Source: Antedon mediterranea (Eukaryota; Echinodermata; Crinoidea; Comatulida; Antedonidae). From it: DNA of 64,000 bases. Location of the stretch: assembly GCF_964355755.1 (NCBI RefSeq), contig NC_092670.1, positions 32,041,795 to 32,105,794 on the forward strand. The letters are read 5' to 3'. The translations under genes and the position numbers were made by a program. Numbering within the stretch: the first letter of the stretch is position 1; each line of letters starts with the position of its first letter. The notes below the pieces were generated by a model that was not told where the DNA came from, did not search any database, and worked only from the letters and a program-made list of their open reading frames with translations. Positions 1 through 64,000 of this stretch are shown here, piece by piece.

Positions 1-1260
1 TTAAGTTTATTCTGTGCTCTGATCAACTTTGCACGGCTTGTCGCTTTAATCAACTATTTACCAACAATGCTAGATGTATGTATGCTTTTTTTTTTGCTAC
101 AGGACATGTTAATTTTTTACCGCTTCAATATATTCACATTTTAGGAGTCATAAAGTGTGGGGAGGGGGAGGGCATGTGATCTGGGCCCATTTCCTACTGC
201 GCTGTTGATTTAGGCCATAGAAACAAATCAATAAAGCCAATCTACCGCTGGCAGCAAGTAATACTATTTTTTATTTTTGTGTTACCATGAATTATCAGAT
301 TTCAACACTGGAATGTGCTAATGATGTCATGCTTCATTTGTTCCTTAAAGGTCAATTATCTGTAAACTGATTATCATTGTCAATTATAATTGACCTTGGA
401 ACAAATTTAAGAAAAAGAATTGGTCATCCAAAATGATCAAAAGAAAAATAATTGTGACTTATAAATCTATTATATATTTCAATACAAAATGTTCATGTTT
501 TATTTTTTTATTTAATTGATATTGAACAGGGTGAGTTCCATGATGGTTCTAAATATGGATCTCTCTTTTTGTTTTTACATTTTATATTCAATTCATTTAT
601 TTTCTTCCTTTAAGATTATTGAAACAATAATAGAAAAATAAAATAAATATATATACTGTACAGAAGGTAGAGATAATAAAAAGGAAGGAGGCAGTGGCCA
701 TATATTCACCATTCACACTTAGGCTGAGGGAAACACCCTTAAAATTAAACAAATCTAAATGAATACAATTTAAGGGAAATACTTAAATATTTATTGAGTT
801 AAGTGAACTACAGTACTTATTATTTAAGGGAAATATCTCACTTAGGTGTGATTGGTGAATACAGCCTCTGGATACCAGAGTCGGGTCTGCATGAGATACA
901 GGGAATGACAATTGACAATAAAAAGAGAGTTTTAAATCTCCTGATAAAAACTACATCAAAAATATAGGGGAAATCTAATTCTTTTGTTAAGCACATTGAG
1001 GTTTGGCTATAAGCCCCATTTATCTATATATTAATGAAGAAAATTTAAGGTTCATGGTACGCCATGTGTAATGTATGATGTACTGCAAACCTTACTTTCT
1101 TCGGCATACAAAAGATTACTCCAGGTGTTTCAAATAATTTAAATCAATGTATGCTAATTAGCAACATTATGCACACAACCATTTTTGTTTCAAACTTTAG
1201 GTACAGCTCTCCCACCCTTTTTCCACACCACTAAATGAATAATTTTCTACTGTTTTCCAG
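1..1260. other. Intron or noncoding sequence, AT-rich
   Basis: I see no supported coding exon here. The stretch is AT-rich and ends in a pyrimidine-rich tract and TTTTCCAG directly before the exon at 1261. It is therefore probably an intron of a gene entering from the left edge. Confidence 0.5.
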
Positions 1261-1536
1261 GATGATCCCAGAATCATGGCACCGTACATAATGACATTCT
1301 GCCTCGCAGCTGTTGCCAACGTCTACCATTCATCACTGTTGATCTGGTTTGTGAGGTGGAGAGGATTCAAGAACATCCTGGCCTTCTTTATTCTCAGCAG
1401 TAGCAATATGTACCTGTACGTACACCACATGCGAGAACTTTGGATGATCATTTTTCATATTCTTGTTACAGTCTGTAGCACATTTGAGGTCTACAATCGA
1501 AGGGTAAAGGTCAAGCTGTCAGACTATACAGTATGA
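1261..1536 (+). CDS. Terminal coding exon of an unrecognised multi-pass membrane protein (partial)
   Basis: An exon follows an acceptor (TTTTCCAG) at 1260 and stays open to a TGA at 1534-1536. Read from the acceptor it gives about 91 residues beginning DDPRIMAPYIM. There are three hydrophobic stretches: around IMTFCLAAVANVYHSSLLIW, around NILAFFILSSSNMYLYV, and around LWMIIFHILVTVCS. The tail is basic and ends NRRVKVKLSDYTV. This looks like the C-terminus of a multi-pass membrane protein whose earlier exons lie left of the window. An ATG at 1276 could instead be a start codon, but the strong acceptor 15 bases upstream favours an internal start of the exon. I do not recognise the family. The hydrophobic pattern and lack of repeats argue for a real exon rather than chance. 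Confidence 0.5.
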   Translation, partial: DDPRIMAPYIMTFCLAAVANVYHSSLLIWFVRWRGFKNILAFFILSSSNMYLYVHHMRELWMIIFHILVTVCSTFEVYNRRVKVKLSDYTV

Positions 1537-2673
1537 TCATGGAGCATGCTGCATGGTATGATCAATATACTGTAAGAATATTTTTCCGAGTGTTGATAAA
1601 ATTATTTTCAAAGTTCAAATTCGATAATACAAAAAATTGTACATATATTTAAGTGCTCAAATTGCATGATGCTAATATATTATGGTAGTAAGAACTGCTT
1701 TACAGCAGTGTAGTCACTGTAAATTTTCTTGTTAGTTTTCCCTTAATAATTTTCAATTGTATATAATGTTCAGAATATCAATGTAGGCGGATTGGAATTT
1801 CTCTTTGCCTATATCAAATTTATATACTGAATTTGTCAGGCACGAGAGAAAATCCAAACAGCCCAGTAATATTATTTTTTAAATAGAATGTACTTATTCT
1901 TCTAAAATTGTATTTATTTAACCTAAATACCAAATTGTATATCACATGTGCTAACTGAATATTTCTTTGTTATTCAGTACTGTATACGAACATAAACCAA
2001 AGCCCATTTTCTAAATAATAGTAGTAAAAGTAACATGCAACTTCTAAGCCTACAATAGAAATACAGTACAACCTACCCTAAATAGTAGCATAGTGATATT
2101 ACAGTCAACCATAATATTTCTGATTATGTAGAATGCAATTGCTTATTTCTTTATATGTGGATGTATCATGCTATAAGGCTAATTTTAAAGTCTTCTACCT
2201 AGATTAATTTCCCACCCCTAGACTTTCTAGGCAGGTTGCTGAACAACAATGTGTGCTATCACGGACCAAAAAACTGTTAATAAATGAAATTTAAATGTTA
2301 TTAATATACCCACAAACAATAGCATTAGACAACACAATGCATTAAGATTAAGGTTAAAATGTTGTCATAGCAATCTATATACAGTAGTGTCACTTCTGTA
2401 TTAAAGTGTGCCGAATATTTATTGTATTTATATCAACTGGTAGATTTAATATTTGTTATCTTTATATTTTACAGATTTTTTAAAATTGTTGAGGTATGTA
2501 AACATACTGTACAATTGTAGTTATATTAAGTTAGCGGTACACCATGTACCATGTATGTAGTTCTGAAAAGAACTTTTGAAGTTCTCTCAATATGCATGCG
2601 AATCACATTGATTTCCACCAAACCTTCAAACACTACATTGCAGTTTTATTATACAGTACAAGTTGAATGCAGC

Positions 2674-2743
2674 TGTCACTACAGTGTTATCTATTGTATA
2701 CCTTAATATATTAAGGTATACAATAGATAACACTGTAGTGACA
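2674..2743. repeat. Perfect 70-bp palindrome, no spacer
   Basis: The left arm reads TGTCACTACAGTGTTATCTA and onward; it is mirrored exactly by the right arm around CCTTAATATATTAAGG (centre between 2708 and 2709). Both 35-base arms pair completely. It could be a compact MITE or a fold-back product. No coding content. Confidence 0.8.
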
Positions 2744-3626
2744 ATGATAAACGCCCTTTTTCATTTTGTCTCACTATGGTAAACTAAATATATCACATTG
2801 TGGTTAAAATCACAGTTTTCCATATCAAGTTGTTGTTTTCACGCTGTCTATACATATTTACACAATACTTGGGGACATTTAATTATTTGGGTGCAGGAAC
2901 TAGATTAGGATTTATGTAAGGTACTTTAAATTATATTATTTCACAGAGGGATGTATTTACAGTACATCCATAAGCATGGTATAACATTCAACATAGGTAA
3001 AAAGGTTATATTTTGGTAATAAAATTGTTAAAACACAACATAACTAGTCTGATTTTCTTGAATTAATTATATTCCAGGCAGAAAATCTTGGAATTGCTAT
3101 TGTGTCCTAACAATGCATTGCAAGTTTTAGCAACACTTAATCACACTCATTCGAAATATACAAATGAGTGTGAAAAAGCTCAGATGTACCCATACTGTAC
3201 TGAGTCTCCATATATGGCATTACTGTATGTGACCAGTATCATAGGCACATTCTGTAGAAGTGTCACATATGTATAATATGTGGCACCTGTAAGTTTAGAC
3301 TTTGCCTACAGAGAACCACCTACCCATTAGTGATTGGTTACTACAATTGTATTGAAATGCAACGTTACGTGTTCTACAGGCTAGTTTCCATTCGAAAAGA
3401 AACAAACCATAAATTACGTACAAATGTAAATATATGAGCTGCTGTTAGTAACACAGAGGGAGTGTGTACACGATAATTGCATGCATAAACCACTGCCATG
3501 TTCGCTTGTGTGCAGATGACCAGACAAAATTTTAATTTTTCAAATGTCTTTAAGTTATCGTTTAAAAGTATAAGTAGAGAATACATCTTTACTGTCTTTT
3601 GAAATAACTTCAATTAAGATCTGAAC

Positions 3627-3905
3627 AGTGGCGTGTGGCGCAGTGTGTTGGACATTGGACTACTGATTGTGGTTCAAATCCAACTCTTGTTGCATTGCGT
3701 GTATCCTTAGGCAAATACACCCAGGTGTATAAAATGGGTACCGGTTATATCAAGACAACTTTGGGCTGATTACTAGCTGCATTATTATATGGGAGTATGT
3801 TTCCATAAGTGTTTGATTCAAAAAATGACCAGGGTAATAATGTGCAGCGCATTCAGAGCTTGCTAATATGCGCTACATAAGAATGAACTATTATTATTAT
3901 TATTA
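3627..3905 (+). mobile_element. tRNA-derived SINE with (ATT)n tail
   Basis: The head contains an A-box-like TGGCGCAGTGTGTTGG and a B-box GGTTCAAATCC, as in Pol III SINEs. The body ends in GCGCTACATAAG-type sequence followed by ATT repeats, the tail type expected from priming by a CR1/L2-like LINE. Boundaries are approximate. Confidence 0.7.
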
Positions 3906-4682
3906 AATGATTAATATATTTGATATATAACCCGATTTACAAGCCGGAGTACGACACATTTGATTATCCTTTACAGGAAAGAACAAGTTTATTGTAGCAT
4001 ACTATGATTCAAGCCTGTAGCCAAGGATGGGGAAGGAAACAAGGGTTTGAACTTTTCTTGAAGTTCCCTTTTAAAAATAAATATTCGCAGGCTAGCTCAT
4101 GATGATTTTTGCCTTCTTTTGTGGAAAAACAAACCCCCTGTAACATCCTGGCTACCAGCTTAAAATTCACCATTTTTCCATATACTTTGTAATGCATGAT
4201 AAATTCAAATGCTGGTGATAATTCACGTTTCTATCACACTATCCTATCACTTGTATATTAAAATTAAAAGAAAATGATCAACAAAATTGGAAAACAAATG
4301 TTTTAATTGCTAAAATATCTTGCAATTTTAAAAAGCAAAGCATAACTAATCTAATAAATCATGATATGGGTAATAAAAATTAGAACAATAACATTAGAAG
4401 AACATTTTTCATGTAAGCAACATTTTTGATTGGTTTATTAAAGACGTTGGGGGTGCTAAAATAACCAGACATTTTCTGGACCAATTTCCATTTATATTTT
4501 TTAGGTAACTCTGTGTTGCCGTCAAATAGTGAGGAAAACATCCCATTTGCATACTATTTGTAAGGGGCATGTCTACCTGGTTCTGGCGCGTGTATTGGGT
4601 TCTAGTCGTGTCTACCTATTTTATTTTATTTTATTCATTTCGGCAATAAACATAAAATAATAATTACAAAAAAAAACATAAA

Positions 4683-4701
4683 AATATATATATATATATA
4701 T
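4683..4701. repeat. (AT)n microsatellite
   Basis: An uninterrupted run of alternating A and T. Confidence 0.7.
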
Positions 4702-5741
4702 GAAAAACAAGACACGAGGCCGAGGAAAGACAAAAGCATTAAACAAACGCTGTCACCGGTAAGGTGTGTCTCTCCAACTTGGTTCTTGGTGTGTCTACCA
4801 GGTTCTGTGCATGTATATAAGAAACAATCGGGGTAAGATTTGGATATCAGCTTGTGTAATATAACACTGAATTACAATTTTTTTTTGTATTTTTTTTGTT
4901 GTAAAATCATTTTTACCTGACAATGGAAAAAGCCACAGTCCTTAACAAACAAGATCAACTTAAAAAATACATGGATCAGTAGAACATATATAAAAATTAA
5001 AATGTATACCATCAAATTTGTTCACATCTTACTTAATATTATTACCAAACTAATCATAACAGTTAACACTAATTTTCAATTCTTCTCAATCTGTTTAGTG
5101 CCATTTTTTCCTAGCACCAACAGAAAACTGAACATGCAGTAGGTAGAAATGAGCATAAGATATCATAATCCTATCCTAACAAAAAAAATGTTAAATATAA
5201 ACATTTGCCAACATGTCATGATTTTCAAAAGTAATCTCGACACAGTCAAGAGAAAAAGCAATTCTGGGCTTTTCAAAAAGTATCTAAGCAAAACATTTTT
5301 ATTTACAGTATATAACTCATGTTAGGATGAATCATGGTAGCCAAGTAGATACTAGACTATCGTGCAGAAAGTTTGTGTCATCTTTCATTTTTCTAAGGTA
5401 TAGCAAATACATTTGCGAATGGTGAGAATCAGAATCAGAATCTGTCATTTCTGTCACATAACTTTGTATAATATAGACATAACTACTGCGCATTGCAAAA
5501 CACTGTATCTATATGACCAACTGCCGTAATCATTCTATCTGAAATGTTTATTTCAGATGATAGTTCAGAAAATTTTTAATAGCTCCCAAAAAATTAAAAA
5601 AATCACAAGCATCATAAACACTGCTTAATAAAGCAAATTATTTACTTTTCCACTGATAAATCTTTTTAAAATCCAATGCCAAGTTTTTCTTATACGATAC
5701 AACTTATACAAGACAAAAAGTGATTAAAATATTACAGTTAT

Positions 5742-5747
5742 TTTATT
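5742..5747 (-). terminator. Candidate polyadenylation signal of the zinc-finger gene
   Basis: AATAAA on the minus strand, 28 bases beyond the TGA stop at 5775. It implies a very short 3'UTR. Other signals further downstream cannot be excluded. Confidence 0.4.
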
Positions 5748-5774
5748 CTCTGCGTTACATTTTCTGCATCGTCT

Positions 5775-5831
5775 TCATCTCTTGCGCTTAGCCAGTGCTA
5801 GTGCTAAGGCATGTGAAACCTCATCCGCTAT
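5775..5831 (-). CDS. Last exon of the zinc-finger gene
   Basis: After TTATACAG it encodes IADEVSHALALALAKRKR and a TGA stop. The terminal KRKR is a plausible nuclear import signal. Confidence 0.8.
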   Translation of the reverse strand: MADEVSHALALALAKRKR

Positions 5832-8800
5832 CTGTATAAGCAAACAAAAAACAATATTTAATATATTAGACAATCGTTTGTCTATTTGAATTGATACACA
5901 GGTATATTGTTCTTTTTATGTAAAAGAACAATATCTGAAACACTTTTAAGAAATATTTTGAATTCCAGTTTTTATAGACAATCGCTTGTATTTGAATTGA
6001 CGTATCTTTCTATAATATTACTGTATTGAATAAAGGCACCCCTTTTATAAACTCTTCCTACAGAACATTAGTTGGAATAAACGCCCACCCCCTCAATTAA
6101 ACATGAGGGGGAGGGGGGGGAGTTTATTTATTTTGTGCATTACGTACACAATTTTGTTTTGTAGATAGATTGTAGTAGAATTCATTCACTGCCATGATCA
6201 ACAATTTACCAAACATATTTTAACATATTTTTTCTGTATTTTATCACATTTCGACATAATTGTACTTGTTCACTTTTGGGGGTATTTATTTTATTATACA
6301 TGTTACCATATTACACCCAAAAAAATAAACGCCTCCACCGAATAAACGTCCCCTTCTAAAAAAAACCCACAAGAAGCATTGAATAAATACGGTATAACAT
6401 TATTCTAGAACAAATTTAAATTTCTGGCGAGCAAACTGCAGTGAATTGCAACTTACCGGGTCTTTTGTAGCGATCCTCTTTCTAGGCTAGAAAAAAAATG
6501 AAGCAAAATGAAAATAATGTTAATTAAAATAAAAATATTTTTTTTCATATTTATTCCATGTGTATATGAGTATGAATATTTTACCCAGTTAAAATGGTTC
6601 CTACTGACCAAAGTTTAATAATAGCTAAGTCCATAACAGCAATTACCTAGGTATATAACTAAGCCCTTATATGCAATTTTTAAAAAATACAGCTTATTAT
6701 TTTGGATTCATAAAAATCTTACCGGCTCAAAAGCATCAGGCCCTGGACGATACCGATGACGTGCTATCAAAGATCTCGCATTCAAAGGACGGGCAGGTGG
6801 TAGCCTCCCTGGACTGTAATCGCTTGGATATCGGCCTCTCACAGGAGGGCGGTCTCTTTCGTACATATCAAGTGCAGGATCTTTGTACCTATCTTCTATG
6901 TACCTGGTTCGAGGACTATCTCGTATTAAATCTTCTGGATAAGAATCTCTCACTGGATAATCCCGATATCTTGATCTGGCATCTATAGGATCCTCATGTA
7001 TATCCCTTGGATCATCTCGGTATAAACTATGTCGATCTCTGATGCGATCATTCAATAAATCTCGAGGAGGTTCAGGATATCGGGATTCTCTCCAATTTTC
7101 CGGATGTTCAGGCAAACTCCTTGGCTTCTCACGCAAGTAAGGATCTATTGGATCTTCATGCATGTTCCTAGGACGGCCACGCTCGTGCAATTCGCTAGGA
7201 TATTCATGAAAAGCCAGAGGATGGTCACGTAATTCCCTAGGACGGTCACGCAAAACCCTAGGATGGTCATGCAAATCTCTAGGATAGTCACGCAAATCCA
7301 TAGGATATTCACGCAAATATCTAGGATCACCATGCAAATCTCTAGGTTCACCACGCAAATTTATAGGATGATCAGGCAAATCTGATGGATAATCATCAAA
7401 ATCTCTTGGATAATCTCTTACATCTCTTGGATAATCTCTTACATCTCTTGGATAATCTCTTACATCAGGTGGATAATCACTCACATCTGGTGGATAATCT
7501 CTTAAATCTTGTGGATCTTCCAAATCATGTGATGGATGAAGCAAGTCTTCTTGCTGAAGATAGTCATCTCTAACATAAAGATCACTCTTTGGATTTTGTA
7601 GCTGGGGGAGACCTTTCTTAGCGTAATATAACGCTTTTTCTCGTTCATATTCTAGTCTCTCTCTGTAATAATCTCTTTGATCTTTGGGTATGAATTCTTC
7701 TGTGAAATGCCCTCTAGGGGGATTAACGTCACCTTGACCTATTTCACTTGCCTCAGGATATGGTAAACTTCTTTGGGGTATGTTTCCCATATTTCCAGAA
7801 TCCTCACTGAAATAAAAAAAACGAAAATAAACACATCTTTGTTGAGAATTATTTTCATAATTTTTAAACCATAATTTAAATGACTGAAGTAATCATTCTA
7901 TTAATTTTTATGACATTGCTTTTCTGTCTTGATTCCACACAAATTTAATGAATTCTTTAATATCTCGATTCCTTTGCTTTGATGCTTATTTGAATTCTAA
8001 CATAAGATTTAGATGTTACGCCGAAAACTCCCTCCCGCCTTAATATGATGAGATGAGTTTGAAGCCATGCTTTGAATTGAACAAGAATTGTTATAAAATG
8101 TAAAATGGAAGTTTACAGAGTATAAAAGAAGGCTTTGTTCTACACTACCTTTCAAGATCCATCAGTGCTGGGGGTGGTTTTCTATACATCTGAATACCTG
8201 AAATAAGCAAACAGATGTTTTTTGGTAAATTATTTCTACCATACCACAGACAATTGATAAAGTACTTTAGTATTGGTAGCAATATGTGGCCTGGATATTT
8301 TAGTATCTGACTATGATTTGCAAAATTGTATTCTTAGGAAATAAACCAGGATTTACAACTTCATGCACAAGTAAAAATCTAGAACTAGAGATGGGCAGGG
8401 CACATAATGTTTTTCTCCTATCAGGTTAAGGCAGAATAAACAATCTATAAATAAAATTTCTGCCTTAACCAGATAAGAGATCAATACTGCAGGTAAGACA
8501 TGTACAAGTGACAACTCATCATGGAATGGACTACAAGAATAGGCACACAAGGCCAAGGAAGAAAAAAATTAAATGGAGAGATAAGATTGTAGCTTTTGCT
8601 GGCATATCCTCCATGAGAGCTGCACAGGACAGAAATAATGTATGGGTTCAGCTTGGGGAGGCCTTCGCCATGCAGCAGTCCGAAAATGGCTGAAATGATG
8701 ATAAAGTCAGGTTTGCCTTACAAAAAGGAAGTAAAGTAAGTTTGAACATTTTGCAATGTTTTTGGTTGTTATGCTACAAAAGTCCTATAGACTACAAAAA

Positions 8801-11800
8801 CTTAATTATATTCTAATACTTTATGACAAAAAATGTGATCATATACGGACATGATGATGTCATATCACTACCATATTTAAGCATATCACTACCATATTTG
8901 GGCACATCCAACTTGTTTTGTCAAACTAGTAGATAGTGTAGACAAAGCTTTACACTCCTCAACAAACCACTAATTATCATAATCAATGACAGCTAGAAAC
9001 TAACCTTGTTGCAACCGATGTTCCTTTGGTACAATTACTCTAATCCTTCCTCGTCCATGGAGCCTTTCCATTTCTCCGACCAATTCAGTAAGATAATTTG
9101 ATATCAGTTCCTTAGGTTTTTGATCACTTTCTTTGCACATTTTCACAAAGTTCTTGGAAAAATCCTTCTTAGTTTTGGTCTGTAGTGAAATAAAATAATT
9201 ACTGTACTACTGTATTTTATATTTAGATGAGACCACTTATGTTAGTGATAAGATCCCTTATGTTAGTGATTCTAAACTCTAGCCTACATTTGCAAACAAA
9301 AGTTTGATAAAGTATTCTAGTCAGCTTAGTCTACACTAGGAACTTGATATAACTTGAGTTTGAAAGCTAAAGTTTGCTAGTATGGGCTACGCTTGGACAC
9401 CATCAGTACAGAAAGAATTAGAAACTAGAATGTAATGACATTTTGACGATATATATATAGGTGTTCTTTGTGAATTGTTTTTTTTTAACCATATTTAATG
9501 ATTTAATACCATCCAGCAAAATTGTTGATCATTTAGGACCCTCAGGTACAGGCAATGAGAGTAAAGCATCTTGCCTAATGATGCAATTAGTATGGTACAG
9601 ATAACCTCGAATCCATGCCTATCATGCCTAGTCCGATATTATCAATACACCATCACTCTCCGGTATATATACAGCACCCGCCGCTATTTCTAGGCGGTCT
9701 CCCATCCAGAACGCGACCGGGCCCAACGTTGCTTAAGTTCGGTGATCTGATGAGAACCGGTGTTTCAACGCAGGATAGCCGTATGTATGAATTAAGATAA
9801 TGTTACCTGTATTTAATTTTAAAAGCGCAAACACTACATGCACGTACATAATACATGTGTACAGAATAGAATAATAGGACCAATACGTTTTCACTATATT
9901 TAGAGGAATGATTTTTTTAAGTAATATTTTGCAGATACCCACATTACTGAGAACACCTGTGAGTAATGAACTGGCAGGTCTGTGCACCTTAAATTGCCGG
10001 TAAACAGAAACAGTAAGGTGGGTTCGATGGTCCCCTTTTTTTTTTGTTCTTCTTTTTGTTTTTAGTTTCATGGTTGCATTTCTCATGGTTTTCACAAGCG
10101 CCTTGAGCATTTTGTGGATATGTGCGCTCTATAAATCTTATTATTATTATTTATTATTATTATATTCTTATATTGCTGAACTAGTGAATATTTGATTTGA
10201 AAGGATATGTTTGTTGTATGCAGGAGAAACAGAACGGTGAAAAGAAAAGTTGGAACCATTCATCGTTCATAGCTTTTACATTTATTTCTAAGTCTCCTGT
10301 GTGGGCCATGACATGTAACAACAATAGCTTCATACTTACTAAATAGATAAAACGATGTCTGTTGCCAAGTAAATGTGCTGTCACTGAACCTGATGACACG
10401 ACTATGGTACATAGCAAACAAACAAATGGTGTATCAGGTACATTCATTCTTCTCTCTATCACATGCTCCATTCCTGGTGGAAAGAACACAAAAAAATTGG
10501 TTAAAAATACATCTAGGAAATCAGTCTATACTGTACATTGGCGATATGGTACATTTAGAGATAACTGTTTATCTCCCCAATTCTCATAAATTTCCCGTTG
10601 GAAGGAGATTATTTTGCAAAATGGCTGTCAACATGCATTCTGAAAACCTAGACTAGGAGAGGCCTGCACTGCGTTCAGAATGGCTAGCAATGACAATGAT
10701 TTTATTTTTATGGAATGTCTTGCATACATACCAACCAAAGGTTGTTTACATTCATCTATGGAATATTGGATAGAACACGGCAAATCTGTTTCTACATCTT
10801 TTGTAGTAATATCCGCTATCCATTCTTTGTCTAAAAGAGAAGAAAAAAATGAACCAAATTTAAAAAGGGTCAAATGTTATATTGTAAACATTTATCAGTA
10901 TTAAAATTGGATTAACTTAACTTAATTTTTAACACACAGATGTTTCTGTCTCTTTAGTATGATATAACTTTGGATAACAGTTAGTAATGATCGAGTTAAC
11001 ATAAGGAATGAAACCAAAAAGATATACAGTAATTACCATACAGTATAACAATACAATGAGGAGCTTTCAATTTGTGAAGACAAACAACCTAGACATTAGC
11101 TAGGTCATGTATTTGAAGATAAAAGAACCTTCAAATACAGAGCAACAAAAGAATGGAATCTTTTACCAACTGAAACTAGAACAAAAGTAATTGTACGCAT
11201 GCAGGGAAGTTCAGGACATGCTTCCATACTCTTTTCAAATGACCGATGACACATGAATGCTTTTGTTGTCGGTAGTCACAAATCAAAAGCTCCTGTTAAC
11301 CCTACCATTTGAAGACACCTAAGTTTACTTACAGTGAAGTTTGGTGTCACAACCAAACATTTAAGAATGTAACTCTCAGTGGGTTTCTGCTAAACGCCAG
11401 TAAAGCTAAAACCTATCCCGTTTTAATTTTCATTTTCATAAGGAAACCATTGTTTTTACAAAATTGACGCATTAAAATGATTCAAAAGAGCAACACATTA
11501 ATAATTTCTTCCATAAATTTTGCTGTTGGTTATATGGCGTACAGCAGCGCTTAATTACATAGTAGGGAGCTTTCGCAGGAGCAGGTAAATGTTAACTTTA
11601 ACAGCGAACAGTTAACGTACTTGTTTTGTTTTGATTTTACGCTTCAACCGGATGTGCAGAATGCATGTGTCGCACACACAACTTTTTCAATGCGAAAGTC
11701 AGGGTAAGTCCCTGACGAAGGTACGGTAATAAATGCAAACATTACTTTGTTTTGTTTAACTATTTTGTCTCGTAACCTGCGCAAACATACGCCGCTTGTA

Positions 11801-14800
11801 TTTCAAAGAAAACGGAATACCTTGGGCCTAGTACTAGGCCTAGCTATTAGCATGTTTAATCATGCATATTTGGTGATAAAATATATTGCGATGAACAATT
11901 CTTATTACTGTATTTGGCTTAATTAAAAACGTAACTTTTTTTTTCTTAATTATTTTGGAGAAATTGAATGATTCTTCCATTTTTTGATACCCTTCGTATA
12001 ACGTTCGACGCACGTACCTAAAGTTTAAGCGCGCTAGCAATCAGAAAAATGTTTATAACATATTTTTACGCAACTTTTTTATTGCGACCGTCACAGTGAA
12101 GGTACATCTGGTACGCTAATAAACACAAACATTAATACTTTGTATTGTTTAACTATTAAAGTAGGCATGCGCACACCCCACCCTGCTACTACTTCAGTAG
12201 CAATCCGCAAACGGACGTCGCTGGCTGAATTTCCTGCAAAATATAGGATGCGAACATTTTTTAAATGCTGCAGGGTGGCTAAGAGATTTTTAAAAATAAC
12301 GATATTCTAGCGTTGTTAGCGCTTTATTAAAAAAAAATTGATGAAAATGTTTGTTGTGCAGATTTTTTTTATCGCAATGTAATGAAAATCTTTTGTGAAC
12401 TGTGACAACGCAACACAACAGTGTCATGTATCGTGTACGTTATAAAGGGGAAACTCCGGGCTGCTGCGCTGAATTGTTTCGGTGGATCAGGTAAATTTTT
12501 ACCCTCCAAAAAATACAATGCAATGTCCATGGACCTACATGTCCATATTCCTAAAATTGTCTTACCCAGCTCCAACCATGGATGGGGCCGAGGTGACAGA
12601 CTCTTTGATTGCCGAAATGTAATTATGCATGTGTGGTGCACTTACAATGTCATTTCCGAAGACCTGAAGTCCATATATTCTTTAAATGTTCAGCCACAAC
12701 CATAGTGGGGCTGAGGTGTGATGGACTCGCATTACCTTCTTGATGTTAGTCTACCTGGGTAGTTGGGCCGCAGGTTGGATCCGGTGAAATAAAAATGTTG
12801 CGCAATGGTGCTTTAAACAACGCATGTTACATTTGAATTTTCTCTAATATTCTACCTTCTAAGTAAATTTTAACCTTACAGTCATGGTGGTAAAATGTTT
12901 TATCATGATCTTGTAAACACCAAAGCAGTACTGACGACTATTTGCATTGGCAATTTGCTTACACATCTTGTGACGACACTGGCTGAATTGGGCTTTAAAC
13001 AACATGAGTTGTTGATATTCTATCTTGTTTTATAGTGTACTGTAACTAAATTTAACCTTACAGGCATCATGGGAAAACCATGATTGGATCATTTACATAT
13101 GATTTGACAAATCAAATCAAGGATTACAATAAATATAGTAATAAAAAGGAAAATGAAGATTAATTTACAACAAATTTATAGACATCTACCTGCATGTTAC
13201 TATTGTTCTATCCTCGATCGGGGAGGGGGAGGGGGGAGGGGGAGGGGGGAGGGCAGGCAGTTTCCTGCACATATATTATTTGTAGTTAATAGATTTACTA
13301 CAGAAATACACATACAACTTCGAGTTCAATAGAAACATGCAGTTTGAGTCAACTATTGCTTGGGATGTAAAAGATAAATCAATATAGTATAGTACTTTGT
13401 ACACACTAAAGAAATACTGTAGTTTATATACAGTACATTTTTTAGAGCATTTTCTTTGGTAAAATTTGTCTGTTTCTAAAAAAATATCCTTAGAAACCAG
13501 ATAAATTTATTTCTACATACTGTACAGTAGTAGAAAATAGTTTACTGCAGTAATGCATATCTAAATATAGATGTGCAATTATGTATACTGCAGTAAAATA
13601 TCATAGTACCGTATTAATAACATACTGACAGTAAACAATGTAGTTACTGCAGTAAAATACATATTCTTTGGTAATAAATCCATATAGGATTTAACAGGTC
13701 ATTCTAGATATCACCAGACCCGATTCATTTTTTAAAATATTTGTTGTAATAATGCATACAGATAAAAAATTGTACTGTAGTAAATGCAGGACTTGAGTCA
13801 AAATGGAAGAGACTAACATTAGCACGTACTGCTAATGACACATCCAATAATGTAACTACTTTCTATCCGCACGGTTGATCATGCACATTCTACTGTGAGA
13901 CTATACACATGGTACAGAGGTACTATATGCATGATTAACCATGCAGATAGAAAACAATGTGATAAATTCTTGTCCCAATGTGTCGATAGTCTTCATACCG
14001 ATAGCAAATACTAAATGCCACGTAGAGTTCACTATGCCGATAGAAAAATATTACATTACTTGCACAGTTCACTGTGCAAATAGCCTTATACGCATAAACT
14101 GCAGTAAAACAATGTACTGCAGATGATCAATATTATTTCGCGAAAATATGCTGCAAAAAAATGCATTTTTGTTTGCCATGACGCATTTTTAAAGCCTAGA
14201 CTACACTAAGAAACTTCAGTTGGCAAATGCAGAGTTTAGCCCAACAAAGAAGAGTTTCTAAATTTTGTGGACCACTTGATCAACTCCAGCAAACTGTAGG
14301 AAACTTGTTTAAGGATCATTTACACTAGGAGTATAATGATAATAGATGAACATGCATTTTTCTTACAGAAAACAAACAAGTTTTCATTCTATAACTATTA
14401 TAGAATAACCATTTTGTCTTTCAAATCAAATCAAATGACTTCATAATCAATAGAATTGTTGTATCTTCGCGATATAATTGCTCCTACTGATCATGACGTA
14501 GTTTGATAATAAAAAAAACGCTTATTTTATAGTCTTAGAAAGAAATACTTTTATCTCTTTTGTTTTCTGTAAGAAAAAAGCATGTTTATCTAGGTATCAT
14601 CATTATTGTCCTAGTGTAAATGGGCCTTTAGGTTGTGCATCTTCTTGACAAACATTAGCAAACAAAAGTTTGGTAGTGTAGACTAGGTTTAAGGCATGCT
14701 CCTTGCTAGTTTCGCAACATTAATTCCTGACATGGGTTTTTAGCTTCATGACAGGTTTAACCCAGTAACTTCCTAGGGTTCAATCCTGACCTAGGGCCAG

Positions 14801-17800
14801 GGTTGTAATGCACGACTATTTCAACTCTACTTCCTAAGCCTCAATTAAGACTTGCTCGCAGTCGCAGTAAAAATGATTTACAATTCACACGCGTATGTTA
14901 CATATTCTTTGGTACCGGTGTAAGTTTTAAAGCCTCTGATTGGATATAAACACAATACATAAGTATTGCTCATAAACACAATGCACAAAAATATCAAAAT
15001 ACCTACAGTAAAATACTGTATAAAATTCTATGGGATTTTTTTTTTTTTCATTTCTGTTGGGGGATTCATTTATTTTTTTGTAGAAATTATTTATATTTAA
15101 AAAAAACATTTAGTTAACACTTACTCAAACCTAGCTTTTTATAACCTATATTTTAAAATATAACACACCTACATTTATCTCTGCCATTTGATTGGATGAT
15201 ACATAAGAGCTGTGCATAAATTTTAAGCAACACAAGACATTTGCTTGTTAGGCAATCATCCTATAGTGTTAGCAATCAATAACTGCTCTACTCCGTGAGC
15301 TATAATTTGTAATGTTTATAGCCTTTGATATTCACAGTAGATGTGTTATAAAATATAAAACAATTAACAAATATTTGATATTTGTGAATATAGGTAATAT
15401 TTTCATTTGTTGAAAGATGTACTGGTCTATCCAACTAGACTCCACCATTTTTCAACTCAAGAAAATACTATCCGACATCACACTCATAAACATTTATTTT
15501 TGTTATACTAATCTTAATATTAAAATATTCTGAGGGCAGACAGATACTCTGGAATGGAACAATGCATCTTCTGAATATTTGGAAACAATGTCAATGTCTT
15601 GGTTGAGTGTGATTTGTAAAAACAACGATCTTCTCCAAACCAGTACTTACTTTTCTGATAGTGTTCTAGTTTCTGCAAAAAAGAAAACCAAATTCACAAA
15701 TTATAAATATCAAAATAATAAAATATTTCTTTTTCTTGCTCTTTTATCAACAACAAAATTGTTAAAATAACATTAGAGACTGTTTTTTTTTTTTCATATA
15801 TTAGTTCACTACACTATCACTTACTACATTTGGTTCTTACATTACATACAAATATGAAAGTAATAATTTATTTAGTGACGTAGTGATGTCCTGGGTCGCA
15901 TGACCGTGCAGTTAGGTTCAAATCCATGTGTTGTCCTCTTAGAAGTGTCCATTGTTGCTAGGCACACTGTCACTTAGTATTAAATGGCTTATTTAAACAG
16001 CATTATCCTCACATAAAATGCGGGTGAAAAAATGAATTGTGCATGCTTACCAGTTCACAACGATGTGCAAAAAAGTGGTTAGCATTGATAGTGTGAACAA
16101 GTTCTACTACTACTAATGTTATAAATATTTTTTTTTAAAGAAAATAAAATAAAGACAGTAATATACATTGTTAACAACTAACAAGTTATTAACAACATTA
16201 CAGTATCTCAGCTTTCTGACAAAAATCAGCATCCTCCAACTGTGCCTATGGAACTGGAGTATTTGTCTAAACCTCTGTCTACACTATCAAACTTTATGTG
16301 ACAAAAAATGTGATGTGCCTATACATGGACATGATGACATCATATCACTACCCTATTTAGGCTCATCACATTTTTTCTGTAAAACTAGTTTGATAGTGTA
16401 TATAGTGAACAAAAAATGGAACTTCTGTCGACCAGTTCCTAAAAATGAGAAATCTTTCTATACTCTGCATCTTGCCAATATGACTTACTGTACTATAAAG
16501 GCCAGTTGAAATAAAAATGCTCTATTGCCACCAAGCAACCTGTGCCATAAACAGAACATAGTTATTTCAATGTTCTGCCGCCAGTTCCAGTTAGTGTAGC
16601 GTCTCTGACGATGGAAACGCTGTATGTACTTTTAAGCGACTAAACACGAATGAATACCGGATTATTAAAGGATGGACATTTCCGATTGTGCCTTCTACTT
16701 TACGATCTGTGGCCACACAACAGACTGTATCATACTGTAACCATATAATACAGTGGCTAGAAAGCTTATAATGCCAACGTATAAAATTGAATCCGTTTTG
16801 TTTTGCAGCGCCATACTAAACTAATTCATTGCATGCATTTAAGGAATGCTTCCTCACTCAATTCAGTTTTGGTAGATTCACAATATGGATAGGTCAAAGT
16901 TTGTCACAAATAAAAGCTCCTAATATCAAGCTACAGTTAGATGAAGCAATGGTGCCTTAACAATTGTGTTAAAGCAGTTCCTTAAAACTAGTTGAAGAAG
17001 GGGTAGCAATAATTACAGAATGAGCAAGTGTAGTGTGCGAAGTGTGTGAAGTAGTACTTCCTTGATTCTGTAGAATGTACCACATATAAAAATAAATACA
17101 TAGTTTAGGGATTATGTATTGAAAACATTGAAGAAGCTTTCTACAATTTCTGTCATAGAAAGATTTACTTGCATAACATTCACTATGATTTTTTTTCCTG
17201 CTATGCAGACAACAAAAACCAAAATACACACACTACAGTAGTGCCTTGGTATCGTATACACAATCAGTGTGTATACTAAATGTAAATTTACAGTTAATGC
17301 TATTTATGCTATGTATGGTATATGTATATACATACACTTAGATGGTGTGGTATTGGTAATGGTATACTGTGCACAGTAGCTTAGACAAGATTCAGTGGAT
17401 ATGATCAGGTGTCTACCCAGTCCATGGGGATCGGCCTCAGCTCCTAAAGTAAAGAAACTGAGGCCATGAACTGGCAATCACTCAACTAATTTTAAAATAG
17501 GCGTCCTCAGTCATACATTAGTTTTTAACTACCATTAGTTAGATAACTGTTAAATATTGGAAAAAGGTAATTACTCACTGTAGACTCACCCTAGCTCTGT
17601 ACACATATGATTCTCGGAAACATGAATTGCAATAGTTTTTAACTGATTAAATAACATTTTAAGGCTTGACGAGGTAGTATTAAAGAGTACAGGTATTGAA
17701 TGACAATTGACATGTGGCCCAGAAGAATATTATTTTAAAAATATACAGTAGTCCTACTGTATTAGTATTATTGCATACATAATTCAATGAATATTGGAAA

Positions 17801-20800
17801 AATGATACCATACTACCGTTTGATGTTTGTATTGGTATACAGAAATCATTTTTATATAACACCTAAATAAATTCCTGTCATTTGATTGGACGAATGTGGG
17901 TCACATGGCGTGCAATAGTACGCACTATTCAACGATCGTTAAATAGTACTTTTTGAAACATTTTTGTGTACGAAAAAAAAACGTCTAGATGTTATATAAA
18001 ACAAATAATGAATGTTTTGTATTCGTGTAATGGTACAAATAATGGCACTTGGTGAATGATGAAAAGTTATATCAACTCGGCTTTGCCTCGTTGATATAAC
18101 CTTTCATCATTCACCTCGTGCCATTATTTGTACCATTGCACTCATAAACATTCATTATTTGTATAATATTTCACAAAGTAATACATACTGTACAAGTACT
18201 ATGATTTTAACAATTTCAATTCATCAACAAAATTGCATACAGCAAGTTAATTAACATCATGGTGGGCTAACTTAATGCAACGCAGACAACTGTGTCTATT
18301 TGTTTAAAAATAGGCTAAAGGAGGCTTGGGTATTAAACAATCCATTAAAGTTCACACCGTTTGTACAATATGACATGATATTACTGCGAGCCAGGGCCTA
18401 TAAGCAATATGCTTCCCTCTATTTCCCTCTATTCATACGACTATGAGGGATTACAAGTAAATAAGCGCTCTGAGCATCTGAAAAAAAAAACCAGATCTCA
18501 ACTGTAAAGTAATGCAATTTTGTTAAGTTGAGTTTGGTGTTTACTTTTTCTGGTGTGAGGCTAACGCTTTTTGACCCAACCTCAAGCTCTCACACCAGGC
18601 ACCTAAAATCTTACACTTTTCCACCAATCTCAAACGTTCTTCTAAATTCTGACTGTTATCATGCGCAGCCTAGAACTACAGATCCTAGGCCACAACAAAA
18701 TAAATATAATTATTAACTTGATAGGAATATGTTAATGAATAAAGGATAATGCTTCAGTCCGGGATACATCGACCCGGCTGAGACGTATCCCTCACATTTA
18801 GGCCGAAACAATGCAGGTTGGGGACAGAGGCTTCTGGTACGGGGTCATGATTGGGAAATGTCAAGGCAACAGCAAGCTCAAACCTTATAGTATTGCACCG
18901 CTGTGGGTTATGGTAATACTTGAATGAACCCCATCAAGGTTAAGGAATTTGTACTGGGAAGGTTTTAGACTTTTTCAAGTGCGTATGAGGAAGATACTGG
19001 CTTCTGAGAGTAATGAGGTATCAAAATGAACGGAATTGTACTGTTTTAAACTACAAAAACTTGAAACCTGCCCTGGGGCAGATATAATTTCTAGCAAGAT
19101 ATATTTGTCTGTATCTGACAAAAATAGTAGTAGTCAGCAGGTCAGTGGTTAAAACATCTTCAAATTTGAACCACCTAATTTATGTTTAAATGTTTGAAAT
19201 TAATTGCTTTGTTAAAATGTCAAAAATACAAGGTATCCCTCCACACAGATCACGAAAAGGCATGATGCAAAAAAATCAAAATATGAATTAGGAGTAATAA
19301 TAAATATTTCAATAACACTGTACAGTTGAAATGTACAATATGCGAAAGAAAAATGTTCTGGTTGGAGCTCCACTCCACTTGTTGTTATAACTACATCAGT
19401 GTTCTCCCCAGACCTTTGAAGCGTCACAGAACCGTGACGCTTGGGTTCTCTACCGTGACGCTTTACGGTCGGCCGTGACGCTTAAAACCTTATCCGTGAC
19501 ACTTAAAAATATCAACCACAACAATCTAAAAATAGATTAACAGGCAGGTACGGTACTTTCTGCGTAACAAAGTGTTAAAGAACTGAGACTCGCTTTCACC
19601 GGCCGCCGAGAGATGTAAACACGTGTTTTGTTACTGCCATGTCTCTCTTTCGATCTCTAGTATTGGCTGTTGTCTAAAATGTGGTAACTTGTATATTGTA
19701 AATAAAGTAAATGATTGATTGTATTGTTTTTATTATTATTTTATTACCGTACTGACGCGGGTATAAGCCCACCCCCCTTGAACATGAAATCACGTCAAGT
19801 TTGGGGGGTGGGCTTATACCCGAGGATCCAAAAATGCAGATCGTCAAAAACAGCACATGATGTACACTGTGTATTCCACCATGCGAGCGAGCGCCCTCAC
19901 GTGTACGACGTTGCCTCTCTAATACACGAGGTGTAGAGTGTCAGAAAATTAAGCTTATAGTTCGTGTAATTTATCGTAGAATATCTTATTTTAAACATCA
20001 ATTGAACAAGAATTTATCAAGCAGAAAAGCAAGTATACAATGTTCGTTAAATAGAAATGTACCAAAGAAATTTAATAAGCTTGTTTATGGCAGCCGATAC
20101 CAAATAGTGGTTTTCCGTTTTGGCGACTTGTAGCGTCGTGTGTGAAGCGATCTTCGACCGAGATGGAGTGTAATCAAAACAGGACCGCTAGGCCTCATAT
20201 GGCCTAGCGTATATTAGCCTAGCTTGGTTATGATCAAAGGTAGGTGTATTCGGTGTATGGACGTCGGCAAATACAAAATAATGTATTACGACACACACTG
20301 TAGATCTTCGAATTAATGGGTGGGCTTATACCCGAGTGCCTAATTTTTCATGAAAATTAGTCAAAAGTCGGGGGTGGGCTTATACCCGAGTATGGGCTTA
20401 TACCCGCGTCAGTACGGTATTATTAAAAATAAATATCAATGATATTATTATTTTCAATATCACACTGAATTAATCGACTCTATCGGTGGGATTTACTCTT
20501 TCGTCGGTAACATACGCACGTCATCAAATGATGTCTAGGCGCAATTCAATGCTAGCTGCTTTGATCGTATAATACATTCAAAAAGGCTACAATCGTTTTC
20601 CTATTTGCTAGTGCGCTACAGTCTTATTTCACTTAACTTAAGGTACAATTGTACATCGGTGCTAGAATGTTTTAGGCCCTACTTCGTGAGAAAGTCGAGT
20701 GACAAGGGATGTCACATGGTATTGTGATATCAGTACTGCATACTGTATGTCACATGGTGCTTTCACCGGCCGCCGCCGAGAGATGTAAGCACGTGTTTTG

Positions 20801-23800
20801 GTTACTGCCATGTCTCTCTTTCGATCTCTAGTATTGGCTGTTGTTTGAATCGTCTAAAATGTGGTAACTTGTATATTGTAAATAAAGTTTTCAGTTAAAA
20901 CAATGATTGATTGTATTATTTTTCTTGTAAAAATGTTATGGATCTATGGATCGGTGGGATTTACTCTTTCGTCGGTAACATACGCACATCATCAAATGAC
21001 AAAGGCGCGATTGATTTTCTAGGCGCAATTCAATGCTAGCTGCTTTGATTGTATAATACATTCAAGAAGGCTACGATCGTTTTCCTATTTACTAGTGCGC
21101 TATGAAGTCTTATTTCTGGGCAACTAGAGGTGTCTTACTAATGAGTAGGCCTAGTTTTATTTCATCGGGGCTTTCCCCCCAATGTTTGTATTTGAGCGCA
21201 AAAAAATGTTTTTTTATCGCATATGTTTACCCGCAGGCGGAAAAAGTAGGCTATGATCGTTTTAATGTTTGCTAACACGCTATGAGGTGTCGTTTCCGGC
21301 TAACTACAGTTGCCTACTGATGAGTAGGCATTTTTTTTTTTTCATTTATCGCGTATGTTTACCTGCGGGAAAGTTGGCTACAATCGGCCTGTTTGCTAGC
21401 GCGCTATGAAGTGTCCTTTCCGGCCAACTACAGAGTTGTCCTACTGATGAGTAGGCATTTTTTATTTCATCGGGGAATTCCCCTTGACGTTCGTAATGAA
21501 CGCAAAAAATGTTTCTTATCGCGTATGTTTACCGGCGGAAAAAGTAGGCTACAATCGTGCGGTTTGCTAGCGCGCGCTATGAAGTGTCTTTCCGGCCAAC
21601 TACAGACTTGCTACTCATGAGTAGGCCTAGTTTTATTTCATCGGTGAATTCCCCTTGACGTTCGTATTGAACGCAAAAACATTTTTTTATCGCGTATGTT
21701 TACTGGCGGAAAAAGTATGCTACGATGGTTTACTGTTTGCTAGTGCGCTATAAAGTTTCGTTTCCGGCCAACTAGAGTTGTCCTACTGATGAGTAGGCTT
21801 AGATTAGGCCTATTTTTTCATTGGGGCTTCCCCCTGACGTTCGTAATGAACGCAAAAAATGTTTCTTCGCGTATGTTTACCGGCGGAAAAAGTTGGCTAC
21901 GATCGTTTTGTTGTTTGCTAGCACGCTATAAGTGTTATTTCCGGCCAAACCAGAGGTGTCATTCAACATAAATGTTATGTGCGAGAGTACCATTTCCGGC
22001 CATCTAGGGTGTAAATTACCAAAAATCGCTTTGCCACAGCCCCAACCATGGTGGGGCGGTGACTCAAGTACTTAGTGTCGGAATGAGTGATGATGAATCT
22101 TCCATTCTAAACACTAAAGCGTGGTTCCCACTAGCGACGCAACGCAAGGACGTAACGCAATGCAAGTGAATTGACCAATCACAAGCGATGGCTTATTCGC
22201 TTGCATTGCGTTTACGTCCTTGCGTTACGTTCTAGTGGGAACCAAGCTTAACAATTCGTGACTAGACACATTTAAACCATACACCTTGTGTAAGCGAGTC
22301 TGAATGTAGCCTAATGCGGGTGCAGGGCTAAGAAATATGACTGCACCAGATTGACATTTTTGTTTTTGTTCTGTAATTCACCCACTTTTTGATCGATCGT
22401 GCGGCCAAAACAAATGGAAGACTCTTAAATTATCGGCGAAAATACAGAGTTCCCTCAAATTGTATCAACAGATTTTGACAAAAACAGAAAGACAATTAAT
22501 GCAGCAACTATTCAACGTCAGACTAGGCCTATAGCTAGAGTACGATGTTCGTACGTTACCCATGTTTACCAGCTAGGCCTAAAAACTAAGCCTAGCTAGA
22601 GGACATTCACAGCGAGCTATAGGCAGTACATTGTTTCTATCTTTTTATCATAATTTAACATAAAACGTACAAGACAAGGATTGACCTGGTTTAATGTTTT
22701 AAAAGTACATTATGTATTCTTTTTACAAAATGTCAAATTGTAGGGAATGGGTCTTTAAAGAAAATTACACATAAAATAATCACTTCTAGTAGTGGTAGGT
22801 TTGGCCTAGCCATTAAAAACATAGACCAAGAGGCTATATTTTGTCAAATAGATATGGATAGACAAAAGTAAACAGTAGACGTACAAGATTATTTATTGCT
22901 TGGTAGCCTTTCATACTGTACTACGATTGTATAAAACAAGCAGCAACTAGATTTTGAGTTTGTCACTTTTGTTTAGCTATCCGCACAGTAAACACCATGC
23001 ACACAAGGTTAGAAAATGCGCACAAAAAACGATTATGCCATTATGAAATGAAGATAAGTTAATTAGAAACTAATTTTGTAGATTATCAAATGTTAAATGC
23101 AAGTGCGCACATAACTTTTTGTGAAACACGGCATTTTTAATCCAGAGAATGTTTGCTCTTGAATTAAACTTTTACGTGTCAATACAAATTATTGTTAGTT
23201 TTTAATCTATGATCAAACATTGAAATTCATGAGATCGCGCATGAAGTCATGTTGTGCAGTTCTCTGACATCATTGAAAAATAGGAGTGCACAAAGTCCAT
23301 ATGTTGACAAAGTTATGAAATGTTTCGATTACAAGGTTTAGACTATGAGATAAAGACACAAAAATGAAGAAAGAATAATATGGGGTAAAAAAAAAGATGA
23401 TGAAGATGAAACAGGACAATCGCAAGGAGATATCCGCAAACAAACAATTAATAATGTTTATGTTGGCAGAAACGGATGCCGTATGAAAATGGCTTGTTGC
23501 CAGAGAAAAGGACTTTAAAGTTTATAAAATTAAATGGAATTTTTCACAAAAGGTATAAAGAACAAAAATCAAGTACCTTTAAAACGGTTTTCCTATATAT
23601 TTGCTTCATGCTTTGTCTGCAAAAACATGCTCGCAACGTGAACAATGTCAACAATTTTGAAAATGCTCAAAATGACCTGATGAGCATTTTTTATGTTGAA
23701 GCGCACCTAAACTGTTAACTATTCTAAAAAGTTTCTCTTTGACTTGGAGCATACTTGTTTAAGTATTCATTGAAAATTGTTCCTAGTGTAACCCTCCAAA

Positions 23801-26800
23801 TATACAAGACATAACGTCCGATAGAGGGCGGCAGAGAAAGGAAAATAAATAAGACGGAGCACATGTGTAGATATAAAGGAGTGAGAATAAAACATCCAAA
23901 ACCACTACTGTATACATATTTGAAGTGTGTATTTTCATTATTATTGGAGTCCGGAACATAACATAAAATATCAAGTATATATTATATGTTATATTGGTGC
24001 CGTAACCAGGATTCTTGTATTACATCGGCAAGACTACATCGAATCGCTGTAGCCTGACTCAAAACATTCACACCACACAACACGGACTACGCCGCACGTT
24101 CGCCGTCTGTGGAGCCGTTCCGATACGGGTATACTCTTGTCAGAATTTCATTTTATTTATTTCCGATTGTCTACAATTAACGGTACAGTATATGATTTCA
24201 TTCATACTTCGATCATCTTGTTACTGCAGTTACATACAGACATTAATTATTCGAGTACTGTGTAAGATTAAAACGATTGACGTGTTTGTACTTGCCCAGC
24301 CATAACCACGTGTGTAAGATCCTGTTCATTTATAGTTATACTGTACATCGACACACGTTGCATTTTTAATTGTTAGCAATGGCTACATCAAAAGAAGAGA
24401 ATTTACCTAATAATATTCAACAGGATACCAAACAAACGCATCGCTCTGTTCCTGAATCTACAAGATGTGGTAGAGTTGTTAAATTACCGAAACGTTTTTT
24501 AGAGTAACGGTTACTCTACAGTTTCATTTATTTATTTCTTTATTTCTTTATTCATTTTTTTTTTGCGCGGATACAGATAAGGACAAGATATACGCAGAGG
24601 CTATGATTTTGCCGTGCGCGCGCATAATTTTTTTTTGCACAAGTGTTTGTTAAAGTAGAATAGATTTGTTTTATCCAGGTTTTTAGTTAGTGGTTGGGGG
24701 CCTCCTCCTGTTCCTGTTCAGTCATCGATCTACATTTACAGTCAAAATATGTTTTCATCAGCCTGATTATTCCAGAATATTTTGAGATTGTTTATTGTGT
24801 TTTTATTGATTATGTTTGAAGATGGCCTGTACTGTATGCTATTCATACAGTATGTATGTGTATGTTTTATTGATTGTCAGTTTATAGGGTACGCTGTTCG
24901 TATGGTATTTAGACAGAGAATGAGTTTGAATGAATGTTTTGTTTCGTATGCAGTTCATATGTTGCAGGTACAGGTGCTGATGTACGCTTTTCGTATATTA
25001 TATGATTGGAGTTTTATTTCTATTGTTGCAGAGAGTGAAAGATTTTTTTTTGGAGAATGTAGAATTGGTGGAGAATTTTATTTTAGATTGAGACCAATCA
25101 GATGTTACAAAGTAACCTACCAATCAAGTTAGCAAGTTACCAATCACCACACCTACCAAACACGTTTACCAATTACCAATCCTTTGACGAGAATACCACT
25201 TGATGTTATTTAATATACAATGGCTACAATAACCTATATCAAACTATTCATAATATGGATTTCTAAATACTAATTTAATGTTCCGAATAATAATTATTTT
25301 ATCATTTGAAGAAGTGGGACACTTCTCAGTGAGAGGGGGAATAATGTAACCCTCCAAATATACAAGACATAACGTCTGATAGAGGGCGGCAGAAAAAGGA
25401 AGATAAATAAGACGGAGCACATGTGTAGATACAAAGGAGTGAGAATAAAACATCCAAAACCACTATACATATTTGAAGTGTGTATTTTCATTATTATTGG
25501 AGTCCGGAACATAACATAAAATATCAAGTATATATTATATGTTATACTAGTAGTTATTTATGATCAAATATAAAAAGTCATAAAATCTAACTCTCCACTA
25601 ATGTCATTAACAAAAGTCATATGCACAACGTCAAATAAATTTACATTCTATATAACATGATGACTAAGTTATGAAATTAATCTTTACTATTTATTTTAGA
25701 GAAAAGTCTCGATCAAAATGGCACAAAGAAAAGATTAAAAAAGGAACCCATCACAAGGGATATCTGTTGTAAACAATGAATATCACATTTAAAAGTCAAT
25801 GATTATTTGTAAGATTGCGCTTTTGAATGCAGAAATAGACATAGAAGTGCAAGATGTAGTTTAATCCAGTTGGATGCAGTTCAATCCGATTGGATACAGT
25901 TTAATCCAGTTGGTTACAGCACTGCTGCTACTTAAATAAGTAATTACTTTAAATATAATTAATCCTACAAATGGTTATCATAGGAATATTTGATGTGTAG
26001 CTCTAGCACCAAACTTAAGTCGCCTTAAGCTTATGAAGATCTGTAGTAAGGCAAATCTCATAGATACTGATAGAAACATAAGCGGAACATTATACACTTA
26101 AAAACTAATTTCAATAACCAAGGCACAATATAAAGAATTCTTACCTTTATATGTCTTGATGACATTTCATGCTCCATCGGGTTTAAATATGCATTTTGAC
26201 AATGGCCGCAATCCTTGAATACAAAGGATAAAAACATTAATTTTTTTACTCAGATGTAAACGGAAGAAATACTGGGATAATGAAAATTAAACACCCAGTT
26301 TCATAGGCAATTACAACCCTTTTTTGGGGTAAATAACTAAGCCTGGATTGGCCCATGAACAATAACAAGATGAGTATTTCCCTTCTGAGATAGCTAGAGG
26401 TTATTACAGGGGTGCTAGCAGGTACCACATTCTAAATATTGTTATTGCTTCTTTCATAGCTGTAAAGAAGTAGCAGTGGTAACAAATATTGATATTGAAC
26501 CTACCGTACAGAAAAAATTTTTTACATCATCTTCTGTGACTTCTTCAGATGTTGATTGATCAAGGTCCCCCGTTTTCACAGGATTTGGTTGCTCCATTAT
26601 CTGATGTGGTGGTGGAGGAGGTGGAGGTTTCTTTAAAATGTTGTCTAAGGTTTGAGGATCTGCAAAATTATAAATATTTTGAGCTTGTGCTCTTGCGTTA
26701 GACTTCTCCTGCTGTGATAATGCATCAGCCTGAAATGAGTACTTTAATAAGACATTGTAATATCTATTTGGTCTGAATGATTACCTGTTTGCCATGAAGA

Positions 26801-29800
26801 CTTTGGTTGTTGCAAAACAGATGCTGGAGATTGCTGTTTATTTGCATTACTATCAGATCTTTGATGAGAAGCATTTCCATCAAATTCATGTTGCAAATTC
26901 TTGTTTTGAAGTTGTGGCACTGTCTGTAATGGTTGTTGTGGTAATGATAATGGAGGTTGGTAGAAATAAACTTGTTCAGGTTTCTCTTTAGGGTTTTGTT
27001 TGGTTGTTGGTTCTTTAACAGCTTCCTGTTTTGAAGTGGTTTGTTGTCCAACTGACTGTTCTGATCCTGTCTGCTTTGTTTGGGGGAGCTTTGGTCCAAT
27101 CAATTTTTCAGGAACTTTAGGTCCAATAAATGCTGGAGTAGGCTGTTGTTTGTCATTTGACTTATCATTTAATTTCTGTGATTGTATTTTTGTTTCACTG
27201 TGTTGTTGAGTTCTGTCTGTTATCTGAGGCTTTGGTTGCTGTACCATAATTGACTCCTGATGCAAGGATTGTTTGTTTTGTGATATTGTATGTTGTTGGT
27301 TAATTTGTTGTGATGGTGTAGGTTGTTGGCTAATTTGTTGTGATGGTGTAGGTTGTTTGTTTGATGATGGAGGTGTTTGGTACCTCTGTTGTGATACTTG
27401 AGGTTGTTGGTTAAATTGTTTTGATGGTGTAGGTTGTTTGTGTGATGGAGGTGTTTGGTACCTCTGTTGTGATACTTGAGGTTGCTGGTAACTCTGCTGT
27501 GGTGTTGGAGTTTGTTTTTTACTCTGTTGTGATACTTGAGGTTGTTGATTAAATTTTTGTGATGGCGTAGGTTGTTTGTTCGATGATGGAGGTGTTTGAT
27601 ACCTCTGTTGTGATACTTGAGGCTGCTGTTTAAATTTTTGTGATGGCATAGGTTGTTTGTTTGATGATGGAGGTGTTTGGTACCTCTGTTGTGGTACTTG
27701 AGTTTGCTGATAACTCTGTTGTGATACTTGAGGTTGTTGGTAACTCTGCTGTGGTGTTGGAGCTTGATTTTTACTCTGTTGTGATAATTGAGGTTGTTGG
27801 TCAAATTGTTGTGATGGAGTTTGTGGTTTCTGCGATGATGGAGGTGTTTGGTACCTCTGTTGTGGTACTTGAGGTTGCTGGTTAAATTGTTGTGATGGCG
27901 TAGGTGGTTTCTGTGATGATAGAGGTGTTTGGTACCTCTGTTGTGGTACTTGAGATTGCTGATAACTCTGTTGTGATATTTGAGGTTGCTGATAACTCTG
28001 TTGCGGTTTTGGAGTTTGTTTGTTACTCTGTTGTGATAATGGGGATTGTTGGTTAAATTGTTGTGATGGCGTAGGTTGTTTGTGTGATGGAGGTGTTTGG
28101 TACCTCTGTTGTGATACTTGAGGTTGCTGATAACTGTGTTGTTGTGTTGGAGTTTGTTGGTAACTCTGTTGTGGAGGTTTTTGAACAACTTTTTCTGCTG
28201 GTAGAGGTTGTTGGTAACTCTGTTGTGATGTTGGAGTTTGTTGGTAACTCTGTTGTGGAGGTTGTTGAACAACCTTTTGTGTTGGTGGAGGTTGTTGGTA
28301 ACTCTGTTGTGATGTTAGAGTTTGTTGGTAACTCTGTTGTGATGTTGGAGTTTGTTGGTAACTCTGTTGTGGAACAACCTTTTGTGTTGGTGGAGGTTGT
28401 TGGTAACTCTGTTGTGATGTTGGAGGTTGTTGGTAACTCTGTTGTGATGTTGGAGTTTGTTGGTAACTCTGTTGTGGAACAACCTTTTGTGTTGGTGGAG
28501 ATTGTTGGTAACTCTGTTGTGATGTTGGCGGTTGCTGATCACTCTTTTCTGTTGGTAGAGGTTGTTGGTAACTCTGTTGTGATGTTGGAGGTTGTTGGTG
28601 ACTTTGTTCTGATGTTGGAGCCTGTTGGTAACTCTGTTGAGATGTTGGAGTTTGTTGGTAATTCTGTTGTGATGTTGGAGTTTGTTGGTAACTTGGTTGT
28701 GATGTTGGAGCTTGCTGGTAACTATGTTGTGATGTTGGAGCTTGCTGGTAACTATGTTGTGATCCTGGAGCTTGTTGGTAACTCTGTTGTGATGTTGGAG
28801 CTTGTTGGTAACTCTGTTGTGATGTCGGAGCTTCTTGGTAACTCTGCTTTGATGTTGGAGGTTGTTGGTAACTCTGTTGTGATTGTAGAGTGTGTTGGTA
28901 ACTCTGTTGTGGAGGTTGTTGAACAACCTTTTGTGTCGTTGGAGGTTGTTGATAACTTTGCTGTGATGTTGGAGCTTGTTGGCAACTCTGTTGAGATAGT
29001 AGAGGTTGTTGGTAATGCTGCTGTGGAGGTTGTTGAACAACATTTTTTGTTGTTGGTGGAGGTTGTTGGTAACTCTGTTGTGATGGTGGAGGTTGTTGGT
29101 AACTCTGTTGTGATGGTGGAGGTTGTTGGTAACTCTGCTGTGGAGGTTGTTGGTAACTCTGCTGTGGAGGTTGTTGGTAACTCTGCTGTGGAGGTTGTTG
29201 GTCAGCGTTTTGTATTGGTGGAGGTTGTTGGTAATGCTGCTGTGATGTTGGAGCTTGCAGGTAATTCTTGGGTACAGGTGGAGTATTATGCTGTTGAGTT
29301 TTATTTTCCTGTTTGGTTTGTTGCTGTTGTCCTCCATACGTATTAGTGTTAGGTTTCTTTCCTGTCTGTAGATTTTTAACTTTTTGACCAACTTTTTTAA
29401 TTTTAAATGGGTCCATCATCAAAAGTGAAGGAGGCTGTGCTGGAGGTGGTGATGGTGGCAGGGGTGGTGGAAGAGGCTCTTCTGCATCTGGTGGAGGAGG
29501 TGGGGGCTGTGAAGCTTCAGGTACAGCAGTTTCAGGAAGTGGTGGTGGAATGTCAGCTACAGCTCCAACATCACCAACCATGTATTGGTTACTTTCTGCC
29601 ACAGTGCCAGAAGTTTGGTCTCCAATTGTTCGCCCACGACCTTGGCCTACAACACTGGTGTAACTTCCAGCACCTCTGCCTCGATTTCCGCCTCTGCCTC
29701 GAATTCCACCTTGATTTTCTCTTCCACGAGGAGCTCCTTTGCCTCTACTACCCTGCCTTCCCCAAGAACTTTCTTGACCACCAAAATTCCACCGGTTTGA

Positions 29801-30604
29801 GCCTTGATCTCTTTGTCCATAAGATGAATAAGACCGCTGTTAAATAGAATAAAGTGATTTTAAACTACAAAAACTGCACTAATAATTATCAAAACAATTA
29901 TCCTGTTAGTACTGTATCATAGAACAGGATTCTTGGCAGCATGTGAAGAATGGTGGTATTGTACTGTAGGTGATCACAATATCAATAATAAATTTCAAAT
30001 GGGCTATGTTCTAAAGTTTGTAACCTCAAAACAACTCAACATGATGTTCTTTCTGAACAACCAAGGTTTGGAAAGATTAGTATCTACCGGAGAGAATTAC
30101 AAATTAAACTGACCATTGAGTATTCTTAGGAATATAAAGCATGGAATATTGATGATTTTGCATTTATTTTGTTGTCAGAGAGTGAGACTAGATCTGAAAT
30201 TTAACTGTTACAATTCATTGAACCAGGAATTAATAGCAATGCCCTACAGACCTACAGTAGATGTTTTGCTACTCATTCGGGCAAACACTGCAGGAAGAAG
30301 AACTTTGGACGTTTAACTAGCCTATTGTATTGTAGGTCATGATGTTGGGAAAAAGGCCCAGTGATATTCAGTAGTTGGTAAAAATATTAATGGCATGGCA
30401 TGATAAATATACAGTAGATGGTTTTACTTGACTATATGGATCCCGATACCCATCATAGCTGGACTGGCTGTATCCTTGATAAGAGGTTCCATAATAATCA
30501 GCCTGGTATGAATCTTGGTAGGAATATTGCAGTGCTTCATTCCTATTTGATGCATACTGTGCAGCCTCCTGCATTAGTTTCTGTATCTCTGATTCATAAT
30601 CCAT
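5775..30604 (-). CDS. Q/P/Y-rich, RGG and two-zinc-finger nuclear protein, 1,700 aa, 12 coding exons
   Basis: Coding exons in order: 30604-30428, 29836-26785, 26659-26505, 26213-26145, 15672-15651, 10830-10732, 10473-10340, 9179-9005, 8197-8149, 7806-6723, 6486-6457, 5831-5775. They sum to 5,103 nt with compatible phases at every junction. The product has a Tyr/Gln-rich N-terminus (1-59), an RG/RGG segment (about 75-135), a Pro-rich linker, Q/P/S/Y repeats (about 250-950), a matrin/U1-type finger C1127-C1130-H1143-H1149, a second finger C1210-C1213-H1225-H1231, a DYPRD-type charged repeat (about 1410-1500) and a terminal KRKR. Fingers of this kind bind RNA or chromatin-associated partners in families such as matrin-3 and ZNF326. 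Together with the RGG part they suggest a nuclear RNA-associated scaffold. That role is inferred; I cannot name the ortholog. The 5' noncoding exon is not located; an acceptor lies just upstream of the ATG. Confidence 0.85.
6017..6392. mobile_element. Probable MITE in the 3' part of the zinc-finger gene (last intron)
   Basis: The segment runs from CTGTATTGAATAAAGG to AATAAATACGG, with TA on each side. It contains an internal inverted repeat in which AATAAACGCCCACCCCC faces GGGGGGGAGTTTATT. Its build resembles the TIR element at 19747-20417. Ends are approximate. Confidence 0.4.
6457..6486 (-). CDS. Exon 11 of the zinc-finger gene
   Basis: A 30-nt exon, PRKRIATKDP, between TTTTCTAG and GTAAGT. 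It is in phase 0 on both sides. PRKR is a basic nuclear-localisation-like patch. Confidence 0.8.
6723..7806 (-). CDS. Exon 10 of the zinc-finger gene: DYPRD/DLRD charged tandem repeat
   Basis: A 1,084-nt exon with 361 whole codons. After SEDSGNMGNIPQRSLPYPEA it has a charged helix (DQRDYYRERLEYEREKALYY). Tandem units near 7 residues follow (DYPRDVRDYPRD, DYPPDVSDYPPD, DLHGDPRYLREYP and similar). It ends with an R/Y/P-rich segment and AFEP before donor GTAAGA. The alternating D/R, Y and P composition is that of an intrinsically disordered polyampholyte. Confidence 0.9.
8149..8197 (-). CDS. Exon 9 of the zinc-finger gene
   Basis: A 49-nt exon, GIQMYRKPPPALMDLE with the first two bases of Ser, between TTATTTCAG and GTAGTG. 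Phases match exons 8 and 10. Confidence 0.85.
8819..8951. mobile_element. MITE of the TCTACACTATCAAACT family (copy a, decayed left end)
   Basis: It shares the core TGTGATCATATACGGACATG, the ATCACTACCATATTT pair and the right end ATAGTGTAGACAAAGCTT with the copies listed further on. It lies in an intron of the zinc-finger gene. Confidence 0.7.
9005..9179 (-). CDS. Exon 8 of the zinc-finger gene
   Basis: A 175-nt exon encoding TKTKKDFSKNFVKMCKESD and on to GEMERLHGRGRIRVIVPKEH, ending in phase 1 before GTTAGT. The first part is basic and helical; the second resembles a short beta segment. It is followed by exon 9. Confidence 0.85.
9478..9787 (-). mobile_element. 5S-rRNA-headed SINE (copy 1)
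   Basis: Read on the minus strand, the first ~115 bases (9787-9671) resemble 5S rRNA with AAGTTAAGCAACG-like box A and GGATGGGAGACCG box C; these are normally the internal Pol III promoter. A body follows containing GGTTATCTGTACCATAC, then a tail with GGTCCTAAATGATCAAC and AAATATGGTTAAAAAA. It is not a functional 5S gene because several conserved positions differ. Confidence 0.75.
10093..10165 (+). mobile_element. SINE 3' tail fragment with (ATT)n
   Basis: GCGCTCTATAAATCTTATTA followed by ATT repeats, the same tail type as the SINE at 3627-3905. No promoter head is seen nearby. Confidence 0.5.
10340..10473 (-). CDS. Exon 7 of the zinc-finger gene: zinc finger 2
   Basis: The exon starts after TTTCCACCAG with GMEHVIERRMNVPDTPF and carries C1210-x2-C1213-x11-H1225-x5-H1231, with the typical HLLGNRH core and a FIYL end. 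Donor GTAAGTATG is near-perfect. The upstream phase (1) and downstream phase (0) both fit. Confidence 0.9.
10732..10830 (-). CDS. Exon 6 of the zinc-finger gene
   Basis: A 99-nt exon after CTTTTAG, encoding KEWIADITTKDVETDLP and on to DECKQPLV, ending with the first base of a Gly codon before GTATGT. It leads into finger 2. No separate domain is recognised. Confidence 0.85.
11724..12165 (+). repeat. Diverged direct repeat pair
   Basis: The segment near 11724-11765 (GGTAATAAATGCAAACATTA ... TTGTTTAACTATT) recurs near 12113-12155 with changes. Both lie in the large intron of the zinc-finger gene and are of unknown origin. Confidence 0.35.
13219..13254 (+). repeat. G-rich tract, quadruplex candidate
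   Basis: Runs of 4-6 G separated by single A residues (GGGGAGGGGGAGGGGGGAGG and onward). It meets the pattern for an intramolecular G-quadruplex with one-base loops on the + strand, which is the template-opposite strand of the zinc-finger gene. Confidence 0.7.
14316..14628. mobile_element. Fold-back element / MITE
   Basis: ATTTACACTAGGAGTATAAT with TTTTTCTTACAGAAAACA on the left is mirrored by TTTTCTGTAAGAAAAAAGCA and CCTAGTGTAAAT on the right. The spacer is about 170 bp and carries no coding capacity. Confidence 0.6.
15651..15672 (-). CDS. Exon 5 of the zinc-finger gene: 22-nt microexon
   Basis: AAACTAGAACACTATCAGAA plus two A lies between TTTTGCAG and donor GTAAGT. It encodes KLEHYQK and the first base of N. 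It is the only piece seen that links exon 4 (phase 0 end, ...SSRHIK) to the exon at 10830 (needs phase 1, ...KEWIAD). The joined text SSRHIKKLEHYQKNKEW is helical and reads as a natural extension of the finger. It lies between introns of 10.5 and 4.8 kb. Confidence 0.75.
15885..16120 (+). mobile_element. Degenerate tRNA-like SINE
   Basis: It has a recognisable B-box (GGTTCAAATCC) near 15915 and a body similar in order to the SINE at 3627, but the A-box is poor. Confidence 0.4.
16273..16406. mobile_element. MITE of the TCTACACTATCAAACT family (copy b)
   Basis: It begins CTCTGTCTACACTATCAAAC, carries the core TGTGATGTGCCTATACATGG, and ends ACTAGTTTGATAGTGTATAT. The termini are inverted repeats. 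Confidence 0.8.
17852..18172. mobile_element. Element with a long near-perfect hairpin
   Basis: The left part (ATATAACACCTAAATAAATT ... GTGGGTCACATGGCGTGCAA) recurs at 31211-31300 and, more decayed, near 15162. From 17993 the arm AATGGTACAAATAATGGCAC ... GTTATATCAACTCGGC folds onto GCC(T)CGTTGATATAAC ... GTGCCATTATTTGTACCATT, ending near 18170. The loop is only about 6 bases. No protein is encoded. Confidence 0.65.
18173..19592. other. Intronic stretch without recognisable content
   Basis: Inside the 10.5-kb intron of the zinc-finger gene. Apart from poly-A/T runs I see no exon, RNA gene or clear repeat. Confidence 0.5.
19593..21112. repeat. Local segmental duplication, one copy carrying a transposon
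   Basis: Copy 1 (19593-19745 plus 20470-20620) and copy 2 (20759-21112) share CTTTCACCGGCCGCCG, the CATGTCTCTCTTTCGATCTC stretch, TGTAAATAAAGT, and CGGTGGGATTTACTCTTTCG to CTAGTGCGCTA. Copy 1 is split by the TIR element at 19747-20417; copy 2 is not. Confidence 0.7.
19747..20417. mobile_element. Non-autonomous TIR DNA transposon, 671 bp
   Basis: The terminal inverted repeats are CCGTACTGACGCGGGTATAA with GCCCA beyond, and the exact reverse complement at the right end. TA lies on both sides. A second inverted pair (AAGCCCACCCCC / GGGGGGTGGGCTT) is nested near the left end. No transposase frame is seen. TA flanks fit Tc1/mariner-like or related elements; the family is not settled. Confidence 0.75.
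21113..21990 (+). repeat. Tandem repeat, about 170-bp period, five units
   Basis: Each unit holds TATCGCGTATGTTTACC, GGCGGAAAAAGT, GGCTACGATCG, GCTAGCGCGCTATGAAGTG, TTTCCGGCCAACTA and a short hairpin CCTACTGATGAGTAGG. The hairpin occurs near 21137, 21314, 21441, 21611 and 21783. Short open frames across it are by-products of the repeat. It lies in an intron of the zinc-finger gene. Confidence 0.75.
22117..22249. mobile_element. Hairpin MITE (GTTCCCACTAG termini), copy 1
   Basis: GTGGTTCCCACTAGCGACGC ... GACGTAACGCAA faces TTGCGTTACGTTCTAGTGGG plus AACCAAGC. The middle contains GACCAATCACAAGCGATGG. A second copy lies at 43518-43699. Confidence 0.75.
23787..23993 (+). repeat. Left LTR
   Basis: 207 bp, containing a TATA-like GATATAAAGG and an AATAAAAC polyadenylation-like motif in LTR order. 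Confidence 0.8.
24379..24507 (+). pseudogene. Small frame inside the LTR element, remnant of a pol C-terminus
   Basis: A 42-codon frame beginning MATSKEENLPNN and ending with STRCGRVVKLPKRFLE. That ending resembles the short basic tail that closes many Ty3/Gypsy-type polyproteins (R-x-GR-x-x-K-x-P-x-R-F). It looks like the start and end of a polyprotein joined by a large internal deletion. I infer this from the tail only. Confidence 0.45.
25345..25546 (+). repeat. Right LTR
   Basis: 202 bp, differing from the left LTR by a few substitutions and a small deletion near CACTA(CTGTA)TACA, so the insertion is fairly young. Confidence 0.8.
26145..26213 (-). CDS. Exon 4 of the zinc-finger gene: rest of zinc finger 1
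   Basis: A 23-codon exon, DCGHCQNAYLNPMEHEMSSR then HIK. Joined to the previous exon it gives C-x2-C-x12-H-x5-H (C1127, C1130, H1143, H1149), which is the matrin/U1-type spacing. Donor GTAAGA follows AAG in phase 0. Confidence 0.85.
26505..26659 (-). CDS. Exon 3 of the zinc-finger gene: polyproline linker and first half of finger 1
   Basis: The exon starts after ATAATTTTGCAG with ATCCTCAAACC, restoring phase 1 as D-PQTLDNILKK. It has seven prolines in a row and an acidic stretch, and ends KNFFCT before donor GTAGGT. The Cys in its last residues is the first ligand of the zinc finger finished by the next exon. An AG further upstream (26730-26731) would bring an immediate TGA and is not the productive acceptor. 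Confidence 0.8.
26785..29836 (-). CDS. Exon 2 of the zinc-finger gene: RGG segment plus giant Q/P/S/Y repeat
   Basis: A 3,052-nt exon (residues 60-1076 and the first base of 1077). It starts after a TTTAACAG acceptor with SYSSYGQRDQG, followed by an RGG stretch (GGIRGRGGNRGRGAGSY) and a proline-rich run. About 700 residues follow of imperfect units such as QQSYQQPPTS, with variants containing QKVVQQPP, QRYQTPPSS and SKQTPTPQQ. After the repeats comes a less ordered Q-rich segment ending KSSWQT, then donor GTAATC. Other frames over this exon stay open for hundreds of codons (for example NKLQHHNRVTNNL on the same strand) only because the repeats are regular. This frame alone joins the flanking exons. 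Confidence 0.9.
30428..30604 (-). CDS. Exon 1 (coding) of the zinc-finger gene: Tyr/Gln-rich N-terminus
   Basis: ATG at 30604-30602 opens a 59-residue exon starting MDYESEIQKLMQEAAQ and ending DGYRDPYSQ, followed by donor GTAAAAC. A TTTGTAG acceptor lies about 10 bases 5' of the ATG, so the transcript must have an upstream noncoding exon. The exon holds many Y residues in YxQ/SY contexts, like the low-complexity domains of FET-type RNA-binding proteins. It ends in phase 0 and continues at 29836. Confidence 0.8.
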
Positions 30605-31210
30605 TGTGATAAATCTACAAATAAATACATATAAAATGAGATTAGAGACCGACCTTGATGCACACTTTAGTAACATATCAATAACATATCATTAATCCTA
30701 CAGTAATATCACTTAGGAATACTGATGGTTAGTGTAATATAAATATTAGTGTGAAACTACAGTATGTTTTATAAACCGATCTATTGTAAGAAAAAAAGAG
30801 AATTGTATTTGCTTTAAAACAGTTGCAAAGGTTATAAAACTTTTTTACGATTTTGGCCGTTGAACAAAGTTGTAAACAAGCTTTACATACAAGGCCTGAT
30901 TATCTGGGCCTGATCATTCATGTTTTCAGACAAAAATACAAATATGAATGAAGGTTTAATTTTATTTATTTTCCTTGTGGATATTTATTATTTGGTCAAG
31001 GAATATATATAATTGCTCAAATTAAATTTTTTATTTTTTTTATTGTACATCTTGGTATGTTATCCTGTTTTAAATACATAATTACATCCAATTAGAATGC
31101 GCAATGCACTTTGGGTTGTACTGTACATTATACTTGCTGATGCAGTATATAACCACCTCCCACATAAGGCACAAAGATGCCATGTGGGGCACAAGTTACT
31201 GCTATTTTAT

Positions 31211-31300
31211 ATTATATAACACCTAAATAAATTCCTGTCATTTGATTGGACGATTGTGGGTCACATGGCGTGCAATAGTACGCACTATTAAACGATCGCG
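31211..31300. repeat. Partial copy of the 17852 element
   Basis: ATATAACACCTAAATAAATT through GTACGCACTATTAAACGATC matches the left part of the element at 17852-18172. The hairpin half is missing. Confidence 0.65.
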
Positions 31301-32229
31301 GATGAATAAAAATCTAGTACACAAATTATCCTATGATATGGGACAAAAATATTCATACCATGTAATACATTTTTAAATAATACCGATTGAGATTTAAACA
31401 AATGATTAAAATTGTATTATTTGAATTTCTATATTTAGAGGAATTAAAGTTATAATTAACTAAATCATTATGGGGTCAGATATACCAATTTGAGGTTAGG
31501 TAAAGGTCAAATCATTACGTTAAATGTGTTATATAGTTGCAAGTGAATACAACAATTGTCAGTTATTAATAATGTATCCTTTATTAAAATACATAAAATA
31601 AACAATGGCCACTTAATTAATAATAATTCGTTAAATACAAAGGACGGCTGATGTACCAAACAGCGGTAACTGTGCACCAGTTTGCGGTACCCAATTTGCA
31701 GTAATGCTTTTAATTGATATGCCGCTAGAGTTTGGTCACATGACTGAGAATGTTCAACTTTTAAACTTTAAAACAAGATCGTAGTGTTTAAAAGCATAAA
31801 TAAAACGCAAACAATTCATATTTAATATTAATTCTTGTTTATTATGTTTAAAATTAATTGAAAATATCTTTGCATTTACATATTTAATGTGATAATAATA
31901 AAAAAATATTAATTAAAAACCAACCTACTGTACCACTAATTGGATTAGGCCACATGGCTGGTCCAATTAGCGGGTTTTTCTTCTACATCCCATAATAGTA
32001 AGACAATCGTACAATAGAATAGTCCATGGGGTATTTTATTTATTGAGTTATTGTGAAATGCAGTTTGTAGGTATATCACGTCACATGTGACTTACCTACA
32101 TGTACAGTAAGTGGAGGGTACCCCCTTTCTTCAGTTCGCGCTAAAGACATGAAATTGTCCACATGGGGTCAAGAGGTCATTCATTGTTTTGATGGCTAGC
32201 GATGAAATAGCTTAGGGATTATAAAATAA

Positions 32230-33377
32230 CGCCGTGGCTAAAGATACGGTACCGTATCCTAACTTGCTAAAGGTACGGTAAAATTGCATTACGTCATAAT
32301 CAGCCAATGGGGTGCTGGTACGTGTGTGACGTCATCGTATAAGGGCTTGGGATTTTTTTTCATATCGCAAAAACAGTGATCAACCGGCGGCTTAACATTT
32401 TCTTTATGCTTCATTTATTGCTATTATCCCCGTCGTGTGACAAAAACTAAATGTAGCTTAGGCCTACAGTACGTCTGTTATTATTGATAGGCCAAAACAT
32501 GTTGATTCTGATTCTAGAATTACAGAAATTTACCGTTTCAAAAGAGGCCTACTACGTACTATAACCATGCTACAGTATATCCTATAGCCTAGTCTCGGTA
32601 GGCCTATATGAGTTTGTTTGCCAGGCTGGGGACAGCTGCATGTGTGCGCTGATTTCTGTGACTAAGACCTTGGGCTAGGCCTATTGTCTAAATCATAATA
32701 TTTGAGGGCCCCTTTATTGTCCGCATTTGCTTTGGTTTATGGTCACCATCTGTAAACAAAGTTTATTAAGAAATATATGCCTAAATAGGCCATTTGGAAT
32801 ATAAGTTGTCCATAACGAAACAATGCTTGATAGATAATTTATGACGTGTATTTCTTACAAAATAATCAATTTTTCTTTAGATATTCGATGTCGAAGACTT
32901 CTGATTTTGTGTGTATGCAACGAACTGACGTGCGCGTGCGCAACAGGATCTCATGTGATCTCGAATGATCACCGTAGCGAAATAAAACCCTCATAGTATG
33001 GACAAATTCAGAACTAGACGCAACACAATTTCTAATATTGAATTATAATTCCTTTACTTCTAATTTGGCTATCAACATATTTCTACTACAGTGTATAATG
33101 TTGTATAATGAAATAATATTTGAGATTGAGTACATGTTTTAAACGCTTTATGTAACGTCCACCAACCACATGATCTTGCTCTATTACCGCATCGACGATT
33201 CAACATTGCTAGGTCTAGCCCCGAGGCTGAGTTACAGAATCACCAGCGCACACATCCATGCAGCCTGGCGATAGGCATTCTCTACAGACGCGATGTGAAA
33301 AAAAATTCAAAGTCTTATACGATGACGTCTGATTATGACGTAATGCAATTTTACCGTACCGTATCTTTAGCCATGGC
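32230..33377. mobile_element. TIR DNA transposon, Mutator-like by its flanks
   Basis: The left end GCCGTGGCTAAAGATACGGT and the right end (reverse complement GCCATGGCTAAAGATACGGT) are followed by a matched segment GGTAAAATTGCATTACGTCA on both arms. The left arm carries a ~25-bp extra piece. TATAAAATAA lies at both outer edges (32220-32229, 33378-33387), a 9-10 bp target duplication as for Mutator-like elements. No transposase was found in its 1.1 kb. Confidence 0.65.
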
Positions 33378-33984
33378 TATAAAATAAACGATTGTAACTT
33401 TGAAAGAAAATATTAAATTAAAGGTACTCTACTACTAACATAAAAAATAAATAATATAAATAATAATAAATTACATTAATAAATAAATTAACCGCTAATT
33501 GGTACATCTTCTACCCTGATTCTTTTTAATTAAAAATGTTAAAACGGTTCAAAACGCACCCCATACAAATTAGCACAACAAATTAGACAACAACCTACCA
33601 CCTACACATTTAACATGTATTTATTTACCTAACTTCTATTTGGCAATTTTCATTTTTTTTTTTAATTTGCTATTTATTTGGTGAAAACAAATCGGCGACC
33701 TTTTGCAAAAACAAATTTGACCTTCCTTACTTAGGAGGCCTACTAGTCTAGATAAGATTCGGTATTCTTTTTTTAGTATAAAAAGTACTGTAGTGTAGCC
33801 CTGCCAACGCGGCGGCTGCAGTTTCGCACCACACCGTTATATCTTTGATTTCTCACCTAAAGTTTCCTTTTTCACACTCACAACATAATATTTATGTAAA
33901 ATGTTTATACGATTCGACCACTTACGAAGAAATTTTTTTTAAATAACAATACTTTTCAAAACATTTTAAACGATACTGAACTCG

Positions 33985-34025
33985 CTGTCAACACACTGCG
34001 AAATGTTCGCCATCTTATATTTATC
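33985..34025 (-). promoter_or_regulatory. Candidate promoter / first noncoding exon of the zinc-finger gene
   Basis: On the minus strand, ATAAGATGGCGAACATTTCG carries AAGATGGCG, the YY1 site typical of 5'UTRs of ubiquitously expressed animal genes. An A|GTATCG donor-like site lies about 50 bases further on. It is on the correct strand, 3.4 kb upstream of the coding start, which needs a spliced leader exon. This is an inference. Confidence 0.25.
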
Positions 34026-34740
34026 ACTTATACTTATCACTTGACAGAATGTATGCTTCATTTTCCCCAAAAAATGTAGAAACTATAGAGGGCAATGTTA
34101 TAAAATCGGATTACACATATAGGCCTATTTAGTTTTGAAAGGCAAGAAATGTTTTCAGCTGGCGAAATAGAGGTTAAATTAATATTCCATTATTAGTATT
34201 ATTCATATTAATAGGTCCTATCAAAGAAAATTTTCTCGGTCACTAATCAATACATTCACTAAAACTATTTTCACGCTGCTGTTCTAGCCCGCTACGTCCC
34301 ATTAGAAATACTCAATCAGAAGCTAAAGCAAGCAGCAGTTATAGTTCTAAGGACAGACAGTTTTGTGAAAATGGAAACTCCACTATGATTTATTGATTCC
34401 AGCTGCTACAGTAGACCCAAAAAACGTCTGGGAAAGAGTCTATTATATTATTAGGACATGCCATGCTAAAATTACAAATCCCTAAGCATTTCTGGTATAT
34501 TCACTGTCAGATATTCATTGAATTATTATCGAAACAGTCCATTAAAGTTTGTGTTTGTAATAGGATACTTCACAATTGAAATATCTAGGGTGATGAAGTG
34601 ACCTCCAGATTTGACCTTAGCAATAAAATTAACTAAAGTGACAGAAATTGAGTATTCACTTCTGTAACAAAAAAATAATATTTATTCACATATAAAAAAA
34701 GAAAAGAAACCCAAAAACCATTGTCTGACAGACAATTTAA

Positions 34741-36830
34741 AGGGGGATTCTGGGTTTAAAATTGCTTTTAAATATCGTTTATTTATTAAAGATGTATTGT
34801 CCCTTTGACTAATTCCAAAAAAATAAAAAATAAAAGATTTCGAAAAAAGGTGGGTCATTTTGAAGTATCATAATAGTTATTAACTATCACCAAAAATTTT
34901 TCGAAAAAAAAAACATTTAAGTGAAATACAGACGTTTTTTTGTTAAAAAAAATAACGTTGACTTCCAGTCAAAGTTTTCAATCAAAACATATCCCATAAT
35001 GAAACGCGCTTGTTTGGCTACTCTGTATGCATAATCATAAAACTTCCTCATGATCTGTGTGAAAATACCTTCTTAACCGTGACGAGTTGTAAACAATCCT
35101 AATTTAGCATATGCATAATGCGTACTCATGGTTTGAAATCTTTGTTTACTTTCGCTCGTGACGATTTTCCAGATGAAATGTAATCAAACTAATTTATCTG
35201 TTAATTACGTAAACTTGTTGTTTTTGGCTCAAATTTCGACTTAAAGTGAATAACTTTAATATTACTTTGATATGGCCACTTTAAATTTAGAATATTTTGA
35301 CCTTAATTTTTTTGTGTTTCAAGGGACAATACATCTTTAAATAAAAAATATTATAACAATATAGACATGTCAGAATGAAGAAATAATAACGAGAAATTAA
35401 AAAAATAAAATTTCATATACATTTTAGGGTAAATTCATGGAAAGTCTGTTTTTCAGCAGCTTAGGGAAGCTCATTAATATTCATGAGATATTCACAAAAT
35501 CACGTCATCAGTGGATTCCAAACTCGCGACGTCATGTACTGTACGTTGTGTTTGTCAACTAATTTACATCTTTCAATCTTCCCTGTCAAACGAGGACCAC
35601 CCGATCATTGTGAAATACATTATTTGTAGATTTTCTAAGCTAGGCCTAAAGCGTAATAATAACAGTAGTAGCAGCATATATTTATTTGACATTTAATAAA
35701 ATACAAAATTTAGTACAGATTACGGAGTCATAAATTATTATTATTAGTATTATCGGCTTCACGTACTAGGCTAGGCCTAGCCTAAATCATTTTGACTAGG
35801 GATTAAAACGCTAAAACATTGGGACCCATCATGGGCCTAGCTAGCGTACTACTAAACGATTGGCCCATAAATAACAAAACTCAGTGGATTCCAAACCCAT
35901 CCTATCAACCATACTCCTAAACAATCTAAACCTAAAACATTCTACAAAATCGGCTGTAAATATCGCCGTCCGCACGTATGGTGTCCCGATCGTCTAAGTA
36001 GGCCTAAAATAGGCCTAGTTTACTCTCCAAAAAAGCGGATATACTACTGCATCAAGCAAGTAGACCAGGTAGTAGGAAGGAGACCCGGCCCAGTTAAAAA
36101 TTGAGCTAGCTAGTGTGTAGTAGACCCTATGCGAATTGATACTACCAGGCCTTTTACTAGGCTACACTTCTTAAAATTAGCAATACTTATGTTTACAAAT
36201 ATTCCACTCTCTCATTCGAGCTATATTATCTATACCATTCCGGTAGGTCGAGTCGACCTTCAATCAAATACTGTACATCGTTCATGTTGTAATTATAGAC
36301 GGGGTATACTCGACCCGACCAGTTTGGTATTGTATACTGTATCTGCTTATCACGTGACGATGCCAGGCATGGGCAGGTAGAGCACGTGTATCGTCGTCTC
36401 GCTCTCCTCGCTCTCTCAGCAGGAATGTATACGTTACGCTTCATTGATTTTGAAGGCTTTCCCTAAGTCAGTGCGAAAATCGGCAAACGTAAAGTGCAAA
36501 CATATCTAATTTTTCACTGTTTTGATGAATTTTCATAGAACATTTACTTTATAAATGGGAAGACCGACTAAAATTACATCAGATAAGTATAATTTTACAA
36601 AAGTAATTGATATGGTTAATGATAACGAGTCGTCGGAAGATTGACCATTTCACGAATTTCCTATTCTGTAACACAGTGTCATATCGCCGTAGCTGCACTT
36701 GTAATCTGGCCTCATTTCACAGCCTTCGTTCTGCTTCACTGGGCGCTTATATAAATTGAAACTTTTACCGTTCAAGAGACAAACAAATATATTTTACATT
36801 TTTTACTATTCATTTTAAACCCGGAACCCC
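34741..36830. mobile_element. Non-autonomous TTAA-flanked DNA transposon (Kolobok-like), 2.1 kb
   Basis: The left end AGGGGGATTCTGGGTTTAAA and the right end (reverse complement AGGGGGTTCCGGGTTTAAAA) are inverted repeats. TTAA flanks both (34737-34740, 36831-36834). A TTAA target duplication with AGGGG termini is typical of Kolobok; piggyBac also uses TTAA but normally has CCC termini. No transposase frame is evident. It holds a second TTAA element inside. Confidence 0.65.
34790..35336. mobile_element. Nested TTAA-flanked MITE, 547 bp
   Basis: AGATGTATTGTCCCTTTGA at the left and TCAAGGGACAATACATCT at the right, each bordered by TTAA. It sits wholly inside the larger TTAA element, so it inserted later. 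A related single end occurs near 38339. Confidence 0.7.
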
Positions 36831-38188
36831 CTTTAAGTATTTGTTTGTTGCTTTAAATTACATTTTTTTCAGGTAAAATAACTATTATGTGACAATAAAA
36901 TGACACATTCAAAAACAGTTGAAATAAAAAATATTTTTCAATAAGCGAGCAGCGTTTTTTGTAAGAAATATTTCTTGTTTAATAGTGAGATAGCAATATT
37001 TGCTATGATCATGGATTAATCCATGCTGTGTACACTGTGTTTTACATATTGAAATTGAAATACGGTTTATGATTTTTAAAACTATGAATTGTTTTTTAAA
37101 AAATAAAATGTTTTTTGTACGGATTCATATATCGTCGCCGTTTTGATATGTACAGCTGGTTCTTTATAAAAACCACTCTCTGCAGTTTAAAAATAAAAAC
37201 AGAAAATAAAACATACATTGATTTCTGGCAATTTTCTGATTCTAAAATGGCCACAGTTATATCGAAGTATTCGAGGAAAAGGAGCTGTTTTGAAAGGCAT
37301 TTTTTATTGTGATAAGGTAATTTAAAGGTGGTTAAATCATGGGAACATGTTAATTAATGGCCCAAAATTGTATGATGTGGGTGTGTGAACAAAATTAGGT
37401 GAGAAATCGAAGATAATAACAGTGTGGTGCGAAACTGCAGTAGCGCCCTACTAACTACTAGTAGAGAGAGGAGGCTAGGCCTGTACTAATAGTAAGCAAT
37501 CTTCCCTTGTTGGCGCCTCTACTGTGACTCAGGGAAAATTTTCATTTAAACATTTTGTTTAGCAATATTGCTAATCAAACTGATTTTTAAGTCGAGAAAC
37601 ATAGTTTTGTATAGTATTTTTTGCTACACAATTTTCAAAATGTGTAGCAATAAGGTTGTTTTGTATAGCTTTTTGCTATGCTACACTGGCGAAAATGTTC
37701 CCTGTGACTATGTAGACCTGTAGCTTGACCGGCTAGGCCGCTCTTCCTCTAGGTCTAGTAAGCTAGCCTGGGCCTAGATAGTAGTAGTCTAGGCCTTATT
37801 CTCTAATCTTACTCCATCCACCCACCAGGCTAGGACAATCCTCTGACTCATCACACACGATGCGCACCACCAATTATATTGTTTCTGCATTTATGTTTTA
37901 AATAATACTAAATGTGTTTTACCTGTTACACAGATACTAAGCCAAAGTCTAATCGTGACTACACATAATATACAGTTAGTTTTCTTGATTGAAGAAAGAT
38001 AATTATGAATCATACAAAAAAGACGCCGACGATGATCGCAAAAGATGCATAACATGTGTTTAAATCCGGGATATCGTTGCTCTCTGCGCGCATGCGTATT
38101 TTAAGAAAAACATTGAGGGCTCCCTTCTAGTTTATTTTTTTGTGTGTGAATCATACTAATGGTAATTACAACCAACTCCTTTCAGGTA

Positions 38189-38261
38189 GCCTCCTTGGCG
38201 CAGTCGGCAGCGCGTCAGTCTCATAATCTGAAGGTCGTGAGTTCGAGCCTCACAGGGGGCA
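38189..38261 (+). tRNA. tRNA-Met (CAU anticodon), elongator type
   Basis: 73 nt. Acceptor arm GCCTCCT pairs with AGGGGGC, with discriminator A at 38261. The A box is TGGCGCAGTCGG, the anticodon loop CTCATAA carries CAT, and the B box is GTTCGAGCC. A run of T begins at 38264 (Pol III terminator). The order and sequence closely match animal elongator tRNA-Met rather than the initiator. No intron is present. CCA is not part of the gene in eukaryotes; the ACC after the acceptor stem is incidental. Confidence 0.95.
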
Positions 38262-39593
38262 CCATTTTTTTTTTTTTTAAACTTTCATGTGTTTTAATAA
38301 TTAAATAATATTAATAATAATTTACTCTTTTTTATAATAAAGATGTATTGTCCATAAAAAAACATGAAGATAAATGAAGTCAGCCTTTTTATTGTTAATG
38401 ACCACTTCCATCCAAAGAAAACAACAATGTTTTCACTCATAAAACGACAAAATAAAGATTGTTGCGATGCAATGTTGCGTAACCAATAGAATCAACTGGG
38501 GTTTTTCTAGTATGCTTGGAGTGTGATAACGTGACATTTTTCACTATCACACTACTGGCATGGCGATAAGGCTAGTAGTTCCACCAGAAAAAAAAAAACA
38601 AAATATTTAAAGAGTATTAGTAAAAAGGTTCATCTGGATCTCTGTATAGTATTCAAATATTTTTTTCTTTTGGATCATCCAAAGGAAAAAATTATTTGAA
38701 TAATTTCAAGAGTAGTCAACAAAATAAATAATAATGAATAAATACATAAAGGACATGGCAACACGAGGACAGAAGGGACGCTGGATAAAAAAGTTAAAAC
38801 TTGAGTTAGAGAGAGACTAAAAATGCTTCCACTTGGATAGGTTAGTTTTTGATGACGAAATCTCCTTTACCATTAAAAAAAAATAATTTGTTTTTAATAA
38901 TACAAAAACTAGTGACGCAATTGTATGTACTCGCCGTTATTGAGATGGTTATTATACTATATTCCACATACCGATATGTGGTTTTTGTTTTTGATTTGAT
39001 CTGATCATCTGAGATTGCTTCCCCACCCCACGGACTTGCCGATATTTTTTAGTAAGTAAATGTGACGTGCATAATTTCTTTTGACAAACAAATAGCAAAT
39101 TGACGTGACAAAACTAAATTACTACTTCTAATGTTTATTTGTTTTACTTTTCTGTCACGGGGCTAAATAATTAGCAGTTAACATACTTTGGCCTTAAAAG
39201 TAGTGGCTTGTTTTTTTCGGGACACCTACACAAGATGATCGTTTATATTAAACAATATATATTTTAGTAAATATACTATCAATTATACAATAAGATAAAA
39301 TTAATATTCCATATGAATTGGCTATTATTAGACTAGAATAGGTCTATATAAATCATCGTATAACAGGCCTCTTATTCTATCGTTGTCGGGTTATAAATTG
39401 GTTGAGAGGTTTGCCCTTTCATGTATATAATAATGTCTGCGTGTTGACTTTTTAAATACTTTTCGCCTTGTTTGCCGGTGCGATTTCCGTTCTCTTATTC
39501 AATAGTTAAAAATACACTGAAGCAAAATTAAGTCTTTGCAGCGTGAGACAGACCAATACAGATGTATGCACCGTCGGTTCTATGCCTACTTCC

Positions 39594-39708
39594 TTATATT
39601 GAAATTCCATTTGGTATGTTATCGGGATGGAGATTGTTGTAGGGAAATTCTCTGGTAGCATTTCTTTTATCAATCGTAGTTGCTGCACTTCTGAGGTCCC
39701 TTCGGAAT
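39594..39708 (-). CDS. Lipoxygenase last exon with C-terminal isoleucine
   Basis: After CTTTTAG it encodes FRRDLRSAATTIDKRN and ends PDNIPNGISI plus TAA. The terminal Ile carboxylate is the fifth iron ligand in active LOXs and is preserved. It is joined in phase 2 to the exon ending at 42420 across a 2.7-kb intron. Confidence 0.9.
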
Positions 39709-42700
39709 CTAAAAGAACAAAAGGTGTTTACCATTATGGAAACTTTTCGACATGGCACCATGGCAAGAACATTGCTCACGCATGGGTAATTACCAATCGA
39801 AATTGTGATAGGTTTCGCTACTTTAGAAGTGGGGAACGATCATTTCTCTTTTAAGTATGCCCTCACATTTGATATCACACGCCATGCAATCGAAGCCTGA
39901 ATCTAAGAAAACAGAAATGGTTCCATTCAAGACTATTTTATTACGCACGGAATTGAGGTTATAGTATGGAGAGCTGAAACATTTTTGTTTAAAGTGTATG
40001 GGCTTTGATTGTTGAGTAAAGATAGCGTACATGAGCTCGATTCCAGGGGTGGCGCCAGGATCTTCCCGACGCGGGGGCTACATTCCCCGACGAGGGGGCT
40101 ATGCGAGCGAAGCGAGCATCACAAGGCTGGGGGACAGGGGGCCGCCAAGGGCCCCCGGTGGGGGTCCAGGGGGAGAAGCCCCGGGAGCAACGCGTTCTAG
40201 CGTCATTTGAGGTCATTTTAACCAGATTTAGTGTAGCCATTTTTTCCATTTTTTATAATGCATAAATAAAATACTGCGTGCAAAAAAACGATGCGCGATG
40301 ACTGTTTCAATCCATATTTTTTCAATTTAAAAAATAAAAGTTCAAAGAAAATTTAGAAAAATAGAGTTGGAGGTCCTGGAAATTGGACTTATTATACTTC
40401 AAAACATGAAACAAAATATATAAGTCCCTATCATGGTTGTGACTGAGCTAAGAAATGTTTGAAAAATAGAGATGTTAGGTCCCGGAAAATGCACTTCTTG
40501 TACTTCGAAATATGACCAGCTTTATTGTTGGGGCTGAGCTAAGAAAATGTTTAAAACTAGAGCTGCAGGTCTTCAAAAAATTGCATTTTATACTTTGGAA
40601 ACATCAGGCCCAGAGGCTTAAAAAAACGCAAGCGTAGACCTTTTTCAGTCGGGGAAATAAGTGTATTCCTCCCAAGTGTATGCCTGCGTACCATCTGGAC
40701 TTCCGAGTGGTGAGAAATTCATGACATACAGCACATTGAAAATTTAATAACTTAGCTATAATAAGATGTTGGCTAAGCGAAAATGTTATGTTTTTTTGTT
40801 TAGTAATGGATGAAATATTTATTCTAGGTGCCCCACGGTACAGAAGGTTACTTGTAAATTAAAAAATTGGTGAACATACGAACAATTAACATAATTCGTT
40901 TATTGCTGTAGTAGTGTATACGTCGACACAGTACACGACGTAACCGTCGGTAAACTTCGCCTGGAAAATAACTACAGTACACATTTTGGTCCCTGGATGG
41001 AACATGATATCACCAGGGAGTTGTTCTAATAACAACTCCCTGATATCACGACCCAACGTTGAACGATTCGTACAAAGGGATACCGCCAGACAAGTGCGTA
41101 CCTATAGCTATTGTTTAGTAGTAAGTTAGATCGCTGGCAATAATGAATGCATATAAAGTTCATAATATCACTCTGACGTACTCTCACGGTCAATGAAACG
41201 TCGAGGTTTTCTAGGCGCTGAAAGCTACGAAGTGAACGCGAACGAATTATATTCCCCGACAAAAAGTACCCGAACCGTCGGTAAACTTCGCCTGGAAAAT
41301 AACTACATTACACATTTTGGTCCCTGGATGGAACTTGATATCACGCGTCTCGACCCAACGTTGAACGATTCGTACAAAGGGATACCGCCAGACAAGTGCG
41401 TACCTAGCTAATGTTTAGTAGTAAGTTAGATCGCTGGCAATAATGAATGCATATAAATTGCATAATAGCACTCTGACGTACTCTCACGGTCAATGAGACG
41501 TCGCGGTTTTCTAGGCGCTGAAGCTACCAAGTGAACGCGAACGTTTTTTACTGTATATTATATTCCCCGACAAAAAGTACCCGTGTTCCCTTCGGTAACC
41601 GTCGGTAAACTTCGCCTGGAAAATAACTACATTACACATTTTGGTCCCTGGATGGAACATGATATCACGCGTCTCGACCCAACGGTGAACGATTCGTACA
41701 AAGGGATACCGCCAAACAAGTGCGTACTAGCTATTGTTTAGTAGTTAGATCTCTGGCAATAATGAATGCATAAAAGTTCCCTCTGACGTACTCTCACGGT
41801 CAATGGAACGTCGTGGTTTTCTAGGCGCTGAAGCTATATGAAGTGAACGCGAACGTTTTTTACTGTATGTTATATTCCCCGACAAAAAGTACCCGTGTTC
41901 CCCGACGGGGGGGCTAGGCTCCCCGACGAGGGGGCTAGAGCCCCCGTAGCCCCCCCGCTGGCGCCACCACTGCTCGATTCACTATAAAATGGTATAATGA
42001 GCCCTCATTGTAGACCTGCTCAACGTTAACACATTGCGTAAGCGCAACGCAAGTGATTTGTTGACCAATCACAAGCGATGGATTACTGTCAATGGTCAAA
42101 TTACGTATGTGTGTGCCTACGACGTCCCTTCGTTGAGTCAAAGCGGCGGAATCAAGCATAAAGCTACATTCATTTTATTTGTTTTACAGACGAAAGATGG
42201 TACCGTTCAATTCTTTGATGTTCTATTTTATACAGCGCCGTCTTCCGCCGTTCCATGAAACGGATCAAGTATGAATTTAGCTTTATAAGCATTTTTTTCT
42301 TAGCTTAGGCTTATTTATTCTTCAGTTTTTATTGCAAGAAAATTAGAATAGAAACCAGAAATATTAGTAATGTTGTTATTTAGATAAATGTTTAGGATGA
42401 ATTAAATTGCTGTTCTTACTGTTGTAAAGCTTCGCAACATTCTTCACTGTATAACCACGTGCTTTCAAATTCACCAAGTTTACTTTTACTTATTAAACTC
42501 CATAGTTTGACAACAGCAAGCATTCCAAGCATCTTGTTCTTTTCTGGTAATGCCGCCATTAAATCAGATTCTGTCCGTTCAGACTATAGATGAAAATAAT
42601 AATTATTTATTTGAGTGAATCGTCGGCAGACGTAGGCCTATTTTATTTTATTCAATACACAGCCAAGATATACAAACAACTTCCGACAGGCAGAGAGTAA

Positions 42701-45700
42701 GCCTACCCTGTACAAAACTGTTGACACCAAACAGCTTTTACCATTTTAGATCTAAAAACGGTTACAATTGAACATTGAAATTTGGATGTTTGAAATAAAT
42801 CTCTCTTTGTGACGTCTAGGCCTACTCGTCATCATCCATTTTATAACTTCAAAACAAGGATATTTATACAGTAAGCCTACCTTGTCCATAGGCGGATCTC
42901 CCCTCAGCAGGGTTGGGTAGGCTGGTGGATAGGCGTATGATTCGTAAATGTTATGTTGTGATGATGCATATCCAGCACTAGCTATGTAGATTATCACTGT
43001 GAACATTTCAATAACCTGTTCACGAGATTCGAACCCATCATTTCCTGGTAAACCCTGTTAAGAAAATATTACCGTTTTAGTACAATGAGTGAATTTACTA
43101 CAAAACGATATCCTCGTCATCTAGCTTGAACGGGTTAATACCATTGATGAGGACCACCTCTCAACCCTCCCGATAATAGAAAAAAGTCAGATTGTTCGAG
43201 GAGAGTCATCTCACGCTCTACCGCTAAAATTCAGATTCTCCCAATGGAAAAATAAAAAATAAAACAAAACTTCAGATTATAATTGTAACTACTGTACTCT
43301 AGATAGAGAAACAGAATACACGTATCAGTCCCTAAGATATTTATAATCAATTCATGCATTGTTTAATCAGAGAAGAGTAAAATTACGCTTGTACACTTGC
43401 CCAGGTTTCATAAGTGAATAAGTTGGCACCATATTCTCCGGGTTCGCACGTCTGACATACGTACCCATGTTTACGCATTGTCCCGTGTATAATAAATAAC
43501 AAATACTGTATTTAGTAAAGTGTGGTTCCCACTAGCGACGCAACACAAAGACGTAACGCAACGCAAGTGAATTGACCAATCACAAGCGATGGCTTATTCG
43601 CTTGCGATAGCTAACTGTCTATAACTTCGCTTGTCATTGGTTAAAACGCTTGCGTTGCGTTTACGTCTTTGCGTTACGTTCTAATGGAAACCAAGCTTTA
43701 GAAGCAACAAACCATTCAGATTTATAAAGGAATATATCATTTAGGCCTACAATAACATTATTTTCTTTACCGGTATCGCACATCCACCAGCATCTACGTT
43801 CTTCGACAGAGTGCTTCGAAAGCCATGCAATTCAAAGTCATTTTCAACCTGATCGTCTGTCTCTAAAATATGATAAAATCACGTATATAGGCTTAATATT
43901 CGTTAAGAATTACTTTTTGATGATCAAAAACATATTTGAAAAACAAGTTTTACGAAATTGTTCTCAACGTGCACGAAACTGTTTTGAACAACTTTTCAAG
44001 AAGAAAATGTAAGTAAGAAATCCTTAAATAAAACCTAAAGAACTTTTAAAACTCTAACGACATTCTTTTCTTTTCCTTTAAGCTACCGGTACAATGTTTA
44101 TCACTCCCAAATGTTAATGGTATATAGGCTTTTAAACATATTTAAAATTAATTGAATTACCAAACAATGGAAATACTATAAGAATACGCACAAACCAATG
44201 CTGTCGATTTGCGCGAATAAATTGCCAGTGGAAAACAGGCTTAAGGTTGTCAATTACTATTGGCCTTTACGTTTTGCCAGATATAAAAAACAGCTACGCT
44301 CAAGAATAGTGTGAACGGCCGGTCATGATATAGCCTACTAATAGAGGTGGACTAAATCAAGGCTTACTGTAATACGCGTTGACAACAGTCGCTACATATT
44401 TCTTAATGGCGTTCCATATGAGTAGACCGTCGTCCCTGTAGTGAAAATTTGGCAGGACGTCCTCATCAAACACTCCGCGTGCTTTCAAGTTTGTAGGGAG
44501 TACTTCTGTGGTTTGAACTGTTCGAGTTTTACAATCGTTTCGGACAATTTTGAAGGAGCCTTCGCAGCCCATCTTGAAGAAGGAATCGAATGTACCATTA
44601 CTTCCAATCAGTTTGTTAATAACTTGGCTGAATGTAAAGATACAAAATAAATCTCAAACAATTTGTTACAGGAACTTATCTTTTGAGTAAAAACTATAAA
44701 GTCAGGTTTGCGGTGTATAGGTTCACACCATGTGTTTCCAAAAGGAAGTTTGGAATGTTTCGACGTTTCCGTTGATATTAATTACATAACCACGAAGAGT
44801 AAAGGCACACACATGGTATACCGCAAACCTGGCTTTACGAATGGTTATACGACATGTAAAATAAATAACTAGTAGGCCTAGGCCATAAAGCCAAATTTGC
44901 AGTACACTCTTTTCAAAAAGGAAGTCACAGTATGTGTGTGTACCGCAAACCCGGATTTAATATTATAACATTGCTCATCATGCAACATTAGATTCTTAAA
45001 GTACGTGTTTTCCAAATTGTGGCTTAAATAATGAGCGGATAACACCATGAAAGAGTGATTTAACTTCACTTTTTCTTGTCAGCACTGTAGAGCCACACGA
45101 ATTCAGAAATCAACTTTAGTTCCCATGTCAAAATAAAACCTCTTTTAAAAGACAATAGATGAACAATATTGTCTATTGTGTTATTTATTTAGCGCCGCGG
45201 CAAGAAGAAAGTTTCCATTATAAGGACAAGATATCTTTCGTATGAGAAAATACACCATCTCGTTCGTCTTTCTTGGCTGTCAATTTTATAACAATAACAA
45301 AAAAGATGTTTGTGTCAAACACCAGTAAGATGTTTGTATCAAACACCCGTAGGCCTACATACCTATTGGTAGCCATTACATCCTGTAAATGAGGAGCAAG
45401 CAACCTGTGGAGAGGATGAGAAAGAGAAAGATGTCTGTGCATCGTAACAGCCACTGACTCCAAGATGAAGTAGATAAAGCAGTAAGTCGAAGACTGGTGG
45501 TAAGAAACGTCTGCTAAATTGAACCACATCTTGGCTAACTTCCATGTGTATTCCGGGTCATTCGGCAAGAAAACCTGTCAATTCGATAGAATAATGTATT
45601 AATATTCTATTTATTTTGTTACTATTTTTTATTTTTTATAACCAAAATAGTTTGACTAACAAATTTTTTTTCATTTCTTTTCGCTTTATTTTGTAAAATT

Positions 45701-46270
45701 TCCCGGACTTTTTTTCTATTTTTATCTAAGTTTCTGAAATTGAAAACAATGGAAAACCAGTCTGGTGAATTACTGTGGTATGACAAATAGTTAGAAATGT
45801 TAGAATTTCTTCCTATATTTCACGTTTTGATCATAATTGTCTTTATCTTCCTGTGGAAAATATTACATTTTGTTTCACTAGACTAATTATAATTTCCATA
45901 GTTGTGGACGAATAAAGTTATTTTCTTAAACACTACCAAAACCAAAATGTTGAAATGTACCGGAGGTTTAACAGCAGCATGCGGAGGCGCCCTCGTTAGT
46001 TGAATTGCGATTGGTCGAAGTTTTTTATCGCCTCCAAGGAAATATAATGCAAACGGACATGGTAACTGAAAGATAATAAATTCAAAATGCTGGTACAGTA
46101 TTGTCTATTTTTATGGTAGATGTAAATTAGACTTTATACACAGTAGCTAAATTCTGTGTATCTAGGCACATTTATGATAAATGTGACCTTGTTTTTACCT
46201 AAACCTTAAGCTCTGCTTACACTCTCATCTAGTAATACTATTATAGTATAGTGATATGACGTCATCGTGT

Positions 46271-46307
<37 letters not shown>

Positions 46308-49300
46308 ACATACAAGTTTGGTAGTGTAAACAGAGCTTTAATTAGACTTTATACACAGTAGCTAAATTATTCTAGTGTAGCTAAGCACATTATTATGTAC
46401 GAGATTATTTTTACCCAAACCTTAATCTAACCTCAAAATAATTCTTATAATTTAGTTGGAACATATGGCTTTGTATATATTCCTATTGTACATGGAGATC
46501 CGCTACAGCAGTACAGAGGTTTTATTGTTGTATTAGAATTATATGTGAATGAATGCAGAGTGTAATTTACTAGATCTAAAAAAACATGTATTTACTCACA
46601 TATTTAATATCAACCATCACGTGATAGTCTATAACAAAAATACGTTTTTTTGTTAAAGCTTCTTCAAATTTTAACCCTTCAAGAAACGGCTCAACCATAT
46701 CTTCTGTGACGTAAAACCTGCAAAAAACATAACAAAAGAAAGGACTAAGATCAAGGAATGATTGTATGGTGTATAATATTAGAATTGTTCGCTTATTTAT
46801 CCATGGATTAACGTATTGACAAAAGTTACGCATACAAACTTATGAAATATTAACCAGCTTTTTAATTTCAACTGGGCATATAAGCTTCGGATTAAGTTAA
46901 CTGCTACTGAAACAATTTCTTAAAAGCCGTGTAAGTAGAATTTGTTTACTAACGAACCACTCGAAATCTATTTTTTAAAAGATAAATCTACAATTAATGC
47001 CGCTAATCTCAAACAAAAACGTTCACGTTCAGGATTTGACATGTTTTTTAAAGAAGCTTTAATATTAACTAGGCCCAAATTTTCGACAAACTAAAAACGG
47101 TGATATTTGACCATCATTTTGTTACGTTATTTGTTGTAAATGTTTGAACTTTGCGTCAGGATGGTCATTGAGAAGTATGTACTTGTTATAAAGTACAAAT
47201 TACGTCAGGGTAGGGCATCATCAATATTTGACCAATTACGTTATTTGTTAGTACGTTGTATTAAGACAGTGATCAATTGCAATCCTGTATGCGTTTACAT
47301 AGTTAACAAGGCCATATACATGGCTGCAGCGCAGTCGCGTGCGCAAATTTGAGTTAGTGTTTACCAACCAACCGACCGACATAGTGACTGTGGACTGTGG
47401 ACTCGCGTTACACGCGACTAAAAATAAATAACAAATCGTAAGAAATAGAGAGAACGTGAAAACTAACTAGTGTAGATTAATACATCAAATGTGACAAGCT
47501 ATTATGAAGCAATATCATAAAATGTACATACCCTTCTGGTAATTTTTCACAGAGTTTAATTTGAGTTGGGTTACATCCATTGAGGGCATTGTTTCCAAAT
47601 ACTTCATCGCTGTCCCACGTGTCGATAGACTGTTGAAATAACATAACATTGTATATAACAATCTTGGCCTCTTCGTTCACGAAAATTCCAAAAAGAATAT
47701 AAACTAGATTGACCACAAATTAGTGCCACTGAATAATCACCATACAGTCCATATTGTATACTCTAGATTTGGTTCATTTACTTTATTCCTGTTGTTTATA
47801 CCGAATAACACCAAGGCTAGGCATATTTATTTATCTAGCTGCACCATTCACCTTTCAATCGATGACACTGGCAAACACAACATGTCAGTAGGCTATATGT
47901 AATATTTAACGATTCAAAATATTTACAAGCAATTACAATACAATATACATGGCAATCAGGGAGTAATTTATTTCATAAAATAACATTTTTTTTACCAGAT
48001 AAATAAATATCAAAATATAAATGACTGCAATCAATTTGTACAATCATGAAATTAGAAATAATCTTTGGCGATCAATATATAGGCTTATCCATTTTAACAA
48101 CATTGTTTTAGAATTTTTTTATATAGATGCAGTGCACATCATAACAAGAAAGGACAGGAATGATAGAACAAATTAATAACAAGATGGTCGTTACCTTATA
48201 TTTCATTTACAATGCAAATCCAAACAAGACAAAGATTTTAGTTGGTCTTCTTGTCAAATAAGTAAATAAATGTAACTATTATTATTATTTTACATTTTGA
48301 CAATAAAGTATGTAAAAAACCAGTAGGCCTAATTTCATTCTCTTTTGATCTAAATAAGACAATTCGTTCTTAATTGAAAACCTTGGTAAAAAACGTATTC
48401 TGTCCGAAAAAGTGCGCAGAGCTCTCCAAAAAGAAAAACATTATGTAGGATTGTTGGTGATTATACGAAACATACAAAGAGAAGCTAGATATTCTGACGA
48501 CTGCTCTTGATGGTGATTTTGGTATATACTAATACGTTTCTGACAAAAAGGAACGGGAGACATACAACTTACCGATGGCCGATGAAAAGTGTACTTATAA
48601 ATTGTTTCAAAGTCAGCAAGAGATTTGAAGTTTCTAGCAGTAGCTATTGCGATTAATTCAGAGTTGATTCGAAGTTTACGGGCGGTTGATGTAAACGATT
48701 TCTAACAGAAACAAACAAATACACACACTATTTAATTTGATATACAAGAGATACTCAACAGTTCTTTTCAGAAGTAAGGTAGTGTACCGCGAACTTTAAA
48801 TCAACATATCAACATCCTGATGTTGTCTGGTTAAAAATTTAATGAAATCCTAAATTCACTGAATTGACAGATAAGATTAATTAAGGCTTTAATTGGTTTC
48901 AATTGAGGCGTTCTTCTAAATAGGACTCTTTGGTGGGCTTCTTTATCTTAAATTGATTTCAATATTACATTTTTTAAAGATTACTTTTGCAAACCAAATT
49001 GATGGGTTTCTTTTTTTGGTCTACATATTATGTATAATGCTCTATAAAAACAGTTTCTGAAAGGGGATACATTTTCAAGAATTATAAATATTTACCAGTT
49101 GATCCGACCGAAACTTTTCGTCACTGGGAAGTGTTCGTACCTGAAAAATAATTTACATTACTAATTCAATTCAATTGAATTAGCCACTAATCCGCATCAA
49201 TTGCAAATGCAAATTAATCTAAATTAAATGCATAATAATTACTTAATTAATTATTTCATTACTTGTTGGAGTATCGGTAAATTAGGCCTATACATAACAT

Positions 49301-51408
49301 TATAAAGTAAAAGTATTTATTTAAATGTTTAATTACGTCAATGAATAATAATACTTTTTGCTATTTTTAAATACATGTACATGCATGTGTACAATTATTC
49401 ATTTGAATGTTATGTTTTTAAATAGGTAACGCTTTTAATGTTTTAATTATTACATTTTTAATATTCTAAACAGATTTTCTCAATTTCCGAAATCAATAAA
49501 TTTTACTGATTACCGATTATCGGAAATTTCATTACCATGGAGACAAGATCGATACAGAATGTATATGTTCATATAGGCCTACCTGTACAGGTAAACCAGG
49601 AATCTTCTGCCAATATTTGTAAACGTTTCGTTTTCCCAAGAGTTCCTCTTTACGCTGTCTATGCTCGGAGTCAAGCTGAGGTAATTGACAGTCATATCGA
49701 CTCCATCTGAAAAATAATCACAGATAATAATAATAACGCTATGGTGTTTGAGCATGCATAGTCCGAGTTTCTAAATACCCATTTTTCAGCCGTAGTAAAC
49801 AGTAAGCTACCGTACGGTAACTGTTTCCTAATGATTCTGTTCTCTTGTATATAACTGCCTAAAGAAGGAGCGGCGTGAAAAGAATAAAAATTATAATGAA
49901 TAAAAGAGACCGGAGGTAAATTGAAGATCACTGCATTTTTCAGAAAAAAAAAACATGTTACCAAGGAAATTATAAATGTTCATTGATTCAAGGTCAAATT
50001 TTAGAATTGTATTTTTCCATACCGATTTCTATGTTGCAACTTTTATGAAGTAAGCCTCTCCAGATAGTTTAATTAATGTTCAATTCAATTCTTACGACTA
50101 AATGAACTAACTTTATTGTGAAAGTATTAGGATATGTTGTAGCTTTACCTTTTGCAAGGTGTCTCCAAAAAAAAGAAGAAAGAAAGAATATGCCTAGTGA
50201 AAGTAAGACTATAATATACCGGTACAAGAGCTAATTAAGACATATTGCTTGTTTAATCGTTATTTATTTGGTGTTGTATATACTGTATATATATAAATTG
50301 TATTCACGAGACTGATGTGGAGTACAACTTGTTTAATCAATATTGATTGTTTTTACACAAGTTCGTGATATTACAAAAAAAATCAACAAAAATACGACAA
50401 AAAAAAAAGAAAAATTTGAAATATTGTAAGACTATTAAAACGTGTTTTGTTTGATGTTTTTATCTGTGTTTATTTTAATTGCTATATAATATATTTGTTC
50501 ACTCATAAGCCAGAATTGACTGTTTTTGTTATAAACAAAATGATTACTAGTATTTTAAAACTTGAATACAATTGGTTAAAAATGTCAGTCTTTGTGATCT
50601 TTTAGTAAATGTTTAGATAAAATCTGTAATTTAGAAGAGGGAGCACGTTCCAAAGTGGGCCAAGTACGCGTTGCCTGGAGTGCTAATCAAACTTTGTAGA
50701 GTTGAAAAATGGGTCGCCGTACTTATTTTTCCCACTGTGCCTTATTAGACTATTATATAATCCATTATATGGTGGTTATTGTTTGTTTAAGTTATCAAAT
50801 AATAACAGTTTATGAACTTTTACTATAAAACAGGGATGTTTACATTTGACAAAGGATCGACATACATTCCTAACGTATCGTAAGATTCCTACTCTATTGT
50901 ATAATTGGTCTCTGACGTTTTATTACCGTCTGTTATTGTATTGTATTACCGTAGCAGACACGGGTGCGGTTTACTTGCTTATCTACCACAGAACAGTAGC
51001 GTAAACCTTGACTGTACTATATACGTTAGGCCTACTGAATTCTCACCTTGTTTTAGTTCCGCCTTTAATCCACCTGTTGATGGGGAATTCATAAAATTTT
51101 CCGTTTACATGATCCGTAACGATAATGAACTCGACGAGCCAGTTATCCCAAAACAGCCACCTGTCTCGCCAAAGTTCAATCTTCACGATTTCACCAAAGT
51201 CACGGAGATTCTTAATCGGGAATCGATCATTATGGCCTGGTTCAAAATCATCTCTAAACCGAACGTCGAGTTTGTAATCTTTGGATCGTTTACCAGTATT
51301 GTTCAAAAACGCTATGAAAATATTCCCGTCTGTACCGGCTCCTTTGCGATCAGATGTTTTGACAATGACCTCGTAGTTTTCTGTAGTGTTTGACGAAGAG
51401 TTTCCCAT
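39594..51408 (-). CDS. PLAT-domain lipoxygenase-like protein, 665 aa, 13 exons; iron site lost
   Basis: Exons: 51408-51047, 49706-49583, 49140-49096, 48701-48573, 47629-47532, 46717-46600, 46065-45961, 45574-45363, 44627-44368, 43862-43771, 43054-42881, 42583-42420, 39708-39594; total 1,998 nt, all phases consistent. The N-terminal PLAT/C2-like barrel (about 10-120) is followed by the lipoxygenase domain with ALNGCNP, YRDDGLLIW and SREQ landmarks and a C-terminal DNIPNGISI. Length and order match animal 5-LOX-type enzymes (about 670 aa), which oxygenate arachidonate using non-haem iron. Human 5-LOX binds iron by His367, His372, His550, Asn554 and the C-terminal Ile. Here H353 and I665 remain, but the others are Y358, Y544 and Q548. 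Iron binding, hence dioxygenase activity, is unlikely. The reading frame and splice sites are intact, so a pseudoenzyme is favoured over a dead gene. Confidence 0.92.
40044..41972. mobile_element. Non-autonomous hAT-type DNA transposon, 1,929 bp
   Basis: The termini CAGGGGTGGCGCCAG and CTGGCGCCACCACTG are inverted repeats. An 8-bp target duplication CTCGATTC lies at 40036-40043 and 41973-41980. Eight-base duplications and CAG(G/T)G ends define hAT elements. GC-rich blocks near both ends repeat CCCCGACGAGGGGGCTA. No transposase frame is seen. It sits in the last intron of the lipoxygenase gene. Confidence 0.9.
40942..41880 (+). repeat. Three tandem units of about 325 bp inside the hAT element
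   Basis: Each unit starts near CCGTCGGTAAACTTCGCCTG (40945, 41275, 41600) and contains CATTTTGGTCCCTGGATGGA, CGACCCAACGTTGAACGATT and CTCTGACGTACTCTCACGGT. The units differ by point changes and small indels. Confidence 0.8.
42881..43054 (-). CDS. Lipoxygenase exon 11: second iron-ligand helix, His and Asn replaced
   Basis: GLPGNDGFESREQVIEMF and VIIYIASAGYASSQHNIYES align with the family segment SAQH-x3-N. Tyr544 stands for the His ligand and Gln548 for the Asn ligand; a His follows at 549. The exon has 58 codons, in phase 0 on both sides, between TTAACAG and GTAGGC. Confidence 0.9.
43518..43699. mobile_element. Hairpin MITE (GTTCCCACTAG termini), copy 2
   Basis: Same ends and the same GACCAATCACAAGCGATGG core as 22117-22249, with about 45 extra bases in the middle. 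It lies in a lipoxygenase intron. Confidence 0.75.
44698..44836. mobile_element. Fold-back MITE (CAGGTTTGCGGT ends)
   Basis: AAAGTCAGGTTTGCGGTGTA at the left faces ACCGCAAACCTGGCTTT at the right, with CACACCATGTG / CACATGGTATA inside. A related shorter copy lies at 44884-44961, and fragments occur near 1050, 8705 and 48776. Confidence 0.65.
44884..44961. mobile_element. Short related fold-back MITE
   Basis: TAAAGCCAAATTTGCAGTAC and GTACCGCAAACCCGGATTTA are imperfect inverted ends around an AAAAAGGAAGT core shared with the neighbouring element. Confidence 0.55.
45363..45574 (-). CDS. Lipoxygenase exon 8: first iron-ligand helix, second His replaced
   Basis: The exon starts VFLPNDPEYTWKLAKMW and continues DVSYHQSSTYCFIYF. 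In active animal LOXs this helix reads H-x4-H with both His on iron; here the second is Tyr (residue 358; codon TAC on the minus strand). The conserved HP and N (SHPLHRLLAPH ... ATN) after it are kept. It ends AAT AG before GTATGT. Confidence 0.9.
46207..46340. mobile_element. MITE of the TCTACACTATCAAACT family (copy c) with (TA)n expansion
   Basis: AAGCTCTGCTTACACTCTCA at the left, GGTAGTGTAAACAGAGCTTT at the right. The core CATATATGG has expanded to a run of about 15 TA units (46273-46302). Confidence 0.75.
51047..51408 (-). CDS. Lipoxygenase exon 1: N-terminus and PLAT domain
   Basis: ATG at 51408 gives MGNSSSNTTENYEVIVKTSD, followed by GAGTDGNIFIAFLNNTGK and the W/F-rich strands typical of PLAT (KIELWRDRWLFWDNWLVEF, then FPINRWIKGG). 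The frame ends K-T-(AG) before donor GTGAGA. Most animal LOXs start directly with the first PLAT strand; here about ten extra residues carry MGxxxS, the N-myristoylation pattern. PLAT domains bind Ca2+ and membranes. Confidence 0.9.
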
Positions 51409-52794
51409 GTCTGTACCACTTGACCGCCAAGAGCAATTCTAATCTGGTTATTAACAGTAGCTAGCAGGAACAACATAAAAGAGACAACAATTATAAATTG
51501 GTGGTGAACGTCGTATCGACCGGACGCGATTTACTTCCTGAAATGTTACTCGCAATGAGTACAAATACCAGGCTCTTAAAATGAGGTCATTCCTATCGGA
51601 AACCCATGGCAACAGAGGGTTAACATAAAGGCAATTCCAATGGACAAGAAGACTCGCCTAACTTTCCTTTACGATAGGTGTTGATTGTGATTTTAGGGCA
51701 ATAGACCATGAATAACGGTGTTTTGAAAAAAGGGTCAATGTCGTTCATATGCAAATTATATAATGCGAAACGAAACCATAAATAAACGTTATTATTCAAG
51801 TGTAACTGTACACGATACAATATAAATCCCCCTTGGTGACGTTCAAGTCACTCCAGTAGGCCTAACATTGTATTCAATGTTATAACGGTTATCAACAGAA
51901 AATATAAATGAAACTAATAGAACAGATACTGTTAAATAAACACACATTATGGACCAATAAAAATAACTAATTAAAAACAAGACCACAACAGGAACAATTA
52001 TGATATAGACATTTTTAGTGTACGTATTAGGGTATAAACTTTATTTTATTGCGCACACAGTAAAAATATAATACAGTATAATGAATGTAAATGTAACTAC
52101 CCCTTCACTCTGATGTTTGCACCTTTATGCCAAAAAGTATAGTACGGTCTAGGGGCATCTTGGCTAGTATTGTGACTTGATTAGTACAAATAACATTGAT
52201 TGACATTAACGTATAAGGGCCTAATTGTAAAATATTGAACTTGAATACTTACTATAGCAACTTATTTATTGTCATTCGTTTATACTTTTAACAATAATTA
52301 CATTTCTTTTTAGGTACTAACAAAACACATACACATTGATAATAATATACAATTATATTTATGTTGTCGGTAAACACATTTATAACGAGTTCCATAACGA
52401 TAAATAATCATTTTAATATTTCATTTTAGAACCATTTTATATAAGTTATTGTATATCAACAATACGTAATTTTATCCACTGAAGATGTCTATATTGAATA
52501 TATTATTAATACATATTCAGTGCTTCTTGATAAAAAAATATTTATTGAATGAAAATACTATTGCGGGCTTTGGACGGTTATGAATACAAAGGTGATTTTA
52601 GTGTTTTATAATATAAAATATTATTATATAGCTATTCTATTTTCATTAAAAAAAACTTCCCCTCGGCTATTTAAGAAGAAATAATCATTTCTTCAAGTAC
52701 GCCTGAATTTATATTTACTAATTTATTTAATTTATATTATTAAATTTAAAAATCCACTTACTTAATAATGATCACAGACTATTACAAACAAATA

Positions 52795-53750
52795 ATACTT
52801 AATAATTTTAAATATCGCATTATTTTATTCAAGGTGGTAGACAAAAGTAGATATTGTTTATTGACTTTCGATTACATGATGGGCGTTTTGAGCGTGAATT
52901 GTGAACATTATGTTTACACACCATTACATTCAAAACTTACATTCAAACAAATGTAAGTTTTACTTATTAATAAATGAAAGACTAATTACAAATGAGAGTT
53001 ATAAAATTGCTTATATGAATGTTTGACATACTTTATAAATAATTTTAAATATCACATGACTTACGGTAATTCAAGGTGGTAGACCAAAGTAAATATTGTT
53101 TATTTATTTTTTTTTTTTGTATTTTGTATTTTGTATTAATATTTGTCCTCAGTGAGGTAATTCGGATTAGGCCCTCAACGGACCCACGGCAGCCAGCAGT
53201 GCAGCGCCTACCAGATTAGGCAATGAGAGTAAAGCATCTTGCCTAAGGATGCAATTAGTATGGTACAGATAACCTCGAACCCATGCCTATCACATGCTAG
53301 TCCGATATTACCATTACCCCATCACTCTCCAGTATATACAGCACCCGCCGCGATTTCTAGACGGTCTCCCATCCAGAACGCAACCGGGCCCAACGTTGCT
53401 TAACTTCGGTGATCTGACGAGAACCGGTGTTTCAACGCAGTATGGCCGTTTAGGCCTATATGGGCGTTTTGAGCGTGGTTTGTAAAAATTATGCTTACAC
53501 ATCATTATTACATTTTAAAATCGACTAAGTTTTACTTATTAAGAAATGAAAGACTAATTACAAACAAAAAAATAAATAAGAGGTATAATTGCTGATATGA
53601 ATGTTTGACATACTTAATAACTAATTTTAAATATCACATTGTTTATTCAAGCTGGTAGACGGAAGTAAATATTGCTTCTTTTTTATTACATGATGGGCGT
53701 TGTTTATTCGTGATTAATGTTTGGAGTCATGCTTACACACCAATAAATGT
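52795..53750 (+). repeat. Tandem repeat, three diverged units, one split by a SINE
   Basis: Units share TTAATAATTTTAAATATC(G/A)CA, TTCAAGGTGGTAGACAAAAG, ATGATGGGCGTT and CTTACACACCA. They begin near 52795, 53033 and 53625. The second is interrupted after AAGTAAATATTGTTTATT and resumes at TATGGGCGTTTTGAGCGTG (about 53458), exactly where the SINE lies. Confidence 0.65.
53107..53456 (-). mobile_element. 5S-rRNA-headed SINE (copy 2), different tail
   Basis: On the minus strand the head (53456-53338) matches 5S rRNA well, with GGCCATACTGCG, AAGTTAAGCAACG and GGATGGGAGACCG. The body (GGTTATCTGTACCATACTAA, AAGATGCTTTACTCTCATTG) is shared with the SINE at 9478-9787. Beyond it the tail differs: it contains GGTAGGCGCTGCACTGCTGG and GGGCCTAATCCGAATTACC, then A-rich sequence. 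Confidence 0.75.
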
Positions 53751-54108
53751 TGTGATAGCACCCGTGACCGACGAAATTCATAAATTGGCCGAGTCACGGA
53801 CCATTACAATGCTATACTCGCTTTAGAAGCAGATGCTCGTAAACTTTGACATCATCGAAAACGCCCTATCTACATCTAACAGGCTAAATTATTTTAAATA
53901 ATCTATTACATTCTACTCTTTAAGACTATTACATTTATTAAATATTTTATAGTCTTTTTTTGTACAATTAATCAAGATTTTTTTCAGTATTTACATTGCA
54001 AGCAGTAGCCATATAGCGTACACGTTTTTTAAGAACCAGAGAGAGAGTGCCAACGCCGCGCGTTCCACTGTTGGCAGTCAAGTTCAAGAACAGAAAAGCA
54101 TCGGGCCT

Positions 54109-54222
54109 TAAGCTCTGTTTACACTACCAAACTATGTGCCAAAAATAATGCGATGTGCCTATATATGGACACGATGATGTCATCATATTTGGACACATGC
54201 CACTAGTGTAGACAGAGCTTTA
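54109..54222. mobile_element. MITE of the TCTACACTATCAAACT family (copy d)
   Basis: TAAGCTCTGTTTACACTACC at the left and AGTGTAGACAGAGCTTTA at the right, with core GATGTGCCTATATATGGACA. Confidence 0.8.
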
Positions 54223-54230
54223 GATTGATT

Positions 54231-54640
54231 GATCAAGTTTTTTTATTAGCACATCCAAAACCCCCATTAAAAAAAATGTGATGTGCCCATGGACATGATG
54301 ATGTCATCATATTTGTACACATCATACTAGTGTAAACAGAGCTTTAAAATGATCAAGTTTTTTTATTAGCACATCCAAAACCCCCCATTAAAAAAAAATG
54401 TGATGTGCCCATGGACATGATGATGTCATCATATTTGGATACATCACACTAGTGAAAACAGAGCTTTAAAATGATCAAGTTTTTTTATTAGCACATCCAA
54501 AACCCCCATTAAAAAAAAATTGGATGTGCCCATATATGGACACGATGATGTCATCATATTTGGACACATCCCACTAGTGTAGACAGAGCTTTAGATTGAT
54601 CGATCAAGTTTTTGTATTAGTACATCCAAAATCCCCGTTT
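54231..54640 (+). repeat. Tandem array derived from the same MITE, period about 122 bp
   Basis: Units begin GATCAAGTTTTTTTATTAGC at 54231, 54351, 54473 and 54602 (partial). Each contains CACATCCAAAACCCCC, TGTGATGTGCCCATGGACAT and GTAAACAGAGCTTT. The right half of the MITE has been amplified together with adjoining sequence. Confidence 0.75.
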
Positions 54641-54752
54641 CAGAAATCTTGGATCTTCTCTTGCAACCAGAAAGAAACTCCCAAAACATGGATAGGCCTA
54701 CCACAACATTTCATTTTTAAAGCCATGACTTGACAATGACATCCGAGTCATA

Positions 54753-55008
54753 GTTTTTTTTTGTGTTTTTTTAAAACCATATTTAATGAGGGTGATCCAT
54801 CCAGCTATTGCTGATCATTAGGGACCCTCAGAGGTTCACAAGACAAACATATACACAAGATGCTCTACATAAACAAATTCTTATTACAAGTCTTTGGGAG
54901 TGGAGTAATTTGGTCCTTAGAAAAAATCCTGACATGTGAGGGGACTTAAACCCAGGACCCTGGGAGTGGTAGCCAAGCATCATAACCACCAAGCCACAAC
55001 TCCACTCC
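54753..55008 (-). mobile_element. tRNA-headed SINE sharing its tail with the 5S SINE at 9478
   Basis: On the minus strand the head GTGGCTTGGTGGTTATGATG ... GGGTTTAAGTCCCC has A- and B-box order. The tail (GGGTCCCTAATGATCAGCAA, CATTAAATATGGTTTTAAAA) matches the tail of copy 1 of the 5S-headed SINE. The middle is unrelated. Confidence 0.7.
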
Positions 55009-55707
55009 ACTTAGTGGTAATAAATACACATTGAATTATTTATATGTGGAAACAATCTACCTGGGTTGCATTGCTAAAACAACAAATGATTGATTGAACT
55101 TGAAGATGTGACATATAGTTCTTAATATAAAATTGTTCACCTTTAGCCCTATATGGCACAGATGAACACTGGCAAGAAAGTCAAAACTTTTCAATAACAT
55201 GCCCATGGCAGCCTAACGGGACCTATTTTGTATCCACTACAAGGCAATATAACAACAGAATGCTGAGCTCCGGAGATCAAAGGGTTTACATGTGGCTGCA
55301 ACACGATCAGTTGCATGCCCCTTAACAGACACCGCTCACCACGAAGAATATGTATATATAGTACTGTAGGTATTTGTCGCAGCCAGACATAAGATCAAAG
55401 GACTGTTACGAGTTCCTATCTTGGAAAGGTGAGGTCAGTGTCCGGTCAGATAGCCTCGGTGTGAACTAGTACAACGGAGTAATCACATAGGCACGGCTCC
55501 AGGGGCGGGGGGTGATGGGCTGGGTGGTGTGTATATCTACATATAAAACCTGGATAAATCTAGATACACCGAGAATGTAAAGATTTTAATTTTTGAAAGT
55601 AAAAGTAGAACATTTTAGTCTCTCTGGATAATTATAACTACATCTATATAAAATGCTATAAAATGATAAAATCACACAATAAATGAAAAAAATGAAATAA
55701 AACAGTA

Positions 55708-55902
55708 TCATTGCATTAGGCATGCCGCACTTGTCGTTTTACCATCATTATTTTTCTTGGCGACTTCACTCATTCCCACAATCCTCCCCACTGAACGGAA
55801 TTTAGCCAGTTCACCATAGTATAAGGTGTTCTCAACTTCTTCTAGTGTTAATGTATCTCGTTTCTGTTGTTTAGCTGTCTGTACAACATTGTGAAGTTTT
55901 TG
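55708..55902 (-). CDS. Kinesin last exon
   Basis: After TTTTGCAG it encodes QKLHNVVQTAKQQKRDTLTL, EEVENTLYYGELAKFRSVGR and a tail ending SAACLMQ with a stop at 55708. It is predicted to be helical, continuing the coiled coil begun in exon 56113-56036. Confidence 0.85.
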   Translation of the reverse strand, partial: QKLHNVVQTAKQQKRDTLTLEEVENTLYYGELAKFRSVGRIVGMSEVAKKNNDGKTTSAACLMQ

Positions 55903-58900
55903 CTGCAAAAGAAAACCAAAGTCTTATGAAAAACCTATTTGTTGCATTGGCGGTTAAGGCTGGGGCGCCGTAAAACCATTTCCATACAATTGGCACAGGA
56001 TCAAGTTAATAAAAAGACTGTATCTTTATACTCACCATTCTTTGTTGTAACTTTTCTACTTTCTTTTTCTCTGTATTTAAATCCACCATTAATTTATATT
56101 TTTCTTCATCAACCTGAGCGTAGTAGATAACATGGTAAACGATAAAAAAACCTCACAGATACTGTGTATGTTAAGAATTCAATTTAACAAGAGTAAAGCT
56201 CTACACTATCGCAATAGTTTGACAAAAAAAATGTGATGTGCCCAAATATGGTAGTGATATGCTTAAATATGGTAGTGATATGACATCATTATTTCCATAT
56301 GTGCCAGGCACATCACATAAAGTTTGATAGTGTAGACAGAGCTTAAAAGATGTTCACTGATTATGGTCATATTTCATTTCATTAGAATTAACAATTTCAG
56401 TATAAGGAGGGACAAAGTCAACAAAAGGAAGACCAAGAGTAGAGCTCGATCAAGTTGGTCACCTAAAATTGTTAATTGGCTGTTGTTGAAATCACTGATG
56501 TATCAAGCATTTGCAATCACTGATAGCGGTCGTGTATGTTTGTTAAGCTATGGTGAATCTAGCCTCTACTGCTTGCTTTTAATAAACTCTACATTCAAGG
56601 TGTCTTTTATTTTGGCAAAATATAACACAAAGACAACAAACAGCAAATAACATGAAAATAACCAGATACAGTATATATTCCCAGATCTAACCTGTAAAAA
56701 CAACCAGTTTCCATTTTTTGTAACTGCCTTAAGCTCTGTCTACACTATCAAACTAGTTTGGCAAAAAAAGTGTGATGTGCCCAAATATGGTAGTGATATA
56801 ATGTCATCGTGTCCATATATGGGCACATCACATTTTCTTTAATCTGTAAGATCTTAATCTGTAAGTTGAATATAGCCTTAAATTTAAAGAGATTAGTACA
56901 ATTTTGCAATCCATACTTGAGAAAAACTGCGGCTCACTGCTGACGACTGCTTTCCACGTGAAACTCGTTGAGGTGTACCGCCTTCTTTTTGTCGCCCCAT
57001 AATGTTTATCACTAACATTTCCTCTGATAAATAATCTAATAGCTGTTGACATAAAATGAAATATCGTGTTAGGATGTGAAAGTTAGTAGTTAATAGCAAT
57101 AAAATAAATACTGTTTAAGTATAAGAATATGCTATGATATGCTCAACACGTTGTATTGTAAGCATCTAAATATCGGCATATCCATATCCATTCATATCCA
57201 TTCATATCCATTATGGTGGTGAGTGAGTGATGGAGTATTCAGCGAACCTGATTGGCTGATATGATGAAGCTATATTTGATGGTCCCTCTCCATGGTGGAA
57301 TGCTATTTGAGCTGTGGTTGTGTAGGAGTACTCTTTAGTAGTTTAATAATATCTCTATGACATTAATTCAGATGACAAATGGAAACTTACATTTTTAGTG
57401 ACTGGACTGAAATGTAATATACGTTCATAGCAGTATTCTGGATTTCGTGTACCACCAATTTCCTTTGTTATTGATGCGTTTTTTTCAACATAAAATTGAA
57501 ATTTACAACAACTCTAAAATGAGAAAATTATCATTAGTTGTTATTAAAACCGTGCGCTAATTTCTGATTATGACTTAAAATACAGGTGGCCCTCCAACTA
57601 AAGTCCACATGTAGGGACAGTATTTATTGCTCCTTCTTGTATTTTCTTTGTCTTTGGTTTTGTTACGATAACCTGTTAATTCAGTTTTCCATTTATTAAT
57701 TTTGTTTTCACTTGTTTAAAATTTGCTATTACTTTTAAGGAAAACATTTTTTTTTAAATGTAAGGGCTTAATTCTACCAATTTGAAATTAAGGTTCAATT
57801 TTGTATGTCAAAGCAAAGTATCCTCACATCATCATTTTAAAAAAGCGTTTTGCAATATTATGTTTCAAATGATCTAGAAAGGAGGAGCTAACGTACCTTG
57901 GCAATCCGAGTCGGTAATCCTCTTCCATACAGAATTTGAAACTTGTAATGAGCTGATTTTCCAATCTAATGAAAGAGAAAAATATTTAAAAATGCAAGCA
58001 TTGAAAGAAAACAATTTTAGAAAAAGTCAATACAAACTTCAACACCTGCTACCATTGATAAGGTTGTCATGACATTAACAAACCATCAATAATCATCTAT
58101 ATAAACTAAACGGACAATTTAGAGAAATTAATTTTATGATGAGCATATTCTGGACATGCCTCTAATGACTTTCACTATTAATTCATTTAAATTAAAGTTT
58201 AAAAACCTTATTCTATCATAGTTTGTAAAAAGTAATGTAGTATTTATTTATTTCTAGTGACTGAGGCTAAATAAGGTATTTTAACCCTTCTATCCCAAGT
58301 GACTGAGGCTAAATAAGGTATTTTTAATAGGTTTAGGAAAAATGCAAAATACATTTTTATGACTGTAACTTTCTGCAATTGTTTTATTGTTATATGAAAT
58401 GTTTTGGCCTTCCGAAAAATTGCATTTTATTTTTTAACTAGGTCAAAGGTCAACGATCAAATGCCCAAAAAGTGCAATTTAGTGGCCCTGTGTACATACA
58501 CGGGCCTCGCAGCCTGGGACAGTAAATTCTTCAAAGGGTTAATATTGTATTTTATATTTTAAGGAGTGTTTATATTATATTATTTTAAAGAGGGCCCAGC
58601 TGGAAGGGTTACCCTCGCTAAATAAAGTGGAAAAAACCAAAATAAACTCCTAACACCATTGATGATTACCAAATCTTTTGGATCATCCACAAATTCTTCA
58701 TCAGGCAGGTCGGAACCATCTTCTTTACAAGGGTTTACCTCGACCCTTAGATGACCTTGCTCATTTCCCCTGTAGTCTGTTATCCAGACAGTCTCTTCCA
58801 ATTCAATCTGATAGGCCAGAGGCTGCAGGTAGATGTGAGCATTTCCTACAATGATCTCTGTGTCTGCTGGTTCCCAGAATGGGTCATTTTCCTGTAGGAT

Positions 58901-61900
58901 AACATAGATCAATCAAAATCAATTTATTCCATAAAACTAAAGATATGCACATCAAAACTTTTATGGAAAAGGGAACTAAAAATAAACAAAGCTTCTAAGC
59001 CGAGACCTTTAAAGAGCAATATGGTGATAAGAAGTTAATAATATAACAATACAAAATGACAATAAAAACAAAAACGGCACTCCTCTCCGCCTACTCTAAA
59101 ATTCTTCTATATAAGATTTCTCCGAAAAAAAACCCCCAATGTTTGTGTCTTAATGATGTGTGTGATTGGGCTAATTCACTACAACCTCGTGTATGCAAGT
59201 TTGGTGTAATGGTTATATATAACCAGCCTTTCAACTAACAATAGTTTCAGTTGAAACAATAGAACAGCAATGCCAAAAACAAACGTGTGAATTTTTAAAA
59301 CTACTCGTATCAAAAAACCTGTAAGTCAGATTTTAATTTTTAATAAGCTTTTGTGATGTGACCAATATATCAATTTTCCTCAAAATAAATAGGCATGTTC
59401 TGTAAGGATATACTAATTTAACACCAAAATATTCAGGAAGATTGTGCTAACAATCAAAAAAAGCAAGTACTATAAATTGGCAAAATTCTAAGAAGAAGAA
59501 GTAATGACAACTATAAGAACCACAGATAATACAAACAATAATCAAATTATTAAACTATATGTAACTATGGTATCATTGAATTGTTTAAAGTCTCTGTATA
59601 CCATGTAAGAATCTCTGAATTATTGTTGTAAAAAGAAACCATTTTACAGACATGATACTGACAAGAGGCAGCTAGAGATGTTGGTGGTGGTGTTATCTAC
59701 AACTATGAGAAGTTAAGGAAGACAAACAAAATCTCACCTTTTCTCTGTCCCAGTCTTTGTCACCTTCAACAAAATACTGGTACATCTCTTGCATAAGGTA
59801 TCTTCTGTTTAAGAACTTATCTTTGTTCCATAAAAACTCATTTTCATTCTTGACATTCTTCATAATCACCATTACCTACAAAATACACAAGTAACATTGG
59901 TGTTGGTATTCCATGATTTAAATACTTACCTGGATAGATTTACAATACAACTTTAATACAGAAAACTACAGAAAAACTTTGTATTTTCATTCATATTATA
60001 CTTGACAGGATTTAGGAACAATGTCATGATTATAAAAGGTACTGTAAAATGTACTGTAATCAAATTTAATATATCATAGAAAACAATGGTTTTTAATTAA
60101 GTGTAATAATAACCTATAATAACAATCTGGTGTGATCAAACATTATTTCTGTTAATATGAGACAAAAGACAAAAATACAGAATAAAGATTAAAGCTACAT
60201 AATAAGGATGACAGAGACAGACAGAAGGTAAAGAGAAAACAGGACATAGGAAGTCCGTCAGGAGGGAGGTTGCTTCAAATTGAGTAAAAATATCTTCTGC
60301 CATGACCAATATGGAAAAGAAAAAAACAGAATACAGTTACCTCTGTACGACCAGTCTTGAGACCTCTTGCTTTTGGGGAAACAAGAGCAATTTGGAATCT
60401 TACATTCTTCTTAAGCTCATCACTCATGGCATTTACTTCATTTACCATTGGCACCATCTCAATCAAGTCTTCCTGGAGTAACAGATCCTCTAAAAAAGAA
60501 AAACTCATTCAATAATAACTACTGTATGGCTTCTTTTCTTTTTTTAAGACCCTCTTGAATATATCTGTGCTGTAAAGAGGTAGGTAAAGTGAAAAGCTCT
60601 ATCTACACTATCAAACTAGTTTGACAAAAAAAGTGTGTTGTTTCCAAATACGGTAGTGATTTGCCCAAATATGGTAGTGATATTACATCATCATGTCTAT
60701 ATATGGGCATATCACATTTTTTTTGTCACATAAAATTTGATAGTGTAGACAGAGCTTTAGTTTAGAGTCTGTTTTCACCAATATTAACTTTATTATATTA
60801 CACCTAACAAATTTTACAGTATTTCGATCTAAGTAGTAAATTCATTTCTGGCTCAGTTGTATATTTCTAGTATTAATATTAAGTGTAAGCCTTGTCTATG
60901 TGACAAAACAATGTGATGTGCCTATATATGGATATGATGATGTCATATCACTACCATATTTGGGTATATCACTACCATATTTGGGCACATCATACTTGTT
61001 TTTGTCAAACTATTTTGATAGTGTAGACAGAGCTTAAAATATGATGGAACAAAACATCATAACTCAACTAATAACTAAGGCTGGGTTGAATAAAGAAGTC
61101 GAAATCTTCATTCATAATTGAAGGAGCACAAATAAAATCTTGTTACATACCTTTTGACTTCCCTGGACCCTGTTGCACGTCAAAACCTGAATTTGCTGCA
61201 ATTTCTTTCTGAGCCTGATCATATGTAACTGGAGCAATTACTTCCTGTTTTTGTTTATTTTTGGCAAGATCTTGTGGATGGTGGAATATGAAAAGATGTT
61301 TTGACCCAAACATAATACTGTAAAAACATATAAAATATAATAAATATATTCTTACTTACAAAACTACATAATAAGGCATCCTATGAACAGCAAACAAACG
61401 AAAGACATTTGAGAGTTATAATGATTATGAAGTGGCCTCACAAAGTATGCTAAGGGTATCATAAGTGGCGGATCAAAGAATACCCATTTTGAAATAGGTG
61501 GGGACCAGGGCCTAAAAGAAGTGAAATGAAGAATGAATCTTTTAAATTGCAATTTCTGAAATTTAGAGAGGCCCAGGCCCTCGCTTGAATTCTGATCATT
61601 AAAAATCCCCTTTAAGCAGCATTGCTAGTACCAATACTTAGAAGTTTATCAGTAACTTTACTATTAAATAAAAAATTATGAATCTCAGATGAAACTACTA
61701 TTTGGATGCAAGAAATATCTGTGTTGTTGCTGATGATCAAAGTAAACAGAATTTTGATGATAGGGTGCATTTACAGTCATCTTTTCATGGTTTTTTAAAG
61801 CATGTTACCGTTTTATTTGATGAAAAATAAATTACCGATCATTGTGGTGAAGCTCAATTTCTCCATCAACATCCTTTCCATTGACAAGTGTTTTTGCAGC

Positions 61901-64000
61901 AGGTAGAACCTTTAGCTTGACACAATTCTTCTCATTAACCACAACAGCATGTTCTGGCTGGATACTATATAAGCAATGTCATTTTTTTTGTTATGTAATG
62001 CGTCCGTCTATGTTTTATGTTTAGACTACAAAGACAAGCCACTTTGGCTTCTGTGTATCTAACCCATAAAACTGTTAAATGTTGAATAAATATTGTTTAA
62101 TTCAGATATAAATAACACTATTGATATGTAGGATGATTCCATCATTGATCATCACCTTTATAACACACCTGATTGTATTATTGCAATTTGATTGTTCAAT
62201 TACGCATCACGTGTCATTTGAAATTAGCCCTATCTAACAAAAAACTGATATCTAAAAGTGATAATTAAGCGCTCGAATGTACAGGTTCCTGTAACCATTT
62301 GACGTTGTTGACTGATCGCATTCAGAAATAACTTGTTGTACGCTTTTTGTTGCTCTACTCCGCATCTAAATTTGGAGCACTGCCTTTTTATTGGCTTAGC
62401 TTGTCGGCCTAGCATTCGTCAATGATTCATGATGGATAACATTTAAAAAAGTAGGTGTGTTTAAAAAAAAATAATGCATTTTGTATTTGTATACACTTAT
62501 TCTTATGTAGATGTGGAAACAACGGCTTGATTATGGATGAGAAATGGATACAGACATACAGATTATGATCACAATTACAATGATACATAGATAACGATTT
62601 CACATATATTACATTTCACAATTATGATATTATCCTCCTCACCTAAGCCCAGAGAGTACAATATCAGGCATTGCCTTAGCCTTGTCATTGCCAATCTTGG
62701 AAACACCCTCTTTTGCAAAGTGTATTACAATACCAGTAAGTGCCGGATCCTCATTCAAGTTCCAAAAATGTGGTATTACTTTCATCTCTTCTTGTTTTTG
62801 TCGCTCTTGCTGGAGTTTTTCCTACAATTGAACACAACTTGCCATTCAGTATTCTATGATCGACTATATAATGTTTTTTTTGCTCATAAAATATGTGTAT
62901 ATTAGCCTTTAGAATATGATATACAGTAGTGCAGTAGCATTGACTTCTGAGAAAATTCCTTTGTTTTTCAAAATCATCTCACAGGAAAAAATACAGCATT
63001 AACTTCTGCTAATTTCTGTTTCTATGGATTTTTTTATTACCATATTTACAGCATTGACTTCTGAAAGATGTTCTGTTCCTATGATTTTTTTTAACTTACC
63101 ATATTTGCAGCATTTACTTCTGAGAGTCTCTGTTCCCATGTCTTTTTAGCAACTTCCATTTCTTCTTCATTCTGTTTTAGCTGCATCAACAGATCCTGTT
63201 TCATCTGATCAACCTCTATAATTTGCAATAAAAGTGAATACATTTTTAGACCATTTTTATTAGTATTGCTGCAATAAATTTCAACATTTTAGGCTAAACT
63301 GATTGAACATGCTCATTTAAAAACAGATTTTAGGGGATTTTGCAATAAATATTTCATAAATAATAATGATATAAACAATAATTTTTTTTTTAATGACCAG
63401 TTCATGTACTTCCTTGGTGTTGCCACATATTATCATCATCTACATTCATTTTACGTTATTTAAATTAATCTCTGTCTACACTATCAAACTTTATGTGACA
63501 AAAAAATGTGATGTGCCCATATATGGACATGATGATGTGATATCACTACTATATTTGGGCATATCACTACCATATTTGGACACATCACATTTTTTTGTCA
63601 AACTAGTTTGATAGTGTAGACAGAGCTTTATGTCCGTCTGTGTAAATATCTTTTACGTCACTTCTAAAATCTTATCCTTTTCAATAATTCTTGTTGGTCT
63701 TTCAACGCTGTGAGACATCAGTAAAAAGCGCTTTATAAAAGTTTATTATTATTATTAATGATCATGTGCATAAAAATACAACCAATGAATAAGAACTGAG
63801 AGGAATAAAAATAAACATTTTCTTATACCTGCTTCAGTGAATCCTTGCTGTATTGTTTCTGTCGTACCCCCTCCGCCTTGCTTGCTCTTTTCAAGTGCTT
63901 CTATCAATCTGGCATTCTCCTCTTTCAATTCTCTTATCAATTTATCTGTAGGGCTTTCATTCACTATAGCCTTCGTTTTAATTGCTTTTGCTCGGTCCGC
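55708..64000 (-). CDS. Kinesin-3 family protein, KIF28/KLP-6-like, 3' part (620 aa, 13 exons)
   Basis: In-window exons: 64000-63829 (runs off the edge), 63215-63100, 62821-62643, 61964-61836, 61317-61151, 60489-60341, 59875-59738, 58891-58670, 57965-57897, 57513-57391, 57042-56917, 56113-56036, 55902-55708; 1,863 nt in phase with no stop before TAA/TGA at the end. The first residues ADRAKAIKTKAIVNESP and DKLIRELKEE are the kinesin-3 neck region just after the motor. Then come coiled coils, an FHA domain (HFWNLNEDPALTG to IMFGSKHLFIFHHP), a helical region (DLIEMVPMVNEVNAMSDEL), FLNRRYLMQEMYQ, a C2-like beta segment (ENDPFWEPADTEIIVGNAHI) and a final coiled coil. Kinesin-3 motors carry vesicles along microtubules toward the plus end; KLP-6 acts in cilia. 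The motor domain lies beyond the window. KIF28 is preferred over KIF1 by the compact C-terminal order without a PH domain. Confidence 0.88.
56195..56345. mobile_element. MITE of the TCTACACTATCAAACT family (copy f)
   Basis: AAAGCTCTACACTATCGCAA at the left, TTTGATAGTGTAGACAGAGC at the right, with the paired ATGGTAGTGATATG motif. It is intronic in the kinesin gene. Confidence 0.8.
56731..56838. mobile_element. MITE of the TCTACACTATCAAACT family (copy g, right end missing)
   Basis: AAGCTCTGTCTACACTATCA at the left and the core through GGGCACATCACATTTTCTTT. The right inverted end is absent. Confidence 0.75.
57178..57211 (+). repeat. Short tandem repeat (CATATCCATT)n
   Basis: Three near-perfect 10-bp units in a kinesin intron. 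Confidence 0.6.
60593..60757. mobile_element. MITE of the TCTACACTATCAAACT family (copy h)
   Basis: AAGCTCTATCTACACTATCA at the left, TTTGATAGTGTAGACAGAGC at the right, both halves of the core present. Confidence 0.8.
60885..61035. mobile_element. MITE of the TCTACACTATCAAACT family (copy i)
   Basis: A decayed left end (TAAGCCTTGTCTATGTGACA), an intact core, and right end TTTTGATAGTGTAGACAGAG. Confidence 0.75.
61151..62821 (-). CDS. Kinesin FHA-domain exons
   Basis: Exons 62821-62643, 61964-61836 and 61317-61151 (phases 0/2, 2/2, 2/1) encode one FHA domain. The strands are around VIPHFWNLNEDPALTGIVIH, VSKIGND, EHAVVVNEKNCVKLKVLP, TLVNGKDVDGEIELHHNDR and IMFGSKHLFIFHHP. FHA domains bind phosphothreonine or, in kinesin-3, help dimerise and hold the inhibited state. 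The usual arginine/serine phosphate-binding positions are not obviously kept (SKIGND instead of a TRIG-type loop). Confidence 0.8.
63467..63630. mobile_element. MITE of the TCTACACTATCAAACT family (copy j)
   Basis: CTCTGTCTACACTATCAAAC at the left, GTTTGATAGTGTAGACAGAG at the right. It is one of the best preserved copies and lies between kinesin exons 1 and 2 of the window. Confidence 0.85.
63700..63757 (+). mobile_element. SINE tail fragment with (ATT)n
   Basis: AAAAAGCGCTTTATAAAAGT followed by TTATTATTATTATTA, the same 3' end type as at 10093 and 3880. Confidence 0.5.

Follow-up and report, generated by a model that had tools for sequence, protein, structure and literature searches.

Our results suggest that the lipoxygenase (LOX) gene present in the window (the whole stretch of 64,000 nucleotides that was analysed, C1:32041795-32105794, within a 354-Mb assembly of 11 contigs of 22-41 Mb plus 7 small ones) probably encodes a maintained LOX pseudoenzyme, directed to membranes, in which a former enzyme has a non-catalytic job. 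Two of the three His ligands are gone, so by the chemistry of the family the catalytic iron should not be held, and the protein would be unable to bind iron in the LOX manner or to oxygenate fatty acids. What appears to be novel is a pseudoenzyme in a well-known family in which the loss of the metal site is unusually complete and focal. Note that, judging from titles and abstract starts among the matches listed, the open-licence literature on iron-ligand-less LOXs, LOX pseudoenzymes and invertebrate LOXs contained no comparable LOX gene that is both natural and intact, although this does not prove that none has been published.

The gene occupies the minus strand from position 51408 to 39594. 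A sequence-only reading had proposed 13 exons that join without a stop and keep canonical splice sites, and an independent spliced alignment gave the identical span, with 13 exons, 665 codons, neither stops nor frameshifts, and 12 introns that are all GT-AG. Translation would begin at the Met at 51408, the first Met following an in-frame stop farther upstream, and both -3 and +4 are G; the stop codon is a TAA (39594-39596), and the nearest polyadenylation-like hexamer lies 454 bases downstream of it. The homology of the protein is clear from the Pfam matches, with the lipoxygenase domain (PF00305) scoring 193.2 bits against a cut-off of 23.6 and the N-terminal PLAT domain (PF01477) 64.3 bits against a cut-off of 23. 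The protein also retains GAGTD and DDFE, loops of the PLAT domain. The features of the gene are as follows:

39594 to 51408, minus strand: whole LOX-fold gene, from the spliced alignment and the Pfam PLAT and lipoxygenase matches
51047 to 51408, minus strand: exon 1, with the N-terminal MGNSSS (putative N-myristoylation motif) and the PLAT domain with its GAGTD and DDFE loops
49583 to 49706, minus strand: exon 2, from the spliced alignment
49096 to 49140, minus strand: exon 3, from the spliced alignment
48573 to 48701, minus strand: exon 4, from the spliced alignment
47532 to 47629, minus strand: exon 5, from the spliced alignment
46600 to 46717, minus strand: exon 6, from the spliced alignment
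45961 to 46065, minus strand: exon 7, from the spliced alignment
45363 to 45574, minus strand: exon 8, first iron-ligand helix, with His353, Tyr358, Tyr362 and a one-residue deletion between the two Tyr
45499 to 45497, minus strand: codon of His353, retained ligand
45484 to 45482, minus strand: codon of Tyr358, which replaces a His ligand
44368 to 44627, minus strand: exon 9, with Val400 at the Ala/Gly (Coffa) position
43771 to 43862, minus strand: exon 10, from the spliced alignment
42881 to 43054, minus strand: exon 11, second iron-ligand helix, with Tyr544 (for His) and Gln548 (for Asn)
42970 to 42968, minus strand: codon of Tyr544, which replaces a His ligand
42958 to 42956, minus strand: codon of Gln548, which replaces the Asn ligand
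42420 to 42583, minus strand: exon 12, from the spliced alignment
39597 to 39708, minus strand: exon 13, with the C-terminus IPNGISI, whose last residue is Ile665
39599 to 39597, minus strand: codon of Ile665, retained C-terminal ligand, directly before the TAA

Alignment with the solved LOXs and with 11 paralogs from the same genome placed His353, Tyr358, Tyr544, Gln548 and Ile665 in the five ligand columns. The replacement of three of the five ligands by Tyr358, Tyr544 and Gln548, and the retention of His353 and the C-terminal Ile665, had both been claimed from the sequence, and both were borne out by this alignment and by the codon positions; the same three replacements are seen when the protein is compared column by column with the solved animal LOXs. 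The replaced residues correspond to His372, His550 and Asn554 of human 5-LOX, the column alignment being computed. Thus, one of the three His ligands of a catalytic LOX is kept, and the C-terminal carboxylate, provided by Ile (Val in paralog K), is present as Ile665. The fourth side-chain position, which is Asn, His or Ser in catalytic LOXs and is non-essential, carries Gln548. Human ALOX15B is described as an enzyme that holds its iron without the Asn554-position residue and in which Ser557 is a non-ligand (PMC11593649). Because ALOX15B, as described there, has no ligand at that position, the change from Asn to Gln by itself means little, and the argument therefore rests on the two lost His: the three ligands lost out of five are two essential His and one dispensable ligand.

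The changes at the iron site extend beyond the ligands. Tyr362 occupies the place of the conserved His that comes next in the first iron helix, a third His-to-Tyr change, and between Tyr358 and Tyr362 one residue is deleted, as aligned, for which coral and all 11 paralogs have Leu. The first conserved His position is still five residues from the second, and the deletion leaves the third four residues from the second instead of five. Moreover, the neighbouring conserved Thr has become Ile, and the Phe adjoining the Asn position has become His. The spacings 353-358 and 544-548 are unchanged. At the Coffa position the protein has Val400, compared with Ala or Gly in all 11 paralogs and in coral; this residue is described as Ala in most S-LOXs and Gly in most R-LOXs (PMC6612559), so the Ala or Gly that marks most catalytic LOXs in that account is missing here.

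According to Pfam and protein-level searches against the genome, LOX exons lie in the window, in a C1 cluster (35.79-35.94 Mb), and at C1:7.68 Mb and C8:17.46 Mb. A COX1-family search for a mitochondrial contig in the assembly gave no match. The LOX exons represent at least 12 LOX genes, since the genome searches score only the best candidates. In addition to the window gene 11 were modelled, of which nine (A to I) lie in the cluster and the others are J and K. All 11 carry His, His, His and Asn at the four side-chain ligand columns, as does coral 8R-LOX, where the window gene has His, Tyr, Tyr and Gln; the C-terminal residue is Ile in all the modelled genes except K (Val). Going by these ligands, the paralogs would be active LOXs. 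The number of introns is 12 in the window gene and in I, J and K, and 10 in A to H. Note that around exon 3 the models of J and K vary with the query: K lacks one intron there when J is the query, and J acquires a frameshift, at a lower score, when K is the query; the earlier models were kept for both. An extra 5' exon of gene B, obtained with D as query, was doubtful and was not adopted. The closest paralog to the window gene is J (50.7% identity), and in a tree with coral 8R-LOX as the root it groups with J and K in a clade with a support of 90, the order within this clade having a support of 35. The window gene is therefore an old paralog rather than a recent duplicate.

To describe the distribution of the changes we used the invariant columns, namely those identical across coral 8R-LOX and the 11 paralogs. 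Of the 12 such columns no more than 10 columns from a ligand, the window gene has changed at 8, and of the 77 farther away at 3 (one-sided Fisher p = 1e-6); this contrast held at all six distances tried, from 5 to 20 columns (p <= 1.2e-5). At 10 columns the control paralogs gave 0/4 near versus 4/78 far for both J and I, and 1/5 versus 5/79 for K; at 15-20 columns I had 2/9 near versus 2/73 far (p = 0.058). With invariants defined from the paralogs only and with broader helix windows the contrast was weaker (8/16 versus 8/107 in the window gene, p = 9.5e-5). Under this definition J and I each gave 0/8 versus 9/108, and K showed a similar tendency (4/12 versus 15/114, p = 0.083). The clustering of changes at the iron site of the window gene exceeds chance.

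The sequence-only reading had proposed dN/dS along the lineage as a check. In a codon model of 644 columns, in which the one-ratio omega was 0.137, omega = 1 was rejected on the window branch (2dlnL 137.05), the fit covering the whole branch, with the portions before and after ligand loss taken together. The rejection was the same when the model was refitted with more iterations, and an omega fixed at 0.5 beat omega = 1 by 34.7 on this branch. Note that synonymous change is saturated here, the branch length having reached the optimiser's bound, which makes the point estimate of 0.0054 meaningless. Omega was also near zero when J, K or I was freed singly. Because of the saturation, and because J, K and I behave alike, a low omega is not special to the window gene, and we have therefore used only the rejection of omega = 1. 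The method does respond to relaxation, as indicated by gene C of the cluster, with an in-frame TAG at residue 78 and an omega of 0.28 versus 0.12 in the rest.

Next, we simulated neutral drift, taking the coding sequence of J as the ancestor and stopping each run once changes had reached 7 of the 16 invariant sites near the ligands. By then the 107 other sites had accumulated a mean of 41.6 changes (minimum 10), compared with the 8 observed, and nonsense mutations had reached a mean of 23.8 (minimum 4), compared with none observed; 0 of the 300 runs matched the window gene. With the narrower site sets (12 near, 77 far) there were 39.2 far changes out of 77, against the 3 observed, and 36.5 nonsense mutations, and again 0 of 300 runs fitted. 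Even when drift was stopped at four near-ligand changes, just 3 of 300 runs had three or fewer far changes, and none of these was free of nonsense mutations. The simulations assume a neutral pace for the near-ligand changes, with J standing in for the ancestor. If drift produced the changes at the iron site, selection was meanwhile acting on the remainder of the gene; if selection produced them, the gene was functional anyway.

These results bear directly on the main alternative, that activity was lost recently and the gene is decaying, with a stop yet to come. The ligand loss is known from one genome, and gene C, with its in-frame TAG and raised omega, indicates that LOX genes seem to die in this species. 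Against this, several changes and a deletion are concentrated at the iron site with few elsewhere, and none of the 300 neutral runs reproduced such a pattern, and so we consider decay unlikely. An intact frame was found together with purifying selection, the latter on the whole branch, as expected for a pseudoenzyme. The earlier proposal of a maintained non-enzymatic LOX is thus well supported by the intact open reading frame, the focal loss, the conserved remainder, the rejection of omega = 1 and the exclusion of simulated drift.

What occupies the former iron site is a separate question. All three lost invariant His have become Tyr, which would happen with a chance of about 0.013 under neutral missense mutation (with assumed base composition and kappa). 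This agrees with selection for side chains that fill the vacant site or bridge it. Tyr is a competent ligand of Fe(III), and the ligand set of transferrin consists of a His, two Tyr and a carboxylate. Hence a second alternative is that the site has been rebuilt, with His353, Tyr358, Tyr544 and the carboxylate of Ile665 forming a ferric site for metal binding, redox chemistry or sensing. Both essential His have been replaced precisely by Tyr, the 353-358 and 544-548 spacings are intact, and the other His and the C-terminal Ile are kept. However, His to Tyr is the likeliest single missense change (0.234) and has occurred at the non-ligand position 362 as well, and Tyr, being longer, may just plug the cavity. 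We regard a rebuilt site as improbable, and its extended version, a transferrin-like ferric site (His353, Tyr358, Tyr544 and the C-terminal carboxylate) in a myristoylated, membrane-anchored iron or redox sensor derived from a LOX and working beside active paralogs, as a slightly less probable speculation.

It is very unlikely that the altered ligands are an artefact of sequencing error or misassembly, or that alternative exons supply the missing residues. The ligand codons were read from one assembly. Nevertheless, the changes are spread over two exons in an otherwise intact frame; among them are a codon altered at more than one base and a deletion that keeps the frame. A different splice form supplying the ligands was what the sequence-only reading had named as able to overturn it; an ungapped scan of the six frames of the window with the core segments of J detected the cores of exons 8 and 11 once each, and thus no alternative exon there. 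The best non-self scores were 27 (exon 8) and 30 (exon 11), versus 77 and 121 for the real exons. In addition, the matches of the genome search at this locus correspond to 12 of the 13 exons and nothing more (best 67 of 108 candidates scored).

Finally, the protein might still be an oxygenase or a hydroperoxide isomerase with unusual iron ligation, given that two ligands are left and that ALOX15B, as described in the source cited above, dispenses with the Asn position, but the three His are kept in all 11 paralogs and in coral 8R-LOX and the Coffa position is altered too, which makes this highly improbable.

We thus favour a maintained pseudoenzyme, and its structure can be compared with known systems. 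The closest solved relatives are the coral AOS-LOX proteins (2fnq, E 6.4e-91), and human 5-LOX (3o8y) matches with an E of 1.4e-86. The window protein resembles the animal LOXs (human 5-LOX 3o8y, coral 8R-LOX 2fnq and coral 11R-LOX 3vf1) in having PLAT and LOX domains over nearly the full length and a C-terminal Ile. Unlike them, it lacks the two essential His, the accessory Asn and the neighbouring conserved His, and its first iron helix is one residue shorter. Paralog J (C1:7678596-7688760) shares the 13-exon structure and the MGxxxS start but keeps the three His and the Asn, with Gly at the Coffa position. In active LOXs the first iron helix forms a pi-helical bulge at the iron. The one-residue deletion would relax this strained iron-binding helix into an ordinary alpha-helix, and the Tyr side chains would occupy the empty iron site. 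Among the matches listed for the pi-helix literature, no paper mentioned lipoxygenase.

A precedent for an inactive, iron-free LOX that modulates an active enzyme is human 5-LO-Delta4, which is described as iron-free, inactive and stable, and as stimulating wild-type 5-LO at low protein concentrations, with heterodimerisation as a possible mode according to its authors (PMC5113960). The window protein would likewise be iron-free. In that account 5-LO-Delta4 arises by exon skipping from an active gene; in contrast, ours is a separate gene altered by substitutions and a one-residue deletion. Another metal-enzyme family offers the pseudophosphatase PHLPP2, described as having lost its activity but been kept, with a proposed role in membrane scaffolding (PMC12002173). 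Both proteins would be members of metal-enzyme families retained after a loss of activity, which for the LOX is predicted. The fold of PHLPP2 is unrelated, and according to the same paper it retains one zinc.

The sequence-only reading had suggested that the protein may be a lipid sensor or a regulator of an active paralog. With the PLAT domain and the MGxxxS start kept and the ligands lost, the most economical role would be that of a membrane-directed non-catalytic partner or competitor, or of a holder of fatty acid. N-myristoylation and the PLAT domain would bring the protein to membranes, where its action would be non-catalytic. Most likely it would pair or compete with active members of the LOX family in this genome, or else hold a fatty acid; these two steps are the least certain of the proposed mechanism. 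If our interpretation is true, a constrained LOX without an iron centre would mean that a function of the LOX fold can be separated from oxygenation. Moreover, it would provide a natural, gene-encoded means to test non-catalytic partner roles of LOXs, beside splice forms like 5-LO-Delta4.

Met-Gly-x-x-x-Ser is the classical N-myristoylation motif. All 12 LOX genes have it where their open stretch shows its first Met (up to 50 codons upstream were examined in the 11 paralogs), and it represents a putative N-myristoylation signal common to all of them; if used, this shared start would add a mode of anchoring for the LOX family of Antedon mediterranea. Positions 3-5 vary among the genes, and a Cys3 is additionally present in A, B, G and H.

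All 12 lipoxygenase (LOX) genes modelled in this genome, a lower bound, open with MGxxxS at the first methionine of the open stretch, and this holds both for the window gene (positions 51391-51408 of the window, minus strand) and for its 11 paralogs, A to K. The intervening residues differ among the 12 genes, and four of them start with MGC. Judged from the sequence, this start is a putative N-myristoylation or dual-acylation signal.

Nine of the paralogs (A-I) lie together on contig C1:

G000:C1:35794570-35937116, all genes on the same strand, tandem cluster of nine LOX genes

The eight cluster genes A-H have 11 exons, whereas the window gene, J (C1, 7.68 Mb), K (C8, 17.46 Mb) and I have 13. 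Gene C carries a single in-frame TAG at residue 78 (first coding exon, 35844005-35844487), its frame being open elsewhere, and its omega, the branch value from the codon model, is raised; it is possibly a young pseudogene. In gene K, the last codon (C8:17459031-17459033) encodes Val in place of Ile, and the four side-chain ligand positions are retained.

The window also contains repeats and a long open frame:

41049-41902, 324-base unit in 2.7 copies, within intron 12 of the window LOX gene
21346-21948, tandem array of 171-base units
54165-54636, tandem array of 122-base units
26747-29839, minus strand, open frame of 1031 codons

A 130-base query from the intron 12 repeat matched at least 40 genome places at 98-100% identity; these are the scored ones among 1102 candidates, and the count takes in the copies in the window itself. 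No Pfam match was found for the 1031-codon frame; tandem repeats with periods of 24-252 bases span approximately 27278-29268 within it, and GC skew is strong in this region. Finally, at the right edge (63758-64000, minus strand), a weak match to PF16183 (kinesin-associated; 23.8 bits, under the 29.5 cut-off) may perhaps mark a neighbouring kinesin gene.
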